Below, piece by piece: positions 1 through 64,000 of a DNA stretch of 64,000 bases. The stretch lies in NCBI GenBank assembly GCA_031273455.1, contig JAISRZ010000096.1, positions 1 through 64,000 of the forward strand, given 5' to 3'. The DNA comes from Deltaproteobacteria bacterium (GTDB lineage Bacteria; Desulfobacterota; Desulfarculia; Adiutricales; Adiutricaceae). The notes beneath the pieces are model-generated. The model worked only from the letters and a program-made list of their open reading frames with translations, was not told the DNA's origin and did no database searches. The number at the start of each line of letters is the position of its first letter. The first letter of the stretch is position 1. A program made the translations under genes and the position numbers.

Positions 1-597
1 CAGGACCTGGGCCTAGTAGTTTTAAACCAAGACGAGAATCTTAGACCAGCTAACCCAATTTACGCGGAAGTTATGTCCAGAGTAATCACTGACGAGCTTC
101 AGCGAGGTTTAAAAGCGTCACTAAACAAGGCGGTTAACAACCTGAAATGGACAGACGGAAAAGAGCTACTTTTAAGCGAGATTCTAGCGGAATTCCAAAA
201 ATATTGGCGCAAAAATTCTGACTCGTTTCCCAAGAGATTAAAGTCGTACGCCGCTTATAAATTTGATGAGGCGTTTTACTCTTTTGTCCTTCTGACTTAC
301 CTCCAAAAGATAGTCAACAGCGGCGCCAAAGTAGATCGCGAATACGCCGAAGGGCGAGGCGCGGTCGATATTTGCGTCACTTATAACGAAAGGGAGTACC
401 TCATCGAAGTCAAAATTAAGGGAGAAGACTCCGAGAATGAGAGTATAGAGCAATTAGCTGGCTATCTTGAAAAAAACGGGGAAAAGGAAGGTTGGTTGGT
501 TATTTTTGACAGAAATAGACGTAAAAGCTGGGATAAAAAAATAACTTGGAAGACGATTCAATTTGAAAAATATTCTATTCATATTGTTGGATGTTAA
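1..597 (+). CDS. AAA-ATPase-like / PD-(D/E)XK nuclease family protein, C-terminal part (5' truncated by window edge)
   Basis: Reading frame is open from base 1 (QDLGLVVLNQDENLRPANPIYAEVMSR...), so the listed 73..597 ORF is not the true start. Has PANPIYAEV and D-x-E-x-K core (GAVDICVTYNEREYLIEVKIK) typical of the family C-terminus, plus GWLVIFDR. Confidence 0.8.
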   Translation, partial: QDLGLVVLNQDENLRPANPIYAEVMSRVITDELQRGLKASLNKAVNNLKWTDGKELLLSEILAEFQKYWRKNSDSFPKRLKSYAAYKFDEAFYSFVLLTYLQKIVNSGAKVDREYAEGRGAVDICVTYNEREYLIEVKIKGEDSENESIEQLAGYLEKNGEKEGWLVIFDRNRRKSWDKKITWKTIQFEKYSIHIVGC

Positions 598-879
598 CTA
601 AATAATATATCTCTAATATTGTATATAATAGTAAAAATTCAGGGAAATTATTAAACGTATAATCCGAAATTCAAAATATTTTCTCAGATAGTCGCGATAC
701 CTATAGGCCAGAAAATTACCCGCTCTAATCCCGGCCTGAGCCGTATTTCCCAAGCTTAGTTTACTCACCCGGTTATACGCTCCAGATTATTATTACCTAA
801 CATCGTGTTTTTTCTAATAAAACTAGCTTTTTCCCTTTTTCCCTTCCCCAAGAAAGCCTAGAACGCCAGACCCTATTCG

Positions 880-2664
880 TTATTCTCTCACTGAAGCCAA
901 AAGGTTCGGGTACTTTTTCAGCTTATAGGTCATAAGGTTCTTCTTTAACCCCAGAATATCCGCCGCCCGGCTCATGGCTCCCTGGCTTAAGCGGAGGGCT
1001 TCGCGCAACATGGCTTTTTCCAGCTCTTCAATGGCGGTGACCAGATCCAGAGCCTCGGGGGTTTTCTCGGCTAAGACCCCAGCGATGACGGTGGGCTCTT
1101 GGTCTAAATACTTATCCCATTTGTACTTAAAAACATTTCTTTTCAGCCCTAAGATCTCGGCGGCCCGGCTCTGGACTCCCTCGCCCTGGGCCAAAGCTCG
1201 CCGGATCAGCCCCTCTTCCAAAGCGTCTAAAGCTACGACTAGGGGAATGCCCGAGGGTAAGGCCGTCAATAGTTCCCGGGTCCAGGCCTTTTCCTCAACC
1301 GCTTCCATAGCTTCAGTGGGTTTAGAGCCCCAACCCCGAGGCGCGTCCTCGGGCGAGCCATTGTGGTTAAAGCCAGCGTTGGCCCCCAAGCCATTATTAG
1401 CCCCATACCCGGCCCTCGGGCTAACCCCCGGCCCGCCCTCGTGGCTAAAGGAAGGCGGCTCTGACGGGACTATGGCGATAGGCTCTGGAAGTTTTCTAAG
1501 CTCCTCAGGCAGATCCTCCGGCTGGATCTCTTGACCTTGGGATAAGACCACCCCCCGCTCAATGACGTTTTCTAGCTCCCGGATATTCCCAGGCCAACTG
1601 TGAGCGTAAAGAAGCCGCCGAGTCTCGGGGTGTAAGGTGGACTTTTCCTCGCCTTGGCGGAGCTTTTCCAGGAAGAAGTCGATTAAAAGAGGCAGATCGT
1701 CCAGTCTTTCCCGTAAGGGAGGTAGCCTTAAGTGAACCACGTTTAAGCGGTAAAAGAGATCTTCCCTAAACCGCCCCTCAGCCACTTCCTTTTTTAAATC
1801 CCGGTTGGTGGCCGCCACCACCCGCACGTCAACTTTAATGGGCCTACCCGCGCCGACTCTTTCAATGGTTCTTTCTTGAAGAACCCGTAAGAGCTTCACT
1901 TGGGACGAGGCCCCGATTTCCCCGATCTCATCTAAAAACAAAGTCCCCTCATGAGCCATCTCAAACCGGCCAATCCTCGTGGCCACCGCGCCAGTGAAAG
2001 CCCCTTTCTCATAACCAAAAAGCTCGCTTTCCAGAAGGCTTTCCGATAAAGCCGAGCAATTAACGACCACTAAAGACCGCTCCGAGCGCGGACTATTGTA
2101 ATGGATGGCTTGGGCCACCAGCTCTTTACCGGTGCCGCTTTCCCCGGTGATTAAGACATTGGCTCTGGTGGGGGAAACTTTCTCCAGGTATTGATAAAGC
2201 TCCAGCATGGGCTTGGATTTACCAATGATGTTGCCAAAGCTATGCCGCTCGGACAAAGCCTCTTGTAGCTCTTTATTCTGCTGGGCCAAGCGACTGACTT
2301 CCAAGGCCTTGGACACGGCTCTTAAGATCTCGGAGTTGCGGCAAGGTTTGGTTAGATAGTCAAAGGCCCCCTCTTTCATGGCCTCCACGGCCCGCTCAAT
2401 GGTCCCATGGGCGGTTAGAAGGATCACCGGCACCTCTGGGCTTTTTTCTTTAACCTTAACGAGAAGCTCTATCCCACCCCCATCGGGCATGGTCATGTCC
2501 GTTAAAACCAGATCCACCCGGCCATGCTCCACAAAAAGCTCATAGGCCACCCGCCCGCTTTCCGCCTGGATAACCTCATACCCTTCGGCTTCCAAAAGCT
2601 CGCCCATAATCAGGCGATAATTGGGCTCATCATCAACGATTAAGATGGTCTCAGTCCGGCTCAT
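880..2664 (-). CDS. Sigma-54-dependent response regulator, NtrC/ZraR type, with two Fis-like HTH regions
   Basis: Receiver domain (ILIVDDEPNYR, LVLTDMTMPDGGG), AAA+ sigma-54 activation domain (GESGTGKE, ELFGYEKGAFTGA, LFLDEIGE), and two HTH motifs (SRAAEILGLKRNVFKYKWDKY; SRAADILGLKKNLMTYKLKKY). Confidence 0.95.
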   Translation of the reverse strand: MSRTETILIVDDEPNYRLIMGELLEAEGYEVIQAESGRVAYELFVEHGRVDLVLTDMTMPDGGGIELLVKVKEKSPEVPVILLTAHGTIERAVEAMKEGAFDYLTKPCRNSEILRAVSKALEVSRLAQQNKELQEALSERHSFGNIIGKSKPMLELYQYLEKVSPTRANVLITGESGTGKELVAQAIHYNSPRSERSLVVVNCSALSESLLESELFGYEKGAFTGAVATRIGRFEMAHEGTLFLDEIGEIGASSQVKLLRVLQERTIERVGAGRPIKVDVRVVAATNRDLKKEVAEGRFREDLFYRLNVVHLRLPPLRERLDDLPLLIDFFLEKLRQGEEKSTLHPETRRLLYAHSWPGNIRELENVIERGVVLSQGQEIQPEDLPEELRKLPEPIAIVPSEPPSFSHEGGPGVSPRAGYGANNGLGANAGFNHNGSPEDAPRGWGSKPTEAMEAVEEKAWTRELLTALPSGIPLVVALDALEEGLIRRALAQGEGVQSRAAEILGLKRNVFKYKWDKYLDQEPTVIAGVLAEKTPEALDLVTAIEELEKAMLREALRLSQGAMSRAADILGLKKNLMTYKLKKYPNLLASVRE

Positions 2665-2776
2665 GGGCGATGGCTCTTTTTCCTTCGATCGATTTATCCG
2701 GCTAAGCCTAGGGGCTTCGCCGGAAAGAAGACATTATTATAAAAATCAATAGGTTAGGAGGTTATAAAAAGACTTA

Positions 2777-2900
2777 AACGCGGTCAAGACGTAAACGCTA
2801 AAATGGCGTCAACGCGGTCAAGACGTAAACGCTAAAATGGCCTCAACGCGGTCAAAGGCGTAAACTCTAAAAAGGCGTCAACGCGGTCAAAGGCGTAACC
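2777..2900. repeat. Tandem repeat, about 34-35 bp period, about 4 copies (aacgcggtcaagacgtaaacgctaaaatggcgtc)
   Basis: Unit starts read at 2777, 2811, 2845 and 2880. Confidence 0.9.
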
Positions 2901-2919
2901 GCCTAGATCGTCTAACCGC

Positions 2920-3135
2920 GATCTTTGATAGTGGCCGATGGACTGACCCTAGGGCTATAACCCTTTAACCACGCTCTTCGATAGTGGCCGATGGACTGAC
3001 CCTGGGGCCATAACCCTTTAACCACGATCTGCGATAGTGGCCGATGGACTGACCCTAGGGCTATAACCCTTTAACCACGATCTTCGATAGTGGTCGGTAA
3101 ACTATCCATAGGGCTATAACCCTTTAACCACGATC
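2920..3135. repeat. Tandem repeat, 53 bp period, 4 copies (gatagtggccgatggactgaccctagggctataaccctttaaccacgatctnc)
   Basis: gatagtgg starts at 2927, 2980, 3033 and 3086, constant 53-bp spacing; last copy diverged. Confidence 0.92.
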
Positions 3136-3290
3136 CAAGTCTAACCGGAACCAGGGTTCCAGTCTGGACCCTCACAACTTTTGGCCTCGTCCTTAGCCGG
3201 GGCTTAACCTGGCCTTTAATAGGGTCTAGAAAGCTTAATTTTGGCCTCTAAGGGCCGTAAACCTATTAGCCATCCGAGGTGCGGTGGCCA

Positions 3291-3425
3291 GCCCCTGATC
3301 CCCATAGCCAACCCCTGATCCCAACAGCCAGCCTCTAACCACACAGCGGCCTCTAACCACACAGTAGCCTCTAACCCCATAGCCAGCCCCTGATCCACAC
3401 AGCCAGCCTCTAACCCCCATAGCCC
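3291..3425. repeat. Short imperfect tandem repeats, about 18-20 bp (tagccagcc(c/t)ctgatcc / cagcctctaaccacaca)
   Basis: Multiple direct copies visible. Confidence 0.8.
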
Positions 3426-3501
3426 GCCTTCTTACTTGACCCCGGGTCCCTGGCTTAACTAGTTTAGCTCCCTTTAGCTTAACCAGGTTATTACCCTTTA
3501 A

Positions 3502-5160
3502 CTACGTTAGAACCCCGAGCGCCCCTGGTTTATTGCCCGGCTCAAACCCCGGTAAAGGTAACTTAATGGTCACGATAAGCCCTCGGCCCTCGTCCCCTTG
3601 GCCCCTAACGTTATCCAAACTAATGCGCCCGCCATGGCTTTCCACGATGTTTCTAACTAAAACAAGCCCCAAACCTGAGCCTTTGGTTTTAGTGGTGTGG
3701 AAGGGCGTAAAAAGGTTCTGGGCCGCCTCTGGGGATAACCCAGACCCAGTGTCCTCAATGGAGATGGCCAAGTAACCGGTCTCTTCCACCGGGGTCTCCA
3801 AAAAGGTCTTAACCGTTAATAACCCGCCATCTGGCATGGCCTGGATGGCGTTGACTAAAAGGTTGACTAGGGCCTGGTGCATTAAAGCCCGATCCGCGGT
3901 CACTGGGGTGGGGTCGCTTCTTAATTCGGCCTTAAGTTCCACCCCGGCCCGGCTCATCTGCACTTCCAAAAGGACAAAGATCTCTTCTAAGAGTTCCTCT
4001 AAGATCACTTCCCCAAAGACCGGCTTTTTGGGGCGAGCGAAGTCCAAAAAGTCGGTGACTATGGAGGAAAGCCGCTCGGACTCATCGACAATGGCTAAGG
4101 CCAAGCGGGCCATCTTGGGGGAATCTTTTAAATTACTGGCCATAAAGTCAGCTGAGGAGTTAATGACCCCCAAAGGGTTCCGGATCTCATGGGAGACCGT
4201 GGCCACCATGCGCCCTAAGTTAACCAACCGCTCGGCCTGGTTTAACCGCTCGGACAGGGCGGCTTTCTCAGCGTTCTTCTGGTTAATGATCTCTTCGCCT
4301 CTAGCCACGACCATCCTTAGAACAAAGGTTAACAATAGGGAGGTGCAGAAAGCCGTGGCTAAAGCGGTGTACTGCATGGAGGCGATCTGCTCGTACTCCG
4401 GGGTTAGATCTCGCGTTAGCTCCAAAACCCCGGAGATATCCGGGGAAAAGTAGTCTTCCATGGCCTTAAAGCAGCGCATGGAAAAACGCCCCTTAGGAAA
4501 GAAGGAGCCTAATAAGTAACCCCCATGCTCCCAGACTATAACCGTCCGATCCTTTAAGTAACTAAGGTAAGCGGCCCGCCCGGAGGACCCGGGCGGTCGC
4601 CAAAACCGGGGGACCTGGCCATTGCCCAGGGCCATGGACTTTTCCGAGGGGGGCAAAAAGAACCGGCTAATGGCTTCCAAGTAGGCGGACAGAGGCTCCG
4701 CGAACTGACCTTCCGGGACCATTTCCCCGTTCTCCTCGGAAGGTTTATAGACCACCACCGGCTCCGCCGAGTCCGAGGTGTAGATCATAAGGCCATTATG
4801 GGCGTCATATAAGGCCACCCGGCTAATGTCAAAGCCATGGATGGTGTTTTGGATGACGCTATTTAAAAAGTTATAAGCCTCGGGCTGACTGAGCCGACCG
4901 TCCACCCCAGCCTCATAGATGGGCCTTAAGAAGTTGTTGTAGAGCTGGTAGTTAAGGTTATCCATGATCATGATGGTGTCTTCCACCACCCGTTCTTGGA
5001 TCATCTCCTCGGCCCGGCGACTCATGAAAGCCGCCAGCAATAGGCAGGTCACAAAGATGGCGGCGATGGCCACGGTGGAAAAGTACTTGGCCAGCCGAAA
5101 GGGCTTATCCAAGGGTGGGGAGGCGCCCTCCCCACCCTTAATCTCGGAGCTAGAGGTCAC
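3502..5160 (-). CDS. Sensor histidine kinase (HisKA/HATPase_c), membrane-anchored
   Basis: H-box MVATVSHEIRNPLGVI, N-box ALVNLLVNAIQAM, G-boxes DTGSGLS and TKGSGLGLVLV, N-terminal TM segment. GTG start overlaps the stop of pgi (GTGA). Confidence 0.93.
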   Translation of the reverse strand: MTSSSEIKGGEGASPPLDKPFRLAKYFSTVAIAAIFVTCLLLAAFMSRRAEEMIQERVVEDTIMIMDNLNYQLYNNFLRPIYEAGVDGRLSQPEAYNFLNSVIQNTIHGFDISRVALYDAHNGLMIYTSDSAEPVVVYKPSEENGEMVPEGQFAEPLSAYLEAISRFFLPPSEKSMALGNGQVPRFWRPPGSSGRAAYLSYLKDRTVIVWEHGGYLLGSFFPKGRFSMRCFKAMEDYFSPDISGVLELTRDLTPEYEQIASMQYTALATAFCTSLLLTFVLRMVVARGEEIINQKNAEKAALSERLNQAERLVNLGRMVATVSHEIRNPLGVINSSADFMASNLKDSPKMARLALAIVDESERLSSIVTDFLDFARPKKPVFGEVILEELLEEIFVLLEVQMSRAGVELKAELRSDPTPVTADRALMHQALVNLLVNAIQAMPDGGLLTVKTFLETPVEETGYLAISIEDTGSGLSPEAAQNLFTPFHTTKTKGSGLGLVLVRNIVESHGGRISLDNVRGQGDEGRGLIVTIKLPLPGFEPGNKPGALGVLT

Positions 5161-6578
5161 TGGACGATATATTTTTTCTTGGCGGAACGACCCTGTTCAT
5201 ACCGCTTAAAGTAATCGGAAAACCCCTCTCGACCCATAAGGCCGTAGGTGAATTTTTTACCCAACTCCACCCCAGGCTGATCCAGAGGGTCCACGCCGTA
5301 CAGAGTCCCAGAGATGACGGTGGCGATCTCCAAGGTCTGTAAAAGGTAACCCACCGTCTGGGGGCTAATGGTTGGGAGGGTTAAGGTTAAGTTGGGTCGG
5401 TGGTTCTCGGCCAAAGCCCTGGCGGTGCCCTTCTGTTCGTAGCTAAGAAGTTGACCTAAGGTTTGCCCGCCTAAGTAAGCTAGGGCCTCATGCTCTTTAA
5501 AAATAGCCGGGATTTTTAGATCCGTCCGAAGTTTATCCACCCCTAAAAAGAGAACCGTCTTGTTGGCTGGGCCTTCCATCCACATCTGGAGCTGACTGTG
5601 TTGGTCCGTGGCCCCTAAAGCCTTGGCCGCGGTCTGGGCTAAAAGGTTCTCGGAGCCATCCAGCTTTAAGCCTTTACCTAAAGACTCGTTCCAGAGCTGG
5701 ATAAACCAATCGGCCACCTTAGCCAGAGCGTCGCTATAGGGGATAAAGATTAAGTTATCCCGGTTCTTTTGGGTGGTTAAAAGCCAGTTGAGCCCCGCGA
5801 AGAGAGCCGCTTTGTTGCTCGGGGAGTTTTTGAGCCCATCGCTGGCCGCGACCTCCGCCCCAGCCAGTAACCCCTCAATATTGACTCCAGCCAAGGCCAA
5901 GGGGGCTAGACCAACCGCCGTTAAGACCGAAAAACGCCCGCCCACGCCTGGGGGAATGGGTAAAGTCACTAAATCCAAGTCATCGGCGATTTGCCGCAAA
6001 ACCCCGCTAGTTGGGTCAGTGGTCACCAGAAGGTTTTCGGTTAAAGCGTTCTTTCCGCCCTTCTTCTTTAGCCAGTCAAAAAGGATCATGAACTGGCTCA
6101 TGGTCTCAGCGGTGGCCCCGCTTTTGGAGATGACGTTAACTAAGGTCGTTTGGGGATCTAAAGTCTCTAAGTGGGTGGCGAAGCCTTCGGGATCGATGTT
6201 GTCGGCCACGATCAGGCGGGGGTAACCCTTTTTCCCTTTAGCCGAACGGGAAGCTAGGGGCTGTAAAGCGGAATAAATGGCCGTGGACCCTAAGGCGCTA
6301 CCGCCAATGCCTAAAACCAGGATGTCGGTGTATTTTTCCCGCCCGCTTTGAGCTAGCTTTTGGCACTGTTTAGCTAGCTTCGCGTCTTTAGGTAAGTCCA
6401 AAAAGGGCAGTAAACCTTGACGGTAACGGCTAGTTAGGTCTTTAACCGCCGCGGCAAGAGGCTCTTTTAAGCTGGCTAGATCCTCCGGGGTTAAACCTCC
6501 AGGGCCCACGACCTCCGCGGTTAAGTTGTTGTAGTCAATCGTTAAGAACCCTTCCGCGTCCTTTTTTTCCACCGCCAT
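5157..6578 (-). CDS. pgi: Glucose-6-phosphate isomerase
   Basis: ILVLGIGGSALGSTAIY, NVISKSGATAETMSQF, VGGRFSVLTAVGLAPLAL, QLWNESLGKGL. Confidence 0.93.
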   Translation of the reverse strand: MAVEKKDAEGFLTIDYNNLTAEVVGPGGLTPEDLASLKEPLAAAVKDLTSRYRQGLLPFLDLPKDAKLAKQCQKLAQSGREKYTDILVLGIGGSALGSTAIYSALQPLASRSAKGKKGYPRLIVADNIDPEGFATHLETLDPQTTLVNVISKSGATAETMSQFMILFDWLKKKGGKNALTENLLVTTDPTSGVLRQIADDLDLVTLPIPPGVGGRFSVLTAVGLAPLALAGVNIEGLLAGAEVAASDGLKNSPSNKAALFAGLNWLLTTQKNRDNLIFIPYSDALAKVADWFIQLWNESLGKGLKLDGSENLLAQTAAKALGATDQHSQLQMWMEGPANKTVLFLGVDKLRTDLKIPAIFKEHEALAYLGGQTLGQLLSYEQKGTARALAENHRPNLTLTLPTISPQTVGYLLQTLEIATVISGTLYGVDPLDQPGVELGKKFTYGLMGREGFSDYFKRYEQGRSAKKKYIVQ

Positions 6579-6809
6579 GTTGAAGAACCTCGCGTAACCT
6601 TAAATAGTTCCCTCCAAAGGAAACCGCGCCAAGACGGAGCTAAAAGCCGTTCGGCGACTTATGGCTAATAAAAATCCTTTCTAAACTAAGACCCCCCAAA
6701 CAATAAAAACTATAAAAATAATAACATGTCTATTATAAATACTTTAACAATAATAAAATGTCACTTAATGATAGGTAAAGCATATCATTAAATAAATATA
6801 TTGAAGGTT

Positions 6810-8012
6810 TTATTTTTTACGAGCGAATAAACCTTCTTTTTCATCATATTGATCAACAAATTTAATTGACCAATCTTCACCATGCACACGTTTTATTAAA
6901 ATATCCCTTCCATTTTCTCCATTATAACTTAATAATTTTATTACCTTTTGCACTTTCATAATAAAATCTTCATTACAATAATAATAAAAAATTATTTTAA
7001 ATCTATTATTAGTAACAATCTCGTAAAGTGACTCGTAATCAGTTTTATCAAGAGAATGACCAACAAAATGAATTGTATTTTTTTTTCGATAATAATTATC
7101 ATCATCTATTTTTTGAAGACCACCTTGATTCAATGGTAATGACCGATAAAGAGTTTTATTTAACCAGTCTTTATATTCAGAACCTGTTTTTTTTATAATT
7201 CTTTGAAAGTATTTTTTTAATTTAACAAATAAAAAATCTTCACTTTCTTTGCCTTTCACCAAATAATCATTAATACCAATAACTAAATTAGTTTTTAAAG
7301 AATCTTCTTGAGCCTTGCCGTGTATATAACAGTACTTAGTTCCATCATTACCATATAACAATGGATATGTATTAGTATAATTAAAGCTGAGAACACAATC
7401 AAATTTTATCTTGCTAAATTTTTCTCTATTAACTTCATGGTCACCCACTTGGTCGGCCAGCATATTTTTTAATATAACGTTAATCTCAACAATACAATAA
7501 ATTTCAAATAATCTTATAAAATTACATAATTGATCGTAAAAAAATTCACTTATTATATTTACATCAATAAGATTATCAGTATCTGAAAAATACAACCTTG
7601 GGAAATTTTTAAACATATCATGAAATGATTTGATTTGTAGATCGCCATAATTTACAGACAAATTAGGATCATATTTAGATAATTTACTAGTTATATCGAT
7701 AATTTTAAAACATAAATCTCCATTTTCTACTTCACTTATATTTAAACTATTTATTAACAAGTAAATTTCATTCTCAAAATCAATCCACGTTTTTTTCCTG
7801 TTTTCTTTATTTCTAGATTCTATTTCTAAAAAATATTTTAACCACATATTATCAATAACAAGTCTAGAAAACTCATCGCGTAGGGTATTAAACTCATTGT
7901 TATCGTCTTTATTTAAATATTTTTTTTCAGTACAATACTTTAAAAAATCAATATAACTCGTAGGCAAACCATGCTCCAAATCAAATCCATTGCCAACAAC
8001 AAGAATTTCCAT
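6810..8012 (-). CDS. AbiH family abortive-infection-like protein
   Basis: N-terminal LVVGNGFDLEHGLPTSYIDFLKY, internal VLSFNYTNTY, YIHGKA, HFVGHSLDKTDYESL; strongly AT-rich gene. Confidence 0.85.
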   Translation of the reverse strand: MEILVVGNGFDLEHGLPTSYIDFLKYCTEKKYLNKDDNNEFNTLRDEFSRLVIDNMWLKYFLEIESRNKENRKKTWIDFENEIYLLINSLNISEVENGDLCFKIIDITSKLSKYDPNLSVNYGDLQIKSFHDMFKNFPRLYFSDTDNLIDVNIISEFFYDQLCNFIRLFEIYCIVEINVILKNMLADQVGDHEVNREKFSKIKFDCVLSFNYTNTYPLLYGNDGTKYCYIHGKAQEDSLKTNLVIGINDYLVKGKESEDFLFVKLKKYFQRIIKKTGSEYKDWLNKTLYRSLPLNQGGLQKIDDDNYYRKKNTIHFVGHSLDKTDYESLYEIVTNNRFKIIFYYYCNEDFIMKVQKVIKLLSYNGENGRDILIKRVHGEDWSIKFVDQYDEKEGLFARKK

Positions 8013-8799
8013 TTTACCAATAACCTTAAATACTATTTTAATTAATTAAAGATTAAAAACGACTGTATTTATCTTAAATAAACGATTTCATATGATATCA
8101 AATCGCTATACACAAACTAATTCTTAAAAACCCAGCGATACTGATCATATTAATTACCCTGACTATCTCAGCCCCGTCTCAACCCCGATCAGCCCAGCTT
8201 GGTAAAGTCGGTCAGCCCAAGTCCTTTTCTTGGTAGCTAGGTCATCAATCATGATAACAGCTTTAGCCGCTGTCCGCCCTTCAATCTACCTAATATTAGG
8301 TATAATACAACCTCAGGTCAATAAATTTTGACCCTAATACCAAAATCTAGGAGTTGGCTCTGGCGAAAGGATTTTGTCAACGCGCTCTTTAGGCATTACC
8401 AAGCCTAAGAGGGCAAGATAAAGCTGAGACAAAACTAACTGAAAATAATTGGCGCTTCCTAATGAACCTTTCCCCTTGCAATCTTAGCGCCTTAAAAGTA
8501 TACTTTCAAATAAGGCCCTAGATCAAGAAATCCGGCGAAAAGGCGTTATGGGCTCCTTGTTATGGGCTCATAGCTAAGGTCTAGTCGTTAGGCTTATCAT
8601 TTAGGGGCTTTAAACGCTTGAGCCTAAAAGCCTTACGACCATTTGGCGGCCCTTATTTTTAGTGCTGACCCTTTCCTTAGAGCCTTTTAAGGGCGACCTT
8701 CCTTCTTGGTTTTATGAGCTTAGTTTTATTAAAGGCTCCCCCAAGGCGGTTTTAACCGCCCATTATCGGCCCCTATGGGCCGTTAAGAGCGAGTGGTAT

Positions 8800-9204
8800 A
8801 TGGCTAGCTTGGAAGACACCATAAAATCGCTGGCCCGACGTATCCTCACCTTAGACGAGGAAGAACTCGCGCGACTTTTACCTAAATACCGTAAATTGAT
8901 GGACAACTTCACCCCCTCCAAGGAGTGGGAGGAAGCGGTTATTATCTATTTTATGATTAACGGTTATCGAGTTAAAAACGCCCAGTTCTCGGAACAGTTA
9001 AAAGTCTACATGCGCGGTAAGGGTAAAAACTCGGGTTGGGCCCCGCCGGTTCGCCCGGACATCCGTGAGGTTTTGGCTAAGCTAACGGAAAAGGCGGACC
9101 TTGATAACCCGGATCCGCCTGACGCTGAACCCACCTCCCCTAATGACGAGCCAACCCGCCCTCGCCCGGCTTTACGCCTGGTCCGGACCGAAAAGGATAG
9201 CTGA
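8800..9204 (+). CDS. Hypothetical protein upstream of malQ
   Basis: ORF 8662..9204; internal ATG at 8800 (MASLEDTIKSLARR...) looks a likelier start. Stop overlaps malQ start (TGATG). Confidence 0.6.
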   Translation: MASLEDTIKSLARRILTLDEEELARLLPKYRKLMDNFTPSKEWEEAVIIYFMINGYRVKNAQFSEQLKVYMRGKGKNSGWAPPVRPDIREVLAKLTEKADLDNPDPPDAEPTSPNDEPTRPRPALRLVRTEKDS

Positions 9205-10742
9205 TGTCTCGCTTTTCCGAGGGCTGGCGCGCCGCCGGTCTCATGACCCATGTCACCGCTTTGCCGGGCAACTATGGGATTGGCGATTTTGGCCCCACGG
9301 CCCATCATGTCATTGATATCCTCAAAAAAACCGGTTTAACCTTCTGGCAGATTCTCCCGGTGGTCCCCACGGGCTCAGCTTTAGGCGACTCGCCTTACTC
9401 AGCCTATTCGGCCTTCGCCGGGAGTGAGCTTCTTATCTCCCCAGAGCTTTTAGCCCGGGATAAGCTCATTTCCGAGGCCGAGCTCATCTCCTGCGAGACC
9501 ACCCCCACTCGTTCCGTCAACTTTAGCCAAACGGCCCGCTTAAAGACCTCTTTAATCGACCGGATCTTTGAGCGCGAGGCCTCGTCCATCTTAAAGAACC
9601 CGGACTTTTTGTCTTTTTGCTGGCACAATGGGGCTTGGCTTAATGACTACGCCTTCTTTATGGCCGCCAAAGAGGACTTTGGCGGCGGGTCCTGGTCCAG
9701 TTGGCCGGAAGATCTTAAGCGCCGAGAGGACCAAGCTTTAGCTAAACACGGGGAGCGGCTGTTTAAACCCATCTTACGCTTAAAGTTGGGGCAGTATCTT
9801 TTTTTTAAGCAGCTAGCTGAGCTAAAAAGGGCCTTTAACTCTCAAGGCCTAGCCCTAATTGGCGATATCGCTTTTTACGTTAACCACGACTCCAGCGATG
9901 TCTGGGCTAACCAGGATCTCTTCTCTTTGGACGCGAATGGGGAAACCGCCGTCATGGCTGGGGTGCCCCCGGACTACTACGCCAAAGACGGGCAGCTGTG
10001 GGGGAACCCAGTCTATAACTGGCCGCGACATCAAGCCACTGGCTTTAGCTGGTGGAAGTACCGTTTAGGCCATTGGCTCAACTACTTTGATTGGACCAGG
10101 CTGGATCACTTTAGAGCTATGGCCGCTTACTGGGCCGTGCCAGCGGGCTCGCCCACGGCGGCCTACGGGTCCTGGTGCCCCTCCCCGGGGGCCGAGCTGT
10201 TCCATGATTTAACCTTATATGGGCCTTTAAACGTTATCGCTGAGGACTTAGGCTTAATCACCCCGGACGTGACCGCCTTAAGGAAGACTTTAGGCTTACC
10301 GGGCATGCGGGTTTTACAGTTTGGCTTTGGCTCGGACCAACCCTTATCCCTCCATACGCCTTTTCGGATTGAGCCGGATAACTTCGTCTACCCAGGCACC
10401 CATGACAATAACACCGCTAGGGGTTGGTTCCGCCAAGAGATAGCCGCCAGAGAGCGGGGTCAATTAACGGAGCTGGCTGGTTACGTGGTGACGGAGGAAA
10501 ACGTCTCTTACACCTTAACTAAACTGGCTTGGCTCTCCCCTGGGGCGGTGGCCTTAACCTCTTTAGTCGATCTTTTGAACCTCGATGAAAAGAGCCGGTT
10601 CAACACCCCTGGTCTCGCCACCGGCAACTGGGGTTTTCGGGCCACTAGTTGGCCCAGCGTTAAAACCCTAGAGGCTTTAGCCGAGCTAACCGCCCTGGCC
10701 GGGCGGGACAATCAAGCTCACCCCAATATCCTAACTTACTAA
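9204..10742 (+). CDS. malQ: 4-alpha-glucanotransferase
   Basis: ALPGNYGIGDFGPTAHHVID, WQILPVVPTG, DSPYSAYSAFAG, LIGDIAFYVNHDSSDVWAN, LDHFRAMAAYW, NVIAEDLGLITPDV, GTHDNNTARGWF. Confidence 0.95.
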   Translation: MSRFSEGWRAAGLMTHVTALPGNYGIGDFGPTAHHVIDILKKTGLTFWQILPVVPTGSALGDSPYSAYSAFAGSELLISPELLARDKLISEAELISCETTPTRSVNFSQTARLKTSLIDRIFEREASSILKNPDFLSFCWHNGAWLNDYAFFMAAKEDFGGGSWSSWPEDLKRREDQALAKHGERLFKPILRLKLGQYLFFKQLAELKRAFNSQGLALIGDIAFYVNHDSSDVWANQDLFSLDANGETAVMAGVPPDYYAKDGQLWGNPVYNWPRHQATGFSWWKYRLGHWLNYFDWTRLDHFRAMAAYWAVPAGSPTAAYGSWCPSPGAELFHDLTLYGPLNVIAEDLGLITPDVTALRKTLGLPGMRVLQFGFGSDQPLSLHTPFRIEPDNFVYPGTHDNNTARGWFRQEIAARERGQLTELAGYVVTEENVSYTLTKLAWLSPGAVALTSLVDLLNLDEKSRFNTPGLATGNWGFRATSWPSVKTLEALAELTALAGRDNQAHPNILTY

Positions 10743-10814
10743 AACCCTAAAAGTTTTTTTAGCTTAACCATTTTAAGCTTATTTATTATTGATTATTGAT
10801 CTTAAGGCTATGGC

Positions 10815-11219
10815 ATGCTTTCTTTTCCGCAGTTAGAGCGCCGGTTGATGGGCCTTATCGCCGATCTGGACGGCGATCTTTGGGCCCAAATCCTCCAAGA
10901 AGTTAACCCACCCAAAAGCTTAGGCCCAGTGGGGGCCATTCACGACCTAATTTTTCGGGACGCCAAAGCCTTAGCTGGTTACGTCCCAGATATCCGGGCC
11001 ATCATCCGGAAGACCTCGGCCAAAGACTTAAGCCAGGCGGAAGTGGCCTCGCTCATCGTTATTAGAGGATATTTTAACCTTTTGGCCCGCTTTCCGGTGG
11101 TTCTCCTGACTATCCCCGAGCATGGGGACAATGAGAAGCTCATTGACCTCTATAATGGCTTTCGGCAGATCTTAGTGGAGCTGGATGAGTATCTAGCCTT
11201 AACCAAGGCGGAGGAGTAA
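10815..11219 (+). CDS. Hypothetical protein
   Basis: Intact ORF directly abutting the next gene (TAAATG). Confidence 0.6.
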   Translation: MLSFPQLERRLMGLIADLDGDLWAQILQEVNPPKSLGPVGAIHDLIFRDAKALAGYVPDIRAIIRKTSAKDLSQAEVASLIVIRGYFNLLARFPVVLLTIPEHGDNEKLIDLYNGFRQILVELDEYLALTKAEE

Positions 11220-12230
11220 ATGGCCTTTTCCCCTAATTCCGCCGCTTCCATTAACAATTCGCCTCTCTTTCTCGAAATATTCAGTAAAGCTCGGTCCGTC
11301 ATCTTGGAGCGACCGAAAGCTTTAATCGTTTTTTTACTGGGTTTAGGCGTTATAAGGCTCATTGTTCGGTTAATAGCCACTAAACTGATGGCCCCCATGG
11401 CCCCCATCATGGCCAAGTTCTCGTCCCTGGTGGAAACCGACCAAACCGCGGCGGTCAACGCGGTCATGGAGGCCTTCTCCACCCCGGAAGGCTCCAATAT
11501 CCTCTTTCTGTACATCTTGGGCTTTAGTGTCCCCTGGTTCTTTTTGCCAGCCATTTTCTTGGCCTTAACGCGAGTGGCTTTGGGCCTATGGGATGGATTC
11601 GATCCGAGTTTAAACGACTTAAGTTACGCCTTTAAAAACTACTTAACCGCCTTAGCCACCACCTTTTACGTCTCTTTATACCTATTTTTAGGCTTTATTC
11701 TCCTAACCATCACTTTAACGCCCTTTAGCTTTTTCTACAGCCTAACCGAAGGCCCGGTTATGGGCGGGCTGTCCATGCTCTTGGGCGTGGGCTTAACTGG
11801 GGCCTTATTTATCTTTCTCTTTTGGCCTTTTTTCCGGCGGGCGGTGGTTTTACAGGTCCTCCCCTTCTTCACGATCATTGACGGGACCCATAAGACCAAC
11901 CGGATCAGCCAGATCTTCCGGGAACTGGATGAATACCGCCCTATCGTCAACCAAGCCGGGGCCATCACCCTTTTCTTTGTGGTGGTCCCCGCGACCATCT
12001 CCGCTTTTATCCTCTTAGGGTTCAACGCCAATCAAATTAGCGGGCAAATCGTGGGTTTTCTTTTACAGTTAGTCATGGATTTACTGACGCTGTGGCCCTT
12101 TACCGCTCTCGCGGGTTGTTACCGGATAATCCTTTACCCCCAACCCCCAGAAATCATTGAGGAAGACGAGGACGAAGAGGATGACGAGGAGGATGAGGAG
12201 GACGCCGCCGAGGATGACAATGACAGGTAA
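11220..12230 (+). CDS. Integral membrane protein with very acidic C-terminal tail
   Basis: Several hydrophobic segments; tail EIIEEDEDEEDDEEDEEDAAEDDNDR. Starts immediately after upstream stop. Confidence 0.75.
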   Translation: MAFSPNSAASINNSPLFLEIFSKARSVILERPKALIVFLLGLGVIRLIVRLIATKLMAPMAPIMAKFSSLVETDQTAAVNAVMEAFSTPEGSNILFLYILGFSVPWFFLPAIFLALTRVALGLWDGFDPSLNDLSYAFKNYLTALATTFYVSLYLFLGFILLTITLTPFSFFYSLTEGPVMGGLSMLLGVGLTGALFIFLFWPFFRRAVVLQVLPFFTIIDGTHKTNRISQIFRELDEYRPIVNQAGAITLFFVVVPATISAFILLGFNANQISGQIVGFLLQLVMDLLTLWPFTALAGCYRIILYPQPPEIIEEDEDEEDDEEDEEDAAEDDNDR

Positions 12231-12414
12231 CGAGGAGGATAAAAAAGAATAACAATATAGGCTGAACTTTGAAGTCCCAAATCCAGGGGAAAATCCAGGG
12301 GAAATCCAGGCGAAGTCGTCAACATCGCCAGACCAAACAGATGAGCGACCAGCGCAAAATTTCGCTAAATTTAATATTTATTTTTAGTAAAATTTTTATC
12401 TAAACTAATATAAT

Positions 12415-12621
12415 ATGAAAATTTATCTTGAAACAAGTGTATTCAACACATATTTTGATGTTGATCCAATATTACATCCAGCAACTTTTCAAAGAGATTT
12501 ACGCTGGAAAAATTATACCTTATACTTTAAATGTCCGCTGTATAAAAGACATTGCCAATACGTCCTCCACGTGGTATATTATTTATATGGCCTAACCATT
12601 GAAGCGCTTGATTTTGACTAG
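12415..12621 (+). pseudogene. Truncated PIN-domain (VapC-like) toxin fragment
   Basis: N-terminus MKIYLETSVFNTYF resembles PIN-domain starts; the remaining 50 residues lack the later acidic motifs. Confidence 0.5.
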
Positions 12622-12670
12622 GCTTTGTCTAGTCGTTCAACCGCTTAGAGCGACTTTTTAAGGAGCGACC

Positions 12671-14647
12671 ATGGCGGTTTTAAAAGGACTTCCCCTAGGA
12701 AATCAGACTTTCGCGAAAATCATTGACCAAAATCTGGTCTACGCCGATAAGACCAAGCTCATTTACTTTCTTGTCACCTCTACGGAACGGAACTACTTTC
12801 TGTCAAGACCACGCCGTTTCGGGAAAACCCTTCTCCTCTCCACTCTTGACGAGCTATTCAACGGCGAGCGCGCGAGGTTCCAGAATCTTTGGATTGGTCA
12901 GTCCGATTACGATTTCCCAAAGATTCCGGTCATTCACTTATCCTTGTCCATGGAAGCCCAATCCACTCAATCCTTTAAGAATGACCTTATGGCCAAACTT
13001 AAGGTAATAGCCGACTTGGAAAAACTTAAAGTCAGGGAGGCCTCGCTGGCCGTTTATTTCGGTTTTCTAATCAAGGCCCTAAGCCACCAAAGAGACAACT
13101 CCAAGGTCGCCGTCCTCATCGATGAGTATGACGCCCCGGTCACCAGAGCTATGGGCGATGAAGCGATGGCCACGGCTAACGCAAAGGTTCTTCACGACTT
13201 TTTCGCCATTCTTAAAGATCCAATGGTAGCCCCATGTGTCCGCTTCACCCTGGTCACCGGCGTAACCAGATACGCCCTGAACTCCATTGACTCGGGGCCT
13301 AACCACCTAAACGACATATCCCTTGATCCAAAATACGCTGGTCTGTGCGGTTTCACCCTGGCGGAATTTGACGCTCTTTTCGCCGACCGGCTGGGGGACA
13401 CTCTTTCAAAGCTTAAAAAAAATGGCCAAATAGAATCCTCCGTGAGCCAGGAGGTTTTAAGGAAGAAAATTTTCAACTGGTATGACGGCTACGACTGGGG
13501 TGATGGGACCAGAGTCTTAAATCCTTATTCCATCCTCAAATTTTTTGAGTCAAACAACTTTGACAGTCATTGGATCCAAAGTGGTCGCCCAGGTCACCTG
13601 ACCGCCTTAATCCGAAAAAAACCCTTGGATTTTCTTTTCCCTAAACTAGAGTCATATCTTTCCACGGAAGTGAGAAAATCGGAGCTGACCCAGCTACAGG
13701 CCGTCCCAGTCCTCTTTCATAGCGGGTACCTGACCATTGACAAAGTAACCAAGGTCCAAGTTGAAAACCCCTTAACCAAGGAAAAAGAGTTGGTGAGTTC
13801 CTACTCTTTTAGGCTACCCAACTTCGAGGTTTCCTCCGCCTACTACCGAGATTGTTTCGAGGTTATTTTCGGACGAGAGCCCAAGGAGCTCATAGCCAAT
13901 GGCGTGGCTATGAGGCAAGCGATCTTATCTAAGGACGCTAAGGCCGTAAGCTCCATATTGGAAGATTTACTGACAAGTCTCAGTTACAGCCAAAGGCCTA
14001 GCGAGGAGAAAGACTTCCACGCCTTTATCCATTTGATCCTGGCCTCTATGGGTTTAAACGTTGTGAGCGAGCAATCGGGCTATAATAACCGTCTGGATAT
14101 ATGCGTTGATCTGTCAGAAGGGGTCTATGTCATAATTGAACTCAAATATCGCTCTGATAAAAAGAAGCTGACTAAGGCCGATGAAACCAAGGCTTTGGCC
14201 GAAGCGGCTATGGAAACTCTTCCGAGGAAAAGGCAAGACGAGATTTTGGCTAAAGCGCTCAGAAATTCTATAGATAATACAGAAATAATGAAAATTATTA
14301 GAAAAAATAGCGAAAAAACTCCATCTAAGAGTGAAATAAATAAGATATTGGCCAACGTGGCCATAGAATCCTTATCCAAAGACAACATCAATCAAGTTTT
14401 AGCCGAAGCGGCCAGAAATTCGTTGTCTGGCGACGCTGTCAAGAAGGTCTTAACGGAGGCGACCCCCAGCTTAGACATCTCCAAAGAGGAGATTGACGAG
14501 CTCTTGTCCGAGACCGCCCAAAAAGCCTTAAGCGACATATCGACCAGAAACTACCACGGGATCGTCAACTACAAGGCCAAACAGATTATCGATCTGGGTT
14601 TAGCCATTTACGGCGGCGACGCCACGGTTAAGGCCCTTTTCGGCTAA
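12671..14647 (+). CDS. AAA-ATPase-like / PD-(D/E)XK nuclease family protein with helical insert
   Basis: YADKTKLIYFLVTSTERNYFLSRPRRFGKTLLLSTL (Walker A-like), VAVLIDEYDAPV (Walker B), C-terminal LDICVDLSEGVYVIIELKY; RBS aaggag before ATG. Confidence 0.9.
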   Translation: MAVLKGLPLGNQTFAKIIDQNLVYADKTKLIYFLVTSTERNYFLSRPRRFGKTLLLSTLDELFNGERARFQNLWIGQSDYDFPKIPVIHLSLSMEAQSTQSFKNDLMAKLKVIADLEKLKVREASLAVYFGFLIKALSHQRDNSKVAVLIDEYDAPVTRAMGDEAMATANAKVLHDFFAILKDPMVAPCVRFTLVTGVTRYALNSIDSGPNHLNDISLDPKYAGLCGFTLAEFDALFADRLGDTLSKLKKNGQIESSVSQEVLRKKIFNWYDGYDWGDGTRVLNPYSILKFFESNNFDSHWIQSGRPGHLTALIRKKPLDFLFPKLESYLSTEVRKSELTQLQAVPVLFHSGYLTIDKVTKVQVENPLTKEKELVSSYSFRLPNFEVSSAYYRDCFEVIFGREPKELIANGVAMRQAILSKDAKAVSSILEDLLTSLSYSQRPSEEKDFHAFIHLILASMGLNVVSEQSGYNNRLDICVDLSEGVYVIIELKYRSDKKKLTKADETKALAEAAMETLPRKRQDEILAKALRNSIDNTEIMKIIRKNSEKTPSKSEINKILANVAIESLSKDNINQVLAEAARNSLSGDAVKKVLTEATPSLDISKEEIDELLSETAQKALSDISTRNYHGIVNYKAKQIIDLGLAIYGGDATVKALFG

Positions 14648-14940
14648 AGAGAGATTATCGGTTGATCTAGGGAATAAGCCAACAGCGGCTCAAAAGGTTG
14701 GCTGGCCAAAAGGACCTAAGGCCAGCTGATGGAAACCCCTGGCTTTTGACTATTGTTAACTGGCTTGACCTTGATGAACCTTGATGAACGACCAAGATTG
14801 AGACTCCCATAGACTCCAAGTTTAACTTCGGGTCAATACAGTAAATCTTTGAATAGGGTTTCTATATTATTGTTTCGTTGTCGGTCTGTATCCATTCACG
14901 GCTTTTTGGCCACTCCCGAGCCCCCTCCTATAATGGTAGC

Positions 14941-15238
14941 CTTAACGAGAGTGGCTTTAGGCCTATGGGATGGGGTGGTGGTCCCCGCGACCATCTCCGC
15001 TTTTATTCTCTTAGGGTTCAACGCCAATCAAATCAGCGGGCAAATCGTGGGTTTCCTATTACAGTTAGTCATGGATTTACTGACGCTGTGGCCCTTTACC
15101 GTTCTCGCGGGTTGTTACCGGATAATCCTTTACCCCCAACCCCCAGAAATCATTGAGGAAGACGAGGACGAATAGGAGAACGATGAGGACGCCGCCGAGG
15201 ATGACGATGACGGTAACGAGGAGGATAAAAAGGAATAA
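14941..15238 (+). pseudogene. Partial, internally deleted duplicate of the membrane-protein gene at 11220..12230
   Basis: Near-identical to 11564-11598 joined to about 11979-12253; in-frame TAG in the acidic tail (ORF 14849..15175). Confidence 0.88.
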
Positions 15239-15342
15239 GTTGGTTTCTTTGACCTCAAGGTTTTTGGCTCTAAACTTACGGTCCGCCGCTTAAATTAACC
15301 ATCTATGGTCTTATGGCGGTCTACCAATGGAGATTATTGACA

Positions 15343-15531
15343 ATGGATAACCCAGATTCCGGCGATGATTGGATTGATAAGGCCCGTCTCGAAATTTACG
15401 AGGAAACTAAAGATATGTCTTCTGAGGAAATACTTGAGTATTTTAGAAAATCCTCTGAAGAGGCGGCCAAAAAATATGGGCTTAAATTCGTTAATTCACC
15501 GGATTCCAAAGATAACAACAACAATTCGTAA
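15343..15531 (+). CDS. Small antitoxin-like protein (DWIDKARLEIYEETKDMSSEEILEYF...)
   Basis: Short ORF with internal ATG at 15343 (MDNPDSGDDW...). Composition resembles small antitoxins paired with PIN toxins; family assignment tentative. Confidence 0.45.
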   Translation: MDNPDSGDDWIDKARLEIYEETKDMSSEEILEYFRKSSEEAAKKYGLKFVNSPDSKDNNNNS

Positions 15532-15818
15532 AGTTATGTCTTTTTTTACGATTGAAATTCGGTAAATAACACAATCTACCCAGATTGTCAGTACCTACAT
15601 AATAACCGGCTTTGGTTATGAACCCGTTTTTAGAAAATTGACCAGAGAGATTTAGCTATTTAAATAAATCCTCTCGTTTGGTCTTTAAAATCGCCCTTTA
15701 AAAACCAATTCCTCCAGCCGCCAATCAATCCAATCCGCTTCCTTGTCCGAAATCCGCTAGACTACGTCCCCTTGGCGCCGTATAGTCTGACTTTTAGACG
15801 TTTCCGCTGGAGCTAACC

Positions 15819-17303
15819 ATGTTGGAGAACCCTACGGCTTTATACGCGGCTTTTAAGGCCAAGGATCCCCGCTTGGATGGACGTTTTTTCGTGGGCGTTT
15901 CGTCCACGGGAATCTATTGTCGGCCAGTCTGTCCAGCCAAAACCCCGAAAATAGAGAACTGCGTCTTTTTCCCCGCCCCTGCGGCGGCGGAAGCGGCTGG
16001 CTATCGGCCATGCTTAATTTGTCGGCCTGAGCTAGCCCCCGAGGACAAGCCTAAGGACGCCGCCTCGATTCTGGCCTTTAAGGTGGCTTTGGCCTTAGAG
16101 GAATTAGATAACGCTGACAATGACGCGGCTAGTTTAGCCCCAATAGCCGCCCGCTTAGGTTATTCGGAAAGGCATTTAAGCCGCGTCTTTACGGAAACTT
16201 ATAAGGTCACCCCAGCTCGGTTTTTATTGACCAAGCGCCTCTTACTGGCCAACAGTTTGCTCACGGACACTAACCTATCCGTCCTTAACGTGGCTCTAAC
16301 CGCGGGCTTTAAAAGCTTAAGGGCCTTTAACGAGGTCTTTAAAAAACGGTATAGACTTAAACCCTCTGAGCTAAGACCCAAAAAATTAGAGGCCAGCCCT
16401 TCGCCGATCAATAGCCTGGACCATACGGTCACTGTTAACTTGGGTTATAGGCCGCCCTACCAATGGGAGACGCTCATTAAATTCTTCGCTGGGCGGGCTA
16501 TTAAAGGGGTGGAAAAAGTCGAGAATGACCAGTATTTTCGGGTGGCTCGCCTAAAGAGCGTCACCGGGGGCATGGTGGAAGGGTGGTTTAGCGTCGCCCA
16601 TAACCCCTCTAAAAACGCTCTAGCCGTCACCATAAGCGAAAGCTTGGTTTCCGCTTTACCGGAAGTCTTGGCCCGGATAAAGGGGCAGTTTGACTTATAT
16701 GGCGATCCGCTAGCGGTGGACGCGACCCTTAGCTCCCTAAACGATCTAGCCCCGGGGTTATTAATGAGCGGAACCCGAGTCCCGGGGTCTTTTGAGCCTT
16801 TCGAGATGACGGTTCGGGCGGTTTTAGGTCAGCAAATCACCGTCAAAGCCGCCGGGACTTTAGCCTCAAAAATCGCCACCGCTTACGGTCAGCCGGTTCC
16901 AACCAGCCAAGAAGGTTTAAACCGCCTTTTTCCTACCCCCAGTATGGTTCTAGAACTGGGAAGCGATCTAGAGGACCGTTTTGGCCAGCTTGGGGTGACC
17001 GCGGCTCGCTCCAGAACCATCCGGGAATTAGCCCGGGCCTTTAATGACGCGACCATTAACTTTAACTGGCCCCAGAACCCGGATGAGGAGATTAAAAAGC
17101 TCACCGCCATCAAAGGCATTGGGCCCTGGACCGCGGGCTATATCGCCCTACGGGCCATGGGCCATACGGACGTTATTTTAGAGACCGACTATGGGGTCAA
17201 AAAAGCCTTAACCCCGCGGACGCCGAAAGAAATCCTCAAGCTCGCGGAAGAATGGCGCCCTTACCGGAGTTACGCCACGGTCAACTTATGGAACTCGCTC
17301 TAG
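15819..17303 (+). CDS. Ada-type regulator fused to DNA-3-methyladenine glycosylase II (AlkA)
   Basis: Ada Cys-rich N-domain (GIYCRPVCPAKTPK...CLICRPE), AraC HTH (LSRVFTETYKVTPARFL), HhH glycosylase (VLGQQITVKAAG, LTAIKGIGPWTAGYIALRAMGHTDVI). Confidence 0.93.
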   Translation: MLENPTALYAAFKAKDPRLDGRFFVGVSSTGIYCRPVCPAKTPKIENCVFFPAPAAAEAAGYRPCLICRPELAPEDKPKDAASILAFKVALALEELDNADNDAASLAPIAARLGYSERHLSRVFTETYKVTPARFLLTKRLLLANSLLTDTNLSVLNVALTAGFKSLRAFNEVFKKRYRLKPSELRPKKLEASPSPINSLDHTVTVNLGYRPPYQWETLIKFFAGRAIKGVEKVENDQYFRVARLKSVTGGMVEGWFSVAHNPSKNALAVTISESLVSALPEVLARIKGQFDLYGDPLAVDATLSSLNDLAPGLLMSGTRVPGSFEPFEMTVRAVLGQQITVKAAGTLASKIATAYGQPVPTSQEGLNRLFPTPSMVLELGSDLEDRFGQLGVTAARSRTIRELARAFNDATINFNWPQNPDEEIKKLTAIKGIGPWTAGYIALRAMGHTDVILETDYGVKKALTPRTPKEILKLAEEWRPYRSYATVNLWNSL

Positions 17304-17313
17304 GAGCCAACAA

Positions 17314-17883
17314 ATGCCTTATTTAACCACCTACGACTCACCCTATGGCCTTTTAACCTTGGCTAGCGAGGGCCAGAACCTTATTGGCCTCTGGATTGAA
17401 GGCCAAAAATATCACGGGCCAACCGTGGCGGATAACCCCCATGACCTTAATGGCCCTAAAGACCACAAAGACCCTAAAGATCTAGAGGTTTTTAAAAAAA
17501 CCAAAAAATGGCTGGATAGGTACTTCGAAGGGCGTAAACCCAGGGCCAACGAACTCCCCTTCTTAGAACCTAAAGGCGGTATCTTTCGGCGGGAAGTTTG
17601 GGGTTACTTAAAGGAAATCCCGTACGGCGAGCTAACGACCTATGGGGCCATCGCTAAAAAGATCGCGGCCAAAGCTAATATCGCGAAAATGGCCGCCCAA
17701 GCGGTGGGCGGAGCGGTGGGTCATAACCCCATCTCTATCATCATTCCCTGTCATCGGGTGGTGGGCCAGTCTGGAAGTTTGGTGGGTTACGGGGGTGGGT
17801 TGGACACTAAGGTCAAGCTTTTAACGTTTGAGGGCGTGGATATGACGAAACTATTTCGGCCCAAAAAAGGCACCGCCCTCTAA
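17314..17883 (+). CDS. ogt: Methylated-DNA--protein-cysteine methyltransferase
   Basis: IPYGELTTYGAIA, VGGAVGHNPISIIIPCHRVVG active-site motif; 10 bp after the Ada-AlkA gene. Confidence 0.93.
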   Translation: MPYLTTYDSPYGLLTLASEGQNLIGLWIEGQKYHGPTVADNPHDLNGPKDHKDPKDLEVFKKTKKWLDRYFEGRKPRANELPFLEPKGGIFRREVWGYLKEIPYGELTTYGAIAKKIAAKANIAKMAAQAVGGAVGHNPISIIIPCHRVVGQSGSLVGYGGGLDTKVKLLTFEGVDMTKLFRPKKGTAL

Positions 17884-17940
17884 GCGTATTTAATTTTCCT
17901 GGGTACAGCTATACTCAGGAAAAATAATAAAAACTTAGTA

Positions 17941-19092
17941 CTAAATATGCTTAATATCGTTAGGAATAAGAAAACCGTATTGTTTATCTTTTAAATCAGT
18001 AAATATTACTCTCATATCAACATCTTCTTCGCCAAGTATTTCAGTTATATTATCTAAATATTTTTGATGACTATTCTCGTTATAGTAATAAATAATAATC
18101 TTTGAATAGTTATTTGCTTTAAATATATTTTTAAGTATACCATGATCGCTTTTTTCTAGTGAATGCCCAACAACATGAATTCTATGATCATTTTTATTGC
18201 TCATTTTGAGACTAGAGAGCAACTTTTGATATTCATCAACTGTTCTATATTTATGGCGTTGATTATACTTTTGAAATTGATTAATTGCCATAGGGAAATT
18301 TTTATCTATACTTTTACGGTCAAAATTTTGAGTACCTAAAATTATTTGATTTGAATTTATTACTTTCTTATTGAAATCAATAGGTAAATTATCATTAATT
18401 TTACCATGAATAAACGAGTATTTGATATCATGTCTTACTTCGGAAAATAGTTGATTGTGATATAATGAATTAAACGTAGAAGTATAATTAAAGTTAATAA
18501 TATAAGTACTGTTAGAATGATTTTTGTTAATAACATTAAAAATAGGCAAATTGAGTTTATAATTATTACCTTTTGCTATATTATCTATTTGCTTATTAAT
18601 AACAAAAAAACAATACAACTCAAAACATTTTATAAAAGTGCGCAATTCATTATACAATATTGAACTCATTTTATTAATATCATTTATAATAAATTTATCA
18701 TTATATTTGCCATCATGAAAGTGTATAAAATCCCATTTACTATCTTTTATCGTTTGTATTAGTATCTCATGTAGTTGATTATGTAAAAAATTAACTGATT
18801 TAATAATATCAACAGATAATTCATTAATACTACAGTAATAACTAAACAAAACGAGTACTTTATAAATTTGAATTTCCAAATCAATCCAATTATCAGAATC
18901 TGATTTGATTGCATTAAAAATTTTTATCCATAAATTATTAGTTGTTATATTATTAAACTCATCATTAATTTTATTATATTCAGAAATATTATTTTCAGGT
19001 TGATAATACTTGCAATAATCAAGAAAATTAGAATATTTTGTCTCAAGTCCGTGAGCAAGATCAAAACCATTACCAAGAATAATAATATTCAT
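17941..19092 (-). CDS. AbiH family abortive-infection-like protein, second paralogue
   Basis: MNIIILGNGFDLAHGLETKYSNFLDYC, INFNYTSTFNSLY, SFIHGKIN, HVVGHSLEKSDHGIL; AT-rich. Confidence 0.83.
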   Translation of the reverse strand: MNIIILGNGFDLAHGLETKYSNFLDYCKYYQPENNISEYNKINDEFNNITTNNLWIKIFNAIKSDSDNWIDLEIQIYKVLVLFSYYCSINELSVDIIKSVNFLHNQLHEILIQTIKDSKWDFIHFHDGKYNDKFIINDINKMSSILYNELRTFIKCFELYCFFVINKQIDNIAKGNNYKLNLPIFNVINKNHSNSTYIINFNYTSTFNSLYHNQLFSEVRHDIKYSFIHGKINDNLPIDFNKKVINSNQIILGTQNFDRKSIDKNFPMAINQFQKYNQRHKYRTVDEYQKLLSSLKMSNKNDHRIHVVGHSLEKSDHGILKNIFKANNYSKIIIYYYNENSHQKYLDNITEILGEEDVDMRVIFTDLKDKQYGFLIPNDIKHI

Positions 19093-19179
19093 ATTAAATT
19101 CCAATTAATTAAATATTGAAAGATAAAAATCAGAAAATATTAACTTAAAAAATATTATAAAATTAAAACAATTGATTTA

Positions 19180-19620
19180 TTAGTCCTTTACTGCCTCAAT
19201 TGTTCTTAAACTAACTGTGATAAGCCGCAAAATAAGATCAAATATGTACCTGGGTTGGTCATGCTCTCTTGACCAATCATTCGTATTCTTTATACCGCTA
19301 TCTTTGTCAACTTTGACCTGATATCTGTCCAGTATCCATTCAATGGCTGAACGTCCATTAACCACGTATTCTCATAAGCCTCAAGAGGAATATTCGAGAT
19401 GGTTATAAAATGGTTGTACTGAAAAGCTGTCTTGTCATCTTTTCTGACAAAACAGATCTTCTTGTCAACTATGAAGTTACCTTTATCCTCTCCAGTTATC
19501 TCAACCTTGAAATATGGCTTGACTGTCTCGTAATTGAGGTGTAAATCAGCCAAATCACGTCCAGCTTTGGAGAAAACCCTGTTGACGAATCCTTTATTAG
19601 TAGCGCTGAGGAAGGCCTAC
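19180..19620 (-). pseudogene. C-terminal remnant of a Type ISP restriction-modification / helicase-like protein, frameshifted
   Basis: Two overlapping frames join as SATNKGFVNRVFSKAGRDLADLHLNYETVKPYFKVEITG...ITISNIPLEAYENT // VVNGRSAIEWILDRYQVKVDKDSGIKNTNDWSREHDQPRYIFDLILRLITVSL. Confidence 0.7.
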
Positions 19621-19727
19621 CGGGGAGAAGAGCCGAAAAAAACCTGTTTTATGCTGGATTTAACCTCTAGCCCTCGTTATATTGGGTCTAACGACTAGAT
19701 ATCGGCTCTAATAGTCTATAAAACCAC

Positions 19728-20120
19728 TCAAGCCGAAACCTTATCTTCAGCAATTTCGGACCACCGGGCTAGTCCATCTCGTCTAAGAGGCGCCTCAACG
19801 TAATTTAACAACACTTCGGCTACTAAGCTATTGAGAGAAATGTCACGCTTCGCCGCCGCCAAAACGAGGCGCCCATGAACATTTGGTTCTATACGAACAT
19901 TAAAGCGCCCAGAATATGGTTTCTCCGGGTCTTTGCCTTCTTGTTCGCAAAACTCCAGATAATCTTCCACCGAGTCGGCCAAAGACTGTTTTAATTCGTC
20001 AATGGAGCGACCTTGAAAGGTGATGACGTCAGTTAAATTTATCACGCGACCGTGAAACAAATCGGCGTCATCGATATATTCAAAGTGACCGTGATAGTCT
20101 TTATATGTCAAAATGCCCAT
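19728..20120 (-). CDS. hicB: HicB family antitoxin
   Basis: MGILTYKDYHGHFEYIDDADLFHGRVINLTDVITFQGRSIDELKQSLADSVEDYLEFCEQEGKDPEKPYSGRFNVRI plus ribbon-helix-helix-like tail. Confidence 0.85.
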   Translation of the reverse strand: MGILTYKDYHGHFEYIDDADLFHGRVINLTDVITFQGRSIDELKQSLADSVEDYLEFCEQEGKDPEKPYSGRFNVRIEPNVHGRLVLAAAKRDISLNSLVAEVLLNYVEAPLRRDGLARWSEIAEDKVSA

Positions 20121-20170
20121 ATCTTGACCTCCCCTATTTTATTTCCTCCGGTAATCGCTATACTATAGGT

Positions 20171-20695
20171 TTATTTTTTAGCTATTAATTTATTAAGTAA
20201 ATCATCCCTATTTTTTTTAGCCGTCTTAAAGTCGCAAGCTTTAATATTTGGAGCGTTTAAATTTATATCGTGCGCTGAAGATATTAACTCGTCTAATTCT
20301 CTTCTTAAATCTGGCGCTTGCATTGTATTTATACGCTTTCCCAAAGAAAACAATTTGTTTTCAATATGCGATAATTTTTTTATGGCTAAAATATGCTTTA
20401 TAGCAATTATTTTGTTATTATTAGATACCCGTTTATAGTTTTCAACCAATAAAATAACACATATTATATAGCATAATACCGCTAAATATGAATATATTTC
20501 TGTTAATAATTCAAGTAAACCAATAACTAGTAATGATAATAAAATAATCTGCGCCCAAAGGATTTTTTTGCTATCTTTGAGCAATCTTTTAGCTTGAACC
20601 TCCCGAGAAGCTATTGTGTAAATAATATTATCTATTTCAGCGAGTATTTGGTGTTTTACCAAATTGATATCATCTTTTTCATCTGTTTCTTTCAT
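20171..20695 (-). CDS. Hypothetical protein with two central TM segments and helical flanks
   Basis: AT-rich ORF; hydrophobic stretch ILWAQIILLSLLVIGLLELLTEIYSYLAVLCYIICVILLV. Confidence 0.6.
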   Translation of the reverse strand: MKETDEKDDINLVKHQILAEIDNIIYTIASREVQAKRLLKDSKKILWAQIILLSLLVIGLLELLTEIYSYLAVLCYIICVILLVENYKRVSNNNKIIAIKHILAIKKLSHIENKLFSLGKRINTMQAPDLRRELDELISSAHDINLNAPNIKACDFKTAKKNRDDLLNKLIAKK

Positions 20696-20914
20696 AAATC
20701 AATCATCTATTTTTCTCAATCGCCGCGCAAACAAAACTTTTAGCGGCTATCAATGGCTATCGACGCCAATCCCTGGAAGTTTGTAATTAGCGCAAATTTA
20801 ATCTATTTTTCATAAACAATCAACTTCCTAACAATCTGCCTTGGCCCGCCGCGGATACGGCCCCATCGTAGTCAGACTGGCCGCAACGCTCCCGCCAATC
20901 GCCCACCGATTGTT

Positions 20915-23900
20915 TCACTCAAAATTGGAATACCTGATCTTGAGGGCCTGGCAGTTTTCCGTCACGCTTCTTTCGGTCTGGTGGTCAAAGCCTTTGGCCC
21001 GGGTGGCCGTAACTTCCAGAGTGATCTTTAAGTCGCCCTCATCGCCAGGGGAGGAAACGAGATCCAGGATATTATCGGCGATTTTCCGAAGTTCCTCAGG
21101 GCCTTTGATCCGGCTTAAATCCGCCGAGAGAACAAACTTGGTGGGCGTTAGCGTCTCCGGTGGCCTAGGTACGCTAGGCGTAGGAACCCTATCCGTCCCT
21201 CCCCCGTCCGGGCTTTCAGGATTATTTTCGCCCCCTTGAGCCTCGTTGGTCTTTTGGGCTTCCGCGAACTCTTTTTTGACCAAATACCCTTCAATGGGGT
21301 CTAAGGCCCCTAAGTTCTGGCCTAATTTAAGTTCCAGATAGACCCCGTCCTCAAAACCTTTGGCGTAACCGAAAGCCGAGTCAATGACGCCTTTTTTAAT
21401 CGCCATCTTCAAAACTTCGTAGTTAACTAGGCGGCTTAAATAACAATAGGAGCGAAGATAGTCCCAAAGCGCGCTAACCTTAAGGTGATTGTCGTTAACC
21501 CACAAGAATTTATCCATTTCCAGGAGTAAAGGCTCGGGGGCCCAGGAATCAACCAGATATTCATTGTCCTTAACGGTCTTCAGAACCTTCTTGATTATGT
21601 CCACCTTATGGTCGCCATCCAGCTTGACCCGCTCAAACCTAATCTCGTGCTTGGCGGCGCTATCGACCTCGTTAGTCTCGTTAGCCGCGCCGCTTTCGCC
21701 TTCTTCCCCGCTTTTGGGGCTGAAAAGCCAAGAATAAGCCGCGGACAACTGGATCCGTAAGGTTCTTTCGGCCTCGGAAAAGTTACGCTTAGCTTCCTCC
21801 ACTTGAGCCGCGTCTAAGTTCAAGGACACGGCCTCCTCATTGATGGACTTCCAAGCCAGTAATATCTTGGTTCCACCTTTCAGTAACTCAGCCGCGTTTT
21901 GGTCGGGAACCAAGAAAAGCAACATATTTTGGTTTTTCCTGATCCCGGCGCCACAGGTGGTCAATATTTCCAGGGCTTTAGGTAGGGCTGGGCTTTTATT
22001 TTGTTGATTAGCCGCGTCGCTGTTATTGTAAGGGTCATTGACGCTTAAAACCACTAGTTTGGCCACTTGGTCGTCCCCCACGTTAGCTGAGGAGTCTGGG
22101 CAACTAACAAACTGGGAGCCAGTGAAGGGAGTGGCTTTGGGTAGTTCTCTTACACGCTTTTTAAGCTCACTTTCGATTTCATCAGTGGAGACCCGCTTAG
22201 CCTTTTCCTCCATGACCTTTCTTAAAGTTGGCCGAGTGTCGTACCAGAACCGGTCCCCGCTCGCGTCAGAGTAAAGGTAGGTTTGACTACTCTGTAGAGA
22301 GCTTAAGACGTCATTAAAAATGGCGATCCCCTCAGTGGGCTGAATCACGCCCAATAAGATCTGGGGTTTTTGGAGACCTCTAACGTTAGCCGCTGGGGCG
22401 CTCCCCAGCATTAAGGTCCGGGAAACCCTACGGGCGGCCATAATCTGCCCGTACCGACCGGTCTTACTGTCCAACCCGTAAGCGTTGGAGTTAGGCCCGT
22501 CCACATCGTGATCCACCACGGAATTCCAGCCATCCGACAAATGGCGGGTCAGCTCATCTTTAACCGCGCTAATGTCAAAGGGCATGGACCCGGGCATAAT
22601 CAAAAGACTGTTATCGCCCGCCACCCACAATTCATGGATAGTCGCGGCCATTAGCCGTAAAACGCCCCGAGTTCTTTGAAAGGAGTCCGATGCCGCCCAA
22701 TCGTCGTATAACCGATCAAAAACCTCGGGATGGATGGGATAGCAACTTTTTAAGCGATCTAAGTAGCCCTTCTCATCGACCTGCGCGGGAAAATCTGCCT
22801 TGTGGTTTTGGTACATAGCGTGGAATTTTCGACAAACTTGATCCCTTTCGCTAATATTATCGCACTCCAAAAACAGCCTTCTTCTAACCACCTCAAAGCC
22901 CTCTTGGGCCCCCACGGGTTTAAATATGGCCTCCACCCGGCCAAAGGTGTGCTCAATTTCCTGAAGGGTTCGCTGGCCGCCTTCCCCGCCGATCTCCAGA
23001 TCGGACTCCGGTAAAGTGGCCACCACTAAACTGTTTTTACTAGCCTTAACCGCCTCGGTTAAAGCCTGGATAAAGACAATAAAGTTGTCAAAGTTCCCGG
23101 CGGGCAATCCCTTAACCCCAAAAATCTTCCTGCCGTAAGCCACCAGCTCATCCATTAACACTAGGCATGGTCCAGCCTGGTTCAGTAGGTCCAATAAAAC
23201 CACGTTCGCTGGGGCGATACCTTTGAGGTCATTTTCCTTGACCAGATCGTATAAGCCCGGGTTTCCAGTGGATAAGGCCAGTTGGGCCGCGATTTCCCCC
23301 CACAGGGTGTGGATGGTTTGGCCTGGTAAATGTGGGTACTTTTTGGTCTGAGCCGGCTCTAAGGCGGTCCCGACCAAGACGGCGATATGGGCTTTAGGCG
23401 GCTCCTTTAACCCAACCTCATTCAGAATTTGTTTTAAACCCGGCTGCTTATCTATGGCCACCTTCCCGCTAAGTAGATGGTATAGAGCCAGCTGACTGTG
23501 GGTTTTGCCGCCGCCAAAGACCGTTTTTAGCTGGACGACCGGATCCCCGCCTTGACCCGAGACGCGTTTTAAGCCGGTTAAGATAAGGCGTTTAATACCT
23601 TCGGTTAAGTAGGTGCGAGCAAAAAACTCATCGGGATCGACATACTCGATGGCCCCCTGCCCGCGAGCCACTTGGGCCAGATCCGCCGCGAACTCGGCGG
23701 ACTTATACCGACCCTCGGAAACATCCGGGTGGGGCTGGATGACTTCGCGCCAGCCTAATAAGTTTTTCCCCGGAGAGACCTGGAGAACTTGGGTCAACTT
23801 GGGCCCGCTAGAGGTTGGGGGGTTTTCTGAGCTGTCTTTATCTTCTTCTGGGGCGTTAGTGGCGGCGGTCGCGGGCGCTGGGGTTTCTTCCGCGACTGGG

Positions 23901-24445
23901 GTCGCGGTAACGGTTTCTGGGGCTAGAGCCTCGGGAACGGTTTCCGGAACGGTGGGGGCCGGTTGGAGGCTAGCTAAAAAGGCGGTCCGGATGGCCTTAA
24001 TCTCTTCGGCCTTAGTCGTGTTAATCTTCAGGCACAGCCGAGCCATGGTGTCTAAAGCTCGGGCCGTGTCCTCGTTGTCAAAGCCTTCGAACCCGGAGTG
24101 AGCCCAGTCGTTCCGAACGCCAATCAGCTCTTTAACCAAACCATCGGCGTTTTTGGACAATTTTTGTAAAAAGATCTCTCGCCAATTAAAAGTAATAACT
24201 TGAAGGCACAATTGGATGTCCATCTTGGCTTTGTACTCGTCATCCGTCCCAAAGGTCGGCAGATCTTTTTTCCTATCCTCGTTTAGCTTTTGCAGAACGC
24301 CTAATTCCCACCACTTTTTCCGATGCTTCTTCTGTAGCTCCGCGTAAATAAAATTGACCAAAACGCCTAAAAGAGTCTCAAACCCTTTGCCAATCACCGC
24401 CAGATTGCTTTCCATGCCGCCCATCCCCCGCTTAGCCGCGTCCAC
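20915..24445 (-). CDS. Swt1-HEPN-like / DUF499 AAA ATPase
   Basis: N-terminal ELIGVRNDWAHSGFEGF (HEPN-like RNxxxH context) and DUF499 core QLKTVFGGGKTHSQLALYHLL, CLVLMDELVAYGRKI. Confidence 0.85.
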   Translation of the reverse strand: MDAAKRGMGGMESNLAVIGKGFETLLGVLVNFIYAELQKKHRKKWWELGVLQKLNEDRKKDLPTFGTDDEYKAKMDIQLCLQVITFNWREIFLQKLSKNADGLVKELIGVRNDWAHSGFEGFDNEDTARALDTMARLCLKINTTKAEEIKAIRTAFLASLQPAPTVPETVPEALAPETVTATPVAEETPAPATAATNAPEEDKDSSENPPTSSGPKLTQVLQVSPGKNLLGWREVIQPHPDVSEGRYKSAEFAADLAQVARGQGAIEYVDPDEFFARTYLTEGIKRLILTGLKRVSGQGGDPVVQLKTVFGGGKTHSQLALYHLLSGKVAIDKQPGLKQILNEVGLKEPPKAHIAVLVGTALEPAQTKKYPHLPGQTIHTLWGEIAAQLALSTGNPGLYDLVKENDLKGIAPANVVLLDLLNQAGPCLVLMDELVAYGRKIFGVKGLPAGNFDNFIVFIQALTEAVKASKNSLVVATLPESDLEIGGEGGQRTLQEIEHTFGRVEAIFKPVGAQEGFEVVRRRLFLECDNISERDQVCRKFHAMYQNHKADFPAQVDEKGYLDRLKSCYPIHPEVFDRLYDDWAASDSFQRTRGVLRLMAATIHELWVAGDNSLLIMPGSMPFDISAVKDELTRHLSDGWNSVVDHDVDGPNSNAYGLDSKTGRYGQIMAARRVSRTLMLGSAPAANVRGLQKPQILLGVIQPTEGIAIFNDVLSSLQSSQTYLYSDASGDRFWYDTRPTLRKVMEEKAKRVSTDEIESELKKRVRELPKATPFTGSQFVSCPDSSANVGDDQVAKLVVLSVNDPYNNSDAANQQNKSPALPKALEILTTCGAGIRKNQNMLLFLVPDQNAAELLKGGTKILLAWKSINEEAVSLNLDAAQVEEAKRNFSEAERTLRIQLSAAYSWLFSPKSGEEGESGAANETNEVDSAAKHEIRFERVKLDGDHKVDIIKKVLKTVKDNEYLVDSWAPEPLLLEMDKFLWVNDNHLKVSALWDYLRSYCYLSRLVNYEVLKMAIKKGVIDSAFGYAKGFEDGVYLELKLGQNLGALDPIEGYLVKKEFAEAQKTNEAQGGENNPESPDGGGTDRVPTPSVPRPPETLTPTKFVLSADLSRIKGPEELRKIADNILDLVSSPGDEGDLKITLEVTATRAKGFDHQTERSVTENCQALKIRYSNFE

Positions 24446-24698
24446 AAAAATCCGGTCTTAACCGTGACTAATTTTGATCCAGGACTGATTATGATCCAGG
24501 ACTAATTATTATCCAGAGTAAATAGGCCATATTTAATGACCTTAACCACTTAAAAAACACCTTATGTCCTGAAAAAACTAGAAAACCACGACCCATTTTG
24601 GGGCCTTTAACCAAAACGCCCCTCAGCTAAAAGACAACGTCTTTTAAACTTACCATAATCCGGCCTCTAACTTTATCTTATATTTTATCGCCTTTAAC

Positions 24699-27600
24699 TT
24701 AAGCCAAAAACGACTGGTCGGCCATGGCCTTTAATTTAGCGATATCCAGGTTGATGGAGACCACTTCCAGGTCCAGATTGGCGATAATCCGCCCAAACTC
24801 GCGCCCATTTAACATGGGGTCTTTAACGTACCAAACGTCTTGTCGGTCTTCGTCTAGCTCCACTAGAGCCAGGATATAGTCAGCCCGTTTATTTAAGGCG
24901 GTTAGCGTCTCGGTTCTCGTGACCGTGACCGTGGTCGCCCCTTTCACCCGGCCTTTGACCTCCAAAAACCGTAAAGCCGAGCCCCCGGATCGGCTCTCCA
25001 GGGGCACCTTGGACTCAATGTCATAACCAAACTTATGGGCGCTAACATCGGTCGGAAAATACCCTAAGGACTTCTCGATCGCCATGACCCGGGCCATGGC
25101 CGCCATTTCCGCGGCTTTCCGGTCCAGGCCCCCAAACTCCAGCGGGGTTTCTTGCGCGGTCTGCCCCAAAAGACTCTGGACTAGGCCTAAAGGCGCGACC
25201 AAAGCCCCGCCCACTAAGATGGGCGGTAAAGCGGAAATCTCACTTTCTTTTTTAAGCTCGCTTAGTCGTCTATTAAGCCTATCTTCCAGCTCATTAGCCC
25301 ATTTTTGAGCTTTTTTAGAATTGATTTTAGCGTTAACCTTACCGGTTTCCTCTAAGAGCTTTAATTCCGAAGCCTCTTGATACCAATACCTAATCTCGTG
25401 GGCTAACCTTCGATCCACCTGAACCATGGTCTTTTCGATAATCCGCTTTTTGCGGGATTTAACCTCCTCTAGGTGGGCTGGGATGAGCTCTTGGCTGGCG
25501 TAAGCTAAGGCCACGTCCTCAATGTCCGTGGATAACCAGCTTTGGCCTTTCAGGCGCTCCCGGATTAAAGCTTCCTCGTCTTTAGAGGGGGGCCGGTAAT
25601 TAAGATAAGGGGCCACGCCCCCGCTTTTAGCCTCTTTCTGGGCGTCCAATTCCACGTACTCCACGCGCCGGGAAATGACCCTTTGCGAGCCCGTGGCGGT
25701 CAGTAAGTTATCTTGGATGGAGCTTTCCAGGAAAAAGAGAATCCGAGCCTCCTGACCTGGGTCATTGGGGTCAACCAGGATTGACCCTTGTTTTAAAACG
25801 TCGTGGCTCTTTTCCAAGATGGCGGCCACCACCGCGTCCAATAAAGGGTGACCCGGGCACAAAAACTCAGCTTCCGGTAAATCCCTAATCTTTCGGTCGT
25901 TTTTATCGAAACAAACCCTTTCATACGAGCTTAAGATATTAGCCCCGCCTCTAACCATGGGGTCCCGCTCCCGGACGGCTTTCGGGGTGTGGCTAATCTC
26001 AAAGCGGTTTTTCTCCCGGGGATGGATCTTGCCGCCTAGGGTCTTAAAGGCCTTCAGAAAAAAAGACTCAATAAAATGGGGCTGCATCTTATGAGCCTCC
26101 ACCCGCTCCATGGTCTCTTTAACCTCCGTTAGAACCCTAAAGTTCATGACGTCCTCGGTTAAGACCTCCCGCCGTAAAAGCTCCAGGATGCGCGTTTGGT
26201 CGGTGGCCGTGTCCACCACCTGATAAATCCGCTCCCTAACCTCGGCGTCGTTATTATAACGAATGGCGTCGATTAAAAGATCCTTTAACGACTTGTCCTC
26301 AAAGGTTAAGCGGCCTAAAACGTCAAAAACTTTCCCGCCTAAGGCTTCTCTGGCGACCTCCAACTTAGCGAAGAGGACCCCGAAGACCAGACCCTCCCGG
26401 GTCTCGGAAGCCACTAGGTTCCATAAGTGGCAGACTTCCATTTGGCCAATGCGGTGGATGCGGCCAAACCGTTGCTCTAAGCGATTGGGGTTCCAGGGCA
26501 GATCATAATTAACCATCAGATGAGCCCTTTGAAGGTTTATCCCCTCCCCAGCGGCGTCGGTGGCCACTAAGATATAAGCTTCTTTGTCCTGCTTAAAGAG
26601 CCACTCCACCTTCCGCCGCTCTTCCCGGCTGAGGCCCCCGTGGATGTTGACCACGGCCTTGTCGTTGGCTAAGAGATCCCGGATTTTTTCGGTTAAGTAA
26701 TTAAGGGTGTCTCGATGCTCAGTGAAGATGATGAGCTTTTGCCGCTCACCATTGGGTTTAACGATTAAGCGGTTCCGCTCGATTAGCCCGACCAGCTCAT
26801 TCCACTTCCGGTCCTCCCCGCTATGGCGGACCTTTTTCGCCAACTCCTCTAAGCGGCCCAAAGTCGCGATCTCAGCTTCCAGTTCTTTGACGGTCTTAGC
26901 CGCCGAGGCCTCATCGGTGATCCTTTGCTCTAGTTCCTCCGACTCCCCGGTGGGCCAATCATCGTCATCCTCTAGGCGAGCCGAGTATTTATCGTAAATG
27001 GAGACCGTTAGGGTCAAACCGTTTTTCTCCAGCTCCAACCGACTTTTAAGGCGTTCCCGGCGTCTGATTAAAGACTGATAAATGGCCTCCGGCGAGGAGG
27101 CCAAGCGTCTTTGCAAAGAAATTAAAGCGAACCCCACCGCCGTCTTTTTGTCCCCGGTTAAGCGGTTGGCCCGGTTAAACTCGGCCCTGACGTACTCGGT
27201 GACCTCTTCGTAGAGTTGAGCCTCCCCCGGGGCTAAGGCGTATTTAACGGTGTAGGCTAAACGCTCCGGAAATAGCGGGGTCCCATCGAACCGCAATAAA
27301 TCCTCTTTGACCATCCGCCGCATGACGTTGGAGACATCCACGGGCTGATAATTGGTCCGGGGGGAACACTCAAAACTATCCTCATCGACTAAAGACAAAA
27401 AGAGCTGGAAATCGCTTTCCTTCCCATTATGGGGCGTGGCCGTCAATAACAAAAAGTTACGGGTAATATGGGATAAAAGGCGGCCTAAATGGAACCTTTT
27501 AGTGTACTTTATCTCCCCCCCCCAGAAGGTGGCCGACATCTTATGGGCCTCATCGCAGACTATTAAGTCCCAATCGCTGGCCTTAAGCTTATCTTTAAGC

Positions 27601-28241
27601 TGGTCGTTCCGGGATAAGGTGTCTAGGCGGGCGAGCGCCAGATCAATATCGGTAAAGGGATTGCTAGTGACGGTGGAATTGAGCCGCTCGCTAGTTAAGA
27701 TCTCAAACTTTAGATGGAATTTAGTGTAAAGCTCCTCTTGCCACTGCTCCACTAAAGAGCCGGGGGTGACGATGAGGCAACGCTTGACCTCGCCCCGAAT
27801 CATCAGCTCTTTAATCAAAAGCCCGGTCATGATGGTTTTCCCGGCCCCCGGATCGTCGGCTAAGACAAACTTTAAAGGTCGCTTCGGTAGCATGTCCTGG
27901 TAAACGGCCATGATCTGATGGGGTAAAGGCTCAATGTCCGAGCTATAAACCGATAGATAGGGATCAAAGAGGTGGGCTAAACGAATCCGAAAACCTTCGG
28001 AGGCTAACTTAAACTGGTCAGGATCGGCGGCGAAGCTAAAGGGGAGCCCTTTAGCCACTATTTCCAAGGTTGTTTCGTCCTCGCGGGTGAGTAATCTAGT
28101 TCCTAAAGCTCCTTGGTCATTTTTGTAAATAACCTCCAGGCACCCCGGGCCTCGGGGGATGAGGCTGACCACGCTAACCGCGTCCTGGCCCCATAAGCCC
28201 TTAACCCGGCTTCCCACCTTGATATCATTTAGAATAGGCAT
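24699..28241 (-). CDS. SNF2-family DEAD/DEAH helicase with C-terminal DUF3883 domain
   Basis: FVLADDPGAGKTIMTGLLIKEL, LIVCDEAHKMSA, LLTATPHNG, LVATDAAGEGINLQRAHLMVNYDLPWNPNRLEQRFGRIHRIGQ; C-term FGYDIESK...LRFLEVKGRVKGATTVTVTRTE. Confidence 0.92.
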   Translation of the reverse strand: MPILNDIKVGSRVKGLWGQDAVSVVSLIPRGPGCLEVIYKNDQGALGTRLLTREDETTLEIVAKGLPFSFAADPDQFKLASEGFRIRLAHLFDPYLSVYSSDIEPLPHQIMAVYQDMLPKRPLKFVLADDPGAGKTIMTGLLIKELMIRGEVKRCLIVTPGSLVEQWQEELYTKFHLKFEILTSERLNSTVTSNPFTDIDLALARLDTLSRNDQLKDKLKASDWDLIVCDEAHKMSATFWGGEIKYTKRFHLGRLLSHITRNFLLLTATPHNGKESDFQLFLSLVDEDSFECSPRTNYQPVDVSNVMRRMVKEDLLRFDGTPLFPERLAYTVKYALAPGEAQLYEEVTEYVRAEFNRANRLTGDKKTAVGFALISLQRRLASSPEAIYQSLIRRRERLKSRLELEKNGLTLTVSIYDKYSARLEDDDDWPTGESEELEQRITDEASAAKTVKELEAEIATLGRLEELAKKVRHSGEDRKWNELVGLIERNRLIVKPNGERQKLIIFTEHRDTLNYLTEKIRDLLANDKAVVNIHGGLSREERRKVEWLFKQDKEAYILVATDAAGEGINLQRAHLMVNYDLPWNPNRLEQRFGRIHRIGQMEVCHLWNLVASETREGLVFGVLFAKLEVAREALGGKVFDVLGRLTFEDKSLKDLLIDAIRYNNDAEVRERIYQVVDTATDQTRILELLRREVLTEDVMNFRVLTEVKETMERVEAHKMQPHFIESFFLKAFKTLGGKIHPREKNRFEISHTPKAVRERDPMVRGGANILSSYERVCFDKNDRKIRDLPEAEFLCPGHPLLDAVVAAILEKSHDVLKQGSILVDPNDPGQEARILFFLESSIQDNLLTATGSQRVISRRVEYVELDAQKEAKSGGVAPYLNYRPPSKDEEALIRERLKGQSWLSTDIEDVALAYASQELIPAHLEEVKSRKKRIIEKTMVQVDRRLAHEIRYWYQEASELKLLEETGKVNAKINSKKAQKWANELEDRLNRRLSELKKESEISALPPILVGGALVAPLGLVQSLLGQTAQETPLEFGGLDRKAAEMAAMARVMAIEKSLGYFPTDVSAHKFGYDIESKVPLESRSGGSALRFLEVKGRVKGATTVTVTRTETLTALNKRADYILALVELDEDRQDVWYVKDPMLNGREFGRIIANLDLEVVSINLDIAKLKAMADQSFLA

Positions 28242-28439
28242 TCACTTCCACAAAACTTATTTTTAAAAAAGGCCAAAACAAAAAAACTAAGACCGCGAAA
28301 ACCATAGTTAATTTTCCCATTAACCGTTAGAGCCGCCCTTTTTAACTGGCGCGGCTCATAGCCCCCCAATGGAATAAAAAAGGCTTTTTGACCTGTCTAT
28401 TATCTCTAAAAACTATACTTTAACCGCTTATTTTCTGAC

Positions 28440-28560
28440 TAAAGCGCTTTTTGTTTTCGAGTATTCAATTATATTATATTTTCTTCAGGACGACAAGACC
28501 CCGACCCAGCCCCCGGCGATAAAGATCGCGGCCACCGCCACGGCCAGAGTCTCAAGTGGC
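28440..28560 (-). pseudogene. Duplicated 3' fragment of the 28929..29375 gene
   Basis: ccgcttattttctgactaaagcgctttttgt...gcgataaagatcgcggcc parallels 28927-29045. Confidence 0.65.
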
Positions 28561-28622
28561 CAAGGGCGACTCATCTGGGGTTGGGGCCGATTGTCACGTG
28601 GTTAAAGGGGTCACTAGGGTTA

Positions 28623-28815
28623 TAGGGAATTGAGCCGCTCGCAAGTTTCAGGGTCAAACTTTAGCTGGAATTTAAGGCCAAGCTCTTGGCCACCGCTAAA
28701 ACGAAAGGATCTAAGGGGGTGACGATTAGGCGTTGGTTAACCTCACCTTAGACCATCGGCTCTTTAAGCCCAAGCCCCGTATGGCGCGTCGCGTTAGCCT
28801 CGGGAGCGTCGGCTA
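28623..28815 (-). pseudogene. Degenerate fragment of the SNF2 helicase gene
   Basis: ggaattgagccgctcgcaagttt...caaactttagctggaattta...gggggtgacgat aligns by eye with 27673-27870 in the intact helicase. Confidence 0.75.
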
Positions 28816-28928
28816 GCTAAGGCCGCGGAAATAATAGTTAATTTTCCCGAAAAACCGCCTAAAAGATCCCCCAGGGGAAAAATAATTTTTGGTCAAAAGA
28901 TTATTTCTAAAAACCTTATTTTAACCGC

Positions 28929-29375
28929 TTATTTTCTGACTAAAGCGCATTTTGTCTTCGATTGTTCAGTTATTTTGTATTTACGTAAGGAATTTAAGAC
29001 CCCGATCTCGCCGCCAGCCAAGGCGATTAAGATCGCGGAGGCGAACGCTGGGCCACCGCCTAAAGTCACCGCCGCCGGGACTAGGAGGGCTAAAGCGCCG
29101 ATGACCATGACCAAGCCGATGGAAGGCGCGGCCGCCCCGGAAACGGTCAAGACCAAGAACAGGGCGATGATAAGGCCCATGGCCCCGAGGGCCACGGCCC
29201 AAGCCACCTTTCCTATGACTTTAATCCTAACGACTTTCTTAGCTAGATCGCCTTCAATCTCAATGGTATCTTGTTCCTCTTTAATCGCCTTAAACAAATC
29301 GCTTTCTTTGGTAATCGTTACCTTACCCAATTCGCTTTCTTTGGTAAGCGTCGCCATATCGCGCTTTTTAGCCAC
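28929..29375 (-). CDS. Small membrane protein
   Basis: Two to three hydrophobic segments (AWAVALGAMGLIIALFLVLTVSGAAAPSIGLVMVIGALALLVPAAVTLG). Confidence 0.6.
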   Translation of the reverse strand: MAKKRDMATLTKESELGKVTITKESDLFKAIKEEQDTIEIEGDLAKKVVRIKVIGKVAWAVALGAMGLIIALFLVLTVSGAAAPSIGLVMVIGALALLVPAAVTLGGGPAFASAILIALAGGEIGVLNSLRKYKITEQSKTKCALVRK

Positions 29376-29571
29376 TCCTCGCCATTAAAAAAAACTGGCC
29401 GCTAATAAACGCGCTTAGAAGGGCCTTAAGACCCCAAGGCGTCTAAAAAATAAAGTCGCCAAATAAAGCTTTAGCGGGGCTCTGGCCGACCGCGCCGGAA
29501 GGCTTAAAGGCCAAAGCTTTCCGAAAATAGGGCGCCCCAGCCAAAAACTCGCGCTGTTTTTAAGGGGTTAT

Positions 29572-29898
29572 CTAGTTATTAAGCTGTAAGGCGGGCGGCT
29601 CACCCGTTAAGACTTCTTTTAGATCCGGAGGGATGGCCTCCTCGTCTAAGGTCAGGTTAGCCAAAGCCTGACGGAAGAGCTCGACTTGCTCCTCAAAGGG
29701 TTGGGATCGGTCTAAGATGAGCCAAGGCTCTTGTCTTAAAGAGCACTGACCGCTACGAAGCTTTAAACCAGCGTAAACCAGCTTCCCACTGGACACTTTG
29801 AGGCCTAATTTTTTGGAGAGTTTTTCCAGCTCGCTTAAAATGATCCGTTGTTTCTTCTCTTGGCCAGAAACCCGCATTATTTGACCTCCATCCGCCAT
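29572..29898 (-). CDS. Hypothetical protein
   Basis: Intact ORF overlapping the fumarase subunit stop by about 22 bp. Confidence 0.6.
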   Translation of the reverse strand: MADGGQIMRVSGQEKKQRIILSELEKLSKKLGLKVSSGKLVYAGLKLRSGQCSLRQEPWLILDRSQPFEEQVELFRQALANLTLDEEAIPPDLKEVLTGEPPALQLNN

Positions 29899-30449
29899 TG
29901 GGCCGGGCCCGAGTCATATAGGTCGCCCCCAGCCAAGTCATTGATCACAATGGCCGGGAGGGCTTTCACGGTTAAACGCAACAAAGCCTCCGGGCCCAGT
30001 TCTGGCCAGGCGATGGTTTCCACCGCCGTCACGCAACCGCTATAAATGGCCCCCGCTCCCCCCACGGCGGCCAAATAAATGGCCCCGTATTTGAGCATGG
30101 CCGCCTTCACCTCTGGGCTCCGGCGGCCCTTGCCCACCATGACTTTAATCCCTTGGGCCAAAAGGGGCTCGGTTAAGTGATCCATCCGCCCACTAGTGGT
30201 GGGGCCAGCCGCGCCAATAATCTGCCCGGGCGGCGGCGGGGAAGGCCCCACATAGTAGATAATCTGTCCTTGGGGATCAAAGGGGAGTTTTTGGCCCGCT
30301 TTTATAAGATCCACCAACAGCCGGTGAGCTTGGTCCCGGGCCGCGTAGATCTGACCGTCAATTAGCGCTTCTTGGCCCGTGGCGAGACTTTTAAGCTTAT
30401 CCAGATCGACTGGGGCGGCTAACGTGGCTGGTGGTGGGGAAAGATCCAT
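29877..30449 (-). CDS. Fumarate hydratase class I, C-terminal/beta subunit (or tartrate dehydratase beta)
   Basis: IIYYVGPSPPPPGQIIGAAGPTTSGRMD, VMVGKGRRSPEV, AIYLAAVGGAGAIYSGCV. Start set to MDLSPPPAT at 30449. Confidence 0.9.
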   Translation of the reverse strand: MDLSPPPATLAAPVDLDKLKSLATGQEALIDGQIYAARDQAHRLLVDLIKAGQKLPFDPQGQIIYYVGPSPPPPGQIIGAAGPTTSGRMDHLTEPLLAQGIKVMVGKGRRSPEVKAAMLKYGAIYLAAVGGAGAIYSGCVTAVETIAWPELGPEALLRLTVKALPAIVINDLAGGDLYDSGPAQWRMEVK

Positions 30450-30453
30450 AAAC

Positions 30454-30846
30454 CTAGCGCTGCTGCTTCTGGATGTAGTAGGTGGCGAACTCCTTGTCAT
30501 GGCGCATGATGTGGTCTCTTAGCCAACCAGTGACCATGGAGTTGATGGTGAGGATGCTGGCCGACTTGTTAGTGGCCTTGAAGTACTCTTCCAGCTGTTT
30601 TTTCAGCCCGCCGGAGAACTCCACATGGAGCTGCTTGTGAGGCTCGGCTTTGGGGTACTGGCTGGCCCGATGAAAGGCCTCCTCATCGAAAAAGTGCTTG
30701 GCCACGTAGTCCTTTAAGAACTTCAGGGTGGCTTCCACTTTGTCGGCCTTGGAGCGATCCAAGAGAAAATCGGCTTGACGGAACAACTCTTGGTGTTGCT
30801 CGTCAATCTTAGGAATACCTGTTTCCAGGGTCTTAGACCAAAGCAT
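30454..30846 (-). CDS. Bacteriohemerythrin
   Basis: W-x-IDEQHQELF, HFFDEEAFH, PHKQLHVEF, WLRDHIMRHDKEFA. Confidence 0.93.
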   Translation of the reverse strand: MLWSKTLETGIPKIDEQHQELFRQADFLLDRSKADKVEATLKFLKDYVAKHFFDEEAFHRASQYPKAEPHKQLHVEFSGGLKKQLEEYFKATNKSASILTINSMVTGWLRDHIMRHDKEFATYYIQKQQR

Positions 30847-31241
30847 ATCAACACTCCCTAGCTAGAACGCTAAAACGGTCTAACGACCGTCTGACCTAAC
30901 AAAAAACGTGATTAAAGGTCACAATCAAGGAGACCCCGGCTTATAGCTTTAACTTAATAAACCGGTCGTAAGGCTAAGCCTAGACGCGATAGAAAACAGC
31001 ATATTAATACCATTAACTAAACTAAAAAACAATCCTATTTTTGAATTTGAGCTTTTGTTCGGTTTGGCCCAGCGCCCAACTGACCCCTCTTCCCCACTAA
31101 AAATGGCGGCCAGGGGAAAGGCCTAAGGCCCTAGTTCTGGACCCTTTAAGAACCGTTCTTAAGTTTAGGGCTGGGCGGCCTTAAGCTAAGACCCTAAACC
31201 CTTTAACTTTCCTAGGGGGCGGCGGAGCCGCCCCTATAACC

Positions 31242-31937
31242 TTAGGATTTTTTGGTTTTTTTGGCCTTTTTAGGCTTAATAGTGGCCACCTTAACTAAAT
31301 AAGGGCTCTTTAAAAGATCCGCTGGGGCCACCGCTAGCTCCTCCCGGGGGAAGTTGGGAAACCGTTTTTCGATTAAGGCTTGGACCACTGGATGGCTTAA
31401 GTTATAGTCTTGAAACCGCTTTAACGGAACCAGCTCCAGCCCGGCCCCCCTTTGGTAGATCTTATAAACCAATTCTGAGCAATAGATATGGTCATCCGAC
31501 CAAAGGAACTGAAAGTCATAGGGTTTCCCTTGGATTTCCCGCCCTTTTTCTTTCATCTGGGCTAAAACCTCCGGGGTCAGAGCCGTCCGGTCCTTTAAGC
31601 GGGTGACTATGACGGGGATCTTACTCCGGTTAATAAACTCCTTAAGGGGCGTTAAGCTAGTGACCGCCACGGCCTCATAGACGTAAAACCCGTCCTGGCC
31701 CTTATAAACCACCCCGCAATGGGTGTACTCCGAGCCAGTGGCCAAGACTAAAGCTAAAGACTGACTGGTCTCTAGCCCCTCAAAGAGGATATCGCCCTCC
31801 TGAAACTCAAAGGCCAAGGCGTAAGGCGCCTGGCCTAACCCGAGCCAAGCTAAAGCTAGGGTTAAAGCTAGGGCCATGGCCCTGACCTTAGCCCAGCTTA
31901 AAGGAGAATTAGCCGACCAAATGGTCCCCTGGTTCAC
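31242..31937 (-). CDS. YiiX-like permuted papain/NlpC-type exported enzyme
   Basis: Signal-like N-terminus; EGDILFEG, SEYTHCGVVYKGQDGFYVYEA, DFQFLWSDDHIYCSELVYKIY. Confidence 0.8.
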   Translation of the reverse strand: MNQGTIWSANSPLSWAKVRAMALALTLALAWLGLGQAPYALAFEFQEGDILFEGLETSQSLALVLATGSEYTHCGVVYKGQDGFYVYEAVAVTSLTPLKEFINRSKIPVIVTRLKDRTALTPEVLAQMKEKGREIQGKPYDFQFLWSDDHIYCSELVYKIYQRGAGLELVPLKRFQDYNLSHPVVQALIEKRFPNFPREELAVAPADLLKSPYLVKVATIKPKKAKKTKKS

Positions 31938-32260
31938 GCGAGCCTCCTTAATGACGAGAATAAGCGCCTTAAGTTAGCCGTCTTAAAGCGATTAAACCCG
32001 ATTATCCAAACTGGAAAAGCCATCAATTTTTCTGGCGCCGGGAGTAATTGGAACCCCCATTCCTCATCCATATCGCTATTTAACAACCAACGCGGGGAAA
32101 CGTAAACCCATTTTTACTAAGCCTTCCAGCTAACCCTTTAATAACTCTAGACATTCCGCCCGCGCCGCCTAGCTTGACTAGTCCCAAAGTTATTTAGACT
32201 TTCGGGGTAAACTTGGCCTTGGGGTTAACCTAAACCAATCCCCCGGGCTAAACTGGCCAT

Positions 32261-32316
32261 AAGGTTAAACTGGCCCCCCCAAGGTTAAACTGGTCCCAAG
32301 GGGCCAGTTTAACCTT
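32261..32316. repeat. Perfect 17-bp inverted repeat with a third direct copy inside
   Basis: AAGGTTAAACTGGCCCC (32261-32277) and GGGGCCAGTTTAACCTT (32300-32316); internal AAGGTTAAACTGGTCCC at 32281. Confidence 0.9.
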
Positions 32317-32474
32317 AACCCTATGTGTCTTAAACCCCTTAAGTCCGAGCCAGGGGCGCCTAGCCCCTTTTCCGAACGGTTTTTGGCCCCTTAAGCCAGG
32401 GGGCCTGGAGGTTAGGGGAATGCTTTCGGGGTCTTAAGGTTCTTACGGTCTTGGAGTCCGAAGGGCCCTATCAA

Positions 32475-32552
32475 TAGTTGGCCCTAGGGTTGGCGCCAGG
32501 GTTGGCCCTAGGTTTGCCCCTAGGGTTGCCCCTAGGGTTGGCCCTGTTGGTT
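32475..32552. repeat. Short GC-rich direct repeats (agttggccctaggg / ttgcccctaggg)
   Basis: Five to six adjacent near-identical units. Confidence 0.8.
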
Positions 32553-33027
32553 GATCCGCTGGTTGATCTTAGGGGGAGGCTTTAAGTCTTCTTTTCTAAC
32601 TATGATAGGTCTTGGCGCGTTTAGTTAAGAGAAAATAGGCCAGAAAACCTCTGACTAGAGAGAGGGTCGCTTGGCTTCCCTTTAATTTTTCTTGATTTTT
32701 CGCCAAACAAGCGCTAAAATAATTTCATATTTAAGCTATTAATAAAACATTTATATTTCATAACATAATAAAGAATAGTTAAATATATTTAAATAAAATA
32801 ATTATTTAATGTCTTAATTACTATTTTATGACAATATATGGTTCAAAAAATAGTTATTTTCCTTTGGTTTAATTGATAAAATCTGATTAAAAAACCTTAA
32901 AACCTAAAAAATCGTTTACCTTTTTGGAGCGTTTTGGGTCAGAAAACCGCCTTCCAGAAGACCTAACGAGTCTGGCTTCTAGGCTACCTAGAGCCGATCG
33001 TTAAGACCCCCCCAAAGGAGAGCCATT

Positions 33028-33510
33028 TTGTCGGAAACACTGTGGGCGCCCTGGCGCTTGGACTACATTTTGGGGCCTAAAGACCAAGGCTGCTTTTTCT
33101 GTTTACCCAAAGACCATCTGGGGCCACTACCCGAGCGGTTGGTTCTGTATAGCGACCCTCTCTCCCTCGTCATCATGAACCTATACCCTTACAATAACGC
33201 TCACCTGATGGCCGCCCCTAGGCGCCATGTGGCCACCTTGGCCAAAGCCACGGAAGAGGAAAGAGTGGCCGTCATCAATCTAGCCGCCCGAGCCACCGAG
33301 ATCTTGGATCGGGCCATGTCCCCCCATGGCTATAATATGGGGATTAACCAGGGCTCCGTGGCCGGGGCTGGGTTAGAGGATCACTTACACTTCCATATCA
33401 CCCCGCGCTACTCGGGCGACACCAACTACATGACCGTTTTAGCCGAAACCAGGGTTATCCCTGAGCATATCCAGGCCACTTACGACCGTTTAGTCGGGTA
33501 TTTCAATTGA
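33028..33510 (+). CDS. HIT family hydrolase
   Basis: LWAPWRLDYI, FFCLP, YPYNNAHLMAAPRRHVATL, EDHLHFHITPRY; TTG start with aaaggag upstream. Confidence 0.9.
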   Translation: MSETLWAPWRLDYILGPKDQGCFFCLPKDHLGPLPERLVLYSDPLSLVIMNLYPYNNAHLMAAPRRHVATLAKATEEERVAVINLAARATEILDRAMSPHGYNMGINQGSVAGAGLEDHLHFHITPRYSGDTNYMTVLAETRVIPEHIQATYDRLVGYFN

Positions 33511-36113
33511 GCCCCCCGAAAATTCCCCCCGTGGGCCTCACCCCAGCTTTAAAGCAGTGGTTCGCGGTCAAAGAGTCTTACCCGGAAGCGGTGCTCTTCT
33601 TTCAGATGGGGGATTTTTACGAGCTCTTCTTTGAGGACGCCACCTTAGTGGCCCCGCTTTTGGATTTAACCTTAACCAGCCGCCAAAAGCTGGGCGATGA
33701 GCCCGTCCCCATGTGCGGGGTCCCTTTATCCGCTGGGGAAGGTTACATTAGCCGCTTAGCCCAAATGGGCCATAAGATCGCCGTCTGCGACCAAGTGGGC
33801 CCTTTACCCAACCGGGGGTTAGCCGAGCGAGTGGTCAAAAGAGTGGTCACCCCGGCCACCATCCTGGCCGCCGACAAAGAGGGGTCTAGTTACTTAGTGG
33901 CCCTCCAGCACGACCGCCCAGCCAACGCCTTCGCTTTAGCCGCGGTGGACATCGCCACCGGGGACTTTATCTTAGGCCAATGGCTGGGGGAAACCGGCCT
34001 TTTAACCGAGCTAACGGCCTTAGAGCCGGCGGAGGTGGCCCTGCCCGAGGACGCCTCAGAGGAATTGACCGCCCTAGCCAATTCCTTAGGCGTTTTAGTC
34101 ACCCGCTTACCGAACGAAGCTTTTGACCCGGCCAATTATTTAGCCAACTGGCGGACCGCTTTTGGCGAGGATTTCGCCCCGGATCCCGCCGATAGCCCTT
34201 TGTCCTTAGCCGTGGGCTCGGCGGCTTTAGGTTATTGCTTAGCCTTGACCCCGGGGGGTAATTTAAGCCACTTAGCTAGCCCTCGGCGGCTTTGGGCTAG
34301 CCCGTACTTAGGGTTAGACGAAGCCGCGGTGAGGAACTTGGAGTTAATCCATTCTTTGCGGGACAACAGCCAAGAAAGGACCATCTATAAGCTTTTAGCC
34401 CAAAACGTCACGCCCATGGGCGGGCGGCTCTTAAAGGATTGGCTCTTACGGCCCTTATACGCCAAAAGCGAAATCACCTTACGCCATGAGGCCGTGGAAA
34501 ACTTATTGGTCGATAGTTTAACCCGGGATAGTTTAACCGAGCTTTTAAAAAAGACCCAAGACCTAGAAAGGGCTTTAGGCCGCTTAACTTTAGGCCGTGG
34601 GGCCTTACGGGATTTATGGGCCGTTAAAGCCACTTTAACCCAAGCCGGGCCCTTAAAGGAGCTTTTAAGCCAAGCTAAGGCCCCCCTATTACGCGACTTA
34701 GCCAATAAAATCGTTCCTCCAGCCAACTTACTGGATAAACTGACTAATATCTTAACCGACGACGCTTTAAACCCCAGCGAGGGCCAAGTGGTCCGCTCCG
34801 GGGTCAGCCCCAAACTGGATGAGCTCCGGGATCTAGAGACCGGCGGCAAACAAAAGATCGCCGCTTTGGAGGCCCAAGAGCGGGCGGCCTCGGGCATTAA
34901 TAATCTTAAAGTCGGCTTTAACAAGGTTTTTGGCTATTATCTGGAAGTCACGAAATCCAACTTAAAAGCCGCCCCCAGTCGTTGGCAAAGGAAACAGACC
35001 ATCGCCACCGGGGAGAGGTTTGTGACCCCGGAATTAAAAGAGTGGGAAGAGAAGATCTTAACCGCTGGGGAGAACCGCTTAAAATTAGAGGAACTCATCA
35101 TCGAGAACCTAAAACGGGCGGTGGCTAATAAGGCCCCAGAATTAAAAGCCCTAGCCGCTAACTTGGCCACGGTGGACGCTTTAGCCGCCTTGGCCTTAAC
35201 CGCTTTAAAACGCTCTTGGGCCAGACCTGAGTTAACGGACGATGATATTATTGACATTAAAGGCGGGCGCCACCCGGTGGTCGAGGCCTACCTGCCAGCC
35301 GGGGAGACCTTTGTGGCCAATGACATCCGCCTCTCCCCCTGGGAAAAGCTTTTGATCATCACTGGCCCCAACATGGCCGGTAAATCCACGGTCTTAAGGC
35401 AAACGGCCTTAATGGTTATCTTAAACCAGATGGGTTCCTTTGTGCCGGCCGAAAAAGCCTTACTCTCCATGCGCGATCAGGTTTTCACCAGAGTGGGGGC
35501 CGCTGACGATTTAGCCCGGGGCCAATCGACTTTTATGGTGGAAATGAGCGAAACCGCCCATATCTTAAAAAAAGCCACGCCCAAAAGCTTAGTTATTTTA
35601 GATGAGGTCGGTCGGGGCACCTCCACTTTTGATGGGTTAGCCATCGCCTGGGCCGTGGCCGAGTATCTGCATGATTTGGCCCACCGGGGGGTTCCCACCC
35701 TTTTCGCCACCCATTACCATGAGCTAGTGGATTTAGCCCGGTATAAGCCTTTAACCCGCAACTACAACGTCTCGGTCAAAAAATGGGGTCAGACCGTGGT
35801 CTTTTTGCGGCGTTTGGCCCCGGGCGGGGCGAGCCGCAGCTATGGGCTGACCGTGGCCGGTTTAGCCGGGTTACCCAGCCGGGTCATCGCCCGGGCCGGG
35901 GAGGTTTTAGCCGATCTGACTAAACGCCACCGCCATCTAGTAAGGCCGCCCGACTTTGCGGGCGACCTTTTTGAGAAAGCTGGGTTAACCGACGATCCGC
36001 CGCTGGCCTTGGTGAGAAAGCTCAGTCAGATTAAACTGGAGGAGTTAACCCCCTTAGAGGCCTTTGACCTTTTAGCCGAGCTGAAAGCCACAGCTTTAGA
36101 GACCATCGCTTGA
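33507..36113 (+). CDS. mutS: DNA mismatch repair protein MutS
   Basis: VLFFQMGDFYELFFEDA, LLIITGPNMAGKSTVLRQTALMVILNQMGSFVPA, GQSTFMVEMSETAHIL, LVILDEVGRGTSTFDGLAIAWAV. Confidence 0.97.
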   Translation: MSPPKIPPVGLTPALKQWFAVKESYPEAVLFFQMGDFYELFFEDATLVAPLLDLTLTSRQKLGDEPVPMCGVPLSAGEGYISRLAQMGHKIAVCDQVGPLPNRGLAERVVKRVVTPATILAADKEGSSYLVALQHDRPANAFALAAVDIATGDFILGQWLGETGLLTELTALEPAEVALPEDASEELTALANSLGVLVTRLPNEAFDPANYLANWRTAFGEDFAPDPADSPLSLAVGSAALGYCLALTPGGNLSHLASPRRLWASPYLGLDEAAVRNLELIHSLRDNSQERTIYKLLAQNVTPMGGRLLKDWLLRPLYAKSEITLRHEAVENLLVDSLTRDSLTELLKKTQDLERALGRLTLGRGALRDLWAVKATLTQAGPLKELLSQAKAPLLRDLANKIVPPANLLDKLTNILTDDALNPSEGQVVRSGVSPKLDELRDLETGGKQKIAALEAQERAASGINNLKVGFNKVFGYYLEVTKSNLKAAPSRWQRKQTIATGERFVTPELKEWEEKILTAGENRLKLEELIIENLKRAVANKAPELKALAANLATVDALAALALTALKRSWARPELTDDDIIDIKGGRHPVVEAYLPAGETFVANDIRLSPWEKLLIITGPNMAGKSTVLRQTALMVILNQMGSFVPAEKALLSMRDQVFTRVGAADDLARGQSTFMVEMSETAHILKKATPKSLVILDEVGRGTSTFDGLAIAWAVAEYLHDLAHRGVPTLFATHYHELVDLARYKPLTRNYNVSVKKWGQTVVFLRRLAPGGASRSYGLTVAGLAGLPSRVIARAGEVLADLTKRHRHLVRPPDFAGDLFEKAGLTDDPPLALVRKLSQIKLEELTPLEAFDLLAELKATALETIA

Positions 36114-37993
36114 GACCTAGTCCGCTCGTCATAGCTTTTAACCAGGCCCTCTGGGGGATCTTAGGGTCCTTGGCTCTGGTGATCGCCTTTGGCCCCAGCC
36201 CTCTGTGGGCCGCTGGGGAGTTAGCCCGAGCCCAAAGCGCCCGGGAGCTTTTTCTCCAAGGGATATCCACCAAGACCCGGGCCGACTTTTTGTCTTTAAT
36301 CGAGCGCTTTGAGGAAGCCGCGACAGCCCAGGTTAAACCGGAGCCCGCGGCCAAGGCCAGGTCCTTAGGGGCCGAGCTAGCCTGGATGAGTTACGAGCGG
36401 TTTAAAGAAAGCCCGGACGTCAAAAAAACCTTGGACCTCGCCCGGCGGGTCATTAGAAACTGCCCCCGGTGCGAGGCGGCCCCTTTAGCCCAGGTCTTAA
36501 TTGGCCGGGCCTTAATCGCCGAGAACCGCCTGGATGAGGCTTATCGGGAGTTATTAAAGGTTGAGCTAAACTTTCCTAGAAGTTCGGAAAGAGCCACGGC
36601 TCGGGCTTTAATGACCTCCTTAAGGGCTGGCCGGACCCCGCCGCCCTCGCCGGACGTCGCTAGAGGGGATAAACCCCCGGCGAACTCTCTTTCGTCCCCG
36701 GGGTCCAGTTCCCCGAAAACCCCTAACCCGCCGATTTCGCCCCCCGATTCGGTTAAACCCCCGGATAAACCCCCGGTTACGCCCTCGGTTACACCGCCGG
36801 TTAAACCATCGGTTAAAACCGTTAAAGTTACCCACCCCAAAACCCCGAAAGGCCGAAGCGACGGGATGCCCCAGGTTTATGGCTTAAACTTGGTGGATTA
36901 TGGCGACTATGAGGAGATTATCGCTTACATTGACCAGGTCACCCCGTACCTCTATAACCTTTTACCCCCAACCCCGGGGGGTCGATTTCGGGTGTACGCG
37001 GATTTTAAAGGGGCTAAACTATACCCCCAGATTAAAGAGCGCTTAAATAAATCCACGGATCTGGTAAAACTTGTTAAGGTTAGCCAACTAAACGCCGATA
37101 CGGTCCGCTTAGTGGCCGATCTGCCAGGCCCGTGGGCTTATCGGCCCTTATTTCTGGATAACCCCAACCGCTTGGTCATCCAAGTGGCCCAAGAGGCCAG
37201 CGATCTCCCGGGGCCAGAGCCCGAAGTCCCGCCGTCCCCGCCAGTTAAAAAAGAGCCCAAAGCCACAACCCCGGTTAAACCGGCGCGCGGCCCCGCCTCT
37301 TCACTCGCCCGGCAATTGGGTTTAAAGATCCGCAAGGTGGTTATCGATCCCGGTCATGGCGGAAAAGACACCGGGGCCTCGGGCCATGGGGTTAAGGAAA
37401 AGGACGTGGCCTTAAAGGTGGGGCTCCTCTTGGCCGAAAAAATTAGGAGCCGCTTAGGGTTAACCGTGATCCTAACTCGGGACGCCGATAAGTTTGTGAC
37501 CTTGGACCGGCGCTCGCGGATCACCCGGGAAAGCCAAGGCGATCTTTTTATCTCCATCCACGTTAACGCCAATAGCTTGGCTAAGGTGGAGGGGTTTGAG
37601 ACTTATATTTTAAACTTCACCGACAACCCAGCGGCTTTGGAGACCGCGGCCCGGGAAAACGCGGTTTCGGACAAATCCATGTCCGAGATGTTTAATATCT
37701 TGGAGCTCATCGCCAAAAACACCCGGGTGGCCGAGTCGCGGGTCTTGGCCAAATCGCTCCACGCTAACGCCCTAACCTCGATGCGGTCAAAATATAAGGT
37801 CCGGGACTTGGGGGTGAAAGAAGCGGTCTTTTTAGTCTTAGTCAACATGAACGTCCCCGCGGCTCTACTCGAGATCGGCTTTGTCACCAACGCCGCCGAC
37901 GCGGCTCGTCTGACCCAAGAGGAGTACTTGGACTTAATGACCGATGGGCTGGTGGTTGGGTTAAAGGCCTATATCGCTGGGCTCCCCAAATAA
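36110..37993 (+). CDS. N-acetylmuramoyl-L-alanine amidase with AMIN-like domain and Pro-rich linker
   Basis: RKVVIDPGHGGKDTGASG, DLFISIHVNAN, AALLEIGFVTN; start overlaps mutS stop. Confidence 0.93.
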   Translation: MRPSPLVIAFNQALWGILGSLALVIAFGPSPLWAAGELARAQSARELFLQGISTKTRADFLSLIERFEEAATAQVKPEPAAKARSLGAELAWMSYERFKESPDVKKTLDLARRVIRNCPRCEAAPLAQVLIGRALIAENRLDEAYRELLKVELNFPRSSERATARALMTSLRAGRTPPPSPDVARGDKPPANSLSSPGSSSPKTPNPPISPPDSVKPPDKPPVTPSVTPPVKPSVKTVKVTHPKTPKGRSDGMPQVYGLNLVDYGDYEEIIAYIDQVTPYLYNLLPPTPGGRFRVYADFKGAKLYPQIKERLNKSTDLVKLVKVSQLNADTVRLVADLPGPWAYRPLFLDNPNRLVIQVAQEASDLPGPEPEVPPSPPVKKEPKATTPVKPARGPASSLARQLGLKIRKVVIDPGHGGKDTGASGHGVKEKDVALKVGLLLAEKIRSRLGLTVILTRDADKFVTLDRRSRITRESQGDLFISIHVNANSLAKVEGFETYILNFTDNPAALETAARENAVSDKSMSEMFNILELIAKNTRVAESRVLAKSLHANALTSMRSKYKVRDLGVKEAVFLVLVNMNVPAALLEIGFVTNAADAARLTQEEYLDLMTDGLVVGLKAYIAGLPK

Positions 37994-38114
37994 AATACCC
38001 GTTTAATAACCAAGTCGCCTTAGGCGAGCGGATTAAAAACTCTATATTCTAACTATCTAACAACTATCAAAAACCCATAAATTTAAGTTATTTAAAAATA
38101 AGGCCACGATAAAC

Positions 38115-40556
38115 ATGATCAAATTAAAAAAAGCCGAAAACGTTCTACCCGCCCCTTTGGCCATTGATAAAGACATTCAAAAGGCCTTAAAAAACGCTCT
38201 TTACGTGGGGATAGATTTTGGGACTTCCAACACCGTGGTTAGTTACCTCTCTTACAACCCCCAAAACCGCCTCATAGCCCAACCGTTCGCCTTGGCCCAA
38301 CCGACTATTGAAGGCGAGCCGGCGGTCTTGGAGCTGGTTAATAGCGTTTTAGCCTATCGCCCCCCTAAGCTTCTCTTTGGCCGGGAGGCCTATAACTTAC
38401 GGACCGACCTTTTTGAGGGCAAGAACTGCTTTTCCTCTTTTAAGATGCGCTTAGGCTTAGACGAAGGGCCCTCCTACCCGGAGACGGTCTTAAGTAAGGC
38501 CGCTAAAGGCCCTTACGTCATTGAGACAGCCACGGACGCGACCCGGGAGTTTTTTATCGGCCTTTACGCTTCCATCAAATCCGCGGTTAAAAAACTAGGT
38601 TTACCGGAAAAGATCTACTTCGCCGTCTCGGTCCCGGCCTCCTTTGAGGCCAACCAACGGCGCGATTTACTGACGGCGATCAATGAGGCCGGTTTTCCGG
38701 TCGATGAGTCCTGTTTGATCGATGAGCCCAACGCGGCCTTTTTAAGTTATTTTTTCGCGACCTATATAGACCCTCAAGATAACGATTTGACCCACTTATT
38801 AACCACCAAAAAGAAAGCTAACATCTTAATTTATGACTTTGGGGCGGGCACTTGCGACGTTTCGATCTTAGAAATAAAGTTTGACCAGAAAAAATCCTTT
38901 TTCACTTCCAGAAATATGGCCATTTCCCGGTTCACGGCCTTAGGCGGCGATGACCTGGATCGGGCCATTAGCCAGGAAATCTTGATCCCCCAGTTATTGC
39001 GCTCCAACCCCGAGTACCAGCCCTTAGGTCGGCATATCGCGGAAAAGTTGGTCCCGAGGTTAATGCCGGTGGCGGAACGCTTAAAAGTTATCGCCATGGA
39101 ATACCTAACCTTGAGGAATCTAACCACTTTAAAAGATATTAGGCTCCATGAGCCAGTGACCTTCGCCACCCAAGGGATTAAACCCTTTAAAATTAATAGT
39201 AATTGTCTATCTTTACCTAACCCCAAACTGACTTTAGAAGAATTAGGCCGAATCCATCAAGAGTTTGTGGTTAAAAAGACCACTAAATATCAGCCGCTCC
39301 ACGTTTTTGGGCCCATTGACGACGCTCTTATGAAAGCCCAAATCTCGCCAGACCAACTGGATTTTCTTATCTTTATCGGCGGTAGCTCCCATAACCCCTT
39401 GGTCCGGCAAGCTATTTTAAGCGAGTTGCCGTCCAATATTGAGGTTATTATCCCCGCCGATCTTCAACGCCATGTCTCTATTGGGGCCAGTTACCATTCT
39501 TTGTACTATCACGCCCTAAAAATAGACATGATTAAACCCATCACCCCGGAAACTATCTTTGTCATCACTAAAGACGAAAAACTAAAGGAACTGATTCCGG
39601 CCTCCACCCCGGTTCCCACGGAAAAAGAATACCTGACGCGGCTAAAGGTCCCAGAAGATCGCCAGGCGATGATTGAGCTCCCCATTTGCGTGGGCAGCGC
39701 GGCTAAGCTTTTGGGGGTTCTCCAAATACCGGCCCCAACTTTTCAGGGCTTTCCAGAAAAGGCCGAGGTTGAGGTGACCGCCGCCATCACCCAGGAAAAA
39801 TCCTTAAAAATAGACGTGGAGGTTTTAGGCCTTAAAATTCCCACGGTCTTCCTTAACCCTTTAGCCAATCGGCCTTTAACCGAGGTCGAACAGACCTTCC
39901 TAGCGGCCAAAAAGCTCTATAACATCGCCTTACTGGAATCCGGCGGGCGTCCCCCAGTGGCCACGCTCCTCAATTACGCCCACGCGGCCATTAAGGCTAA
40001 AGATTACCAAACCGCGGTCGATACGCTAATCACCGCCTGTCGCTTGGATCCGAAGCTAGATAAGGCCACCGATATAGCCTATTGTTACGCCCAACTGGGT
40101 AACGTTAAACGGACTAACGATTGGACCGCCCGAGCCTATGACCAGAAGAAAAACTATTTAACCGCTTATAACTTAGCGGTTGATAAAGACGGTCAAGAAA
40201 AAATCACTCTTTTACGTGAGTCTTTAAGTTATAATAGTGATTTTACCTACGCGTTATATGATTTAGGGATGGAACTATATATAAACGATAACCCTGAACA
40301 CCAGATTCATTTAAATAAATTCACCCAGCTGGTTAAAGAAGATATTAAATATGGTAGAAAAGTCAATCAACGGCTTTTGGAATGTCTTAAAAAAATCGGT
40401 AAATTGTTTCATAATGAAAAACTTATTAGCTTGGCCGAAGGAGAGCTTTTAAAAAGCCGAGGAACTAGCCCAGGCTCTAGCCCGAAAAAAGCCCCGTATA
40501 AGGAGAAGAACCTCACCATCGCTAAAAACGCCCCTAAAAACAAAATTAATGACTAA
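38115..40556 (+). CDS. Hsp70-like ATPase with C-terminal TPR-like repeats
   Basis: YVGIDFGTSNTVVSYL, LIDEPNAAFLSYFF, LIYDFGAGTCDVSIL, LIFIGGSSHNPLVRQAIL; helical repeats in the last 200 aa. Confidence 0.88.
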   Translation: MIKLKKAENVLPAPLAIDKDIQKALKNALYVGIDFGTSNTVVSYLSYNPQNRLIAQPFALAQPTIEGEPAVLELVNSVLAYRPPKLLFGREAYNLRTDLFEGKNCFSSFKMRLGLDEGPSYPETVLSKAAKGPYVIETATDATREFFIGLYASIKSAVKKLGLPEKIYFAVSVPASFEANQRRDLLTAINEAGFPVDESCLIDEPNAAFLSYFFATYIDPQDNDLTHLLTTKKKANILIYDFGAGTCDVSILEIKFDQKKSFFTSRNMAISRFTALGGDDLDRAISQEILIPQLLRSNPEYQPLGRHIAEKLVPRLMPVAERLKVIAMEYLTLRNLTTLKDIRLHEPVTFATQGIKPFKINSNCLSLPNPKLTLEELGRIHQEFVVKKTTKYQPLHVFGPIDDALMKAQISPDQLDFLIFIGGSSHNPLVRQAILSELPSNIEVIIPADLQRHVSIGASYHSLYYHALKIDMIKPITPETIFVITKDEKLKELIPASTPVPTEKEYLTRLKVPEDRQAMIELPICVGSAAKLLGVLQIPAPTFQGFPEKAEVEVTAAITQEKSLKIDVEVLGLKIPTVFLNPLANRPLTEVEQTFLAAKKLYNIALLESGGRPPVATLLNYAHAAIKAKDYQTAVDTLITACRLDPKLDKATDIAYCYAQLGNVKRTNDWTARAYDQKKNYLTAYNLAVDKDGQEKITLLRESLSYNSDFTYALYDLGMELYINDNPEHQIHLNKFTQLVKEDIKYGRKVNQRLLECLKKIGKLFHNEKLISLAEGELLKSRGTSPGSSPKKAPYKEKNLTIAKNAPKNKIND

Positions 40557-40644
40557 AATCACGTAAAATCATTCATAATATTGTTATTACGCGCCTAATT
40601 TAACAGCGCGTTAATCTTTAGCTAAGATATATAGGATTATTCGC

Positions 40645-41856
40645 ATGACCTGGTGGATTCCTGAAAATCAATTATCTGAAAATCAAAATATTCTAATAAA
40701 TTGTTGTGTTTTAGAAAATAATGATTATGTTTGGTTAAGGGGTTTCCCCGGCTCGGGCAAAACTTTATTATTACTACATATCGCTATAAGGTTGTTGTCA
40801 CATAATCTTAAAGCTAAAATTGGCGTTATTACATATACTAACAGCTTAGCGGACCTATTATGTTCATGTCCATTTTTTGACGATCAACCTGATAATGTAA
40901 TTTTTAACTCTCATGTTAGCTTTTATTTGAATAATAGAAAACATTTTGATTATATTTTTATTGATGAAATACAGGATATACCTATTCATCATCTAGCCAA
41001 AATTAAGACAATGGGCGATAAAATTTATTTCGCTGGCGATTTTGATCAAACAATCTACCCCCAAAGATGCTCTATTTCTGAATTGCGCGCATTATTCAAT
41101 CCGCTCGCGGAATATCATCTGACTGAGGTGTTTCGCTTAACGCCCAACGTTTTCGCTCTGGCCAAGCGCGTAGCCGGGGATAATGGCGTGGAGAGCGAAG
41201 TGGCGCTTAACCCGAAAAACCCTAACATCAAGCTAATTGAAGTTGGCGATAGCGAAAAATACGAGGAGGTGGTCTGGATCGTTGAGAACGCTTTAAAACT
41301 GGCTCAACCTGGCCAACCTTCCGCGATCCTCTTTCAATGTCATGATGATATTTTTGATTTTGGATTATATTTGACAACTTATTTTGAGCAAAAATATAAA
41401 ATTAAATCGTATGGTCCTATTCTCCATTTTGGCTCCTCCGAGGACGCCTATAGGTCATTTAACGACACCTGTAAGCGTCATGGGCTTTTTTTTCGATATC
41501 TTAATTATTACAGCGCTAAGTTTGCGGAAAGCGAAGGAATCCCCCTCGTTTATCTCTCCACCATTCATAACGCTAAAGGCTTAGAATTTAACAATGTTTT
41601 TTTACCCAGCCTTACTCAGGGCGCTTTTGTGGACAGCGAGAAAGTCAAAGGTTGGAACCTATTTTTGGTCGCCATCACCCGGACCAGAGAAAATCTTTTC
41701 ATAACCTACCCGACCCACAATTATTTTGATTATATTGATCAATCGCCAGCGTCTATATGCTCGAAACTTTGGCTTAAAGATCTAATTCACCCGCCAACTG
41801 TTAAGAAAGAAGAAGGCCCGGCGGAAGAAGAGGAGGATGAGGGCATCGTTTTTTAG
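40645..41856 (+). CDS. Compact UvrD/Rep-like superfamily 1 helicase or ATPase
   Basis: LRGFPGSGKTLLLLHIA, YIFIDEIQDI, GDFDQTIY, YLSTIHNAKGLEFNNVFLP, FLVAITRTRENLFIT. Confidence 0.85.
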   Translation: MTWWIPENQLSENQNILINCCVLENNDYVWLRGFPGSGKTLLLLHIAIRLLSHNLKAKIGVITYTNSLADLLCSCPFFDDQPDNVIFNSHVSFYLNNRKHFDYIFIDEIQDIPIHHLAKIKTMGDKIYFAGDFDQTIYPQRCSISELRALFNPLAEYHLTEVFRLTPNVFALAKRVAGDNGVESEVALNPKNPNIKLIEVGDSEKYEEVVWIVENALKLAQPGQPSAILFQCHDDIFDFGLYLTTYFEQKYKIKSYGPILHFGSSEDAYRSFNDTCKRHGLFFRYLNYYSAKFAESEGIPLVYLSTIHNAKGLEFNNVFLPSLTQGAFVDSEKVKGWNLFLVAITRTRENLFITYPTHNYFDYIDQSPASICSKLWLKDLIHPPTVKKEEGPAEEEEDEGIVF

Positions 41857-41870
41857 CCCAAGGGGCGCTA

Positions 41871-42599
41871 TTAAGCTTTAGGGGTCATTTGCGTAATTTG
41901 GCCATCCAAAACTTGACCATTGGCTTTTTTAGTCCGTTTGACCCCATCAGCCCCCCAGGCTCCCCATTGTTTAAAGAAAAAGGGGATGGCCATTTTTTCG
42001 GTCAGCCGCTTAATTGACCTCGCCCACTCGGGCTTCATGACTCGGGCGTTAACCCCGGTTTCTCCACCAACTATGACCCAATTAATATTCTTTAGATCAA
42101 TAAAACCTAAGTCTTCGAGTAACGGCTCACAGGAAATAAACTTTATTGAACAATCAATTTCTCTTAAAAAATCAATCCGTCTTTTGGCTGGGCCATTTTC
42201 CACCGTCACTCCCAGCCAGACATGAGCCGGAGCCGGGTTTTGGGCGAAGTAGTTGGCCATCCTGGCCGCCCGTTTGGTCAATATTTGAAAATAATGCCAT
42301 TTGGCGCTATTGATGGTGGCCATAACCTGGTCGATAAAACTGAACGGTATGGCTTCATGGAAGAGATCGGCCATGGAACAGACAAAAATCGAGCGCGGTC
42401 GTTTCCATTTTAAAGGCTCATTTAAAGAATCATGATGCGCGGTCGGGGTAAACCCTTGGGCGTATTTGGGCGAGCCCATAGCTTGGAGGCGGCGGGCTAG
42501 AGTTTGGGCGTAACAGTTATCGCAGCCAGAGGAAATTTTTGAGCAACCGGTCACGGGGTTCCAGGTCAGGTCGGTCCACTCTATCTTGGTTCCACTCAT
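41871..42599 (-). CDS. Phage Gp37/Gp68-like DUF5131 protein
   Basis: TKIEWTDLTWNPVTGCSKISSGCDNCYAQTLARRLQ, WLGVTVENG, WVIVGGETG. Confidence 0.9.
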   Translation of the reverse strand: MSGTKIEWTDLTWNPVTGCSKISSGCDNCYAQTLARRLQAMGSPKYAQGFTPTAHHDSLNEPLKWKRPRSIFVCSMADLFHEAIPFSFIDQVMATINSAKWHYFQILTKRAARMANYFAQNPAPAHVWLGVTVENGPAKRRIDFLREIDCSIKFISCEPLLEDLGFIDLKNINWVIVGGETGVNARVMKPEWARSIKRLTEKMAIPFFFKQWGAWGADGVKRTKKANGQVLDGQITQMTPKA

Positions 42600-42645
42600 T
42601 TAAAAGCCCTTCTAAATAATAGCGCGACTAGAGTAACAATAAATT

Positions 42646-44223
42646 ATGATATCAACTAATGCGATTAGAAAGATAGAATATGGAGATTTTCAAACACCAG
42701 AGTTATTCGCTCGAAAAGTTTGTCAGAAAATTCATGACATATATAAATTGTCACCATCAATAATATTAGAACCTACATTTGGGATTGGAAATTTTTTTCC
42801 CGGGATAATTTCAACTTTTCCTCAGCCATTTAAACTTTTTGGTATAGAGATTAACAGTGATTACTACAATATTGCTCAACAAACAATTTCAAAATTGACG
42901 CCCAATAATATTCAACATCAGAATATTCAAATTAAGTTATTTAATGACGATATTTTTTCTTTTAATTATGATAAAATTAAAGATTCTTTGTCAACTGACA
43001 ATCATTTATTAATAATTGGTAATCCTCCGTGGGTAACTAATTCCCAGCTTTCATCATTGAATAGTAACAATATTCCAAATAAAACTAATCAAAAAGCTTT
43101 ATGCGGTTTAGATGCAATTACAGGTAAAGCTAATTTTGATATTGGAGAGTATATTATTACTAGTCTTTTATGTGAATTTTCTAATTTCAATTGTTTTTTG
43201 GCTATGATATGCAAATTAACTGTCGCAAAAAATATCATTAGAGATTTATCAGCTTACAATTTATCGATAAATATAGCTGATGTATATGTTTTTAAAGCTA
43301 CTGATGTATTTAATATTAATTGTGACGTTTGTCTCTTTGTGACGCAACTGGGCAATGACCATAAGAAAGTTTGTTCTGTATATGATTTTGACACTAATAA
43401 AAAAATACGTACCTTCGGTTGGTTAAATGGGTCTTTCTATTCAAATTTTAATGGCCAAGAAAAATCCGCTTTTGATGGGAAGTGCCAACTGGAGTGGCGA
43501 CAAGGTATTAAACATGATTGCGTAAAAGTTATGGAATTTATGTCATCAGATGAAGTTTATTTTCAAAATTTGTTGAAAGAAGTTCACTCTTTTACAATGG
43601 GACGTTATATATTTCCATTAATAAAGAGTTCTGACATAAAAAGTTTTTATATAACTAAAACACGAAAGTATGTTCTAGTGCCTCAAAGTCGTGTTAATGA
43701 AGAAACATCAATTATTAAACATATTGAGCCTAATGTATGGGATTATTTACAAAATCATAAAAACTACTTTCAGGCTAGACGTTCTTTAATTTACAAAAAT
43801 TCTCCTGAATTTTCTATTTTTGGTGTAGGCGATTATTCATTTTCAAAAATTAAGATTGGTGTCTCAGGTTTTTATAAAGAGCCTATATTTTCATTAATTA
43901 TTGGTCAATACCCAATAATGCTGGATGATACATGTTACTTTCTAAGCTTTAACGATTTAAATGACGCTATTATTACTTTATCACTTTTAAACAGCAAAGA
44001 ATGCAATTCTTTTCTAAAGAATATTGCATTTTTGGAATCTAAAAGGCCGTTTACAAAAGAAATACTACAAATGATTGACCTTTATAAGCTATCTGAGGCT
44101 GTTAGCTTTGAAACAATAAGTCAATTTATATTTGATAATTTAAATAGTTATACTATATCAATCGAAGACTTCATTAATTTCAAAGAAAGATTTAAAATGC
44201 TACAAGAACAAAGATTATTTTAG
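42646..44223 (+). CDS. SAM-dependent N6-adenine DNA methyltransferase
   Basis: IILEPTFGIGNFFPGI (SAM site), LLIIGNPPWVTNSQL (NPPW catalytic motif); AT-rich. Confidence 0.87.
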   Translation: MISTNAIRKIEYGDFQTPELFARKVCQKIHDIYKLSPSIILEPTFGIGNFFPGIISTFPQPFKLFGIEINSDYYNIAQQTISKLTPNNIQHQNIQIKLFNDDIFSFNYDKIKDSLSTDNHLLIIGNPPWVTNSQLSSLNSNNIPNKTNQKALCGLDAITGKANFDIGEYIITSLLCEFSNFNCFLAMICKLTVAKNIIRDLSAYNLSINIADVYVFKATDVFNINCDVCLFVTQLGNDHKKVCSVYDFDTNKKIRTFGWLNGSFYSNFNGQEKSAFDGKCQLEWRQGIKHDCVKVMEFMSSDEVYFQNLLKEVHSFTMGRYIFPLIKSSDIKSFYITKTRKYVLVPQSRVNEETSIIKHIEPNVWDYLQNHKNYFQARRSLIYKNSPEFSIFGVGDYSFSKIKIGVSGFYKEPIFSLIIGQYPIMLDDTCYFLSFNDLNDAIITLSLLNSKECNSFLKNIAFLESKRPFTKEILQMIDLYKLSEAVSFETISQFIFDNLNSYTISIEDFINFKERFKMLQEQRLF

Positions 44224-44283
44224 CGGTTTTATTGAATAGATTTCTATCTTAAAGACCTAAAGTTTTGGCTGGGGCAAGGTGGG

Positions 44284-44329
44284 CCAGTCCTCCGCAACAC
44301 CAGTCCTCCGCTACCAGTCCTCCGCTACT
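44284..44329. repeat. Three direct copies of ccagtcctccgc(t/a)a
   Basis: ccagtcctccgcaacaccagtcctccgctaccagtcctccgcta. Confidence 0.85.
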
Positions 44330-44337
44330 GACACCCT

Positions 44338-44652
44338 ATGAACTCCGCCAAAAAATTAGAGAATTTATGGTGGAAAAAAAATTATGAATTCAGGTTTATT
44401 CCAAAGTTAGAATCGCTACGCTGTTTAAAGAGAACTTTTTTAATGGATAATAATATCGTATACTTTCATAGGTCCAAACGCCTAGGCGATTGGTTCGAAA
44501 AACTTTCGGTTGCTTGCTACCTAGCAAGCGCATTTCAAGATATGAAACATCCTTATGTTCCTGGCCTTATATCTATCTTGTTTTTATATATTTCTTGTTA
44601 CTATACTGATTTATGCGGCTTACTAACAAAAATAAACAAAAACAATGAATAA
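44338..44652 (+). CDS. Hypothetical protein with C-terminal hydrophobic segment
   Basis: 104-aa ORF in the same AT-rich island; YVPGLISILFLYISCYYTDLCGL. Confidence 0.4.
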   Translation: MNSAKKLENLWWKKNYEFRFIPKLESLRCLKRTFLMDNNIVYFHRSKRLGDWFEKLSVACYLASAFQDMKHPYVPGLISILFLYISCYYTDLCGLLTKINKNNE

Positions 44653-44672
44653 CCTATTTCTAAGCAGACATT

Positions 44673-44813
44673 ATGATTAACGAAAAACAATTCATAATAA
44701 ATACCCTCATTTACGCTATTTCTGGCATTATTATTGTTTGGTTCTTTGGGTGGCGCGATCGCAGAAAGAACAAAAACGCCGCCAAAAACTTAGATCATAA
44801 AGACAACAACTAA
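44673..44813 (+). CDS. Small single-TM protein (46 aa), below the ORF-track cutoff
   Basis: Hand translation MINEKQFIINTLIYAISGIIIVWFFGWRDRRKNKNAAKNLDHKDNN*. Confidence 0.45.
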   Translation: MINEKQFIINTLIYAISGIIIVWFFGWRDRRKNKNAAKNLDHKDNN

Positions 44814-44902
44814 CCAAATGACCCCACCCTCCCTATGGCGGGCTCCCAAAAACGGCCCGCCACGCTAACTTTAAAAAACCAAGATAATGAAGGCGGTCTT
44901 TT

Positions 44903-45550
44903 TTAAATAGCCCACTTCTCCAGCTTATAAGCCGAATCCCAAAACAGCCACTCCATCTTCGAGGCTAGAATAAAAACCTTCAGCATCTCCGCCCGAATGG
45001 CCTCGGTCGTCTCTGCGGCGAACCGGTCAATAATGCCCAAAGCGGTCCGTACCCCTTGGGCGAACTCCTCGCCGCCGTAAAGATCGATCCAGCTCTGATA
45101 GGGGTTATGGGGCGTTTTAGGTAGGCTTAGAAGATAATCGCCCACCTTCTGGTAAATCCAGAAGCAAGGGATGGTGGAGGCGAAGGCCGTTTCCCCGGCG
45201 GCCACGGATAACTGCCGGTACAAAAAGGAAGTGTACAAAAGACAGGACGGGGAACGCTCGGCGGAGAGGTTTTGATCGGCCAAATAGAGCTTATGTAAGA
45301 CCATTTCCGCCTTAATATGCTCCGAGGCGAAGCCCAATAAACTATCCACATCGCTTTTAACTTGGCATTTAATGGCCACGCCGGCTAAGACTTTCCCAAA
45401 GTCCTCCAAGTACAGGGCGTCCTGGTTCATGAAGAAAAGGAATTTCTCCCGGTCTAAGGTCCCTAAGGAAAGCTCCCGAATGAAAGGATGTTGGGTAATG
45501 GCCGCGAAGATAGGCTCAATGGCTCGCCAGGCGTTCTGACTCCAGCTCAT
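44903..45550 (-). CDS. tenA: TenA/thiaminase II family protein
   Basis: HPFIRELSLGTLDREKFLFFMNQDALYLEDFGKVLAG, ACFWIYQKVGDYLL-like segment, YQSWIDLYGGEEF. Confidence 0.9.
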   Translation of the reverse strand: MSWSQNAWRAIEPIFAAITQHPFIRELSLGTLDREKFLFFMNQDALYLEDFGKVLAGVAIKCQVKSDVDSLLGFASEHIKAEMVLHKLYLADQNLSAERSPSCLLYTSFLYRQLSVAAGETAFASTIPCFWIYQKVGDYLLSLPKTPHNPYQSWIDLYGGEEFAQGVRTALGIIDRFAAETTEAIRAEMLKVFILASKMEWLFWDSAYKLEKWAI

Positions 45551-45823
45551 GGTGGGGTGGTCCTTTTAGTTTGTGGATTAATAGTTTCCCCTTGGAGGTT
45601 TTCCTCTTGGAGTTTTCCTCTTGGAGAAAGGTCTTGGGCGTGAATATCTTTTAAAGCAAACTGATATTTATATATTATTATTTAAAGACTAAAATAAAGA
45701 CAATAAACTTTAACAGTACAATTAACGCATACCAAAAATGATTAAGGTTTAAGATTATTGTCTAACCTTAAACCTTATCATAAACTTCTAAATGGTTTTA
45801 TGGTTCTTAAAGAAAAGGGAATA

Positions 45824-46660
45824 TCACTCAAAAACGCTCGACATCTCATCTAGATCCCGATCGCGCTTAACTATGAGGAGCTCTAGATAGATGGAGCCAT
45901 TAATAATATTGGTGCACAGTTGGAAAAACAAATAAGAGAGCGCGGTAAAAATAATAAAGCTAGTTCCACCCAAGTCTAAATTTTCCCCTCTTTCGAACAT
46001 TAGCTCCGCCCCTTTAATGCCTAAGCCCTTAAAATCGGTGAAGAACTCAATAAATAAAGACGAGGCCACGACAAAGAGAATGAGCGCCACCAATAAACAA
46101 CAAAAATAGATCAAAAGCATGGATAAACGGCAACCTTTAGTCAGTTGCGCGCTCCGGCGCAAGGAGTCCATGGCCCCGAGCCTTTCCACCACGCAAGCGG
46201 GCACGGCCATGCCGATAATGGTGAAAATATAGGCCACCAAGGCCAGGCAAGCCAACATGACTACAGCGATAGCCACGCTGTTTTTCGTGAATATCACCGC
46301 GACCACCACCATTGAAATAACAACAACCAGAACCATAAGTATTAAAAACATGATCACAGACGACAAAACTAGGCTTGGTAACTTGGAAAAACTCATGGTG
46401 ATGGCTTCCCCAAAGGTTAATTCCTCCTCATGGTAAAGCTTAAATATCACCAAAGCCACCGCCCCATGGATGGCTAGACCGATGAGCTGGCCCAATAAGT
46501 TGATAAATTGGCTTTCCAGGGCCGTGCCTATGACGATAAACACTTCCCCCGCTAAAGTTAGGGCCAAGATCAAAAATAAGCGCTCGCGAAAAACCTGGAA
46601 AATCCGCTGGAAAACATCCCTGGCCCTAAGCTTCGGGACCTCATCGTAATCATAAGACAT
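45824..46660 (-). CDS. Integral membrane protein
   Basis: About six hydrophobic segments; no recognised motif. Confidence 0.7.
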   Translation of the reverse strand: MSYDYDEVPKLRARDVFQRIFQVFRERLFLILALTLAGEVFIVIGTALESQFINLLGQLIGLAIHGAVALVIFKLYHEEELTFGEAITMSFSKLPSLVLSSVIMFLILMVLVVVISMVVVAVIFTKNSVAIAVVMLACLALVAYIFTIIGMAVPACVVERLGAMDSLRRSAQLTKGCRLSMLLIYFCCLLVALILFVVASSLFIEFFTDFKGLGIKGAELMFERGENLDLGGTSFIIFTALSYLFFQLCTNIINGSIYLELLIVKRDRDLDEMSSVFE

Positions 46661-46900
46661 ACTTTATCCTTGGCGATGGCGAGAAAAAGAAATCCCTTTT
46701 CCCGTTCCGGTCAGAAGTGGACACTAGCCTTACGTCCCCAGCCAGTAGGGCTCGACTTTAAAGGCGATTATAACTAATAATTGTCGAAAAATCGTTAAGG
46801 ATCTATCTTAGGTCTATTCGGGCGACTCTACTTTGGGTCCGGCGCTTCTCTAATCTTACAGCCCTAGATTTGACCAAACAAAGCTTTAAGCTAACAAACT

Positions 46901-47863
46901 TTAGGCTTTTTGGCGATGAAGCGTGATTAAAGGGGCTAGCGGCTTTAAGCCTAAGCTTTGATAAAGGGCCAAAGCCGGTAAGTTATACGCGGAGGTCTCC
47001 ACGTTTAAGGTCTTAACGCTTTCCTTAGCCAAATCCCTTTCCATCTCTAAAAGGAGGGCTCGCCCCAAACCCTGGCCCCGGCGATCCTCAGCCACATGGA
47101 GAACCACTAGCTCAGCCTCCCCGCCGGTCACCTTAGCCAAGGCCAAGGCCACCGGCCTTTGGCCAAACTCCTCCCACAAAAACCAGGCCGGTTGGTTTTG
47201 GGAAAAATGGCTCAGGCAGACCGCCCGCCATAACTTTAAAGAAAAGTCGGGCGGTAGATAGGGCCCATGTAAGTAGTGCCCATCATAAAATAGATCGCCC
47301 AGTTGGCTTAACCACTTTTCCCCTTCCCCGGAGCCCGGGGTTTTTAGGGACAAACCCTCTTTCCTAGTAAACGGAAACTCGGGCCATAAACTATCGTCAA
47401 TGGGCCCAGACAATCTAGAGCTAATATCCGCCACCTGGAACCCAGCTGCCCCTAAACCCCGGATAATGGCTGGGTCCTGGACCGTCTTAATGGCCACAAA
47501 CTCCGGGCCAGGCTCTAAATCCAGGGCCTTTTGGGCTAAGATGGCCGTTTTTCGCTGGCGCTCAGCCTTATCGGTTTCCAGTAACCAGGGGCCTAAGAGC
47601 CGAATGGACCGATGGCCTAAGATAATGGACTCTAAAGGCCGCTCTTGCCTTAACAATAACCCCCGAGCCGGGTAACTATCGTCCACCCAAAGAACCTGGG
47701 CTAAACCCGAGGCCACCTTTAAGGCGGCGTCTCGGATATAGCTCGCCTTTAAAGGCTGGTTCCACAAAGAAAAAGGGCTGGGCTGACTCTCCTCCTCCCG
47801 GGCCAAAAGAGTGAGGGTCGCGGCCATTATTCTGGCGGTGGCCATTTGTCGGGGCTCTGTCAC
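46901..47863 (-). CDS. GNAT family N-acetyltransferase
   Basis: AELVVLHVAEDRRGQGLGRALLLEMERDL, NVETSAYNLPALALYQSLGLKPL. Confidence 0.87.
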   Translation of the reverse strand: MTEPRQMATARIMAATLTLLAREEESQPSPFSLWNQPLKASYIRDAALKVASGLAQVLWVDDSYPARGLLLRQERPLESIILGHRSIRLLGPWLLETDKAERQRKTAILAQKALDLEPGPEFVAIKTVQDPAIIRGLGAAGFQVADISSRLSGPIDDSLWPEFPFTRKEGLSLKTPGSGEGEKWLSQLGDLFYDGHYLHGPYLPPDFSLKLWRAVCLSHFSQNQPAWFLWEEFGQRPVALALAKVTGGEAELVVLHVAEDRRGQGLGRALLLEMERDLAKESVKTLNVETSAYNLPALALYQSLGLKPLAPLITLHRQKA

Positions 47864-48846
47864 CGTTTTTCCTCGGCCTTTTTCTTAAATAGATCGTACT
47901 TAGTGGTGTTGTGATAACAATTTTGACAGACCGCGAATTTTTCGTGCCCTAAGTTCCGGCCCACGGCCTCTCGTTTGGCGGCCATGGCCGGGCTAAGCCA
48001 AGCCTCGGCCAAAGTTAGATCGGCTAGGTTTCCGATAGTGTGCTCCGCTAGGCCTTCGGCGTCTTGGCCGCAAAACTGGATGGACCCATCGTACTTAACC
48101 TCTAGGGCCAAGAAAACGTCCACGCAAAGACCCCTTTTTAACCCCAGGGACTGGCGGTTTAAGTGGGGTTTAACCCGGGGGCTTTGACTAACGAAATTGA
48201 GGTTAGTTAGATCCACGGCCACTTTATCCACCACCTTTAACCACTCTTGGGTAAACTCCGCTGGATCCCCCTCTTTTAACTCATCGGCTAAGACCGAGGT
48301 TAAAATGGATAAAAAAGGTCTTTCTTTGGCCCCCCGTCTTTGGCTCATGGCCTGGATAATAGCCTTTAGGTCTTTAAAACTGGCTTTTCGGCGGTTATTT
48401 TCGTACTGCTGAGGCGTTAACCCCTGCAGAGAAAACTGGAGATCATCCACTTCTAAATCAATCAAAAGATCCATTAACTTAGGGGTTAAGTTTAGGCCAT
48501 TAGTGTAAATCTTTAGCTTAATCCCCTTTTCTTTAATCAGGGTCACCAAAGACCCGATTTGGGGGTGCAAGAGCGGCTCCCCCCAGCCGGTTAACCTTAA
48601 GGCCGCGCCCTTATACCCAGCCATTTCGCTTACGACTTTATCGGCCAGAGCCAAACTTAAGTTCCCTAAGGGCCTACTGGATAGCTGCCGCGAGCAAAAG
48701 AGACAATCTAGTTGACAGACGTTGGTGGGCTCTAGGTTAACCCACAAAGGAAAGGGCGAAGGCGGATCATAATCTTTTAACCATTGGTTGGAGCTAAAGA
48801 TATAGTGAAAAGGGTCGCTCTCGACCCCTTTTCTATAGGTCAGCAT
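47860..48846 (-). CDS. Radical SAM/SPASM domain protein
   Basis: CQLDCLFCSRQ (CxxxCxxC), LTGWGEPLLHP, C-terminal CGQDAEG...CQNCYHN. Confidence 0.9.
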   Translation of the reverse strand: MLTYRKGVESDPFHYIFSSNQWLKDYDPPSPFPLWVNLEPTNVCQLDCLFCSRQLSSRPLGNLSLALADKVVSEMAGYKGAALRLTGWGEPLLHPQIGSLVTLIKEKGIKLKIYTNGLNLTPKLMDLLIDLEVDDLQFSLQGLTPQQYENNRRKASFKDLKAIIQAMSQRRGAKERPFLSILTSVLADELKEGDPAEFTQEWLKVVDKVAVDLTNLNFVSQSPRVKPHLNRQSLGLKRGLCVDVFLALEVKYDGSIQFCGQDAEGLAEHTIGNLADLTLAEAWLSPAMAAKREAVGRNLGHEKFAVCQNCYHNTTKYDLFKKKAEEKR

Positions 48847-49159
48847 GACCGGCTCCTAAAGCCTGATGGATAAAGATCCCGCCCATCACGATAAAGGCCA
48901 GGCCAGCTAAGATCTTTAAAATACGCGGCGAGACGAGCCGGCTAATTAAATCCCCTAGTAAGACCGCGACTAAGGTGGAAAAAACCAAAGCTAAACTGGC
49001 GGCCAGAAAGATCTCCAACCGCCCGGCCGAGCGACCGGCGGCGAAGGTTAAGGCCGCCACCTGCGTTTTATCGCCCAGCTCAGCTAGTAAAACCGTCAAA
49101 AATATCGGCCACATGGCTTTTAATTCCATGGTCAACTCCAAAAATAATGATTTTAGCAC
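48833..49159 (-). CDS. GDT1/TMEM165 (UPF0016) family membrane protein, single-repeat form
   Basis: FLTVLLAELGDKTQVAALTFAAGRS signature; 14-bp overlap with the radical SAM gene. Confidence 0.87.
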   Translation of the reverse strand: MLKSLFLELTMELKAMWPIFLTVLLAELGDKTQVAALTFAAGRSAGRLEIFLAASLALVFSTLVAVLLGDLISRLVSPRILKILAGLAFIVMGGIFIHQALGAGHADL

Positions 49160-49620
49160 GTCCCAAAGTTTTTCGGGCGGATTTAACCCCCCTTAACCGA
49201 CTAAGAAAGCTTAAACCCCTTTAACCAACTATATTGGCCCTAAAAGCCAAAAAATGCCCCTAGCCGCTAATCCTAAGGCTCTAAAGGGCCCGAAACGCCC
49301 CTAAGGGCGAGCCAAATAAAGCCCTTTTCGCGGCTAACGCTCGCGCTTGGCCCTAAGCGACTGGCTCTAGCCCTCGACTGGGGGGTTAGGGGGGCTATCG
49401 CCCCCCCCTAATTATATTAGTTGGTAGCGCTTTTAGGGGTGGCCATAAGGGCCAAAATAACCCCAAGGACGTAGGGATAGGTATTTGACCAAAGAGGCCC
49501 TAACGTGTCAAGATACAGCTACTTTTACGCCGGTGGCCTCTTATTAAGAGCTAACCTTTTTACGCCCTAACCTTATGGTTGGGGACATACCGGCGGCCCG
49601 CACCTTTGGGAGGCCCGTTA

Positions 49621-50643
49621 ATGACCAGGAAACTGCCTGTTTACCTCTTGCTGGACACCTCGGAGTCCATGGCCGGGGAAGCTTTGGAATCCGTGGAGAT
49701 TGGGGTCCATAAGACCATCTCTAGCTTAAAAAAGAACCCCTACGCCTTGGAATCGGTCCATCTTTCCATTATCACCTTCGCCGCCAAAGCTAAAGTCGTC
49801 TTGCCTTTCACCGAGATCTTAGCCGTTAACCCCCCGGCCTTATCCATTAAACCAGGCACTTCCTTGGGGGCGGCCTTGGACCTTTTACGGGAATCCATCT
49901 TAAAGGACGTCACCCGGACCACCCGGGAGGAAAAGGGCGATTTTCGGCCCTTGGTCTTTATCTTAACCGATGGCCAGCCCACCGACGATTGGCGGGGGCC
50001 TTTAGCCCGCTTAAAGGAAGTTAAACCTCGGCTCGGGCATATCTACGGGGTGGGTTGCGGGGATGAGGTCGATTTTGAGACCTTAGGCCAAATAGCCGAT
50101 GTCTCCATCCAGGTGGAAGCGGCCACTAGCGATAGTTTAGCCAAGTTTTTCGTCTGGTTGACGGATAGCGTCCAATCGGCCAGCGTCAGCCCAGACACCC
50201 CCCTTAGCTTAGAAAAGACCCCGCCTTTGGATAAGGGCATGAACCTTATTGATAAAAACAGTCCGCCCAAGTTCCATCCGGAAACGGTTCGGCTCCACTT
50301 TCACGCCACTTGCTCCAAAACCAAAAAACATTACCTCATGCGCTACCGCCATGATCTAACCCGACCGGTCTACTTTTTTGAAAGGTCCTTCGCGGTGCCC
50401 GAGGACTTTTTCGCGGATGGGTCATTAAAAGCCCCGGCCACTGACGCGGGGTCGCTTTTAGGCTCCTCGGACTGCCCTTATTGCCACGGCGACGCCTGGG
50501 GCAAATGCGGCTTTTGCGGGCATATTTTTTGTTTGGACTCGAACAACCTTCAACCCGAGGTCACTTGCCCCTTCTGCGAGACCCATCTGACTTTGGACCC
50601 TAGAAACGACGCCAACTTTAGCGTGGACGGCTCGGTCGGTTAA
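49621..50643 (+). CDS. VWA domain protein with C-terminal zinc ribbons (TerY-like)
   Basis: MIDAS-like LLLDTSESMAGE, FILTDGQPTDDW; CPYCHGDAWGKCGFCGHIFCLD...CPFC. ATG at 49621 preferred over the 49579 start. Confidence 0.85.
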   Translation: MTRKLPVYLLLDTSESMAGEALESVEIGVHKTISSLKKNPYALESVHLSIITFAAKAKVVLPFTEILAVNPPALSIKPGTSLGAALDLLRESILKDVTRTTREEKGDFRPLVFILTDGQPTDDWRGPLARLKEVKPRLGHIYGVGCGDEVDFETLGQIADVSIQVEAATSDSLAKFFVWLTDSVQSASVSPDTPLSLEKTPPLDKGMNLIDKNSPPKFHPETVRLHFHATCSKTKKHYLMRYRHDLTRPVYFFERSFAVPEDFFADGSLKAPATDAGSLLGSSDCPYCHGDAWGKCGFCGHIFCLDSNNLQPEVTCPFCETHLTLDPRNDANFSVDGSVG

Positions 50644-50775
50644 AGGCCGCCCTAGGGTTTTGGGTTAAGGCGGCTAGCTAGGCTAAGACCTTCAAAAGAG
50701 GCTCTTTCCGGTTTTTTTTAGGTTTTATGTTTAAACTTAAAACGGATCTTTTGACCCGGAAAATCGTTATTTCTG

Positions 50776-50784
50776 TGCTATAAT
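50776..50784 (+). promoter_or_regulatory. Candidate extended -10 promoter (TGcTATAAT)
   Basis: TG at 50776 and consensus TATAAT at 50779-50784; no good -35 at 17 bp. Confidence 0.55.
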
Positions 50785-50816
50785 TAATTGACAATTCTTG
50801 GCCAAAACCGGGTTTA

Positions 50817-50861
50817 GCCCTTAAGTCCTTATACTGACTTAAGGCGTTTTTGGGGTTTTTT
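50817..50861 (+). terminator. Rho-independent terminator-like hairpin
   Basis: CCTTAAGTC (50819-50827) / GACTTAAGG (50836-50844), then cgtttttggggtttttt. Confidence 0.75.
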
Positions 50862-51025
50862 CAGGGCGACCCTTTTTGGTTAGCTAACCTAAGATTTTCT
50901 TTTTTAATCAACTTTTTGGATCAACTTTTTGGATTAAGGGGGCGCCCCTCGGGGGGGTTACCTTTCCTTAGCTAGCCACTAGGTGAGGCCAGATAAGCCC
51001 TTAACTTTGACGTTGGAGAACTTTA

Positions 51026-54000
51026 ATGCCCAATCATTGGTCCCGCTCTTTGGCCAACCGCTTGGCCACGCTAAGCCTTACCCTAGTGACGTTATTGGGG
51101 GTTTTAAGCGCTCTTCCGGCTTGGGCCTATTCCTCTAAGGAGATCGGGGCCCCCCCGAGCTTAGAAGTCTGGAAGGATTGGGTTCTCTTTCAAAACTATC
51201 CCGAGGCCTATTGCCCGCGATACCATCGCTCCCCAATCAGTTGCCAATGGGCGAGCGGTTTAACCTTAAACTTAACCGAGACTAATGGCTCCTTCACCGG
51301 GACTTTTGTGGTCTTCGCGCCTTTAACCATTAGACTCCCGGGCGGGCCCAAAGCTTGGCCCAGCGCGGTCACCGATAGCCTTAACGGTCAACCCCCGGTG
51401 CCCTTGCCCGTGGTTAACGAGGATGGGCCGCGGGTTTACTTAACCCCGGGTCGCCACGTCATTAAAGGCCAATGGGCTTGGCCCAAACCGCCGGACACCT
51501 TAACTTTGCCCCTGGTTCACCTAGTCACGGTCACTTTAAACGGTCAAGAGGTCCTTTTCCCCTATCAAGAGATTAACTTCGTTAATGAGACCATCTTTTT
51601 TTGGTTAAAAGATCCCCAAAGCCCCAGCCTGGCTCCCCCCCCGCCTAACCCTAACGACCAGGCGGCCAATTTAGATGAGCTGAAAGTCACCTTGGACCGT
51701 TTAATCATGGACGATCAGCCCATGCGGGTGACCACCCGGGTTAAGCTGACCGTTTCCGGTCGGGAAAGGGAAGAGACTTTAAAAAGCCTCCTTTTGCCCG
51801 GCTCCATTCCCACGGTCCTCCGCTCGCCCTTACCGGTCCGCTTAATCGACGAGGGCTTAAGAGTCCGGGTGAAACCGGGGATCTATGAGATCCTGGTCAC
51901 CGCCCGTTTAGCCGGCGAGACGACTGATTTAGGGCCCGTTAGCGACCTTTATGGCTCGGAGAACTGGGCCGTCCTTCTAGACCCGGCCTTACGGCAAGCC
52001 GAGATCTCCGGGGCCCCCCAGATTGACGCCAGCCAAACTGACCTCCCTTGGCGGCGCCGGAATCTACCCATCTACGTCTTGGCCCCTGGCCAAAGCTTAA
52101 CTTTTAAGACCTTGCGCCGGGGGGATCCGGATCCGGGCCCCGACCAACTGGCTTTGGAGCGGAGCTGTTGGTTAGATTATAACGGCCAAGGATTGTCCTG
52201 TCGGGACCATTTGTCCGGGGTCATGCGCGGCGGTTGGAAGCTCTCGGCGGATCCGCCCTTTGTTTTAGGCCAAGCCAGCGTCAACGATCAGCCCCAGGTC
52301 TTAACCTACGAGGTTAACTCCAAAGGCCAAAAGACCCCGGGGCTCGAGTTGCGGCGGGGACAGTTTAACTTAACCGCCGACTTGCGCTTAAACGACTTTC
52401 AAGGGGTCTTGCCCGCCTCGGGCTGGGATCATAACTTAGTGAGCTCAGCCCAAATCCTCCACTTGCCCCCGGGTTATCAACTAGGGAGCGTCTCTGGGGC
52501 CCGGGCCACTAACTCGAAAGGCCAACCAATCAGCTGGTTTGACCGCTGGAACACTTTAGATCTTTTTGTGGTCTTAGCCATCTTTCTGGCGGCCTTAAAG
52601 ACCAAGGGCAAACTCTTCGCCCTTTTGGCTTTAGGGGCTTTAGTCTTGTCTTACCATGAGTTTATGTCCCCGAGGGTGGTTATCCTCCATGTTTTAGGGG
52701 CTTTGGCTCTTCTAAAGGTTCTACCCAGTTTTGGGGTGGCTAGGGGGTTAGTTAAAGTCTGGCTCGGTTTGGCCCTTATGTTTTTAGCTTTAGTTTCCGT
52801 GGTCTTTGTGATCCACCAAGCCCGGATCGCCATGTACCCCCAGTTGGAGAACCCCCACGCTTACGTCCCCGGGGCCTTTGGTTATCCCATGTCCGAGGCC
52901 TTTTATAAACGGAGCGAGGCGGTTAGGTATCAATCCCAGGAATTTGGGAGCGGGTCCGCCTTTGACTTAGAGGATTCTTACTCCGAGCCTCTAGTCGAGT
53001 CTCCAGCCGAGTCTCTAGCCGAGGTGGAAGAGCGACCGAGCTCCGCCCCCAAGCTTAGCCGTAAGCAAAGCGCCGGCAAAGCCGATAATCTGGCGAGAAG
53101 CGTCGCCCCGAGCCCGAACGGCTCGGCCTTAAATCAGGCCTCAATGGCCACGCCCAACCCCGAGGCCATTGTCCAAAACAGCTTGGCCCGGCCCGACTGG
53201 CAATGGCTCCCCATCTATTTGGACTTTAATGGCCAAGTGGCTAGGGATCAGGAAGTTAAAATCTATCTCTTAGGCCCCACCGTCCGCCGGCTCTTGTTTA
53301 TCTTAAGGATCGCTTTATTGGTGGCCCTAGTTCTAAAGCTCGTCTCTTGGTCTTTTAAGGCTGGTTTTAAACCCGGCGCCCCTAATCCGACTAGCGACCC
53401 CGATAACGGTCCGGCTTTAGAGCCAACGCCGGACCCCGAGCCCGCTAGCTCATCGTCCGCTAGCTCATCGCCCGCTAGCTCATCGTCCGCTAGCTCCGCG
53501 ACTACCCTAGCTGGGCCAATCCCGGCCCTAGCCCTCCTTTTGGCTCTGGTCTTGGGGGTTGTCTTCAGCTGGGCGGAGCCGCTTACGGCCCAATCCATAA
53601 CGCCCCAGACCTTTCCCTCGGAGGCGCTTTTAAACGAGTACTTGACCCGCTTAACCTTGCCCGACCCCCGGAACTTAACCCCCGGGATCCCCAAAGTGAC
53701 CATAGAGGCTAAACGCCACACTTTAAAAATGACCTTTGAGGTCGAGGCCGTGGGCGAGGCGGTTTTGGGGCTCCCGAGCTTAGACGCCAGCTTTTTCCAA
53801 GCGCGGGCCATTAATCTGGCCTCCGGGGAAGGGTTACCGGTTATTTTACAGTCCGGCCCCCGGGCCTTCGTTTTAGTTCCCGCGGGCCTTAACTCTTTTG
53901 TTTACGAGGGCCGGGTCAAACCGACCGAGCTCCTCCAGATCCGGTTCCCCGAGGAGTTTCGGCCCCAACGGGTGTTTTTTAGCGGCGATGGCTGGGTAAT

Positions 54001-55672
54001 CTCTGGGGTGGATAAAGACGGCTTTTTAGAAAGTGAGACCATCCACTTAATTAACGTTTCCGCTCTCCCGTTAGATAAGGGCGCTCCCGATCCCGAAGCG
54101 GTCGAGCCGGAGCCCAAGGAAGGATCTGAGGCGGCCCCCGATATCGCCCCGGAAATGGGGTTAAAGCCCTTTTTTAAGGTCAACCGGGTTCTGGCCTTAG
54201 GTTTAGAGTGGCGGGTGATCACCACCATTAACCTGGACGAGCCCATGAAGTACCCGGTGGCTTTGCGCTTACCCCTTATCCCCGGGGAAAAGCCCATTTC
54301 CTCTAAGTACCAGATCCAAAAGGGCCAGATCTTAATCGACTTTCCGCCGAGCCAAACTTCGGCCGCCTTTGAGTCCACCTTAACCGTGGGCCAAGAGTCT
54401 TTGGTCTTAACCGCTGGCCAAGGGCCCTACAATGAGACCTGGTTCTTAGACGCCTCCACCCTCTGGCGGGTTGAGCCCACTGGCCTAACCCCCATCTTAA
54501 ACTTAAGCCCCCAAGGGTTCTGGAACCCCCAGTGGCGGCCTTGGCCGGGGGAGTCCTTAACTTTAAAGATCGTTAAACCCGAGCCCGTGCCCGGGGTCTA
54601 TTTAGTGGCCGACGAGGCCGACTTAAAAGTCGTTTTAGGCCAAAGGAACCGCCGTTTTGAGCTGACCTTGGCTTTACGCTCCAGTCGCGGCGGGGTCCAC
54701 GCCTTTCGGTTACCCAAATTAGCCGAGATCCAGACTTTAACCTTAAACGGTCGGAACCTGGCCTTTAGCCCGGATCTTAGCTCCGAGGGGCCCCTAGTCA
54801 CCATCCCCTTACAACCCGGGAACCTTTCTTTAAATTTAACCTGGCTCTCGCCCGAGCCTTTAACCGCCAAGTTCGTCACCCCGCCTTTGGACTTAGGTTT
54901 GCCCACGGCCAACGTCAACATTAAGGTGGCCGTCCCGGAGGATCGGTTAGTTTTTTTAGCTGGGGGCCCGGTGCAAGGGCCGGCGGTTCTCTTTTGGTCC
55001 ATGGCGGGGGCCCTCTTGGTCCTCTCTTACGCTTTAGGCCGGACCAAGATCACCCCTTTAAAGGCCACGTCTTGGTTTTTGCTCTTTGTGGGCCTATCCC
55101 ACTTAAGTTTGCTCCAGGCGGCCTTTCCGGTGGCCGCCTGGCTCTTGGTCTTAGGTTTGCGCGGTCGGGGCGGCTTTAAGACCCCCGGGCTCTTTAACCT
55201 CTCCCAGATTATCTTGGTCGTTTGGACCATCTTGGCTTTGGACGCCATTTACCGGGGCTTAAAGCGGGCTCTTTTGGAAGCCCCGGCCATGCGGGTCACC
55301 GGGAATGGCTCCAACGCCACCAACTTAAACTGGTTCCAAGACCAAGCCGCGGGCTCTTGGCCCGAGGCTTGGGCTTACACCTTAAGCGACACGGTTTACC
55401 ATTACATCATGCTGGCTTGGGCCTTGTGGCTGGCCATCGCTTTAATCCGCTGGCTCATCTGGGGCTATAAGGCCTTCGCCACCAATGGCCTCTGGAAAAA
55501 GTTCCCGAAAAAAGAGAAAAAGCCGGTTAGATCCGCCGCCAGAAGACCGCTTTCGGCCAAGGACGTCCTTTCCGTTGGACCCCCCATAGAGGCCCCCCCG
55601 GAAGAACCTAGCTCTCCAGATGAGCCTAGCGGACCAAAAGGCCCCAACCAGTCGGGTTCGCCCACCGCCTAA
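51026..55672 (+). CDS. Large exported multi-TM protein of unknown function (1548 aa)
   Basis: Signal peptide (LSLTLVTLLGVLSALPAWA), several TM clusters, Ser/Ala-rich low-complexity linker at 53440-53510. Confidence 0.75.
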   Translation: MPNHWSRSLANRLATLSLTLVTLLGVLSALPAWAYSSKEIGAPPSLEVWKDWVLFQNYPEAYCPRYHRSPISCQWASGLTLNLTETNGSFTGTFVVFAPLTIRLPGGPKAWPSAVTDSLNGQPPVPLPVVNEDGPRVYLTPGRHVIKGQWAWPKPPDTLTLPLVHLVTVTLNGQEVLFPYQEINFVNETIFFWLKDPQSPSLAPPPPNPNDQAANLDELKVTLDRLIMDDQPMRVTTRVKLTVSGREREETLKSLLLPGSIPTVLRSPLPVRLIDEGLRVRVKPGIYEILVTARLAGETTDLGPVSDLYGSENWAVLLDPALRQAEISGAPQIDASQTDLPWRRRNLPIYVLAPGQSLTFKTLRRGDPDPGPDQLALERSCWLDYNGQGLSCRDHLSGVMRGGWKLSADPPFVLGQASVNDQPQVLTYEVNSKGQKTPGLELRRGQFNLTADLRLNDFQGVLPASGWDHNLVSSAQILHLPPGYQLGSVSGARATNSKGQPISWFDRWNTLDLFVVLAIFLAALKTKGKLFALLALGALVLSYHEFMSPRVVILHVLGALALLKVLPSFGVARGLVKVWLGLALMFLALVSVVFVIHQARIAMYPQLENPHAYVPGAFGYPMSEAFYKRSEAVRYQSQEFGSGSAFDLEDSYSEPLVESPAESLAEVEERPSSAPKLSRKQSAGKADNLARSVAPSPNGSALNQASMATPNPEAIVQNSLARPDWQWLPIYLDFNGQVARDQEVKIYLLGPTVRRLLFILRIALLVALVLKLVSWSFKAGFKPGAPNPTSDPDNGPALEPTPDPEPASSSSASSSPASSSSASSATTLAGPIPALALLLALVLGVVFSWAEPLTAQSITPQTFPSEALLNEYLTRLTLPDPRNLTPGIPKVTIEAKRHTLKMTFEVEAVGEAVLGLPSLDASFFQARAINLASGEGLPVILQSGPRAFVLVPAGLNSFVYEGRVKPTELLQIRFPEEFRPQRVFFSGDGWVISGVDKDGFLESETIHLINVSALPLDKGAPDPEAVEPEPKEGSEAAPDIAPEMGLKPFFKVNRVLALGLEWRVITTINLDEPMKYPVALRLPLIPGEKPISSKYQIQKGQILIDFPPSQTSAAFESTLTVGQESLVLTAGQGPYNETWFLDASTLWRVEPTGLTPILNLSPQGFWNPQWRPWPGESLTLKIVKPEPVPGVYLVADEADLKVVLGQRNRRFELTLALRSSRGGVHAFRLPKLAEIQTLTLNGRNLAFSPDLSSEGPLVTIPLQPGNLSLNLTWLSPEPLTAKFVTPPLDLGLPTANVNIKVAVPEDRLVFLAGGPVQGPAVLFWSMAGALLVLSYALGRTKITPLKATSWFLLFVGLSHLSLLQAAFPVAAWLLVLGLRGRGGFKTPGLFNLSQIILVVWTILALDAIYRGLKRALLEAPAMRVTGNGSNATNLNWFQDQAAGSWPEAWAYTLSDTVYHYIMLAWALWLAIALIRWLIWGYKAFATNGLWKKFPKKEKKPVRSAARRPLSAKDVLSVGPPIEAPPEEPSSPDEPSGPKGPNQSGSPTA

Positions 55673-55687
55673 AAGGAGCCAAAAAAA

Positions 55688-56452
55688 GTGTCAGAAATCC
55701 TCGGGAAGTCCCTCACCAAGCTCATTGAGGAGCTGGAGTATTTCATGCCCTTAAAGACCAAGACCGTCAATAAAGACACGGTGGTTTTTTTGGAGGAAAA
55801 CAAAAAGAAAAACGTCTTCTTATCCTTTGGCCAGATCATTAGCGTCAATAAGATCTACGTTAAAGGCCAAGCTCGGCTGGCGGTCACGGTCTGTCTTTTT
55901 CAAATGCCCTTAAACTTTGTCTCCTTGGTCTTAACTGAGGAGCAGTTAAATGGCCAGTGCCCCTTTGAGCAGGATAAGCGCTTAGCCTACATCCGGGCCT
56001 TAAAGATGGACGTTTTAGCCCACGCCTTCCCCAAACCCAGCGAAACGGGGGGCAAAGAGGACGATGAGCCCAGTAGAGGCCGCGAGAATCTGGAGATCGT
56101 TAAACCCCCCTCAAGAACCCGGCGATCCAGGTCGCCGCAACCTAGCCCGTCCGAAGGCGCTAAAGCCCCAATAGATCCGTCTCGGCCCCCAAGCGAGACC
56201 CAGCGCGATTCTGACCGCGAGGGGCCAGACCCAGGGGATCCGGGCTTCTTTATCCTGGAGCGCTCGTCCCACCTAAACGCTAACCACCCCTCGACCTTAG
56301 ATCAGATCCGCGACGAGATTAGACGGGGGTTAAACAAGCGGCCTCGCGGGGACTCCAGCTTTACCATCGACCCCCCGAACCCCCGGCCCTTTAAAGCTCA
56401 ATTGACCTTGGTTAAGTTTAAGGGCCAGGACTCGGAGCGGGACTCGAAGTAA
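55688..56452 (+). CDS. Hypothetical protein, 16 bp downstream of the large membrane protein
   Basis: Intact ORF with ordered N-terminus and Pro/Arg/Ser-rich C-terminal half; aaaggag upstream. Confidence 0.65.
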   Translation: MSEILGKSLTKLIEELEYFMPLKTKTVNKDTVVFLEENKKKNVFLSFGQIISVNKIYVKGQARLAVTVCLFQMPLNFVSLVLTEEQLNGQCPFEQDKRLAYIRALKMDVLAHAFPKPSETGGKEDDEPSRGRENLEIVKPPSRTRRSRSPQPSPSEGAKAPIDPSRPPSETQRDSDREGPDPGDPGFFILERSSHLNANHPSTLDQIRDEIRRGLNKRPRGDSSFTIDPPNPRPFKAQLTLVKFKGQDSERDSK

Positions 56453-57605
56453 GTATTGAAGTTAGAATCGGAGTTTTGGGCTCAATCGAAGGTGGCGGAA
56501 GCCCTGGCCCGAGGCGCAAAGCTCCGGGCCAGGGCAAAATTTGGGGGGGGAAGAACGGAAGAAAGAAAAGGTAAGTTAGACAAAAGCGACGCGTATCCGA
56601 ATGGGCGCGCCAAGGAAGAGCTTTAAACCCTAAAAAAAGGTTTTCGCCCGCGGCCAAAAAGATGGGGGCTATCAGCTCGCGGTTAAAAACCTAAGGTTTA
56701 TATCACGGTGAATTATGTTACATGCGGTCAATAAATAATTGACGTTACTAAAATTCCAAGTATTATGGGCTACTTAAATGAGTGTAACGTGACGAAACTA
56801 AGTTACTTCATCTGTCTTAATTTGTCAAGAGAGTTATTGAAATTTTTTTGGCCTTATTATTTTAGTAAATCTTCGTTACTCCCTTCTAAAACCCAGACCC
56901 CGCTTAGCTCAAAAAATTTAGCCTCGTGAAAATCCTGATAGAGTAAGGCTAAACGCGTAACTTTTGGCGGAACCATTGATAGATCATGGTTTTTAAGACA
57001 CCTTTGAAGCGACCAAACTCGGCCCAAAACCGGACCTTATCGGTCCGTTTAAGGTCCGCGCCCCCCAGCGAGAGCGGTTACCCCGAAAAACCGCCTAAAA
57101 ACCGCCTAAAACCTAGCCCCAACCGCCAAGGCCCTTGGTTTTAACCCGACCGCCCTAACCTTACGGGCCGCTCCAACCTAAGATTCGTTTAGTCTCGTTA
57201 AACTTTATTAAAGCCGCCTTTAGGCCCCCTTAGCGGCCCTTTAACCCACCCTAAATAGCCCCAGGGTCCAGCGGCTTTAAACCCCTAGGGGCCAATATCG
57301 CTCGTTTTTGGGGCCAGTTGAGCGAAGATCGCGTCCCGCTTTGCGGGCCGCGTTAGTCTTGGGGGGTTCATTAGGGTTAGGACTCTTTATCGTGGCCGGG
57401 ACCAGGCCGAGACCAGGCCGAGACCAGGCCGGACCACCCGAACCCGGGCCTAGCGAGTCTAACCGGCTGGCCTAAAGGCTCGCTTAACCAACCTCAGCCA
57501 GCGAACAATCAAAATCGCTAAACTATATAGAACCGACTAACTTTAAAAAAATTAGCCGTTAAATTTACTCTTTAGACAATATTCTTAAGATAAAAGGAGG
57601 GAAAC

Positions 57606-57635
57606 CTCCGGTCGACTTTTTTAAGTCGACCGGAG
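57606..57635. repeat. Perfect 13-bp inverted repeat, 4-nt loop (CTCCGGTCGACTT-TTTT-AAGTCGACCGGAG)
   Basis: Direct reading; weak T-tract, so terminator function is uncertain. Confidence 0.9.
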
Positions 57636-57736
57636 TTTCAAAGAGGGAACGCCGAAGTCTTTACTGATGGGTTAGTGTTTGGCGAAGCCGAGTGGCCGCG
57701 CCAAGGAGAGAGTCGTTGTCTGACCGCGTTTAGCGA

Positions 57737-58561
57737 TCATTCCAGATCGAACACCGGGATTATCGTGCCCTCAAAACGCTCCAAAAGGAACCGGGCTATA
57801 TCCTGGCTTTGATAGTCTTTAACAAATTCCAAGTACCGAGGGTTGTTCCGCCCGGAGCGCCTGGCGGCCACCACGTTGACCAGAACGGCGCTCGGCTCTT
57901 CTTGGCAGAGGCTCCAAAACCCCAACCCCCCGGAAGTCCGGGCGATGATCTCGTCGGACAAAGCCGTGAAAGCGATGGCCACGATGGAATCGTCGTTTAA
58001 GTAGCGCCTCACCACCGGGGCCTCAATGATCTCCAAGTGAAAGGCGTTCTCAATAATATCGTTTTTAGTCGGCCAAGCCTTGGACTCGTCTAAACGGATG
58101 AGCCCGTACTGGGCTAAGAGCCTTAAAGCCCGCCGTTTGCGGTCAGGCTCGTCTTGGATGACCAACTTGTCCCCGACCGACAGCTCGGCTAAGGATTTAA
58201 TCTTTTGGGAGTAAAAGCCCAATGGGGCGGAATAAGTGTTACCCAAAGATATTAAATTAAAATTATTTTCCGCGATAAAGTCATCTAATAACGGACGATG
58301 CTGACTAACGCTTAAATCAATCTGACCCGCGGCCAAGGCTTTTAAACATTCTTGGGCGCTCGGAAAATCAATGAGCTCTAAGATCTGGCCCCGTTTAACG
58401 GCCAAGAACTGGAGCCGCTCCATGATCTCCCGGTCTGGGCCGGGGATTAACCCGACCTTTAAGGGCTGAAGCCCTTGAGCCCCTAAATAGCTCGAGGGGA
58501 CTAAAAGAGCTAAAGCTAAAAGACCTAATATTTTGGCTATATTTGTTTTTATAATAGTCAT
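57737..58561 (-). CDS. NlpA/MetQ-like substrate-binding protein
   Basis: Signal peptide, LKVGLIPGPDREIMERL, SAPLGFYSQKIKSLAELSVGDKLVIQDEPDRKRRALRLLAQYGLI. Start reassigned to MTIIKTNIAK. Confidence 0.82.
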   Translation of the reverse strand: MTIIKTNIAKILGLLALALLVPSSYLGAQGLQPLKVGLIPGPDREIMERLQFLAVKRGQILELIDFPSAQECLKALAAGQIDLSVSQHRPLLDDFIAENNFNLISLGNTYSAPLGFYSQKIKSLAELSVGDKLVIQDEPDRKRRALRLLAQYGLIRLDESKAWPTKNDIIENAFHLEIIEAPVVRRYLNDDSIVAIAFTALSDEIIARTSGGLGFWSLCQEEPSAVLVNVVAARRSGRNNPRYLEFVKDYQSQDIARFLLERFEGTIIPVFDLE

Positions 58562-58564
58562 AAC

Positions 58565-58597
58565 AAAAAAAATAGCCGAAAACATACTGTCTTCGGC
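58565..58597 (-). terminator. Terminator-like hairpin in the leader of the NlpA-like gene
   Basis: GCCGAA...TTCGGC followed on the minus strand by ta and eight T, just before the preferred ATG. Confidence 0.6.
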
Positions 58598-59218
58598 CTC
58601 CAGTTCAATTCTGATCAGCGAAAACTTAACATCGGAGATAGGTCAGATTTGAGAATTTCTCAAAATCTCCAATGTAACTAAATGATCCACTCCCTTACTG
58701 AAGGTCCCCAGCGAGGAAGGCGAAGCCTATTCCTTTACTCGGTCCTTGTCAAGAGATTTTCTCGAAAAATTTAACAGAAAAAAAACTTCAATTTTTTTTC
58801 CTCAGCGGCCGCTTAGCCTAACTGGTTCCCCTAGGGTTTAAACGACTGGCGGCTAATAAGTTTTTCAGCTTTAACCATTTAAGGGTTGAAAGGCGGTTAT
58901 ATAACCCCTAAAACCCTTAAGCTTTAATCCTCGCTTCTCGCGAGCTAAGCTAAAAAACATCCACCGCGCCTTTAAGTGACGGTTGGAAGTATACCCCAAA
59001 CCCTATACCTGTGTCAAGGATTTTTTGGGGATCTTTGGGGTTTAGGGGGCGATTTTTTGGCCAACCAAAGTCGATAAATTAGAGTTTTGCCGCGAATCAG
59101 CTAGGGTTTAGGCGGAAAAAACTTTCTCCGACCTCTCATTTTTTTTAAGGCCCTATAGGGCTCTATAGGGTTCTTTAAGGGTCTTTAAGGGTGGACCGGG
59201 GCCATAATAAGAAAGGGT

Positions 59219-59875
59219 TTAATCGGGCCTTAGCCGGCCTTTAGTCAACCGATACCGCTTAGTGACCATCCGGTCTAAAAAGGGTAAATCATGGCTGACG
59301 ATAACCCCGGGAAGGTTAAGCTTCTTTAAGACCGCCTCTAACCGAGCCACGGCTTCCACGTCTAAAAAGTTAGTGGGCTCATCCAAAATTAGAAGTTTCG
59401 GTTTTAAGGCCAAGGCCGTGCCTAGGGCCACCAGTTTTTTTTCGCCCCCGGAAAGATCATAAGCGATCCGGGGCCCAAAGCCATCTAACCCTAGGGTTTT
59501 AAGGACCTCTTGAGCCACCGCGTCGGCCTCTTTCCGGCTAGCCCCCAAGTTTAAAGGGCCAAAGGCCAGGTCATCGGCCACGGTGGGGCAAAAGAGCTGG
59601 TCGTTAGCGTCTTGAAAGACAAAGCCGATCTGGGGTCTTACGGGCCGAAAGCTTTTTTCCTCGGAGCGAACCTCGCCAAAGATCCTAACCACCCCGGATT
59701 GGGGTTTAATGAGCCCCATAATGACCCCCAAAAGGGTGGTCTTACCACAGCCATTGGGCCCAACCAACCCCACCAGCTCCGCGGGGCCTAAAGCGAAGGA
59801 CAAGCCATCCAAGACGGGCGGCCGACCCGGGTAACCGGCCACGATGTCCGTTAAGTTAAGAAGGAAGTCGGGCAT
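59219..59875 (-). CDS. Energy-coupling/cobalt-nickel ABC transporter ATPase (CbiO/EcfA-like)
   Basis: GLVGPNGCGKTTLLGVIMGL, GFVFQDANDQLFCPTVADDLAFGPLN, LSGGEKKLVALGTALALKPKLLILDEPTNFLD. Confidence 0.93.
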   Translation of the reverse strand: MPDFLLNLTDIVAGYPGRPPVLDGLSFALGPAELVGLVGPNGCGKTTLLGVIMGLIKPQSGVVRIFGEVRSEEKSFRPVRPQIGFVFQDANDQLFCPTVADDLAFGPLNLGASRKEADAVAQEVLKTLGLDGFGPRIAYDLSGGEKKLVALGTALALKPKLLILDEPTNFLDVEAVARLEAVLKKLNLPGVIVSHDLPFLDRMVTKRYRLTKGRLRPD

Positions 59876-60617
59876 CGATAACCGTCACCAGGCAACTTAA
59901 ACAGAGGACTAAAAAGATGATTAAAAAGTCCCTAGGTTGAAACTTAAAATCGGTCCGGATCCAGAACCGCCCGGTGTACCCCCGGCAGAGCATGGCCGCT
60001 TGGACCCTTTCGGCCCGGTCGATTCCTCTAACCAAGAGTAAGCCGGCCAGATTGGCGTAGGAGCGTAAGGTATGGAAATTGGTCTTAGGGTTAAACCCCC
60101 GAACCCGCATGGCCTGGCGTAAGCGGTGATACTGCTCGCCAATGACCTGGGTGTAGCGGGTCATGAGAAGCAATAAGGCCACCAGCTTTTCCGGGGCCCC
60201 CAAGCGCCTGGCCCCGGCTAAAAGGTCAAAGACCGAGCTAGCCCCAGTGATGGCCATGGCCCCTAAAGTGATGGCCAAGGCCTTTAGCGACAAAAGGATG
60301 GATAAATCCAAACCCTCCCGCGTCACCGCCAAGGGGCCTAAGCGATAGACGATGGATCCGGGATAAGAAAAAGAAAAGGGGAGAATCAACCAGACAAAGA
60401 CCAAAAATAAGTTAATAGTGAGGAGATTTTTTAGACCCCAGAAAACGTTTTTCGGCCCAGATAAGAGATAAAGTAAACTAGACCCCAATAACCCGGCCAA
60501 AGCCGCGTCTTTAGTCTCTAAAAAGGCCAAAAGAAATGACCACAGAACCAGGACGAGGACCAAGAGCCGGGGATCCGCCCGGCGCAAAGGCTCTTTCGTC
60601 CGCTCCGCTAAGGTCAT
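59856..60617 (-). CDS. Energy-coupling factor transmembrane protein (CbiQ/EcfT-like)
   Basis: LLLMTRYTQVIGEQYHRLRQAMRVRGF and VQAAMLCRGYTGRF motifs; overlaps the ATPase gene. Confidence 0.9.
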   Translation of the reverse strand: MTLAERTKEPLRRADPRLLVLVLVLWSFLLAFLETKDAALAGLLGSSLLYLLSGPKNVFWGLKNLLTINLFLVFVWLILPFSFSYPGSIVYRLGPLAVTREGLDLSILLSLKALAITLGAMAITGASSVFDLLAGARRLGAPEKLVALLLLMTRYTQVIGEQYHRLRQAMRVRGFNPKTNFHTLRSYANLAGLLLVRGIDRAERVQAAMLCRGYTGRFWIRTDFKFQPRDFLIIFLVLCLSCLVTVIDARLPS

Positions 60618-60956
60618 GGCCTGTCTCCTAACGCTTTTTTTAAGCGGCCTAAAGTCTTGAAGACGTCCTTCTATAAGACATCCTTATAGTTGAGTCTATA
60701 AAGGCCTCATGGGCTTTAAAGGGGTCTAAGGAATAATTGGGGATAATATATAATCCCTGGCCAAAAATCCATAGACCTTAAACCCCCCTAACCGTTCGCC
60801 CTTAATAACCTTCCAGACCTTAATGGCCGACTAGCGTTAAAAGCCTTTAATCCCTGGCCTCGCGGAAAAAATTAGTTTAGCTACAAACAAAGGCTATAAC
60901 ATATTGATTTTATTAGGGAAATATGAGTTTATCCCGAATAACTTGTAAACTAGGGC

Positions 60957-61748
60957 CTACCTTAGAGAAAATCTAAGCGGCACTTTTAAAGGCATAGTGT
61001 CCAAGCCCACTTCCGGGGGGATGGGCGGTAAAGGCGAGACCCGGCTTAATAAGGCCATGGCCTCGTCATCCAGACGTTTATGCCCGGAGCTTTGCTCTAA
61101 ACGCGGGGAGGTGACCGCCCCGTTTTTTAAAACAATAAAACTGACCTGGACCACCCCGGTCTCCCGCCGACTTTGGGAGGCGGGCGGGTACTTTTTGTTT
61201 CTTTCCAGCCGGGCCCGGATCTGGTTCCGATAAGCCGCGGCGGCGTTGGAGGTCCCCCGACCGGTTCCCCCGGGGGTTCCCCCTGGCCCAGGGCCGCCCG
61301 GCCCGGGGGCGGTGGCGGTTCCTTCGCCGGTGGCCCCAGAAGCGGGAGCTGGATTGGCTTTGGGTTTGGGCTTGGGTTTAGCTTTGGGTTTCGGTTTATC
61401 CACCGGCGGCGGGGGCGGCGGGGGGGCTTCCTCGGCCTCGGGGGCCACGGTTTCCACCACTTTAACCTCCTCCTCCGGGACTTCCGGCTCGGGCACGGGC
61501 TCGGGTTCCGGCGGGGGCGGGGGGATCTCGGGCTCGGGTTCGCCAACTTCGCCGCCGCCCCCTTGACCGCCCAAAGGATCGTAATCGCCGAACTCCATGA
61601 CCGCGATGGGGATAAACTCCCGGGGTTTCTCCCCGGGAGCGAACATTAAAAACCCCACGATAAGGCAATGGAAGACAAGGCTTAAGGCGAAACCTTTCTT
61701 CAAGAAAGCCATTGACAGCTGGTCAAACTGGTCCACCGCCATGAGCAT
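60957..61748 (-). CDS. TonB family energy transducer
   Basis: N-terminal TM, Pro/Glu then Pro/Lys repeats, TonB C-domain RRETGVVQVSFIVLKNGAVTSPRLEQSSGHKRLDDEAMALL. Confidence 0.9.
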   Translation of the reverse strand: MLMAVDQFDQLSMAFLKKGFALSLVFHCLIVGFLMFAPGEKPREFIPIAVMEFGDYDPLGGQGGGGEVGEPEPEIPPPPPEPEPVPEPEVPEEEVKVVETVAPEAEEAPPPPPPPVDKPKPKAKPKPKPKANPAPASGATGEGTATAPGPGGPGPGGTPGGTGRGTSNAAAAYRNQIRARLERNKKYPPASQSRRETGVVQVSFIVLKNGAVTSPRLEQSSGHKRLDDEAMALLSRVSPLPPIPPEVGLDTMPLKVPLRFSLR

Positions 61749-61777
61749 GAAGGCTTAATCTCCTGAAGATCCTGAGG

Positions 61778-62560
61778 TTAGTTAGTGACCTTAAAGGTGT
61801 AGCTAGCGGTGTAGTTAACCACGTCGCAAACCTTGGCGTCCGAGTAGGGTTCCTCCACCGAGACCTTGGCCAGCCACTCACCGGCTTTTAAAGGGATGAT
61901 GTTGACAATCCCGTCCTGGTTGGTGGTGGACTGGAAGAAAAGAGCCTCGTTATGCTCAACTAGTCCAGCGATATAGGCCGAGACCTCGCCGCCCCTTAGG
62001 GGTTGGCCCTTAAAGATGACTTTAACCGGAAAAGGTTTGCCAACCTTAATCTTGGAGGGATCGGCTTGGGGGACGAACTCTAAGGCTTGACCCAAGGGTT
62101 TGGCGGCTAAACCACTGTATTTAGCCGAGCCTAAGACCAAAGCCTCTTTCCCGAACCGGTAATAGTTGGAGCATTTAACCGGATCTTTAGTCTCGTTTTT
62201 GGGTTTGCTTTCCCAACCGTCTTTAGTCCTAGTGGAAAAGGCCGCGTTAATTTCCGTCGTCACCACGTAGTTGCCCGGGGCGGCTTTCTCCACGGTCAGA
62301 TAATGGCGGTTATCCACGCCCGGCTCTAAGGTTAACTCGCCCGCGTCGCTATAAACTTTGGGCTGTTGAAATCGACCGGAAAAGGAATCGGGTTTTATCT
62401 CCTCGCCATCCGGAAAATTGTGGCCATAGCCTAAAAAGGCCGTTAGCTTTTGATTAGCCTTCGGATCTTTAGCCTCAGCCCAGTAATCATGGGCCACCGC
62501 TTGAGCCGTGAAGGCCAATAGGGCCGCCAAACAAAAAGCCAGGGAAACTTTAGTCTTCAT
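61778..62560 (-). CDS. DUF4198 periplasmic protein
   Basis: Signal peptide; HDYWAEAKDPKANQKLTAFLGYGHNFPDGEEI, KVGKPFPVKVIFKGQPLRGGEVSAY. Confidence 0.87.
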   Translation of the reverse strand: MKTKVSLAFCLAALLAFTAQAVAHDYWAEAKDPKANQKLTAFLGYGHNFPDGEEIKPDSFSGRFQQPKVYSDAGELTLEPGVDNRHYLTVEKAAPGNYVVTTEINAAFSTRTKDGWESKPKNETKDPVKCSNYYRFGKEALVLGSAKYSGLAAKPLGQALEFVPQADPSKIKVGKPFPVKVIFKGQPLRGGEVSAYIAGLVEHNEALFFQSTTNQDGIVNIIPLKAGEWLAKVSVEEPYSDAKVCDVVNYTASYTFKVTN

Positions 62561-62771
62561 TAGATTCTCCTTAATGAGCCATACGGAAAAAAAATTCTTA
62601 TCCAGAGATAAGGTTTTTAGGGTTTAGTTTTTTTTAGCGCCAAAACTAACCCCAAAATCATTGACTATTTTAAAATTATTACCTTTAGTTTTTAGTTTTT
62701 AATGAAATTATTTTTATTATTTATCTATAATTTTTATCTAGAATATTTTACTTTAATGGTTATTTAGAGAA

Positions 62772-62800
62772 AAGTGGGCCGGGCCAGGTCCAGCCCACTT
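62772..62800 (-). terminator. Terminator-like hairpin upstream of the DUF4198 gene
   Basis: AAGTGGGC/GCCCACTT 8-bp arms; minus strand continues ttctct. Confidence 0.5.
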
Positions 62801-62861
62801 AAGTTGGTCGCGTCCGGATGGAAGCGTTAATTTGATAAAATTAAGCTTAATTTCCTCCTTT

Positions 62862-62893
62862 AAAAAACAAAAAACCGCCTCCTTCCGGCGGTT
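62862..62893 (-). terminator. Rho-independent terminator, minus orientation
   Basis: AACCGCC (62873-62879) / GGCGGTT (62887-62893), followed on the minus strand by ttttgtttttta. Confidence 0.75.
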
Positions 62894-63820
62894 AACCAGA
62901 AAAAGACGGCCTACATGACCTATTCAATATGTTTCCTAAACAAAGATTGGGGAGAATCTTTTTTAGGAAGGCTATAACTAACGGCTTTCTTGGACTAAAG
63001 CCGCTTTAAAAGCGGTTAATACGATCCCAAAATGGTTAATTAACTTCTTGGACAATTAACCTTAAGGGCGGTTGGACCTTAATTCCCTCTTAATGGCCTA
63101 GCTATAGGGCTTAAGACCTTATGGAACGCGAATTAAATCCTGGCCAAAAATCGCCAGAATAATAAGCTCCTTATATGGTTGCGGGCGGTATTATAACCAC
63201 CCCTTTTCCCTGGTGTCAAGCCTACTTGGAGGCTATAGCTATTGCGGCCAATTTTAAAAAGAGAGAATATTTTAACGATATTTCACTAGCGTTTTCTCTA
63301 TATATCCTCCTTATTGGCCGCCTTGGGTTAATGGACTGGATTCGGAACTTTCGCGGCTCAAAACTTAAAACAAAATTATAAATCCTTTAGTTAAAGGCTC
63401 TTTTCCGAAGAATTTACGCCTTTAAACTAAAAAAGCCGCCTTACGCCAATAATATAGACGCGAGACAGCCTTCTTGGCGGTTATTTTTAATATTATAACT
63501 ATAATTTAAACCGTAAAGCGATGTAAACACTTAGATTTAAATGGCTTACGACTTTATTTTTATTGAATTTATGATGAATTGATTATTGGCGCCCTAAGGA
63601 GCCGAGAGGATAAGGGCCAGATCTTCGTGACAACCCAAAAATAAACGCCAACCGCGAATCCGTTTAGGGAATCTTAACTATAAGGACTTAAGAGAAGGAC
63701 TCCTTAATAGAAGGACTCCTTAATAGCTTAAAAACCCGTTTTCGCCACAACGAAGCTAAAGATACCTAACCTGAAAAAATATGTCAAGAAATCCTTCGCC
63801 TGTTTTCCAGTTCAAGTTTT

Positions 63821-64000
63821 CTAGTTTTCCTCATCAGCGATTCTATTTTGCGTTTCTAGCCATTCAGCGGCTTTTAATTCTTCAATTAACTCTTCTTTGT
63901 GTTCCTCTAAAGAACTTAAAATAGATTTAGTAGTGAAATCAAGTTCAACAGTTCGATTGACAGACTTAAATACTTCATCTAAATCAGCCAATTGTTCTTT
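63821..64000 (-). CDS. Partial CDS running off the window end, unknown product
   Basis: Minus strand open from 64000: KEQLADLDEVFKSVNRTVELDFTTKSILSSLEEHKEELIEELKAAEWLETQNRIADEEN*. Confidence 0.5.
   Translation of the reverse strand, partial: KEQLADLDEVFKSVNRTVELDFTTKSILSSLEEHKEELIEELKAAEWLETQNRIADEEN

Follow-up and report, generated by a model that had tools for sequence, protein, structure and literature searches.

Gabija consists of GajA, an OLD nuclease, and GajB, a UvrD-like helicase. Type II and type III CoCoNuT systems contain the SF1 helicase CnuH, the HEPN effector CnuE, the Hsp70-like CnuD and McrBC; CnuH is UPF1/DNA2-like, with an OB-fold and coiled coils, and the McrB GTPase and McrC are core components (PMC11090510). 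Ava_2192-type systems comprise an HEPN(Swt1)-DUF499 protein and an SNF2-DUF3883 protein (PMC3710099). Phage sensing through bNACHT25 and DnaJ-DnaK provides a precedent for chaperone-client load as a signal of infection (PMC12169576).

We analysed a window of 64,000 nucleotides from a member of the Adiutricaceae (contig JAISRZ010000096.1), in which the gene for an Hsp70-TPR protein is followed by that for a minimal SF1 helicase (Table 1). The reading we favour, and judge modestly probable, is that these two genes form an incomplete version of a mobile conflict cassette of three genes, most likely anti-phage, with an Hsp70-gated helicase.

Table 1. Features of the Hsp70-helicase locus in window coordinates.
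Feature	Position	Strand	Description and basis
Inserted segment	37994..45823		7.8 kb, flanked by amiC on one side and by a conserved membrane-protein/GNAT/radical-SAM block on the other; sister-genome comparison
Gene 1, Hsp70-TPR protein	38115..40556	+	813 aa; Pfam, alignment, profile comparison
Segments of the Hsp70 (residues)			ATPase domain ~29-468; SBD-beta ~470-575; TPR-like tail ~600-780
Hsp70 nucleotide-binding domain	38199..39518	+	Alignment, DnaK profile; limits approximate
Linker and SBD-beta-like segment	39522..39839	+	Second stretch of the DnaK profile alignment (DnaK 312-514); approximate limits
Gene 2, minimal SF1 helicase	40645..41856	+	403 aa; 1A and 2A motor domains, without 1B/2B
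Acidic, aromatic helicase C-terminal tip	41827..41853	+	...EEEEDEGIVF-COOH; family comparison
Expected third-gene start	41857..41870		14 bp only, then convergent DUF5131 gene; third gene absent

Organization of the locus

Both open reading frames were confirmed with the coordinates, lengths and strand given by the first-pass annotation, including the 88 bp that separate them, and neither dnaJ nor grpE adjoins the pair, as had been claimed. A bona fide dnaK is located elsewhere on the contig (C76:80005-81789). Two further genes had been listed after the pair, and both are indeed found downstream, one encoding a DUF5131 protein (Pfam, 1.9e-99) and, beyond it, one encoding a methyltransferase (PADLOC MTase_II, 8.7e-115). 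However, the DUF5131 gene is convergent, being encoded on the opposite strand, with the methyltransferase gene after it, so that neither shares an operon with the Hsp70 and helicase genes. Neither is found beside any other copy among the trio loci read, and both were rejected as parts of the module. A promoter and terminator scan of the region gave signals not clearly over chance.

The Hsp70-TPR protein and the minimal helicase

The window Hsp70 matches Pfam HSP70 (3.7e-19), with a marginal match to TPR_8, and shares 42-46% identity with trio Hsp70s from relatives in the family. Its phosphate-1 (GIDFGTSNTVVS), phosphate-2 (YDFGAGTCDVSI) and adenosine (FIGGSS) motifs are all intact, and the residues invariant in the alignment are G32, D34, G36, T37, D241, F242, G243, G245, T246, D248, G422, G423 and S424. 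The family profile aligns to the DnaK ATPase domain and again at the end of the nucleotide-binding domain, the linker and SBD-beta, where profile positions 401-601 correspond to DnaK 312-514. The absence of a standard DnaK C-terminus, noted in the first pass, is thus correct for the helical lid, which is replaced by the TPR-like tail, and incorrect for SBD-beta, which is retained. The ATPase domain, linker and SBD-beta are common to DnaK, whereas the tail, the missing lid and the lack of adjoining dnaJ and grpE set the protein apart; it scores 71 bits against the DnaK equivalog cut-off of 822 (NCBIfam).

In betaproteobacteria, the trio Hsp70 carries an N-terminal HEPN domain of the Swt1 type with an RNase-like Rx4H motif. 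HEPN_Swt1 was detected in L067 (5.8e-11), L068 (1.1e-14) and L071 (1.2e-4), and the RNxxxH motif of the HEPN-bearing proteins is present in L151 too. The Bacteroidota, Haemophilus and Adiutricaceae versions of the Hsp70 lack the domain, so that an RNase effector is not universal in the cassette.

The helicase (Pfam UvrD_C, 1.1e-13) is compact and UvrD-like, as first described, and far shorter than UvrD. The stretches of UvrD covered by its family profile are residues 8-65, 211-357 and 533-618, with most of 1B and 2B skipped. Walker A, DEIQD, GDFDQTIY, KGLEF and VAITRTR motifs are present. The PADLOC model for GajB matches over short stretches (5.3e-21), and among the PDB profile matches UvrD/PcrA are stronger than GajB. 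The C-terminal residue is phenylalanine in 20 of 23 family members, and the tip to which it belongs may serve in docking. The chaperone-gated DNA helicase of the first-pass annotation is a conjecture, and the substrate may be DNA or RNA.

A three-gene cassette across phyla

A survey of gene neighbourhoods revealed that the pair recurs in other genomes; a failure to co-occur, which had been put forward as grounds for refutation, was not what was found. The Hsp70 gene is directly followed by the helicase gene in all eight genomes of the family in which both have real homologues, and the pair is a real conserved module, as first proposed. The helicase is present in 10 of 37 family genomes, these being drafts of 61-96% completeness, and the distribution of the trio across genomes is a lower bound. 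Beyond the family, the order of the three genes is conserved in Bacteroidota, Haemophilus and betaproteobacteria. In the loci other than that of the window, the gaps are -17 to 20 bp between Hsp70 and helicase and -1 to 47 bp between helicase and third gene. On the Antarctobacter plasmid pSMS3-3, the trio lies between IS6 and IS256 transposase genes. Matches in mobile records comprised one plasmid and one weak phage-record match, and no full-length cassette member was found in IMG/VR viral contigs. No description of the trio was found in the literature searched, and the trio is apparently new to description.

The cassette normally comprises three genes, of which the last was overlooked when the pair was proposed as a two-gene module. 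In all other assessable loci this gene lies directly 3' of the helicase gene, which it overlaps or follows by at most 47 bp. In the window's genome, which is 94% complete, no match to it was found beside the helicase or genome-wide at E<=1e-3, and the window copy thus represents a derivative of the trio that lacks one gene.

The third protein combines an alpha/beta domain at the N-terminus with an all-helical domain and a tail of low complexity. It gave no match in Pfam or PADLOC and no convincing fold match in the PDB, and no catalytic residues are conserved across its family. That the third proteins of different phyla are homologous is supported by an independent comparison of the A2 and A12 profiles (E 0.001 across 134 N-terminal columns), together with the same order of secondary structures and the same operon position; a comparison of A2 with A7 was discarded because the profiles had sequences in common. 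Identity as an ADP-ribosyltransferase was considered on the basis of a Foldseek match to Tpt1 (E 0.027, probability 1.00), with a weak match to DarT, and rejected: a second model, from the Bacteroidota branch, did not reproduce the match, hhalign against 11 KptA/Tpt1 sequences gave no profile match, and the Arg/His/Glu catalytic pattern is not conserved across the family.

Gain, loss and the state of the window copy

The segment that harbors the pair has a G+C content of 0.406, against 0.556 and 0.496 in its flanks, and includes the Hsp70-helicase module, the DUF5131 and methyltransferase genes, a 104-aa ORF and a TenA-like gene. The same site is empty in sister genomes G001 (L184) and G004 (L185), and is occupied in G006 (L181) by different genes, including a 1305-aa R-M-like ORF. 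Remnants or partial copies of the cassette were found in G001, G003, G004, G020 and G036; in G001 and G004 the third gene is intact without the Hsp70 or a full helicase.

The window helicase differs at 7 positions that are invariant in the other members compared, the next highest count being 3, and its branch length is 1.88 versus 0.55 for the sister. The 88-bp gap is the longest Hsp70-helicase spacing among the loci compared. These changes, the long branch and the wide gap are consistent with relaxed constraint. The window copy, taken by itself, might be non-functional wreckage whose frames are still open owing to a recent loss of the third gene. The absence of that gene genome-wide and the remnants in sister genomes point the same way, and we place this reading not far short of an even chance. 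Against it, both frames are full-length with no stops or frameshifts, and the intact catalytic motifs count against plain decay; the third gene could also fall in the part of the genome missing from the assembly, even though its usual site is sequenced and lacks it. Wreckage in the window would be compatible with a conflict cassette in the family as a whole. The window cassette, with neither HEPN nor the third protein, may be a trimmed form kept for interference by the helicase alone or, about as likely, one heading for loss.

A candidate conflict system

Known defence genes occur within 6 kb in 7 of the 14 chromosomal loci outside the Adiutricaceae, namely Dpd, AbiE, MkoA, type I R-M (twice), DRT UG19 and SspBC. 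At the recA loci of the same genomes, used as control, about 2 of 13 have defence genes; the enrichment falls short of significance (one-sided Fisher p 0.066) and is suggestive only. An earlier control, made of loci with weak UvrD-like matches, was discarded as itself full of Gabija, Dpd and DRT. Together with the HEPN fusion, the variable insertion site and the decay in sister genomes, these neighbours make the defence role first proposed plausible, though not statistically firm. Several Adiutricaceae copies placed amid housekeeping genes speak against it, as does the absence of full-length members from IMG/VR viral contigs. On balance, we infer that the cassette is a conflict system, most likely directed against phages.

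Other explanations were weighed against the same observations. Chance neighbourhood, to which the 88-bp gap and the lack of any partner annotation in the window might have lent some credit, is refuted by the recurrence of the adjacency across phyla. A role in coping with host stress or in nucleic-acid maintenance, with a dedicated Hsp70 remodelling stalled protein-nucleic acid complexes for the helicase in accessory repair or RNA quality control, appears unlikely. The Hsp70, judged by its sequence, looks active and equipped with SBD-beta, the helicase motifs are intact, and in some genomes the cassette stands alone amid housekeeping genes; yet patchy presence, frequent decay, plasmid/IS carriage, HEPN fusions and a variable insertion site are unlike core maintenance genes, which are not usually so lost. 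Compactness, mobility, plasmid carriage between IS elements, readily degraded copies and HEPN in some members would also suit a toxin-antitoxin-like or plasmid-addiction cassette, one component restraining another and any phage protection being secondary. But the third gene survives without its partners in G001 and G004, and the Hsp70 and helicase persist without it in the window, so none acts as an obligate antidote, which leaves this explanation quite improbable.

If the cassette is a conflict system, the Hsp70 might act as a sensor-gate through its ADP/ATP cycle, with SBD-beta binding either the helicase or a client peptide, such as one from a phage protein or from a host protein that is unfolded. 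The helicase may use its C-terminal tip to dock on the TPR tail of the Hsp70 or on the third protein, which, without conserved catalytic residues, could be a non-enzymatic adaptor. Client capture would then release or activate the helicase on nucleic acid that is stalled or belongs to an invader; where a HEPN domain is present, it would cut RNA and stop growth. Tentatively, and with some doubt on our side, the trio may thus represent a new class of immune operon, in which a TPR-tailed Hsp70 senses clients as infection and licenses a tip-docked SF1 helicase with a new-fold adaptor and an optional HEPN RNase. Were the trio immune, a full Hsp70, with ATPase and client-binding domain, would be a core component of the system, and infection sensing by chaperone-client occupancy would become testable through a dedicated, operon-encoded Hsp70. 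The third protein represents an unannotated family found in several phyla; its structure is predicted with high confidence, and no solved structure is a convincing relative. The HEPN-plus, HEPN-minus and gene-loss versions form a natural series in which the roles of sensor, motor and effector are set apart.

Comparison with known systems

Like Gabija, the cassette is a small set of genes that includes a short SF1 helicase of the UvrD family, and the helicase profile matches GajB, although only in part and less strongly than it matches UvrD/PcrA. No GajA-like OLD/TOPRIM nuclease gene is found beside the helicase, whose neighbours are the Hsp70 and DUF5131 genes in the window and the Hsp70 and third-protein genes elsewhere. 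Ava_2192-type systems resemble the trio in having a Swt1-type HEPN domain N-terminal on an ATPase and an adjoining helicase, but the ATPase is AAA+ (DUF499) rather than Hsp70 and the helicase SF2 rather than SF1. A separate system of this type is present in the window (20915-28241). The PADLOC candidate PDC-M61B is likewise a putative defence set that includes an Hsp70-like ATPase, with weak matches (about 4e-5 or worse) over short stretches of the Hsp70 domain. The bNACHT25 system, unlike the trio, uses host DnaJ/DnaK with a NACHT protein, without a dedicated Hsp70 or helicase.

CoCoNuT differs in its helicase and in the remaining components. The trio helicase is minimal and UvrD/GajB-like, with some 390 aa that comprise 1A/2A only and align to UvrD, the UPF1-like OB-fold/stalk insertion is absent, the third protein is different, and no McrB or McrC was found among the trio neighbours read or in the 25 of 63 PADLOC families listed. 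What CoCoNuT and the trio share is the combination of an Hsp70-like NBD/SBD, an SF1 helicase and an HEPN RNase in one predicted conflict operon.

The Hsp70-TPR and helicase genes form a module

The genome that holds the window (4.24 Mb, 94% complete; contig C76) carries an Hsp70-TPR gene followed, after 88 bp on one strand, by a minimal SF1 helicase gene, and the lengths, strand and spacing given in the first-pass annotation, made from the sequence alone, were borne out. An ordinary dnaK lies about 40 kb from the Hsp70-TPR gene. Signatures of the ATPase domain and a segment resembling SBDβ are kept in the Hsp70, in which the DnaK lid has given way to a TPR-like tail (TPR matches are weak here and clearer in orthologues). 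The annotated lack of a standard DnaK C-terminus thus holds for the lid and not for SBDβ. The helicase keeps its Walker A, DEIQD, GDxxQ, KGLEF and VAITR motifs; its family profile skips UvrD 66-210 and 358-532, about most of domains 1B and 2B, in line with its noted shortness relative to UvrD.

Positions of the features in the window and at loci (L numbers) of other genomes (G numbers).
Feature	Position	Strand	Details
AbiH (PF14253) abortive-infection family gene	6810-8012	-	1.2e-35; low-G+C patch
AAA-ATPase_like + PDDEXK_9 protein	12671-14647	+	
AbiH (PF14253) abortive-infection family gene	17941-19104	-	5e-30; low-G+C patch
HEPN_Swt1-DUF499 ATPase adjoining SNF2-type helicase with NOV_C domain	20915-28241	-	ATPase 1.5e-25 and 5.8e-26
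Hsp70-TPR gene	38115-40556	+	813 aa
SF1 helicase gene	40645-41856	+	403 aa
DUF5131 gene	41871-42599	-	PADLOC candidate PDC-M30B/M41B, 1e-104
Methyltransferase gene	42646-44223		type II-like, 28% G+C
DUF5131 gene to 104-aa orphan ORF	41871-44652		
TerY_C/vWA protein, then 1548-aa membrane protein without Pfam match	49579-55672	+	62% and 52% identity in G001
Gene resembling 12671-14647	L184:8960-10981		G001, extra between UPF0016 and TerY genes
Helicase and third-like protein	L074:2490-12947		without Hsp70, directly after DpdD and PLD-like gene
Hsp70-TPR cousin, then 236-aa unknown ORF	L044:8618-11740		G127; 33% identity, without helicase
Other Hsp70 cluster	L045:1-8708		G087; coiled-coil and unknown proteins

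The annotation had proposed the pair as a module, to be checked by its recurrence, and the pair does recur, within the family and across phyla. Both proteins have convincing homologues in 8 of 148 relatives; these 8 belong to the window's own family, and the two genes adjoin with order and strand kept in each of them (two cut by contig ends). When 84,980 species genomes were scanned for helicase orthologues, the matches listed included full-length ones in Bacteroidota (Polaribacter, Bacteroides, Prevotella, Adhaeribacter, Pontibacter, Emticicia, Chitinophagaceae), Haemophilus sp. HMSC068C11, betaproteobacteria and a Rhodospirillales single-cell genome. Wherever the contig permits, an Hsp70 of about 800-1060 aa is encoded directly upstream, except at the divergent Rhodospirillales locus L074. 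The intergenic gap is -17 to 20 bp at other loci versus 88 bp in the window. The Hsp70 and helicase pair is a real module.

Judging by L074, Dpd islands may also carry the helicase-third dyad. The L044 pairing is related to the trio, yet different; the L045 cluster, from the same phylum, is distinct from it.

A third gene completes the trio

Except in the window, a third gene lies 3' of the helicase gene, overlapping or within 47 bp, in all assessable trio loci; a search of the window's whole genome for it was negative at E<=1e-3. Its product (330-630 aa) is without significant Pfam or PADLOC match. The structures predicted for two distantly related proteins of this kind (betaproteobacterial, pLDDT 88.7; Bacteroidota, pLDDT 85.5) share one order, an N-terminal α/β domain of ~110 residues and then an all-helical domain, and low-complexity tails end the full-length proteins. 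The Adiutricaceae and Bacteroidota/Haemophilus families align at hhalign E 0.001 over 134 N-terminal columns. No solved structure matches the models at E<=0.001. The best hint, a match to Tpt1 that pointed to an ADP-ribosyltransferase, was not reproduced with the second model, and neither conserved catalytic residues nor a profile match to Tpt1 bore it out.

A Swt1-type HEPN domain begins the Hsp70 at three betaproteobacterial-type loci (L067, 5.8e-11; L068, 1.1e-14; L071, 1.2e-4), and the Hsp70 of Antarctobacter plasmid pSMS3-3 starts with a corresponding region, which has an RNRHAH motif but no Pfam call for the domain. Since HEPN-bearing Hsp70s are interspersed with Adiutricaceae rows in the tree, a simple reading is that HEPN may have been lost in the window's lineage.

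Gain, loss and state of the window copy

Two sister genomes, G001 and G004, have amiC directly adjoining a membrane-protein/GNAT/radical-SAM/UPF0016 block; in the window, 7.8 kb lie between them, with a G+C of 0.406 versus 0.556 and 0.496 in the flanks. The sister G006 has different genes at this site, including an ImmA/IrrE-like ORF and a 1305-aa ORF judged R-M-like by sequence reading. Elsewhere, an intact third gene stands beside a helicase remnant (G001) or an Hsp70 fragment (G004), an Hsp70 start is fused to third-gene pieces (G003), and G020 and G036 hold such pieces. On pSMS3-3 the trio is flanked by an IS6 and an IS256 transposase gene, with no further genes between these.

Both window ORFs are intact. 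Branch lengths are 1.88 versus 0.55 in the sister for the helicase and 1.02 versus 0.70 for the Hsp70; the helicase differs at 7 positions that do not vary among the 17 further members in the comparison (the runner-up differs at 3), and the gap is the longest among the loci compared. Together with the absence of the third gene, these features of this one genome's copy fit relaxed constraint or repurposing.

Within the 7.8-kb insert, the DUF5131 gene (convergent with the helicase gene), the methyltransferase gene and the 104-aa ORF may make up an R-M-like unit that is separate or broken, and no nuclease partner was recognised there.

Defence neighbourhood

Strong PADLOC matches to known systems lie within 6 kb of the trio at 7 of 14 non-Adiutricaceae chromosomal loci: AbiE (L072), MkoA (L073), type I R-M (L075, L080), DRT UG19 (L077) and SspBC (L078), with Dpd (L071) placed by reading the locus genes. 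Around recA in 13 of the same genomes, five model matches were obtained, read as about two proteins (Fisher one-sided p 0.066). This enrichment is suggestive, not proof. Adiutricaceae copies have mostly housekeeping surroundings.

Proposed mechanism and comparison with known systems

The Hsp70 would be an ATP-driven sensor or gate acting through SBDβ, with the helicase as motor, the third protein as adaptor and HEPN as an optional executor. The helicase ends in a conserved tip, largely acidic and closing with phenylalanine in 20 of 23 members, a natural candidate for docking onto the TPR tail or the third protein. Chaperone-based sensing has a precedent in bNACHT25, which senses phage via DnaJ/DnaK (PMC12169576).

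In public records the three products are annotated as Hsp70 family protein, AAA family ATPase and hypothetical protein. No description of the trio was found in the full texts of 5.39 million open-access papers, nor a specific model in PADLOC 2023. As far as these sources reach, the gene combination appears new, with a putative function. The window's HEPN_Swt1-DUF499 and SNF2-type pair is separate from the trio and is an Ava_2192-type R-M-like system (PMC3710099). CoCoNuTs (PMC11090510) likewise bring Hsp70-like units together with an SF1 helicase and with HEPN; however, because CoCoNuTs have McrBC and a UPF1-like helicase, the trio is not a CoCoNuT.
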